The translations under genes and the position numbers were made by a program. 21,735 nucleotides of DNA, taken from positions 1 through 21,735 of the IMG/VR virus record IMGVR_UViG_3300027752_000128. One strand, 5' to 3'. Shown here piece by piece: positions 1 to 21,735 of the stretch (its first letter is position 1; every line of letters starts with the position of its first letter). Origin of the DNA: a virus. The notes under the pieces were generated by a model. It worked only from the letters and a program-made list of their open reading frames with translations, was not told the DNA's origin and made no database searches.

Positions 1-1
1 C

Positions 2-262
2 GCCTCAAACGTTAACGACCTCAGATACCACGTAGTCAACGTTCTCAACGAAGAGACCGGCGAGTACGAGCAGCAACACAAGGCTGACAGCTTCGACCAA
101 GCCTTAGAGGTTATGGAGAACATGCTCGACGCTAACAACGAGCGCAAAGAAGCAGATCTTCATAAGAGTGACAACGACATCAGCTTCGACGACGAAGACG
201 ATGGCGAGGAAGAAGTAAAGGAAGGTCCAGAGTTCACTGCGCAGATATCTGACGCAGCCTAA
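2..262 (+). CDS. 3' end of an acidic phage protein (5' truncated by window)
   Basis: The frame is open from the first complete codon at base 2 to TAA at 260-262 (86 residues visible); the start lies outside the window. The visible part has a mixed beta/helical beginning (RYHVVNVLNEETGEY), a helical middle, and a strongly acidic stretch (FDDEDDGEEE) near residues 61-70. It ends EFTAQISDAA. Acidic C-terminal tails are common in phage ssDNA-binding proteins and in DNA-mimic or regulatory proteins, but this fragment alone does not identify the family. It is followed directly by a strong rho-independent terminator, so it is the last gene of an upstream rightward transcript. The reading frame is convincing from its length, codon use and terminator placement; the function is unknown. 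Confidence 0.7.
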   Translation, partial: ASNVNDLRYHVVNVLNEETGEYEQQHKADSFDQALEVMENMLDANNERKEADLHKSDNDISFDDEDDGEEEVKEGPEFTAQISDAA

Positions 263-268
263 ATCAAA

Positions 269-301
269 CCCCCCTGGCTTATCAGCTAGGGGGGTTTTTT
301 T
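269..301 (+). terminator. Strong rho-independent terminator
   Basis: Six Cs at 269-274 begin an 11-bp stem (one G-T wobble) with a TATC loop at 280-283. The right arm ends in six Gs at 294 and is followed directly by seven Ts (295-301). It starts 7 bp after the stop of the acidic protein gene and separates that transcript from the early gene cluster starting at 382. Confidence 0.95.
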
Positions 302-381
302 ATGTCCCGAGCCGAAGCCCAGAGCCGGAGCCGAAAAGGGGATCGTGGTGTGCGGTGTGCGGACTAACAAAAGGAAAGGTA

Positions 382-609
382 ATGAATAACTTAATTTTAG
401 AACCCGAACAATGGATCGAGATGAACACTGTACTTGCAGTACTTCTCGCTGAAGATTATGGATTAGGCGGATGTAAGCTTCAAACCGAAAAAGATGAAAA
501 CGGTGATGAACGTTACACAGAAGAAGACCAAGAACGGTTCGACTCATTCTACGGGGAAGCTGAAAACATTATGTATAACCTCAGATTAACCAGATCAGAC
601 GAGAACTAA
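382..609 (+). CDS. Small acidic hypothetical protein
   Basis: This 75-residue protein starts at ATG 382, chosen because an AAGGAAAGG ribosome binding site (371-379) sits just upstream. An in-frame GTG at 355 has no such site. The product is acidic and mostly helical (TEEDQERFDSFYGEAENIMYNLRL), with no membrane segment or recognised domain. It is the first gene after the terminator at 269-301. The next gene carries a nearly identical leader (AAGGAAAGGTAATG), suggesting the two are expressed at similar levels from one message. I do not recognise the family; an accessory early phage protein is the most that can be said. Confidence 0.7.
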   Translation: MNNLILEPEQWIEMNTVLAVLLAEDYGLGGCKLQTEKDENGDERYTEEDQERFDSFYGEAENIMYNLRLTRSDEN

Positions 610-629
610 AAACATCTCAAGGAAAGGTA

Positions 630-887
630 ATGGTCAATATTGATAAAAATATCCCCATCCCAGAGAAAAGTACATCTGGACGCAACGAAGAAATTCACAG
701 CGTACTAGAAGTTATGGAAATTAATGACAGTTTCGAACTTGAAGCTGATGCTGTCAAATCTAACGGGACTAAATTTTCTAGATTCATTAGCACGTTTAGA
801 GCTACTGGCACACTAAGTTATGGATATAAGTTTTCACAGCGATTGTCTAAAGACAGAACGAAAATACGTGTTTGGAGAATCAAATAA
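630..887 (+). CDS. Small phage protein of the 'VDKxxPIP...VWRI' type
   Basis: The 85-residue product starts at ATG 630 behind GGAAAGG (621-627). Its plan is N-terminal VNIDKNIPIPEK, a central 'VLEVMEINDSFEL' strand segment, a basic FSRFISTFR region, and a C-terminal KIRVWRIK. This recalls a common family of very small phage proteins that start with a VxxDKGVPIP-like segment, contain 'MEVGDSF', and end in RVWRI. Their function is not established; the basic, beta-rich make-up suggests nucleic-acid binding, which is inference. It is the second gene of the early cluster, 20 bp after its neighbour. The family resemblance is from memory. Confidence 0.72.
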   Translation: MVNIDKNIPIPEKSTSGRNEEIHSVLEVMEINDSFELEADAVKSNGTKFSRFISTFRATGTLSYGYKFSQRLSKDRTKIRVWRIK

Positions 888-1011
888 TAAAAGCAAGCGA
901 ACCACCTGCCTTGGTTAACTTGCTGGCTTGCGGCTTCCAACAGGCCGTTCCGAATGAGCATGGTCCACTCTCAGCCACAACGGACCACTTTTATAGAACA
1001 GAGGGAGAGTA
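888..1011. other. Intergenic region with several possible RNA hairpins
   Basis: This is the longest gap in the early cluster and has no ORF. It is GC-richer than its flanks and holds GCAAGC (893-898) / GCTTGC (926-931), enclosing a smaller AACCA...TGGTT hairpin. It also has CGGC (931-934) / GCCG (944-947) and TGGTCC (961-966) / GGACCA (982-987) followed by a short T run. It may be an mRNA leader, a small RNA or an attenuator. Only base-pairing potential is seen; no known RNA family was recognised. Confidence 0.35.
961..992 (+). terminator. Possible weak terminator or attenuator hairpin
   Basis: TGGTCC (961-966) can pair with GGACCA (982-987) around a 15-nt loop. It is followed by C and TTTT (989-992), 19 bp before the next start codon. 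The large loop and short T run make it weak, so it could attenuate rather than end transcription. Confidence 0.3.
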
Positions 1012-1254
1012 ATGAATAAACCATCTTTTATTGATGCCATACGCCATCAGCAAACTGCCCGCGAGCGGCACATACGACGGCATCTAAGAAACATGAAACA
1101 CAAGCTCGGTAACGAGACTGTGTTCAAAGTGTGGGAACTACAGAACAACGGCGTAACCCGCACACAGATAGCCGAGCAACTCGGGCTTGAGGTTATGGAA
1201 GTTGTTCGCTTAATTAAGCATTCCGCTTGGCCCAGCCGCAGCGAACAAGGATAA
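1012..1254 (+). CDS. Small helix-turn-helix protein
   Basis: The product has 80 residues. ATG 1012 follows a GGGAGAG ribosome binding site. The N-terminal half is very basic (RERHIRRHLRNMKHK, about residues 17-31). Residues 39-70 form a clear helix-turn-helix of the sigma/resolvase type: FKVWELQNNGVTRTQIAEQ, then LGLEVMEVVRLIK. It is likely a DNA-binding early regulator, but no operator can be assigned. It lies 2 bp upstream of the next gene, which also begins with a helix-turn-helix, so the two are probably translated together. The function is inferred from the motif alone. Confidence 0.75.
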   Translation: MNKPSFIDAIRHQQTARERHIRRHLRNMKHKLGNETVFKVWELQNNGVTRTQIAEQLGLEVMEVVRLIKHSAWPSRSEQG

Positions 1255-1256
1255 CC

Positions 1257-1700
1257 ATGAAACACACACTAAATAACCGGAGCAACAAATTGAGCAAAGC
1301 ACAGAAAATCGTAATGCTTTTAAACGAGCACCCAAAAACCAGTATCAAAAAAATCGCCAAACTAGCAAAAGCAACTCCAGCGTATGTCTACAAACAAAAG
1401 CAGTTGCTTGCTCTGAAACACGGTGTGCAGCCAGTAACTGCCCCCGTCGAAAAAATGCAGCCAAAAGCTGCCCCAGCAAAACAAATATCAGACGGTAGTA
1501 CCGCTAGATACTACGAGTTACCTGGCGGCGCTTCAGAGTTACAGCACCTTATATCGTACAAAGATATGAACTCTCAGTTAGGTGAAATTTTTAGGGAAAC
1601 GTATCGCTACGGCGAAGCATCACACAGTGATCGGTTGCGCGGTATCCGAAAGATTAAGTTTTATGCGTTTGCAGAGGAAGAACGGCTATTAAATCTTTGA
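1257..1700 (+). CDS. HTH protein with DUF3310-like C-terminal domain
   Basis: The product has 147 residues. ATG 1257 is preferred to an in-frame TTG at 1227 because it follows AAGGATA and lies just after the previous stop. Residues 15-50 form a helix-turn-helix (KIVMLLNEHPKTSIKKIAKL, then AKATPAYVYKQKQ). A proline/alanine/lysine-rich linker (about 57-78) leads to residues 84-142 (YYELPGGASELQHLISYKDM...LGEIFRETYRYGE...LRGIRKIKFYAFAEEERL). That part matches the DUF3310 pattern in phage proteins: a start like 'hYq', a central G-N/E-I-K-R-G core, then 'DLKKAxWYLERE'. DUF3310 is sometimes labelled a nucleotide kinase, without firm support. Joining it to a DNA-binding domain suggests a regulator. 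The fusion is visible in one continuous frame; the domain name is from memory. Confidence 0.75.
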   Translation: MKHTLNNRSNKLSKAQKIVMLLNEHPKTSIKKIAKLAKATPAYVYKQKQLLALKHGVQPVTAPVEKMQPKAAPAKQISDGSTARYYELPGGASELQHLISYKDMNSQLGEIFRETYRYGEASHSDRLRGIRKIKFYAFAEEERLLNL

Positions 1701-1708
1701 CTTACAAC

Positions 1709-1864
1709 ATGACCCTAACCGTGACCCACGCAGATGGATCAATCGAACATCTGCATTGGAAAAAAATATCCATGTTAAAGGTCAACAAGGTATGTGACCA
1801 ATTTGTAAACGACGATTTCAAAATCGTTTCACTTACAGTGTCCAAAATCGGAGATGCGCAATGA
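1709..1864 (+). CDS. Short hypothetical protein (51 aa)
   Basis: A short frame fills the gap between two neighbours exactly. It begins at ATG 1709, or at an in-frame TTG at 1697 overlapping the previous stop as TTGA. It ends at TGA 1862-1864, overlapping the next ATG as ATGA. The product looks like a small mixed alpha/beta protein (MTLTVTHADGSIEHLHWKK...FKIVSLTVSKIGDAQ) in which a strand pair precedes and a strand follows a helix. The tight ATGA coupling and full use of the gap argue that it is real. No function is recognised. Confidence 0.6.
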   Translation: MTLTVTHADGSIEHLHWKKISMLKVNKVCDQFVNDDFKIVSLTVSKIGDAQ

Positions 1865-2046
1865 CAGAGAGAACTTACGAAGTTGTCTACGAAGCACCAC
1901 ACACACAAACCTATGTGGTTAAAGCAGCTAGCAGCGAAGAAGCTCAAGAAAAAGCAAAACATGAATTAATGGAAGATCCCTGGACCGAGACTTGGTTCTG
2001 GAGAGCACACAAAGTCAAAACAATTCTAATCGAAGAAAGTAAATGA
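1861..2046 (+). CDS. Small hypothetical protein, strand-helix fold
   Basis: The product has 61 residues. ATG 1861 overlaps the previous stop, and its own TGA overlaps the next ATG at 2043, so three genes are joined by ATGA junctions. The sequence TYEVVYEAPHTQTYVVKAAS followed by SEEAQEKAKHELMED is the familiar small phage/bacterial fold in which a strand pair is followed by an 'S-EEA-xxKA' helix. The C-terminus is a final strand (KVKTILIEE). Proteins of this form are numerous and mostly uncharacterised. It is soluble and acidic, with no catalytic motif. Confidence 0.65.
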   Translation: MTERTYEVVYEAPHTQTYVVKAASSEEAQEKAKHELMEDPWTETWFWRAHKVKTILIEESK

Positions 2047-2357
2047 AAAATTATTTCCCGCAAACCAAAACGATTATCGAAGCGATAGCAGCTACGCGAC
2101 GAGAAATCAGTCAATACAACCGAAGATGGGGAGGCCCAAAATACGTAGTACAAGGCTTAAAGCGAGCCAACGAACGATTGCAACAACTGCAAAACATACT
2201 AAGTTCTCAGGAGAACACTAATGTCAGACTTCTTAACGACCAGCCCGTCGCAACTAAAGCAAGAACTACTTATCCTCATGCAGTACAACGCGATGGCAGT
2301 AGCTCGCGGGCAAAAGCGCATACCGGCAATGATCTGGGGTCCATCAGCTTCTGGTAA
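2043..2357 (+). CDS. Basic helical hypothetical protein overlapping the ATPase gene
   Basis: The frame encodes 104 residues from ATG 2043, coupled by ATGA to its neighbour. Residues 7-55 look like a real small basic helical protein (TIIEAIAATRREISQYNRRW, then RANERLQQLQNIL). The last 45 residues are encoded inside the start of the next gene in another frame. They are low in structure (VATKARTTYPHAVQRDGSSS), so that tail may be only a by-product of the overlap. The overlap is 137 nt, much longer than the 1-47 nt overlaps seen at most junctions here. A frameshift or assembly error that removed an earlier stop cannot be excluded. The function is unknown. Confidence 0.55.
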   Translation: MKNYFPQTKTIIEAIAATRREISQYNRRWGGPKYVVQGLKRANERLQQLQNILSSQENTNVRLLNDQPVATKARTTYPHAVQRDGSSSRAKAHTGNDLGSISFW

Positions 2358-3282
2358 ATCAGCAATTGTTGACGAGGTAATCCAAGAGTTAGGTTATCCA
2401 TCCTACGATTTCCGCGCCAATCTACACGAACCTACCGACTTGTTAGGTTTTCCGTTCGTTACTAAACAAGAAGACAACAGTAACGTAACACGGCCTACAT
2501 CCGACTATGCCCCGTTTAGCTGGTTACCCACTGGCAACAAGCCAGAAAACAAAAACTTCGTTATTAAGTGCGAAGAAGTACCCAATGCAACACCGGACAT
2601 GCAGGCGGCTATGTACCAAATGACCTATGACTTTATGGTTGGCGGACATGCACTAGACGACACCGCCCAGGTGATCTTGCTAGGTAACCGTATGGAAGAT
2701 CACGGTAATACCTACGACATGCCAGAGCCACTCAAACTGCGTATGCAGCACTTCGTCTTAGAATCCAACATTGACGACTTCGCTCGATGGGCATCACTCA
2801 ACAACATCTACCCAATGATCATTGCGTTCCTAAGATGGCAACCGCAGTACCTACACGCTATCGACAACGATGCGTACACCAGCCCAACAGCACGAAGCTG
2901 GCACATGCTCAGTGACCGTCTGTCGATGCCAACACCAAACCGTATGTTAACCGTACAAGCGCACGTAGGTATTGCAGCAGCCCGTGCATTCTTAGGGTTC
3001 GAAAAAGACTTCGACCAGATCCCAGATATGGACGAGTTACTTCTAGAACCAACCAAAGCAGAAGTACCAGAAGGCGCATTGCTCTATGCCGTATGTTCTT
3101 CACTGATTGCCAGAGTTAGCACCACTAACTTTGCAGCAGTGATCACGTACATAAACCGCATACCCCCTGACTATCAGATCGTTTTCTTCCGCGACGTACT
3201 GAAAGTAAAACCTGAGTTGGCAGAAGAACCACCCTTTATGGATTGGATTACCCGTAACGCCGACATCGGCAACATTCTTTAG
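2221..3282 (+). CDS. MoxR/CobS-type AAA+ ATPase
   Basis: This is a 353-residue AAA+ protein of the MoxR group, which acts as a chaperone-like motor and usually works with a VWA-domain partner. Walker A is GPSASGKS (residues 40-47). The Walker B region is FVIKCEEVPNA (about 113-123), with E118/E119 in place of the usual DE. Sensor 1 is in VILLGNRMED (N156), and R174 in LKLRMQHF is a candidate arginine finger. The start at ATG 2221 follows CAGGAGA and leaves the normal short helix before Walker A. It opens a block that ends with a DUF2201-VWA protein at 5013-6239. In phage genomes such proteins are often labelled CobS, but nothing nearby suggests cobalamin synthesis. Protein remodelling during infection is inferred. 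Confidence 0.88.
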   Translation: MSDFLTTSPSQLKQELLILMQYNAMAVARGQKRIPAMIWGPSASGKSAIVDEVIQELGYPSYDFRANLHEPTDLLGFPFVTKQEDNSNVTRPTSDYAPFSWLPTGNKPENKNFVIKCEEVPNATPDMQAAMYQMTYDFMVGGHALDDTAQVILLGNRMEDHGNTYDMPEPLKLRMQHFVLESNIDDFARWASLNNIYPMIIAFLRWQPQYLHAIDNDAYTSPTARSWHMLSDRLSMPTPNRMLTVQAHVGIAAARAFLGFEKDFDQIPDMDELLLEPTKAEVPEGALLYAVCSSLIARVSTTNFAAVITYINRIPPDYQIVFFRDVLKVKPELAEEPPFMDWITRNADIGNIL

Positions 3283-3293
3283 GAGTAATAGAC

Positions 3294-4175
3294 ATGGCTT
3301 CAGTAAATCTCAACATCGAACTGCGCTCCCACATCGTAAAAAATATGGACAAGACATTCACGTTACCCGAAATTCGCTACGCACCAATCGAAGAACAATG
3401 GGCGCAAGATCGTCACAGCAACATCTCCACCCAACGTTTTATAGAAGATAACAAAGATATTTGTGAAGACCTGCTAACTACACTAGGTGACACAACTAGC
3501 AAGCTTGATACAGATCTAACCGGAAAGCCTCTAACCTTCGAATTTAAATTAGTTGATCTACCTGATCACCTTATTAATTTTGATATAGAAGGAATAGCCG
3601 AACACAGCTATCAAATTAATATGATAAATAATGCGCTTAGGTGGAATTCAGGCGTAGAACTTTTTCACATTAACCAAAAATACCCCAACGATCTTGCAGA
3701 CCAATGGGGCTACGCAGATAGAGAAAGCTACAAACAAGCTGTTTCAATTACTAATTTCGCATCAATATGGCCAGAAAAATTTAAACCAGCACATTCTCCT
3801 AATGTTACATCCGAACACATGAATCACAGCACACATAGTAGAATTAATCTAACCATTTGGTATTTGCCCTTTGAGCAATTACCGACTCAAGTCCAAGACC
3901 ACATCGAACTGTGGGCCAAAGCCTCTAAAATTGCACTGAAACGTGACAAAGCAACACGACAAATACGTAATATTTTAGATGAGTGCAGAACCGTAGGTCA
4001 GTTCTTATCTGTCTTCCCCGAAGGCCAGCACCTGTTACCAACAGAAGTTATCCAGCGACTGCACGAAAAACCCCCTAAGAAAGCCAAACGTAAAGTAGAC
4101 CTTACCGATTTGGGTATCGAAGATCTTGGCCACATAAAACAATCAATCTTGCTAAACAAAATTGGAGCCAGTTAA
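3294..4175 (+). CDS. Unknown phage protein between ATPase and DUF3150-like gene
   Basis: The 293-residue product starts at ATG 3294 behind AGGAG (3281-3285). No catalytic motif is certain. Residues 1-30 start 'VNLNIELRSHIVKNMDKTFT'. A C-terminal stretch (RNILDECRTVGQFLSVFPEGQHLLPTEV in pieces, about residues 224-251) resembles the 'T-xx-L-xx-WPE-xxx-LLP' ending of phage proteins of the Nmad5 type, named for association with nucleotide modification. The C-terminus is then basic (KPPKKAKRK). The stretch around 3540-3860 is more AT-rich than its neighbours. It is followed with a 1-nt overlap by the DUF3150-like gene, so it may belong functionally with the ATPase block. The Nmad5 link is weak; treat the gene as unknown. 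Confidence 0.8.
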   Translation: MASVNLNIELRSHIVKNMDKTFTLPEIRYAPIEEQWAQDRHSNISTQRFIEDNKDICEDLLTTLGDTTSKLDTDLTGKPLTFEFKLVDLPDHLINFDIEGIAEHSYQINMINNALRWNSGVELFHINQKYPNDLADQWGYADRESYKQAVSITNFASIWPEKFKPAHSPNVTSEHMNHSTHSRINLTIWYLPFEQLPTQVQDHIELWAKASKIALKRDKATRQIRNILDECRTVGQFLSVFPEGQHLLPTEVIQRLHEKPPKKAKRKVDLTDLGIEDLGHIKQSILLNKIGAS

Positions 4176-5152
4176 TGCTAACTAATGACAACGCTTTGGT
4201 GTGGACCTTAACCATCCACTCCTTCGACGGTAAAGTAGCAGACAAAAGTCTTACTAGAGAAATCAATAATAGTTACGAAGCAGACGAATCAGCAGGCAAT
4301 TACACCAGGAGGATAGTCCCGCCCTTAATGCTAGCGAAAACTAACGCTGCCAAAAGTAAAATGCGCGACGAATTCAATGCAGCAACTCACCCGCACCACG
4401 GCAAAGGCTCACGAACCGGAGCCAAGAAACGCTACCTAGATGTGAAAGCTATCATTGAACAACACTCAGCTATCCTCGATCACGAAGCTGATCACTTCAT
4501 GATTCAGTATTCCGATTGGATAATCAGAGGTGGCCCAGAACAATATCTAAAGAAAATGTATAAGCCTAACCTCTACCCAGAGGCCAGCCAAATACGTCAA
4601 CGATTCTTTGCCGAATACAGTGTCTTACCTTATACGGTTCCACCAACTGGAGACTCGTCTCTCGACCTCACGCTAGTAGAAGAGTTCGAAAAAGCACAGT
4701 TAAAAGAAGATCAGCTAGTCCGCACAGATATCTCAAATCGCATCCACGACATCGTCAGCAAGATATACCAGCGCCTGATCAGCGACGGCAAGTTCAGGAA
4801 AGACCCATTCGAAAATCTCAGCGAGAAAGCAGAGTTAATTAAAACTCTAAATATATTTGACGACCCACGCATTGATTCAATTGCAATCGACGCAGCTAGA
4901 TTAGCTAACACAGACCTTTCAGCAATACGCAAAGACGACTCACAGAGATCTACCTCTGCCAACCAAGCCAATGACCTATTGGCAAAACTAGAAAAACTTA
5001 GGAACACACCACATGTTGAATGCAGACCTGACACCAGACCAGAAGATCAACAAAGCCAAGACATTGTTAAGCCTAAACCACGTTTGGTACTCAATGATTC
5101 TGTACCTACTGAAATTCAAACCAACATCAGCCGTTCCAACGTTCGCAACTAA
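4175..5152 (+). CDS. DUF3150-like protein of the ATPase/VWA set
   Basis: The product has 325 residues; ATG 4175 overlaps the previous stop as TAATG. Features typical of the phage family usually found between a MoxR ATPase and a VWA protein are visible. There is an N-terminal strand (LVWTLTIHSF), a basic 'KKRYLDVKAIIEQHSAILDHEADHFM' helix (in pieces, about residues 86-111), and 'YPEASQIRQRFFAEYSVLPY' (about 133-152) followed by a D-rich loop. A long helical region then contains NRIHDIVSKIYQRL (about 187-200). The last 46 residues overlap the next gene in another frame and look unstructured. It is probably the third part of the ATPase/VWA machine. The molecular role is unknown and the family name is from memory. 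Confidence 0.75.
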   Translation: MLTNDNALVWTLTIHSFDGKVADKSLTREINNSYEADESAGNYTRRIVPPLMLAKTNAAKSKMRDEFNAATHPHHGKGSRTGAKKRYLDVKAIIEQHSAILDHEADHFMIQYSDWIIRGGPEQYLKKMYKPNLYPEASQIRQRFFAEYSVLPYTVPPTGDSSLDLTLVEEFEKAQLKEDQLVRTDISNRIHDIVSKIYQRLISDGKFRKDPFENLSEKAELIKTLNIFDDPRIDSIAIDAARLANTDLSAIRKDDSQRSTSANQANDLLAKLEKLRNTPHVECRPDTRPEDQQSQDIVKPKPRLVLNDSVPTEIQTNISRSNVRN

Positions 5153-6239
5153 CGGCGTATTTCTTTTCTACAACCCCGATCACTTAAAAACGCTAACAGT
5201 GTTAGAAATCACAGGCGCACTAGCCCACGAGATCCTGCACTGTGTCCTGCAACACTTTAATCGTGACAGCGGGCGCGATAAAAAGCTCTACAACATAGCC
5301 GCTGACCTAGTCATCAATTACTTGCTACGTATTCAAGGCTTCATCCTCCCTCAGTATGTTCTCTACGAGTACATGGGTGTCCACGGCGCTAACAAGAGTG
5401 CCGATCAATGCTACGAAGAGTTAGCTGCCTTATCTGGTAACAACGGAAAAAGTAAACCTAACGATGACGGCACTCCAGGTACGCCAGGTACAGCAGATGA
5501 CGGCAGCGTCACACCGCAAGATCACAGTGAAGCTTGCACATGCACAATCTTAGAACCAGGCATGGATGAAGATGGCAATCCAATGGATAGCGAGTTCAAC
5601 GAAGCAGAAACCACACTTGATTGGGAGATGGCAGTAGAAAGCGCCACCAAAGAAGCCAAGCGAGTTGGTCAAATGCCAGGAGCCTTAGAAGAAATAATCA
5701 AAGCTCTGCTTAGACCGCAGGTTAACTGGGTAGCAGCCACCCGCAAGTGGATGTTTAACGACAACTCCGTCAGGAATTACAACAAGTTCAAAAAACGCTG
5801 GTTATCCAACGACGTTTACTTACCACGTAAGTTCAATAAGAAACTTGGCAACGGCGCTATTGTCATCGACAGTTCCGGCTCTTGCTCAACCGCACAAGAA
5901 CAAGGCTTCTGTTCAGAGATCAGCAGCATTTTGTCAGCATTCAAGCCCGACGAAATATTGTTCTTCTCTTGTGACACACAGGTCCATGAACCTAGAACCC
6001 TTACCCCCAAAGATCTGCCACTCAATAATCTAGCAATCCACGGACGCGGCGGTACAGCGTTCAATCCAGCGTTCCAATATATCGAATCGCTAGATAAGAA
6101 ACCTAATTGGTTAATTTATTTTACCGATCTAGATATCCAAGAAAATCGTCTGCCCGAAGATCCTGGCTACCCAGTTCTCTGGGTATGTAACGACAAACGA
6201 AGAACAGGTCCATTCGGCAAAACCGTATACATCACATAA
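5013..6239 (+). CDS. DUF2201 metallopeptidase-like plus VWA protein (CobT-like)
   Basis: A 408-residue protein with two recognisable parts. Residues 10-115 resemble the DUF2201 zincin-like domain: 'FATNGVFLFYNPDHL', HEILH (72-76, the HExxH zinc motif), H81 and 'YNIAADLVINYLL' (93-105). A flexible, Gly/Thr/Asp-rich linker (about 141-205) follows. Residues 280-408 form a VWA-like domain with MIDAS motif DSSGS (286-290), the conserved Thr in GRGGTAF (T348) and the Asp in YFTDLD (D372). The start is fixed by the N-terminal domain, so the 140-nt overlap with the previous gene is real if the sequence is right. VWA proteins of this kind are partners of MoxR ATPases. Whether it cuts proteins is not shown. 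Confidence 0.88.
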   Translation: MLNADLTPDQKINKAKTLLSLNHVWYSMILYLLKFKPTSAVPTFATNGVFLFYNPDHLKTLTVLEITGALAHEILHCVLQHFNRDSGRDKKLYNIAADLVINYLLRIQGFILPQYVLYEYMGVHGANKSADQCYEELAALSGNNGKSKPNDDGTPGTPGTADDGSVTPQDHSEACTCTILEPGMDEDGNPMDSEFNEAETTLDWEMAVESATKEAKRVGQMPGALEEIIKALLRPQVNWVAATRKWMFNDNSVRNYNKFKKRWLSNDVYLPRKFNKKLGNGAIVIDSSGSCSTAQEQGFCSEISSILSAFKPDEILFFSCDTQVHEPRTLTPKDLPLNNLAIHGRGGTAFNPAFQYIESLDKKPNWLIYFTDLDIQENRLPEDPGYPVLWVCNDKRRTGPFGKTVYIT

Positions 6240-6272
6240 ACACAATTCCCTAAAAGAAATATGTAGTTCTAG

Positions 6273-6318
6273 CTAACTCGTTGCCTTTCACGAATGCAGG
6301 AGTTAGTGTTACTAACTC
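6273..6318. promoter_or_regulatory. Mutually exclusive hairpins / possible operator before polymerase operon
   Basis: GAGTTAG (6300-6306) can pair with CTAACTC at 6273-6279, or GAGTTAGT (6300-6307) can pair with ACTAACTC at 6311-6318 across a 3-nt loop. The second hairpin ends two bases before the GGAG ribosome binding site of the next gene. The same bases make the 15-bp inverted repeat GTTAGTGTTACTAAC (6302-6316), found also at 15431. It could act as a protein operator or as an RNA switch. Confidence 0.5.
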
Positions 6319-6330
6319 TCGGAGAAACTG

Positions 6331-6570
6331 ATGGAAATGTATTTTGTTGAAGCAGATGAAACTGCGATTCAATACACACTAAAAACAGAACCACCGGAAG
6401 CAATGTATTGGACTACATACAAACTTAAAAAGTCCGACATAAAAATAATCTCAAAGATGGACCGCTCACAAGCAGCCATGTACCGAGAAAAAATCTTAGC
6501 CTCAATCCAGAACGGAGAACAAAAGGCAAATGCACGCACTACAACAAACACTGCCGTCCGCAGAAAATGA
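6331..6570 (+). CDS. Small hypothetical protein upstream of DNA polymerase
   Basis: The product has 79 residues. ATG 6331 sits six bases after GGAG (6321-6324), immediately downstream of the inverted repeats at 6273-6318. The N-terminal half is beta-rich (MEMYFVEADETAIQYTLKTE), then comes a lysine-rich region (YKLKKSDIKIISKMDR) and a helix (SQAAMYREKILASIQ). The last residues are polar and basic. Its 3' end overlaps the polymerase gene by 41 nt, so it is probably translationally coupled to it. It is the first gene of the polymerase operon; no family is recognised. Confidence 0.65.
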   Translation: MEMYFVEADETAIQYTLKTEPPEAMYWTTYKLKKSDIKIISKMDRSQAAMYREKILASIQNGEQKANARTTTNTAVRRK

Positions 6571-8383
6571 CCTTATAACCCTCGACTTTGAGACTTACTT
6601 CGACTCAGACGTAAGCCTTACCAAACTCAACATCCAACAGTACGTAGCCCACCCCAAGTTCAAAGTGTGGGGCGTAGGTATCAAGGTCAACGGCGAACAA
6701 CCAGATTGGTATGGTGAAGGCGACGAAGCAATGAACGCCATCCACGCCATCGATTGGGACACCGCAATCCTTGTGTGCCACAACACTCTCTTTGACGGCT
6801 ACATCCTGTCAGAAGTGTATAACGTCCACCCCAAAACCTATTGCGACACCGCAGCAATGGCCCGTGGCTTAGAGCCACATAAGAGCGCATCACTCAGCGC
6901 AGTAGCAACCCGCACTTTCCCAGACGATGAGTCAATGCGTAAAGGCGTAGAGCTAGCCAGTGCAAAAGGTATATATGACTTATCCGCTTATCGCGGACTT
7001 GAAGAAGATATAGCTGGGTACTGTATCCAAGATGTGGAACTAACCTATGCCATCTTTAACGAGATGTCGCATCAGTTCCCCGTCAACGAATTAGATGTCA
7101 TTGACCTGACAACTAAGTTGTTTTGCCAACCCACCTTGTTGCTCGACGCACCAAGAGTAGAAGAAATGCTGGAAGAGATAAAAGAATCTACAGCTAAAAC
7201 TATTGAACAGTCTGGTATCACCAGAGAGACACTATCGAGCAGCGCGAAGTTCTCAGAACACTTAAAGTCTATCGGCATCATGCCCCCCACAAAGCGCAGC
7301 CCCAACACTGGTTTACAAATACCAGCGTTCGGTAAGAACGACCCAGGCTGGAAGCAACTAGTAGCCATGTACCCAGAACATAATAATTTATGGGACGGCA
7401 GGTTAGCTGCCAAAAGCCGCTTGGAAGAAACACGCGCTGACCGCTTTCTCCAAAGCATGAACAAAGAAGGCAAGCTTCCAATTCCTCTAAGATATTACGC
7501 AGCGCATACAGGTCGCTTCGGTGGTACAGAAAAGATCAACATGCAAAACCTGCCGCGAGAATCAGCACTGCGGCGCTGCCTTATAGCACCAGAAAACAAG
7601 TACGTATTCGTAGCCGACTTAAGTCAGATCGAAGCTCGTATGCTCGCCTGGATTGCTAACGAAGACCAGCTACTAGCCGCGTTCGCAAACAACGAAGATG
7701 TCTATTGTAAGTTTGCAACTACGATCTACGGACGAACCATTACCAAAGCGGACGAGGAGGAAAGATTCGTAGGTAAGACCGCAGTACTCGGCCTCGGGTA
7801 CGGTATGGGTATCGACAAGTTCGCAGCGACCTTAGCGTCCTCTGGTATCAAAGTTGCTCCAGAGCTACCCACACAGGTCGTAAGAACATACCGTAATACT
7901 TACGCGATGATTCCGGCCTATTGGACAGTAGCAAAATCATTGCTATTCGCCATGATGGACAAGACACAGTGGGGCAACAGCTTTGGCCCGCTAACAGTCC
8001 AGCGTCACGCATTGTTACTTCCCAATGGAATGTCACTTACGTATCCCAATTTAGAATACAACTACCGAAACTCTGAGTTCACCTTCGAAGGACAACGTGA
8101 CCGCATCGAACGAACCTACGGCGGCAAGCTCGTAGAGAATATCGTGCAGGCACTCAGTCGCATCGTAATTACAGACTCAATGTTGCGTCTAGAAAAAACC
8201 CTCAAGCCACTCAATGGTTCAGTCGTCCACACAGTCCACGATGAAATCCTTGTAGTGGCACCAGACCAAAACCCGCAAGCAATGCTAGATCTTCTGATCG
8301 CAGACATGTGTGTCCCACCAGCTTGGGCTAAGGATCTGCCGTTAGCCGCTGAAGGAAAATACGGAGTAGCGTATGCCAAATAG
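6530..8383 (+). CDS. polA: Family A DNA polymerase
   Basis: A 617-residue replicative polymerase. The N-terminal 3'-5' exonuclease domain shows LDFETYFD (D19, E21), CHNTLFDGYIL (83-93) and YCIQDVELTY (164-173). The polymerase domain has TGRFGG (327-332), motif A VADLSQIEAR (361-370, D363), the O-helix RFVGKTAVLGLGYG (412-425; R412, K416, Y424) and motif C VHTVHDEILV (566-575; H570, D571). The residue matching E. coli Phe762 is Leu420. In marine phages, Leu there has been linked with temperate lifestyles, which fits the integrase and repressor in this window. There is no 5'-3' exonuclease domain, as usual for phage enzymes. ATG 6530 gives the normal short lead-in to the first exonuclease motif. 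Confidence 0.97.
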   Translation: MHALQQTLPSAENDLITLDFETYFDSDVSLTKLNIQQYVAHPKFKVWGVGIKVNGEQPDWYGEGDEAMNAIHAIDWDTAILVCHNTLFDGYILSEVYNVHPKTYCDTAAMARGLEPHKSASLSAVATRTFPDDESMRKGVELASAKGIYDLSAYRGLEEDIAGYCIQDVELTYAIFNEMSHQFPVNELDVIDLTTKLFCQPTLLLDAPRVEEMLEEIKESTAKTIEQSGITRETLSSSAKFSEHLKSIGIMPPTKRSPNTGLQIPAFGKNDPGWKQLVAMYPEHNNLWDGRLAAKSRLEETRADRFLQSMNKEGKLPIPLRYYAAHTGRFGGTEKINMQNLPRESALRRCLIAPENKYVFVADLSQIEARMLAWIANEDQLLAAFANNEDVYCKFATTIYGRTITKADEEERFVGKTAVLGLGYGMGIDKFAATLASSGIKVAPELPTQVVRTYRNTYAMIPAYWTVAKSLLFAMMDKTQWGNSFGPLTVQRHALLLPNGMSLTYPNLEYNYRNSEFTFEGQRDRIERTYGGKLVENIVQALSRIVITDSMLRLEKTLKPLNGSVVHTVHDEILVVAPDQNPQAMLDLLIADMCVPPAWAKDLPLAAEGKYGVAYAK

Positions 8384-10889
8384 CATGAAGGTAACGTTCT
8401 TAGAATCTAGTAACGCTATGCCGTTATCTAAATTCTTTGGGCTTACTGAGAACCGCAGTTACCCCTATGTGAAAAAGGTAACTAGCCACGAACGCACAAT
8501 TGATAAAACACCTAAAGGCATTGGAGAGCTTCATCAGCTTATCACCACACATGGAAAGCAGGGCCATTGCCTGCTCAAAGGAAACCTAAAGCGTCCTCTC
8601 ATTGACGAATCAAGAGCAGGACTGACAGATAGGTCTGCACCAACAGACCTATTGATCATCGATCTAGACGGAATGGAGCTACCAAACACTCACTTACCCC
8701 GTCTATTTGACCAAGCAGAAATCACTAAACTCGCAGAAAACTTTATTGCTTTGCTACCAAAAGAGTTTATCGACGTTAGTTACATAGTCCAGGCGAGTGC
8801 CTCGATGGGCATGAAAGGAAACTTATGTAGCCTTCATTTATATTTCTTACTGGAAATACCCATCCCAGCTAAAGCTATCAAGCTCTGGTTTAAGCAAGTA
8901 AACCTTGCGACTCCGGCAGTTGCGTCACAAATAACGCTCAGTGCAAACGGACAAAGCTTAAGCTGGCCAATTGATCTGTCTATTTCAGACAGCACACACA
9001 CTTGCTTTATAGCGCCACCAGAATTCGAAGACAAACAATTAAACCCGTTCATCGACAACGCAAACAGAACAGCACTAGTTAAAAAGAAACAAACAACCAT
9101 TGACCTAGTACCGCTAGCAGCGGGCCTAAACCCAGAGGTCATATCAGAAGAAGAAGTAGAACTTAAGAATAAGTTACGTATAGCTGCTGGACTAAAGAAG
9201 AAACCTTCTAATATCACAACGATCTCTAGCAACCATCAGCCATACGAACTGCTATCTAACCCAGATCAAATGAACATCACCGTGCATAGTGATATTAACT
9301 TTCCATTCGTTCACTGTGACGTTAACGGCGGCGACAGTCACGCCTATTACTTCTTCGCAGACAACCCACTGTATATGTACAACTTCAAAGGAGAGCCTAT
9401 ATGGGAAATAGCTAAGGCTGACCCAGACTTCTTTATGCACATACAAGACATCGTCTCTCAGAAGAAAGGCAAGCGAGCACTCGTACCTATCGCACTACGT
9501 GATTTCAACACAGATATTTATTACAACGGGCTTTACGACGCAGACCTAGATCAGTTCAACGATCAGTTTCCACTCACCCCGACAAACAAACAGAGCATTG
9601 AAGGGTTCTTCAAAACTCAAAGCTACCCAAACCCAGAGTTCACCTCTGACGCAAACGTAGTATTTAACCCTCAACACAAAGGTAAGAGCGTAGACCTCAA
9701 CGCTAAACCGATGGCATACGTGAATATGTACCGCGAAAGTAAATACATGTTCGACGCAGTAGAGCCACCCAAACCGCTTACATACGTCTCAGCCTACAAG
9801 CTACAAGACACATGCCCGAACATCTATAAGATCATGTTTCACATGCTTGGCAACGGCGAGCAAGAGTTCTCACACTTTGTAAATTGGCTAGCGTTTGTAT
9901 ATCAGATGCGTAAAAAGTCAGAAACATCATGGGTCTTAAGCGGCATTCAAGGCACAGGTAAAGGTGTATTCGCCAACCAAGTTCTTAAAGCCATATTCGG
10001 CGAAGAACATGCGCCAATGAAAACGCTAGAGAACATAGAAGAGCAGTTCAATCTATATATGCGAAACGCATTATTCCTAGTAGTTGACGAGTTCCGCATG
10101 TCAGACAGCCGTGGCCCGATACGCATGGCTGACAATCTTAAGAACGCTATCACTGAACCTACCCTTACCATCAGAGGTATGAGAGCCAACCAGCGCACAG
10201 AAAAAAGTTACGTAAATTACATATTCTTTACGAACCGCCATGACTCAATGCAGATCGAACCAGGGGATCGCAGGTACAACATCGCACCCCGACAAGAAAT
10301 CTCACTGAGAGATGCACATCCCGATGTCATTAAAGTATTAGAGACAACAGGTCTAGAAGACGAGCTTTACCATTTCGCAGGCGCACTCAAAACCTTCGAA
10401 GTAATGCAGTCACAGATACGTACGCCACTACAAAACGAAGCTAAAGAAGTATTACGTGACGTAACCATGTCAGTCTTTGATGAGTTTATTCAAAGCTTAA
10501 AGTCAGGTGCAATCGCATCCTTCACAGACTTATTAGATATATCTCTAGCTAACACAATGCAAGCAGGGGAAATCACAACAGTTCAACGCTGCATTAAATT
10601 CTGGATGGCTGAAGCAATGAACAATTCTGAATACACCATCATACCTACAGAGCAGTTGCGTCTTACTTACCATGTTCTTACGGAACAAACTCCGCGTATC
10701 CCGCCAAAACAATTTTACAAAGATCTAAACAAACATGGATTTAAGAAAGTACGTAAGCGCCCATTCGCTGACACAGGCGGTAATCCAGCCACAGGCATAG
10801 AAATTAAATGGGCCTTTAGCAACGAAGCTGAAGGTAACGCATTAATAGAACAATACTTTGAAACCAAAGATTTAGGGCTTATCAAATGA
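8373..10889 (+). CDS. Primase-helicase (AEP-like plus SF3/D5-type ATPase)
   Basis: A large 838-residue fusion protein. The N-terminal part resembles an archaeo-eukaryotic-type primase: TDLLIIDLDGMELP (D97, D99) supplies the DxD metal-binding pair and CSLHLYFLL (S153, H155) the sxH motif. The C-terminal part is a helicase ATPase of the DUF5906/D5 kind, with Walker A GIQGTGKG (524-531), Walker B LVVDEFRMSD (569-578, D572/E573) and downstream 'NYIFFTNRHDSMQIEPGDRRY' carrying the sensor Asn and a likely arginine finger. It would open the duplex and make primers for the polymerase encoded just before it. The start at ATG 8373 overlaps the polymerase stop by 11 nt; an in-frame ATG at 8385 is an alternative. 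The helicase assignment is firm; the primase assignment is slightly less so. Confidence 0.9.
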   Translation: MPNSMKVTFLESSNAMPLSKFFGLTENRSYPYVKKVTSHERTIDKTPKGIGELHQLITTHGKQGHCLLKGNLKRPLIDESRAGLTDRSAPTDLLIIDLDGMELPNTHLPRLFDQAEITKLAENFIALLPKEFIDVSYIVQASASMGMKGNLCSLHLYFLLEIPIPAKAIKLWFKQVNLATPAVASQITLSANGQSLSWPIDLSISDSTHTCFIAPPEFEDKQLNPFIDNANRTALVKKKQTTIDLVPLAAGLNPEVISEEEVELKNKLRIAAGLKKKPSNITTISSNHQPYELLSNPDQMNITVHSDINFPFVHCDVNGGDSHAYYFFADNPLYMYNFKGEPIWEIAKADPDFFMHIQDIVSQKKGKRALVPIALRDFNTDIYYNGLYDADLDQFNDQFPLTPTNKQSIEGFFKTQSYPNPEFTSDANVVFNPQHKGKSVDLNAKPMAYVNMYRESKYMFDAVEPPKPLTYVSAYKLQDTCPNIYKIMFHMLGNGEQEFSHFVNWLAFVYQMRKKSETSWVLSGIQGTGKGVFANQVLKAIFGEEHAPMKTLENIEEQFNLYMRNALFLVVDEFRMSDSRGPIRMADNLKNAITEPTLTIRGMRANQRTEKSYVNYIFFTNRHDSMQIEPGDRRYNIAPRQEISLRDAHPDVIKVLETTGLEDELYHFAGALKTFEVMQSQIRTPLQNEAKEVLRDVTMSVFDEFIQSLKSGAIASFTDLLDISLANTMQAGEITTVQRCIKFWMAEAMNNSEYTIIPTEQLRLTYHVLTEQTPRIPPKQFYKDLNKHGFKKVRKRPFADTGGNPATGIEIKWAFSNEAEGNALIEQYFETKDLGLIK

Positions 10890-11638
10890 ACAACATTATA
10901 ACTTCCAGTACACCAGTTGGCGTAGAACCTATCAGCCCAAACTTTGAATTAGGTCTAGTAGACACATGGTCATACTCAGCCCTTAAGGTATTCGAAGAAT
11001 GCCCTTACCGCACATACATTAGTCGTGTACGTAAGATCCGCGAGCCAAGTGGACCTGCCGCTGAACGTGGTACAGAGATCCACCAGCAAGCAGAAGATTA
11101 TATTAAGGGTGAGCTAGGCGAGATGCCTGACACACTTAAGAAGTTCGAAGACGAGTTCGATGAGCTTAGGACTCTGTTCGCAGAAGCTAAGTGCGAAGTA
11201 GAAGGCGAATGGGGCTTCACAAAAGATTGGACTCCCACCGGCTGGATGTTCCCGAACACCTGGGCGCGTATCAAGCTCGATGCCTGTGTAACGCAAGATG
11301 AAACTTCAATGAGAGTTATTGATTTCAAGACAGGCAAACGCTTCGGTAACGAAATAGCGCACGGCCAGCAGGCACTAATCTATGCCATTGCAGCTTTCCT
11401 ACGACACCCAGACGCACAGTTTGTAAAAACAGAGTTGTGGTATCTCGATAAAAACGAAACAGCAACGCGGAATTACACCCGTGACGAGGCACTGTTGTTC
11501 TTACCTAAGTGGCATTCTCGGGCAGTCAAGATGACAACCTGCACAGACTTCACACCTACGCCAAGTCAAAGCGCTTGTCGCTGGTGTACGTTTAAAAAAG
11601 GCGATTCACCCGAATGCCAATACGGAGTTTCAAGATGA
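10886..11638 (+). CDS. Cas4/RecB-like PD-(D/E)XK nuclease with probable Fe-S cluster
   Basis: The product has 250 residues. ATG 10886 overlaps the primase stop as ATGA. Motifs of the Cas4/RecB/AddB nuclease group are in order: WSYSALKVFEECPYRTY (28-44, C39), RGTEIHQQAE (61-70, H66), RIKLDACV (128-135, D132), VIDFKTGK (144-151, D146 and K148) and HGQQALIYA (159-167, Q161 and Y166). The ending CRWCTFKKGDSPECQYG places Cys at 231, 234 and 244. With C39 this gives the four-cysteine set that holds a 4Fe-4S cluster in Cas4 and AddB. No Cas genes are near, so this is a phage recombination/replication exonuclease rather than a CRISPR protein. Function is inferred from motifs. Confidence 0.9.
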   Translation: MNNIITSSTPVGVEPISPNFELGLVDTWSYSALKVFEECPYRTYISRVRKIREPSGPAAERGTEIHQQAEDYIKGELGEMPDTLKKFEDEFDELRTLFAEAKCEVEGEWGFTKDWTPTGWMFPNTWARIKLDACVTQDETSMRVIDFKTGKRFGNEIAHGQQALIYAIAAFLRHPDAQFVKTELWYLDKNETATRNYTRDEALLFLPKWHSRAVKMTTCTDFTPTPSQSACRWCTFKKGDSPECQYGVSR

Positions 11639-11802
11639 ATATATTTTTACTCGTAGTGTTGTTAATCACCACACTCAGCATATCAATTAGTTTATTTGTA
11701 GTAGCTATAGAAGGACTTTTAGTTTGTATAGCTGTTGCAGCAATCAGTTTTTTAACCTGGAGGATACGACGTGACACTAATAACCGTTCTACAAGTGATT
11801 GA
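11635..11802 (+). CDS. Small two-helix membrane protein
   Basis: The product has 55 residues. ATG 11635 overlaps the nuclease stop as ATGA; an in-frame ATG at 11614 would lie inside the nuclease gene and is less likely. Residues 3-23 and 25-43 are two hydrophobic segments separated only by E26 (NIFLLVVLLITTLS, then GLLVCIAVAAISFLTW). A positively charged tail follows (RIRRDTNNR). It would sit in the inner membrane with the basic tail inside. A holin-like role is possible from size and topology, but no endolysin gene is nearby, so the function is left open. It heads a run of seven tiny coupled genes. Confidence 0.7.
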   Translation: MNIFLLVVLLITTLSISISLFVVAIEGLLVCIAVAAISFLTWRIRRDTNNRSTSD

Positions 11803-11917
11803 GCTTCTACTAGAATTAGCCACCGTGAGCTATCTAACGTACATCGCCTGGCAGATGCGCCGGGGCAACTACGTTGGCTCGTATGCAATGCGTAAGTTTG
11901 CGCGTGGTATTAGGTAA
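11771..11917 (+). CDS. Tiny protein with GTG start, probable membrane segment
   Basis: A 48-residue frame starts at GTG 11771, with a good GGAGG ribosome binding site at 11759-11763, inside the end of the previous gene (32-nt overlap). It ends at TAA 11915-11917, overlapping the next ATG. Residues 2-26 are hydrophobic (LITVLQVIELLLELATVSYL), and the C-terminus is basic (QMRRGNYVGSYAMRKFARG). It looks like a small membrane-associated peptide. The strong Shine-Dalgarno and exact junction with the next gene support it despite its size and GTG start. Confidence 0.6.
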   Translation: MTLITVLQVIELLLELATVSYLTYIAWQMRRGNYVGSYAMRKFARGIR

Positions 11918-12075
11918 TGAATAAGTGGCGAACAATCGTTATAAGGAATTTGAAACCTATAGATCAAGAGTACCTAGAAATCTTAATTGCGAATGAGTTA
12001 GCAATGAAGGGAATCGAAACTGAGGAATTCGGATTTAACATTGAAGTAGATTATCTAGAAAACAAGGAGATTTAA
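11917..12075 (+). CDS. Tiny soluble hypothetical protein
   Basis: A 52-residue frame from ATG 11917 (TAATG junction) to TAA 12073-12075, immediately before the next start at 12076. The product begins MNKWRTIVIRNLKP and continues with a helix and an acidic end (EEFGFNIEVDYLENKEI). It has the make-up of a small alpha/beta protein, with no membrane segment. The exact fit between two coupled neighbours is the main evidence that it is translated. No function is recognised. Confidence 0.6.
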   Translation: MNKWRTIVIRNLKPIDQEYLEILIANELAMKGIETEEFGFNIEVDYLENKEI

Positions 12076-12411
12076 ATGGACCCACTTTATATCGGTATTG
12101 TAGGCGCTGCCGGTCTCTTGTTCCTTGCGTTCAAGTTCGGTATGCGCAAAGTAATTAACTACGACATATTCTTTGACGTAGTTATTACCGGCATTCTTAT
12201 GTTCTCACTAGCTGGCACTGTCAGCGGTATGACCGGCGCGTTAATCGGTGGCCTTATTGTCTCAGCAATTTTGTACACCATGAAGCGCACCATGATCCGC
12301 GAGCAGTTAGTCGTAGTCAAAGAACCAAGACAGTTCCACAAAGAAACTATCTACGTACCCAAATTCAAGTGGGTAGCAGTCAAGCCTGACGGTACAAGGG
12401 TTCAGCTATGA
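12076..12411 (+). CDS. Small membrane protein with about three transmembrane helices
   Basis: The product has 111 residues; ATG 12076 follows AAGGAG (12064-12069). Hydrophobic segments lie at about residues 4-20 (LYIGIVGAAGLLFLAF), 31-47 (IFFDVVITGILMFSLAG) and 49-67 (VSGMTGALIGGLIVSAILY). A cytoplasmic-type basic tail then ends in short strands (KFKWVAVKPDGTRV). The G-rich helices suggest close packing. Similar small membrane proteins are common in phages of marine bacteria, but their role is not known. It shares an ATGA junction with the next gene. Confidence 0.75.
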   Translation: MDPLYIGIVGAAGLLFLAFKFGMRKVINYDIFFDVVITGILMFSLAGTVSGMTGALIGGLIVSAILYTMKRTMIREQLVVVKEPRQFHKETIYVPKFKWVAVKPDGTRVQL

Positions 12412-12575
12412 GTAATCCAAAGCTATTTGTTTTAGGAAAGCCAGACGATTTCAGCAAAACAGAATTCAATTGGTTAGCAGATTTAATCACAGAGAAACTT
12501 AGCGATAACGGAATAAAACCACAGGGTTATTCATTCCAAATACGAGTTGAGTACAAACCAAAGGAGACCACCTAA
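12408..12575 (+). CDS. Tiny hypothetical protein (55 aa)
   Basis: The frame runs from ATG 12408 (ATGA overlap with the previous stop) to TAA 12573-12575 (TAATG overlap with the next start). The product begins MSNPKLFVLGKPDDFSKTEF, has a helix (NWLADLITEKLSDNG) and a strand (YSFQIRVEYK), and ends KPKETT. The ending is dictated by the Shine-Dalgarno cassette that serves the next gene, and the same ending occurs in the following gene. It looks like a small alpha/beta protein of unknown role. Confidence 0.62.
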   Translation: MSNPKLFVLGKPDDFSKTEFNWLADLITEKLSDNGIKPQGYSFQIRVEYKPKETT

Positions 12576-12760
12576 TGCCACTCATACCACTCGCATTATT
12601 GTTCGGCGGCAGTACAATTGCATTAGCAATAGTCGTTAGCGTAGAAAAAATGTATAGAAAACACACTGCCTTACGACAAGCCGAAGCATGGATAGCAGCA
12701 GAAGTTATCGAAGGTAATCTTAGATTCGTTAACGGCGTACCATACAAGGAGACCACCTAA
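12575..12760 (+). CDS. Small single-span membrane protein
   Basis: The product has 61 residues; ATG 12575 is the TAATG junction after AAGGAGACCACC. An N-terminal hydrophobic segment (residues 2-22: PLIPLALLFGGSTIALAIVV) is followed by a basic stretch (EKMYRKHTALRQ). This fits a signal-anchor with the C-terminal part inside. The rest is a helix and a short strand (LRFVNGVPYKETT). It ends at another copy of the same junction. The function is unknown; a holin or spanin component is conceivable but unsupported. Confidence 0.68.
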   Translation: MPLIPLALLFGGSTIALAIVVSVEKMYRKHTALRQAEAWIAAEVIEGNLRFVNGVPYKETT

Positions 12761-12990
12761 TGTCAGAGATGTTAGATCGTGCAGATGCAGATGAATACCT
12801 ACCCAATTGCCCTTGGAACCAAAAAGATCCCACAAAAACAGACTTCGAAGTAACAATACTTTTGTCTAGGGAAATCAAACAAATAGTCACGGCTCACAAC
12901 GAAGAAGAAGCTATGAAAAACGCAGTGATAATTTGTGATGAGCAAGGCTTGGGCTTCGAAGCAGAAGCTCTTGAAGCTACAGAAGTTTAA
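12760..12990 (+). CDS. Small acidic hypothetical protein
   Basis: The product has 76 residues; ATG 12760 is the second AAGGAGACCACCTAATG junction. The N-terminus (MSEMLDRADADEYLPNCPWN) is polar. Residues 28-75 have a strand-helix pattern (FEVTILLSREIKQIVTAHNE, then EEAMKNAVIICDEQG, FEAEALEATEV) like the small protein at 1861-2046. That pattern, a strand pair followed by an 'EEAxxxA' helix, suggests the two share a fold. It is the last of the tiny-gene run and is followed after 21 bp by the helicase gene. Confidence 0.68.
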   Translation: MSEMLDRADADEYLPNCPWNQKDPTKTDFEVTILLSREIKQIVTAHNEEEAMKNAVIICDEQGLGFEAEALEATEV

Positions 12991-13011
12991 CCATACCCTT
13001 TGGAGTTAGTA

Positions 13012-14358
13012 ATGCTAAACCCATTCGAACATCAAACCGTAACAACCAAGTTCATTCTTGATAACCCTCGTTGCCTAATAACCAGCGACCCAGGTTCAGG
13101 TAAGACCCGTAGTGTTATCGATGCTTTTAATCAGCCATTCAGAAAAAACAAAAAGCTTTTAGTATTAGCGCCGCTTTCAATACTAGAAGCGTCCTGGGGA
13201 GACGACATTAAAAAGTTCGCTCCAGAACTGACATACGCATTCGCATACGCTAAAGATCGCCACTCTGCATTCACGGCTGACGTAGACATTGTTATCACCA
13301 ACCATGACGCAGTGAAGTGGCTCGACAAAAACCAGCACTTCTTAGCTGACTTCAGCATGGTGTGTATCGACGAATTCACAGCGTTCAAAAACAAAGATTC
13401 ACAACGTAGCAAAGCAGCCCTAAGAATCGTTAAGCATTTTGACCAACGTGTTGCTATGTCCGGTACACCAAACTCAAACAGCATCTTAGATATCTGGCAC
13501 CCAACACTACTCATTGACGACGGCGCACGGCTAGGCATTAGGTTCTATAGTTTCCGCGAAGCAGTATGTACATCCACCTATAACGGCTTCGGCAATATGT
13601 GGACCGAGAAAGATACCGCACAAGAAACTGTAGCGTCAGCTATTGGCGACATCAATATCAGGTTTGAGTTAGAAGAATGCCTCGACATGCCTGACCACTC
13701 GATCAGCTACAAATACGTAACATTGCCTAAAAAGCTAATGGATCGGTACACAACATTAAGTGAGGAGTCAATGTTGTACACAGGCCAAAGTACAATCAAT
13801 GCGATCAACGCTGGTGTGTTAGTTCGTAAGCTCTTACAGCTTTGTACCGGCAGTGTGTATAACGCAGAAGGCAAAGCAGAAACATTTCACAAGGCCCGTT
13901 ACGAGTTAGTAATGGATCTAGTTAACGAGCGTAAACACAGTGTTGTTGCCTTCAACTGGCGACACGAACGCGATCAACTTATCAAACTCGCAGAAGCACA
14001 GAAAGTTAGCTACGAAGTTATCGACGGTGCCACACCTGGCGAACGTCGCACAGACATAGTTCAGCGGTTTCAAGCAGGACAAATCACTGTTTTGTTTTGC
14101 CACCCACAGTCTGCCGGTCACGGGTTAACACTCACAAAAGCAAATACCACCATCTGGTGTTCGCCAACTTACAACGCCGAGCATTTTCAGCAGTTCAATC
14201 GACGCATATACCGGGCCGGTCAAACCCAAAAAACAGAAACAATATTGATTGCTGCAAAAGATACTTGGGAAACAGACGTATATAAAAAACTAGAAAACAA
14301 ACTAAGCAAAATGGAAGAGCTATTAACTGTATTACTAAAAATAAGGAAAGCTGCATGA
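13012..14358 (+). CDS. SNF2-like superfamily 2 DNA helicase
   Basis: The product has 448 residues from ATG 13012, which has TTGGAG just upstream; an in-frame TTG at 13000 overlaps that ribosome binding site. Helicase motifs are in order: Q-region FEHQTVTTKF (5-14), Walker A SDPGSGKT (25-32), the Ib-like VITNHDAVKW (94-103), motif II CIDEFTAFKN (118-127, a DEFT form of DExx), motif III AMSGTPNSN, and the C-terminal SAGHGLTLTKAN and QFNRRIYRAGQ motifs V and VI. The motif VI form and the 'ID..T...R..I..F' segment are typical of the phage SNF2-like group. It would translocate on double-stranded DNA to aid replication or recombination. Confidence 0.93.
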   Translation: MLNPFEHQTVTTKFILDNPRCLITSDPGSGKTRSVIDAFNQPFRKNKKLLVLAPLSILEASWGDDIKKFAPELTYAFAYAKDRHSAFTADVDIVITNHDAVKWLDKNQHFLADFSMVCIDEFTAFKNKDSQRSKAALRIVKHFDQRVAMSGTPNSNSILDIWHPTLLIDDGARLGIRFYSFREAVCTSTYNGFGNMWTEKDTAQETVASAIGDINIRFELEECLDMPDHSISYKYVTLPKKLMDRYTTLSEESMLYTGQSTINAINAGVLVRKLLQLCTGSVYNAEGKAETFHKARYELVMDLVNERKHSVVAFNWRHERDQLIKLAEAQKVSYEVIDGATPGERRTDIVQRFQAGQITVLFCHPQSAGHGLTLTKANTTIWCSPTYNAEHFQQFNRRIYRAGQTQKTETILIAAKDTWETDVYKKLENKLSKMEELLTVLLKIRKAA

Positions 14359-14723
14359 GCCTAAAAGAAAACGTAGAAAAACGTATAACTATAAAAACTG
14401 AACTAAAACAATTGAGCACTAAAGAAAAACTACTAAGGGAAGAGTTAGAACCTCTTGAGTTTGAGATTCAGAAAGAATTAACCAGCACTGGTATGGACGC
14501 AGTAAGAATTGCAGGCCATACCTTGAGTCTTAAAAAGCAATCAATGCCCAACATCACGGACAAAGAATTAGCTTTTAAGTACATAGCTGCCGAAGAAAAG
14601 TGGGAGTTACTCCCAAAACAAATCCTTGCTACCGCGTTTCGTGACGAAATTGCGTTAGGAGGGGCAATCCCTGGCGTGGAGTCTTTCGAGAAAACCACAC
14701 TTTCTGTAATCAAACTACCTTAA
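14355..14723 (+). CDS. Coiled-coil phage protein, Gp157-like size and plan
   Basis: The product has 122 residues; ATG 14355 overlaps the helicase stop as ATGA. Residues 1-45 are a charged helical or coiled-coil region (KENVEKRITIKTELKQLSTK, then EKLLREELEPLEFEIQKEL). Residues 46-63 hold a short strand pair (GMDAVRIAGHTLSLKK), and the rest contains 'WELLPKQILATAFRDEIALG' and 'IPGVESFEKTTLSVIKLP'. A coiled coil, a small beta hairpin and a 'PGVE...LSV' ending are seen in uncharacterised phage proteins beside helicases or recombination genes. It probably assists the neighbouring helicase or DNA-binding protein; this is inference from position. Confidence 0.72.
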   Translation: MSLKENVEKRITIKTELKQLSTKEKLLREELEPLEFEIQKELTSTGMDAVRIAGHTLSLKKQSMPNITDKELAFKYIAAEEKWELLPKQILATAFRDEIALGGAIPGVESFEKTTLSVIKLP

Positions 14724-14743
14724 CTAAAACTGGAGAATATCCT

Positions 14744-15430
14744 ATGGCTAATAAAGCCGTTGTACTAGCATCATCTGAATTACCTGCACACTTGCAAGCA
14801 AGCAGTGGCCTCGGCAACGAGAACATCAAGACAGAACACCTACAGGTGCCTCGTCTCAAGCAGATGCAAGGTATCAGCCCCGAATGTGATAAGTATCACG
14901 CCAACTATGTAGAAGGCGCTGACATCGGTCACTGGCTAATCACACCATCTAACCAAAACCTAGGCGAAGAAGTCTATGCCCTCAACGTCAAGTTCACTGA
15001 GAACTTCGTTATCTGGGGTGACCGTGAGTCTGGCGGCGGTATGAAAGGTTCATTCAATTCTATGATGGAAGCCGAGACTGCATTAGCTGCTGTCGCCGAC
15101 AAAGCTAATTGCTACATCGAAGAGTCTCACGACCATGTGTTGCTCTTAGTTGACCCAGTTACTGGCGAAGCATCAGACCAAGCCGTCTTGTTTTCAATGA
15201 GCCGCTCCAAGATGGGTACGTCCAGAAACTGGAATACCCAGATCGTAGCCAAGCCTGGTGATCGCTTCAGCAGCTTATGGAAGCTAGCAAGTGTTCGCGT
15301 AGAAGGTAAGAAGGGTACATTCATGAAGACTGACGTTTCATGGGTCGGTTACGCACAAGAAGCGCACTACGAATCAGCTAAGAGTAAGTACTTAAGCATG
15401 ACTCCTAATGCCATTTCTGCGGCTGCGTAA
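14744..15430 (+). CDS. Conserved phage protein, possible ssDNA-binding protein
   Basis: The product has 228 residues; ATG 14744 follows GGAG. The segment NIKTEHLQVPRLKQMQGISP (about residues 27-46) and the following beta-rich domain (HWLITPS, EVYALNVKFTENFVIWG, VLLLVDPVTG, AVLFSMSRSK) are typical of a phage family located in replication modules. Its members are often suspected to be single-strand DNA-binding proteins with an OB-like fold. The C-terminus is small and alanine-rich, not the acidic tail of a classic SSB. It lies between the helicase set and the nuclease gene and is followed by an inverted repeat and hairpin. The ssDNA-binding role is inference. Confidence 0.8.
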   Translation: MANKAVVLASSELPAHLQASSGLGNENIKTEHLQVPRLKQMQGISPECDKYHANYVEGADIGHWLITPSNQNLGEEVYALNVKFTENFVIWGDRESGGGMKGSFNSMMEAETALAAVADKANCYIEESHDHVLLLVDPVTGEASDQAVLFSMSRSKMGTSRNWNTQIVAKPGDRFSSLWKLASVRVEGKKGTFMKTDVSWVGYAQEAHYESAKSKYLSMTPNAISAAA

Positions 15431-15445
15431 GTTAGTAACACTAAC
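15431..15445. promoter_or_regulatory. 15-bp inverted repeat, possible repressor operator
   Basis: GTTAGTAACACTAAC begins right after the stop of the 228-residue gene. It is the exact reverse complement of the element at 6302-6316, GTTAGTGTTACTAAC. It lies just upstream of the nuclease-repressor operon, where an autoregulatory operator would be expected. Binding by the repressor at 15883-16551 is inferred. Confidence 0.5.
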
Positions 15446-15446
15446 G

Positions 15447-15464
15447 CCCCCTCGTACGAGGGGG
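15447..15464 (+). terminator. Perfect GC-rich hairpin, weak terminator or leader structure
   Basis: CCCCCTCGTACGAGGGGG is an 18-bp perfect palindrome, one base after the inverted repeat. It is followed by TAGTTGGTTTAATT, not a solid T run, so termination would be partial. Its right arm holds the only purine-rich Shine-Dalgarno candidate (AGGGGG) for the TTG start at 15477, so folding could also limit translation of the nuclease gene. Confidence 0.55.
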
Positions 15465-15476
15465 TAGTTGGTTTAA

Positions 15477-15920
15477 TTGAACGAGCACAGTTTCGTAAAA
15501 GCGATTCATCGGTTGCTCCCGAAAGAAATTTATAAGTGGAAAATTCACGATAAATTTACGGGCGGAGTACCCGACGCTTATTACGAAGGATCTAAAGGTT
15601 CACTTTGGATCGAATACAAATACGTAAAAACATTACCAAAAAGGGAAGGAACTGAAGTGCAACTAGGGCTAAGTGCGCTTCAGCAAGGCTGGTTGGCCCG
15701 AGCAGTCGAGAACAAGATCAACGCTTGGGTAGTCGTAGGTAATGATAATAAATGTTTAGTGTTACAAAACAAACGCTGGACATACCCGTTTAACAATGAT
15801 TACTATCGATTGTATAGTGTTACTAACAAGGAATTGGTAGCATTAATAAGTAGTAATACTCTACATCAACAACGAGAGCCTAATGAAAGCACATACCAAA
15901 CCAACTCTAGGAGACCCTAA
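15477..15920 (+). CDS. VRR-NUC-like endonuclease with TTG start
   Basis: The product has 147 residues. The catalytic pattern of a compact PD-(D/E)XK (VRR-NUC-like) nuclease is visible: 'GGVPDAYYEG' (29-38, D33) followed by 'LWIEYKYVK' (43-51, E46 and K48). Before it is the usual N-terminal helix and 'LPKEIYKWKIHDKF' (14-27). An in-frame TAA lies directly before TTG 15477, and the conserved N-terminus needs that start, so a TTG start is the best reading. Later residues (LQQGWLARAVENKINAWVVV) are typical of the family. It probably processes branched DNA during replication or recombination. It is the first gene after the operator-like repeat and overlaps the repressor gene by 38 nt. Confidence 0.85.
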   Translation: MNEHSFVKAIHRLLPKEIYKWKIHDKFTGGVPDAYYEGSKGSLWIEYKYVKTLPKREGTEVQLGLSALQQGWLARAVENKINAWVVVGNDNKCLVLQNKRWTYPFNNDYYRLYSVTNKELVALISSNTLHQQREPNESTYQTNSRRP

Positions 15921-16551
15921 GTTACTTTCTGAAAATCTTAGGAAAGTGTGGGAGCGTAAAAGTAAAGAATATAACCTTAACCAAAAAGAAGCAGCCGACC
16001 TACTTGGGTGGTCAAGAGGAGCTTTATGCCAGTACCTCAACGGTCATACTAAAATAAACGTAGAAGCGTTAATCAAATTAGCTAATTTCTTCGACGTAGA
16101 CCCAGCAGAACTAGACCCAAACATCGTCCACTTCTTACCTAATATGTGGAAAATTCCCGTCAAGTACGCTATTTCTAATGCAAAATTAAAAAGAAGTAAC
16201 CGCAAGCCTACTACTCCAGGTGTTTTTACTAACCCAACCGACTCGATAGCCAAAGCTATTAAACACGTTACGTTCGACGCACAGGGTCGCTTAAAACAAA
16301 AAGTCGTTGGCATAGACATAGACGCACCAATCAGTTGGGGAGTTGGTAAAAACAAAAACACCATTACTTCAGGAACGATCTTGTGCGTTGAGAAAAATAC
16401 CAGCACATCAGCATCCAACCAAGATTTGTGGCTTGTTCAACTAAAAAATGAGGATACGTTTAAAGTTATGAACACAACCGAATTACCAAGACTAAAAGAT
16501 ATGGAAAAAAGCTGGATAATTATATCGTTTCTAATGCAGAAGCTTTCATGA
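15883..16551 (+). CDS. XRE-family CI-like repressor
   Basis: The product has 222 residues. Residues 14-75 form a clear XRE helix-turn-helix (LLSENLRKVWERKSKEYNLN, then QKEAADLLGWSRGALCQYLN, then INVEALIKLANFFDVDPAEL). The C-terminal half has the strand pattern of a CI/LexA dimerisation domain (VVGIDIDAPISWG...ITSGTILCVEK...DLWLVQLKNEDTFKVM). I cannot find the Ser (GDSM-like) and Lys of the self-cleaving S24 peptidase, so induction may not go through RecA-stimulated cleavage. It likely keeps the prophage silent and may bind the GTTAGTGTTACTAAC elements. Unusually, it lies on the same strand as the early genes, near their end, rather than divergent from them. ATG 15883 overlaps the nuclease gene. 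Confidence 0.85.
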   Translation: MKAHTKPTLGDPKLLSENLRKVWERKSKEYNLNQKEAADLLGWSRGALCQYLNGHTKINVEALIKLANFFDVDPAELDPNIVHFLPNMWKIPVKYAISNAKLKRSNRKPTTPGVFTNPTDSIAKAIKHVTFDAQGRLKQKVVGIDIDAPISWGVGKNKNTITSGTILCVEKNTSTSASNQDLWLVQLKNEDTFKVMNTTELPRLKDMEKSWIIISFLMQKLS

Positions 16552-17198
16552 GTATCTTACAGTTCAAAAGCTTAGAATATTCCCAAGAAGTTATGGACTT
16601 TCAACGCGCAGTAGACAACGAGAGTCGGCTTGCTGACTTTAAAAACGACGCAGACTTTATTACCAGTAGAAAATGGCGCAACCGAGCCGTTTCAGTTATG
16701 TGGTCTGAACAATGGGACAACGTTCGCGAACCCTTGTACACCTTAGAAAAACACACAGGTAAAAAAATTCCAAAAGGATACACCGCTAAAAAGTACAACA
16801 GCTTAGAAGGGCTAAGTTGTATGCCAATGATTACTACGCCATCTGATTTTGATGATCGGTTTTACGACGATAAGAGCATTATACAAAGTATGCTCTACCA
16901 ACCACTGACCACCGATAAGCCCTGGCCAGGATTAATACTTCTGTACAGGTTTGCAGAAAACATGATTGCTGCTCCAATCCCTGGTTTTCTAATAGGACAA
17001 ATGACGCAGTGGGGACTTCGTAATGGATATTTTCGCAACCAAAACGAAATGCAAGCACTTTTAGCTAAAGTGATTAGTTCGAACAGACCGTTAGATTGGG
17101 ATGTAAATAATGTCAGAGCAAATCAATTAACTTACAAGCAGACTAGAAAAATAATCCCTTTAAAGGCAGATAAAGTTAGCAGCACTAAACAGCACTAA
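16548..17198 (+). CDS. Unknown protein coupled to the repressor
   Basis: The product has 216 residues; ATG 16548 overlaps the repressor stop as ATGA, so it is co-translated with it. It is soluble and rich in aromatic residues (SRKWRNRAVSVMWSEQWDNV; DKPWPGLILLYRFAENMI). A Gly/Pro/Ile segment (APIPGFLIGQMTQWG, about residues 143-157) is not long enough to be a confident membrane helix. The C-terminus is basic (YKQTRKIIPLKADKV). I recognise no domain. Its position with the repressor suggests a lysogenic-state gene (superinfection exclusion, antirepressor or similar), which is speculation from context. Confidence 0.72.
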   Translation: MSILQFKSLEYSQEVMDFQRAVDNESRLADFKNDADFITSRKWRNRAVSVMWSEQWDNVREPLYTLEKHTGKKIPKGYTAKKYNSLEGLSCMPMITTPSDFDDRFYDDKSIIQSMLYQPLTTDKPWPGLILLYRFAENMIAAPIPGFLIGQMTQWGLRNGYFRNQNEMQALLAKVISSNRPLDWDVNNVRANQLTYKQTRKIIPLKADKVSSTKQH

Positions 17199-17206
17199 CG
17201 TATAAT
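17175..17206 (+). promoter_or_regulatory. Likely promoter with overlapping repeat operators before excisionase-like gene
   Basis: TATAAT (17201-17206) is a perfect -10 hexamer, 45 bp before the ATG at 17251. The -35 region is poor and lies within GTTAGCAGCACTAA (17175-17188), followed by a second CAGCACTAA (17190-17198). The two copies of CAGCACTAA are 10 bp apart, one helical turn, and the block is bounded by GTTAG and CTAAC, relating it to the 15-bp elements at 6302 and 15431. A weak -35 covered by repeats suggests control by an activator or repressor. Confidence 0.5.
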
Positions 17207-17250
17207 AATTCACACCAAACATAGCTAGATAGATAGACGAGAAATAATCT

Positions 17251-17508
17251 ATGAAAGAAGTACTTTTACAATCCTACGGACCAATGATGACGGTAGACGA
17301 GTTAGCTGAAATGTTAAGAATCACAAGGCAAACCCTATATACGAATTTGAACAGCCCCGATTTTCCAATTAAGTATGCAAGGCTTGGCAAAAGATACCTG
17401 TTCAACACAGAACACGTTGCAGATTACATAACAGGGAACTACGCGCCTAGTGCAAAAAACAAGACGAGCGTAGATAAACAAGAGCCAGGAACCCTGACTA
17501 TCGAATAG
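17251..17508 (+). CDS. Excisionase/AlpA-like HTH DNA-binding protein
   Basis: The product has 85 residues from ATG 17251. Residues 11-56 are a MerR-type winged helix-turn-helix of the excisionase kind: MTVDELAEMLRITRQTLYTN, then LNSPDFPIKYARLGKRYLFN and TEHVADYI. Small proteins of this type either bend DNA at attachment sites (excisionases) or activate transcription. Its gene lies tail-to-tail with the integrase, overlapping it by 11 nt at the 3' ends, which fits an excision partner. The promoter-like TATAAT with repeats upstream suggests separate control from the repressor operon. The polar C-terminal tail is probably unstructured. Confidence 0.85.
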   Translation: MKEVLLQSYGPMMTVDELAEMLRITRQTLYTNLNSPDFPIKYARLGKRYLFNTEHVADYITGNYAPSAKNKTSVDKQEPGTLTIE

Positions 17509-18544
17509 GTTTCTTAAGTAAGTTTTCCGGTTTCAAATTGGTGTACCGCTTCAGTTGGCTCCAATCTCTGTGACCGCTGACCGCAGCAACCTCTGGTATA
17601 TCCCAATCCGCTTCAAACAAACGGCTGATAGCTTCGTGCCTCAAGTCGTGAAACCGTAAGCGAAGCTCCTTACCCTTAAACCTTGGCAGATTAAGGTTTG
17701 CATATTTTCTCCATTTGTCTGATACCGAACTAGCTTCTTGCGGCTGCGTGCCGATTGCAGGAGCAGTAAGTGGTGCGTTGTGGTTCAACATAGATTCACG
17801 TAGGAGCACCTCTCTCGTAGCCTCAAACATAGGAATTATCTCGTCTCGACCTTCATCAGTAGATTTATCTTTGCGGCCCCTAATCAACATAAGACTCTTA
17901 TCAAAATCTAAATCGCTACGTTGGAGATTATGAATTTCACCTTGGCGAAGTGCCGACTCGATGGCGATAACATAATAGTCTTTCAGATACCCATCTTTCA
18001 TGTGCTCAAGAATATCTAGCTCTTCGTCCGTGGGTCGTCGATCTCGTTCTGTGCTTGCGCTGGTTAGCCTCTCCTCGTTCAGCAAATCAGTAGCAGCCTT
18101 GAACGGACATTCTGCTAAAGGAATATTCTGCATTCTTTTAGCTCTTCTAATAGCTTGCGTAATGTAAGTTAGGTTTTGCTTAAGGGTAGAACCCTTGACC
18201 GTCTTGCGCCTTTGGGCAGCGTAATCCATAACAGCTTGGACTGTTAGTTTGTCCAGAGTAAGATGCCCAATATCGTTCTGAATACGTTTCATGCTCGCCA
18301 ACTTAGGAGCACCGAAAGTTCTGACAGTTTGTGCTTCATCAATAGACCACTGGATAATTTGGCGTAGGTCTATGTCTTTTTGTCTACCTATCTCAACCCA
18401 AGTCTTTTCGCGCATCTGTTTTTCAACGTCTGAAATCCAATTTTTAGCCGCAGTTTTGTTTTCAAAACTCTGAGAAACCTGCTTATAACCTGTGCGTGTA
18501 ACTACTGCATTCCACTTTCCGCTAACTGGTCTAACATAACCCAT
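17498..18544 (-). CDS. int: Tyrosine integrase
   Basis: The product has 348 residues; the start codon ends at 18544 and is preceded on the minus strand by AAGGGG and TAGGA. Residues 1-60 look like the arm-binding N-terminal domain (VSGKWNAVVTRTGYKQVSQS; NKTAAKNWISDVEKQM), and residues 60-160 form a core-binding domain. The catalytic domain has R200 in ALRQGEIH, a conserved Lys in GRKDKS (about 223-228), HDLRHEA (299-305; H299, R302), GHRDWSQ (324-330; H325) and the nucleophile Y334 in LKRYTNL. All active-site residues are present, so the protein should work. It integrates and, with an excisionase, removes the phage genome at attB. attP lies immediately upstream of the gene. Confidence 0.95.
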   Translation of the reverse strand: MGYVRPVSGKWNAVVTRTGYKQVSQSFENKTAAKNWISDVEKQMREKTWVEIGRQKDIDLRQIIQWSIDEAQTVRTFGAPKLASMKRIQNDIGHLTLDKLTVQAVMDYAAQRRKTVKGSTLKQNLTYITQAIRRAKRMQNIPLAECPFKAATDLLNEERLTSASTERDRRPTDEELDILEHMKDGYLKDYYVIAIESALRQGEIHNLQRSDLDFDKSLMLIRGRKDKSTDEGRDEIIPMFEATREVLLRESMLNHNAPLTAPAIGTQPQEASSVSDKWRKYANLNLPRFKGKELRLRFHDLRHEAISRLFEADWDIPEVAAVSGHRDWSQLKRYTNLKPENLLKKPIR

Positions 18545-18561
18545 ATCCTACCCCTTAAAAA

Positions 18562-18583
18562 TTTTACGTTCTGAGAGCGTTCT
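18562..18583. repeat. CGTTCT repeats, candidate integrase arm sites (int side)
   Basis: CGTTCT occurs at 18567-18572 and 18578-18583, 11 bp apart, about one turn of DNA. The 11-bp TTTTACGTTCT (18562-18572) recurs at 18778-18788 on the other side of the attP core. The repeats overlap the likely integrase promoter region. A role as arm-type integrase or excisionase sites is inferred from the placement. Confidence 0.5.
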
Positions 18584-18642
18584 GGGTTTAGACTACATCT
18601 GGAAAGCTAGCTGTGACAAGGGTTTTCTGGGGTATAAAATAG

Positions 18643-18667
18643 TGGCGGAGAGAGAGGGATTCAATCC
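18643..18667 (-). other. attP: attP core identical to the 3' end of a tRNA-Ser gene
   Basis: On the minus strand this reads GGATTGAATCCC followed by TCTCTCC, G and CCA. It matches the T-arm, acceptor strand, discriminator and CCA end of gammaproteobacterial tRNA-Ser genes, whose usual T-loop is TTCGAAT. The T-loop here is altered, so the identity shared with a host gene probably starts at GAATCCC and runs to CCA, about 20 bp. No other part of a tRNA is present, so this is an attachment core and not a tRNA gene. It lies about 100 bp upstream of the integrase, the standard arrangement for tRNA-targeting tyrosine integrases. Confidence 0.82.
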
Positions 18668-18777
18668 GTTAAAACGCCTAAGTGTATGTATTTACTACTG
18701 TTTGTACCTGTTTAGCCCTTATTAGTAGGGGCTAAAAAAGCCCGCCATATATGGTTATGCCTGTTTAACTAAGATTG

Positions 18778-18796
18778 TTTTACGTTCTAGAACGTA
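18778..18796. repeat. Palindrome TACGTTCTAGAACGTA, candidate arm site (distal side)
   Basis: A perfect 16-bp palindrome at 18781-18796, part of the repeat TTTTACGTTCT (18778-18788) shared with the int side of attP. It supplies two inverted CGTTCT units. There is no T run next to it on either strand, so it is not a normal terminator for the leftward tail genes. An integrase arm site is the most economical reading. Confidence 0.5.
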
Positions 18797-18798
18797 AT

Positions 18799-19242
18799 TT
18801 ATCGGTTCGTTAACCATGCTAATAGCCCGCCAATAGTGGCTGGAACAAGCACAATAACTACCGCAAATATAAGTGCGTACTGAGATAGCTGCTTTCTAAA
18901 TCTTTTCTTTCTAACCTCTTCTTCTTTGATAAATGCTTGGCGATTCTTTCTTGCCTCCGCCATTTTGGACATCATGTCCATCCAGAGATCCATGCGGTTC
19001 GTCACCAAGAAAACCTCTTTAATGTTGTCCCTCGATTGACGCAGCGTCTCCTCGGCCATAACAATTTTCATTGCTTCAGCTTCATTCAAAGTCTTGCTGT
19101 TCTTTGCTCGTTGCAGATCAAATTCAGCAGCACCAAGCTTCCCAATATAGGCTCCTAAGCTTTCTATATTCTGTGCTGCCCCCGCAGCCATCTCTAGCGC
19201 TTTGCACGCTGCACTGACTGCCGCTACTGCTTCAAATATCAT
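18799..19242 (-). CDS. Helical protein with C-terminal membrane anchor
   Basis: The product has 147 residues from the minus-strand ATG at 19242. Residues 1-40 are small and alanine/glycine-rich (AAVSAACKALEMAAGAAQNI), 40-118 are charged and helical (AMKIVMAEETLRQSRDNIKE; KMAEARKNRQAFIKEEEVRK), and residues 122-143 form one transmembrane helix (YALIFAVVIVLVPATIGGLL). A protein of this plan occurs right after tail fibre and chaperone genes in several marine phages. The role is not established; lysis or virion entry have been guessed. It is the last late gene before attP. Confidence 0.72.
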   Translation of the reverse strand: MIFEAVAAVSAACKALEMAAGAAQNIESLGAYIGKLGAAEFDLQRAKNSKTLNEAEAMKIVMAEETLRQSRDNIKEVFLVTNRMDLWMDMMSKMAEARKNRQAFIKEEEVRKKRFRKQLSQYALIFAVVIVLVPATIGGLLAWLTNR

Positions 19243-19244
19243 TT

Positions 19245-19637
19245 TTAGTTAGGTGCTGTCGGAAACGTTACATCCCCAAGCGCCGTTACGTGTGAAAAAT
19301 CTTCTGCTAAATCTCTAAGACTCTGTCTATATAACTGCCATGCTGTTCTTTGTTCTGCTGTAAGCGGTGAGTCCGTAGTTTGGGTCCAATCACTCTTCAT
19401 TAACAAATAGTCCCGACGCATCCGAACCACCATCCACATGTCAGCTAAAGCTTCTTCGTCCGTCTGTGTAATCTCAACAAACTCGCCGTCTACTAATCTG
19501 TGAGTAGCATCACCCCAGTTACCTGTATTTTCGTAAGCGGTACAACCTTCAGGTACAACATTAAAATCTTCTTGTAAACAAACACCAGTGGACATGATAT
19601 TGCCTGTGTCAGTCTCCACAATTACGCGATCTTTCAC
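19245..19637 (-). CDS. Phage tail assembly chaperone (tail fibre assembly-like)
   Basis: The product has 130 residues with a GTG start overlapping the tail fibre stop as GTGA, behind GGAG in the fibre gene. The C-terminal half has the signature of the phage tail assembly chaperone family: 'RMRRDYLLMKSDWTQTTDSPL' (in pieces, about residues 73-93), then 'WQLYRQSLRDLAEDF' (about 100-114) and a proline-bearing end. The N-terminal part is beta-rich (VIVETDTGNIMSTGV). Such proteins follow tail fibre genes and help the fibre fold or trimerise. The placement directly after the fibre gene supports this. The family name is from pattern memory. Confidence 0.85.
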   Translation of the reverse strand: MKDRVIVETDTGNIMSTGVCLQEDFNVVPEGCTAYENTGNWGDATHRLVDGEFVEITQTDEEALADMWMVVRMRRDYLLMKSDWTQTTDSPLTAEQRTAWQLYRQSLRDLAEDFSHVTALGDVTFPTAPN

Positions 19638-21490
19638 TTTTTACACTCCAGTGTTTGAATTGTGCGATCTGAGTAATAACCGTATTCGTCCCCGACGTAT
19701 GCTTGGAGCGTATAAGTTCGACTACCCACTGCGGTATTTGTGTCTAAAAAATTAAAGGGTATGACAAACAAGTCAGGCGTTGGTCGAACTGCTTTAGATG
19801 CGGAAGTAAACAAAACAGTACTGCCTCGACGTAGACGGTATTGCATTAAACTTTGATTGTTGTATGACCTGACAGAAAAAGAACCAGAGACCATCACAGG
19901 CGCACCAGAAAAAGTAGCAATCAGCGTCTGAATAGTCGCCCAAGTGTTTAAAGTATTGTAGTGATTAACGGTTAACGTCGAATTCGTAACGGAAGCAGAG
20001 GGAAACGTGACCGCTTGGTCTTGAATTTTAAGTGTCGAGACTGCTAAGTTTTGAATCTTTGCGTTACCCACCCCAAGGTCTTTGATAATGACGGTTGGCA
20101 CACCACCAATCGTCTGTGACGTAATCGTCGAGTTGTCTAGTCGCAGTTTAGAAGCATCGAGGGTGTTAGCGGCTATACGCGCAGCAGAAATTGTACCCGC
20201 CGTAATTTTATCTGCGTTTAACGTACCTATCTTGGCGGCAACAATCGATCCGTTCTTAATAAACGCATCAGCCATATAAACACCAGCGGGGACTGACTCA
20301 CCATTTATGGTGGTTGCACTGGCCTGTACGATAAACGGTACGGTTGCTGCTGTGGTGTTAGATCCACCTCTCATGATCGCAAAACGATCAGCATTGACCA
20401 CAAACTCGCTTACAATATTACCTGCGGCAGTCGTAGTGCTTGCTAAACCGTAGCCAGCAACAGCCCCGTTGACATCAATTTTTACTGTGTACTGTGCTGA
20501 TAACCCGTTAATAGAAGTTGCTTGGGTGCTAATAGAACTAGTATGGCCTGCGACTGTGGAGCTTACTGTGCTAATTGACGAACTTAACGCACCGTCAGCA
20601 TTAGCGCGAGTAGTAGCTTCGCTGGAGATACCCGCTGTGTTTCCAGATACAGTAGAGGTGAGTGTAGTAATAGACTGCGACAAGGCTGAATCAGCAGTCG
20701 CCCTTGTCGTGACTTCAGATTGAAACTGAGCAGAGCTAACGCCATTAGCGGCACTGTTCTCCACCGCGCCTAATCTCGTGATAAGGCTGTTGCCGCTATA
20801 GCTGCTTGAGTACCCTGTGAAGGTGACCAGCGGATCGATCTTAGCAATTGGCGTAGACAGAGAAGTAGCAAGCTGACTCGATGTAACCGCTGCTGTCAGT
20901 GTGCTTAGTAAAAAATCTACGTCTGGAGCAGTAACGCCTTGAACGCCTGTGCTGCTGTTAAATGGACCAACAACGTCGTTGTTGTTGATTGCCCTAACCC
21001 AGTAGTAAAAGGTTTTGCCAGAACCAACAGGGTCGGCGTAGACGCCGGTAAAGCCTGAGACTTGGGCTACCATCGTTGCTGACGATATTACGTCTGATGT
21101 GTGTCTCCACACCTGAACTGCACTGTGTCCTTTATATAGCCGTAAATCCCAAGTTAAGATTATATTCCTGAAAGCCCCACTTGCAGCCAGACTTGTTGGC
21201 GCTGGAGGAATTGCTAAATCAGCGAAGTCGTTAACGATAGCTATGCTGGAAGACAGTCCGTCAAAGTTCGTAATCCCTGACGCAAGCTGAACAATTCCTG
21301 CATCTAATAAATCTCTAAAGGTGACAGCACGATCTAACTTGTCTCCGCGCTGACCCTGCAATACATCCAAGTTCTGCTTTATAGACTCGCCAAATCTGCG
21401 GTCTTGGTTTGACCAACCAACAGGAACACTTAAATTGGTATTGTTACTGCCCACCAATCTCTCCCGCTTCTTCGTATAGGCATATTTCAT
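19634..21490 (-). CDS. Tail tip / central fibre protein (gpJ-like, FN3 and DUF1983)
   Basis: A 618-residue late virion protein. Residues 23-66 form the conserved start of this tail family (VGWSNQDRRFGESIKQNLDV; LDRAVTFRDLLDAGI). Residues 97-188 are a fibronectin type III domain (APTSLAASGAFRNIILTWDL through TFYYWVRAINNNDVVGPF). Residues 255-330 are about 30-residue repeats rich in Ser/Thr/Ala (TTRATADSALSQSITTLTS; TTRANADGALSSSISTVSS) that build a trimeric coiled stalk. Residues 330-440 fit the DUF1983 tail region of lambda gpJ-like proteins (VPAGVYMADAFIKNGSIVAA). The last 120 residues are a beta-rich tip, probably the receptor-binding end. It overlaps the preceding tail gene by 47 nt. Confidence 0.88.
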   Translation of the reverse strand: MKYAYTKKRERLVGSNNTNLSVPVGWSNQDRRFGESIKQNLDVLQGQRGDKLDRAVTFRDLLDAGIVQLASGITNFDGLSSSIAIVNDFADLAIPPAPTSLAASGAFRNIILTWDLRLYKGHSAVQVWRHTSDVISSATMVAQVSGFTGVYADPVGSGKTFYYWVRAINNNDVVGPFNSSTGVQGVTAPDVDFLLSTLTAAVTSSQLATSLSTPIAKIDPLVTFTGYSSSYSGNSLITRLGAVENSAANGVSSAQFQSEVTTRATADSALSQSITTLTSTVSGNTAGISSEATTRANADGALSSSISTVSSTVAGHTSSISTQATSINGLSAQYTVKIDVNGAVAGYGLASTTTAAGNIVSEFVVNADRFAIMRGGSNTTAATVPFIVQASATTINGESVPAGVYMADAFIKNGSIVAAKIGTLNADKITAGTISAARIAANTLDASKLRLDNSTITSQTIGGVPTVIIKDLGVGNAKIQNLAVSTLKIQDQAVTFPSASVTNSTLTVNHYNTLNTWATIQTLIATFSGAPVMVSGSFSVRSYNNQSLMQYRLRRGSTVLFTSASKAVRPTPDLFVIPFNFLDTNTAVGSRTYTLQAYVGDEYGYYSDRTIQTLECKK

Positions 21491-21735
21491 TGATAGGCAC
21501 TGAGCCGCTAAGTTCTATTTCAAACTCGTTAGCTTTATAGCCACTGGGCAATCTAAAGATCGCACCGCTTGTCACAGTTTGTGTGTGCTTTAACACACCG
21601 TCCGCGAACAACTTCATCGTTGGATTTGGAGAATAAGAGTCGCAATTGACTTTTGCCACTCCGGGGTTTACGGGTCTTTGCGTATAGAACTCTTTAGTAC
21701 GCCATGTGTAGTTAAGACTACTTCCCTGAGCAAAC
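21444..21735 (-). CDS. 3' end of a tail protein (5' truncated by window)
   Basis: The minus-strand frame is open from the window edge to the stop at 21444, giving 96 visible residues; the internal GTG at 21659 is not the true start. The sequence has alternating short strands (LNYTWRTKEFYTQRPVNPG; MKLFADGVLKHTQTV; GAIFRLPSGYKANEFEIELS), ending NEICLYEEAGEIGGQ. The 'W-x-S/TK-x-F', 'FRLPSGxxAxxxEIELSG' and 'E' ending pattern is that of the C-terminus of the phage tail/baseplate-like protein that usually comes just before the fibre gene. It is probably a tail tip structural protein. The assignment rests on pattern and position. Confidence 0.75.
   Translation of the reverse strand, partial: FAQGSSLNYTWRTKEFYTQRPVNPGVAKVNCDSYSPNPTMKLFADGVLKHTQTVTSGAIFRLPSGYKANEFEIELSGSVPINEICLYEEAGEIGGQ

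Follow-up and report, generated by a model that had tools for sequence, protein, structure and literature searches.

Dispersed inverted repeats of an uncultivated temperate phage as probable operators of its lambda CI-like repressor

Dispersed repressor sites in described phages

The repressor of Streptomyces phage phiC31 binds dispersed inverted repeats beside early promoters. Phage P1 C1 has 22 operators of 17 bp dispersed on the genome (PMC8546580), and mycobacteriophage L5 and cluster A phages have more than 20 repressor sites genome-wide, at promoters and in short intergenic gaps (PMC9283540). The SPbeta master repressor MrpR (YopR) binds a 15-bp repeat, SPBRE, located at promoters and between genes of the prophage (PMC10516654).

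The window analyzed here, a whole IMG/VR record of 21,735 bp, contains inverted repeats of a family that is likewise present in many copies genome-wide and enriched in promoters and gaps. They are lambda-like in their 17-bp dyad and in the 14 bp between symmetric outer bases, and the XRE repressor encoded in the window is lambda CI-like in HTH family and fold; in related phages, XRE carries Gln at the residue that reads A2 in lambda. In contrast with lambda, in which six operators lie in two clusters, the sites are dispersed genome-wide, no S24 self-cleavage dyad is apparent in the window-phage repressor, and the window lineage has Arg at the equivalent of position 44 and G at base 2. L5 sites are 13 bp long and asymmetric, are bound by a monomeric two-domain repressor, and follow the direction of transcription, whereas the sites described here are symmetric 17-bp palindromes and thus not stoperators of the asymmetric, transcription-oriented L5 type. 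The P1 consensus (ATTGCTCTAATAAATTT) is also asymmetric, and the comparison with our sites concerns operator layout. MrpR is tyrosine-recombinase-like rather than an XRE/CI relative, while phiC31 shares the dispersed inverted repeats and differs in host group and sequence, so that this comparison also concerns site layout. Dispersed operators are therefore already known (P1, L5, SPbeta); here they come with lambda-type symmetric sites, and the surprise is a natural change in operator-repressor specificity.

The repeat family in the window and in related phages

All six repeat copies named in the original prediction are present in the window, at the coordinates given there. Exact GTTAG-N5-CTAAC occurs three times (at 3115, 6302, and 15431), compared with 0.02 occurrences expected from dinucleotide shuffles of the window. 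The 15-mer GTTAGTGTTACTAAC with up to 3 mismatches gives 9 matches, a count in which palindromic copies score on both strands, against 0.80 expected and a maximum of 3 in 100 shuffles. A loose pattern of the arms with 2 mismatches gives 25 matches in the window alone versus 11 expected, which is about twofold; the weaker copies owe their credibility to recurrence in relatives rather than to their own statistics.

These relatives are 80 viral contigs found with the primase (45 to 48% identity); no close DNA-level relative of the window was found in the annotated phage collection. Gene order in the contigs broadly follows that of the window (moxR, vwa, pol, primase, recB, helicase, gp34-like, nuclease, xre, xis, and integrase). 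When their gaps were searched without assuming the window motif, ATTAG-N5-CTAAT inverted repeats were found at matching junctions, with 187 copies versus 1.9 expected in 81 syntenic loci, by far the highest value among all 5-bp arms with a spacer of 5. No comparable ATTAG excess was found in these loci at any other spacer, and GTTAG-N5-CTAAC is confined to the window among them. Each of 12 long records has 4 to 15 exact sites over its whole length, and the reversed-pattern control has 0. After redundancy reduction, 145 sites remained, and these define the full site as a lambda-like dyad of 17 bp with the consensus TATTAGYNNNRCTAATA; the T...A extension to 17 bp is symmetric in 99 of the 145. 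Scanning the 80 relatives with GTTAGTGTTACTAAC and mismatches gave barely more than the reversed pattern, owing to their shifted consensus. An exact 15-mer scan of IMG/VR gave 114 stretches, which is about the chance level for a collection of such size and is not evidence.

The copies at 6302..6316 (+ strand, exact GTTAGTGTTACTAAC; 17-bp form AGTTAGTGTTACTAACT at 6301-6317) and 15431..15445 (- strand, exact; GTTAGTAACACTAAC on the + strand) are exact reverse complements in opposite orientation, and both lie in true gaps, as had been claimed. The first is located between the vwa stop (6239) and an ATG at 6331, upstream of the operon of orf6331, family A polymerase, primase, and recB-like genes (6331..11638, + strand), and the sister phage G001 has an orthologous site. 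By eye, a candidate promoter can be placed here (TTGCCT-17-TAGTGT; TTGAAC-17-TAGTGT in the sister) with the operator over its -10, but a strict promoter scan found none at 6302 or 15431. The 15431 copy, between the gp34-like gene and the nuclease-repressor genes, begins immediately 3' of the gp34-like stop codon and is followed immediately by a G+C-rich terminator-like hairpin (15446..15465, + strand). The sister has an equivalent hairpin, and its orthologous site is likewise between stop codon and hairpin; L142, L153, and L157 have A-type sites in this gap.

The copy at 13005..13019 (+ strand, GTTAGTAATGCTAAA) does span the helicase start codon (ATG at 13012), and the identical 15-mer is found at the corresponding place in the sister. 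Inside the MoxR-like ATPase gene, the exact copy at 3115..3129 (+ strand, GTTAGCACCACTAAC) has a counterpart in the sister, GTTAGCGTCGCTAAC, at matching codons with different spacer residues. The weaker copy at 17175..17189 (+ strand, GTTAGCAGCACTAAA) was predicted to be intergenic. It is present and adjoins a TATAAT at 17201, but it overlaps the 3'-terminal codons of ORF 16548-17198, at about 60 bp 5' of the excisionase-like HTH_17 gene (17251..17508, + strand), a candidate regulon member; the sister counterpart, AGTTAGTATTGCTATAC, is upstream of the xis gene. The regulon that had been proposed from three intergenic copies at operon starts is supported by comparative genomics, except that one of the three copies is not intergenic and that the regulon extends beyond three operon starts. 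The imperfect site at 15813..15827 (+ strand, TATAGTGTTACTAAC), in the nuclease gene and 5' of the repressor gene, overlaps the -10 of a promoter-like TTAACA-17-TATAGT. It is kept in the sister, for which coding constraint is a possible cause. Because the site is part of a coding sequence and the -35 is not shared by the sister, it is at best weakly suggested as a candidate autoregulatory operator of the repressor gene. The tyrosine integrase gene (17498..18544, - strand; Phage_integrase, 3.8e-18) indicates that the window phage is temperate.

In dozens of relatives, orthologous sites are found at matching junctions: about 35 bp before recB, upstream of primase, in the gap between gp34 and nuclease, in the 3' part of pol, and, in most relatives, as an A-type operator about 29 bp upstream of the helicase start. 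The typical distance is 20 to 50 bp upstream of a gene start. By simple ORF-based gene calls in six long relatives, 48 of 64 exact sites (~75%) are non-coding, compared with a background of 6 to 8%. A motif scattered over random coding positions, the outcome that was to speak against a regulon, was therefore not what genome scans gave; the sites are concentrated in non-coding gaps. At 38 of the 145 sites, in either orientation, a TTG starts 12 bp 5' of the palindrome, while most other offsets have ~5 per 290 oriented views. In the resulting geometry, 17 bp separate TTGNNN from a TAATAT that consists of the right half-site and its flank, and we conclude that a good fraction of the sites are operators embedded in sigma-70 promoters, with part of the family overlapping the -10 box. 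Dyad-symmetric 17-bp sites over early promoters are thus found in the relatives, and in the window the 6302 promoter is placed by eye only. Many sites have no recognizable -35 box, and these may be roadblocks or may serve other promoters.

The XRE protein as the probable binder

The XRE / lambda CI-like repressor gene (15883..16551, + strand) encodes 222 amino acids, with Arg45 at the lambda Gln44 position. A lambda-type HTH domain is recognized by profile (HTH_3, 2.2e-11), by sequence (phmmer against lambda CI chains in the PDB, 7.7e-5), and by fold (Foldseek: 7jvt, 7e-7, and also 1lmb). The top fold matches are a lambda-186 hybrid repressor (the best), lambda repressor, and the lambda repressor-operator complex. 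A single-sequence search of viral contigs with the XRE protein gave no matches. An S24 domain is required of self-cleaving CI-like repressors, not of every CI-like repressor. The XRE protein has no Peptidase_S24 match, its C-terminal part is poorly conserved without an invariant Ser, and the Ser/Lys pair of S24 self-cleavage was not found, with modest confidence in the C-terminal model and the lambda-186 hybrid as the best fold match. Since there is no sign of a cleavage dyad, an antirepressor rather than RecA may drive induction.

A-type sites are present in 27 of 35 relatives with an XRE gene and in 0 of 8 that cover the nuclease region and lack an XRE homologue (Fisher p = 9e-5, uncorrected for kinship). 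The eight XRE-bearing exceptions include L121-L123, which have another motif, and several phages with AATAS-type half-sites. The original prediction named the XRE repressor as the controller, and the comparisons agree with this, in that the sites track both the presence of the XRE gene and its recognition helix. They support an XRE-controlled regulon, and we conclude that the CI-like XRE repressor encoded by the phage itself (15883-16551) very probably has the repeats as its operators, dispersed genome-wide, which it would bind as a dimer to maintain lysogeny. In the mechanism that we propose, a repressor dimer would sit on the dyad AGTTAGYNNNRCTAACT, each half-site contacted by one recognition helix. 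Placed over the -10 of an early promoter or across a gene start, it would silence the genes for replication, nuclease, and excision during lysogeny. The operators would be spread over the whole genome rather than gathered in one clustered switch, and occupied sites would confer immunity to phages of matching operator type.

Could the palindromes instead act in RNA, as hairpins near ribosome-binding sites and start codons that serve as translational operators? Several copies are within 30 nt of a start codon, one is centred on the helicase AUG, and by inspection the 6302 copy can fold an 8-bp stem. Selection on an RNA stem would work against C-A, but the pairs at positions 6 and 10 are about equally frequent (T/G, 36; C/A, 35; C/G, 33; T/A, 31; n = 145). 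This independence of the Y and R positions of TATTAGYNNNRCTAATA argues for a DNA operator rather than an RNA hairpin, and independent reading of the half-sites by a symmetric protein dimer accounts for the free Y/R combination. In addition, the sites occur in both orientations relative to genes and also inside genes, share a geometry with -35/-10 elements, and are absent without XRE, which makes RNA hairpins very improbable. That the sites belong to another regulator, such as host LexA, another host factor, or the excisionase-like HTH_17 protein, is also improbable, if somewhat less so. The LexA sites of some bacteria have TTAG/CTAA-like arms, and xis-like genes accompany xre in most relatives. 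However, the motif shifts between phage lineages in step with the XRE recognition helix, and XRE is a relative of lambda CI, whose 17-bp geometry the sites fit. Furthermore, XRE and the sites are present in L130 and L131, where neither xis nor int was detected, and this speaks against binding by the xis protein.

A variant that is compatible with XRE as the binder is that the sites are in the first place stoperator-like roadblocks to transcription elongation and only in the second place promoter operators. This is unlikely, but it deserves more weight than either of the readings without XRE. Consistent with it, sites are found within genes and at internal junctions between genes, with no recognizable -35, many relatives have one in the 3' part of pol, and one is immediately 5' of a terminator-like hairpin. 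A roadblock-first role is at odds with the clear subset that is embedded in promoters at a fixed 17-bp geometry and with the symmetry of the sites, which deprives them of the orientation of L5 stoperators (PMC9283540). Operators for the XRE repressor, with roadblocks as a possible additional role at promoterless sites, remain our preferred reading.

Repressor residue 44 and operator base 2

In the lambda repressor-operator structure, Gln44 reads A at operator position 2. The residue at this position is Gln in 66 of 66 distinct HTHs from relatives other than L121-L123, and in L121-L123 it is also Gln; Arg is found only in the window and in L291. The latter, a 34.3-kb contig, was the one relative recovered by a DNA-pattern search for further Arg-bearing repressors, which used two degenerate patterns and was non-exhaustive, since the second missed L291 despite its fit. 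The L291 genome has 9 GTTAG-type sites (three exact and six with one mismatch; control, 1), orthologous to those at 3115, 6302, 13005, and 15431 and also elsewhere, with coordinates taken on the joined reverse complement and possibly off by one. When sites were collected by the core TTAGYNNNRCTAA alone, which leaves the outer base free, this base was G in 17 of 26 cases in the Arg lineage and A in 1, compared with A at 364 of 382 and G at 6 of 382 in the relatives. Base composition does not explain the difference, as G+C is similar (44 to 49% versus a mean of 45%).

The changed base is position 2 in the 17-bp register. In the window phage and one sister, the outer operator base is thus changed in parallel with the repressor residue expected, by comparison with lambda, to read it. 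Exchange of a Gln-A for an Arg-G contact is chemically natural, and in the proposed mechanism Arg45 of the helix would pair with G at position 2 in the window lineage, where Gln-bearing relatives have A. Half-site position 1 is changed as well in the Arg lineage (T to A), for which Arg45 alone need not account; Cys49 is likewise unique to this lineage within the recognition helix. Since the two Arg phages are sisters of one lineage, the Arg/G pairing is one evolutionary event, and on the helicase tree they are outside the main XRE clade with an uncertain root, which leaves the change without a direction. In L121-L123, a helix starting Lys-Gln-Ser-Asn goes with AGTAS-N5-STACT (12 copies in 51.8 kb; control, 0) and a TAGTAS half-site. 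This switch, like that of the Arg lineage, is a single lineage.

A palindrome seen by eye has thus led to a genome-wide regulon with a named candidate binder in uncultivated phages. As a broader generalization, which we put forward tentatively and regard as possible rather than probable, a large group of uncultivated temperate phages would use a lambda-type repressor with symmetric genome-wide operators that act at promoters and as elongation roadblocks, and the residue at lambda position 44 would set operator base 2 (Gln-A, Arg-G). Repressor and operator here give a direct, natural example of co-evolution, the route by which related phages acquire separate immunity: a single residue of the helix and a single base of the operator, the latter at many sites, have changed in parallel. 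If the position 44 code is true, members of the group would diverge in immunity in a way that can be read from it, and immunity groups would be predictable from sequence.

Divergent classes of putative operator among the relatives

Three related phage contigs, L121-L123, carry a TAGTAS-N5-STACTA class of the putative XRE repressor operator, which is paired with a recognition helix that starts Lys-Gln-Ser-Asn; the helicase tree places them inside the phages with the A-type operator (ATTAG-N5-CTAAT). In five other relatives (L185, L196, L126, L218, and L241), the half-sites are mixed, ATTAG being combined with AATAC or AATAG at unchanged junctions. These would represent either a further specificity or a relaxed class. 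Two helicase relatives (L199 and L200) lie within MAG contigs labeled Flavobacteriales and Neomarinimicrobiota, host assignments that may reflect binning error.

Putative operators and neighboring features

In relatives, an operator is found within the coding sequence of the 3' part of the replication gene pol, ~350 bp upstream of primase, and across many phages its arms are constant while its spacer is variable. In the window, a G+C-rich hairpin (15446-15465) directly follows the operator at 15431, and the two are conserved together in the sister phage, L291. Two long window genes (4175-5152 and 5013-6239) overlap out of frame by ~140 bp, an arrangement with a similar counterpart in the sister phage.

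Short XRE proteins

The XRE proteins of L130, L131, and L132 are short: the HTH is retained, but the C-terminal domain is replaced by a tail that contains cysteine. Neither integrase nor the excisionase-like gene xis has a match in these three contigs, yet operator sites are still present in L130 and L131. It is possible that these are lytic derivatives or that the short proteins are Cro-like.
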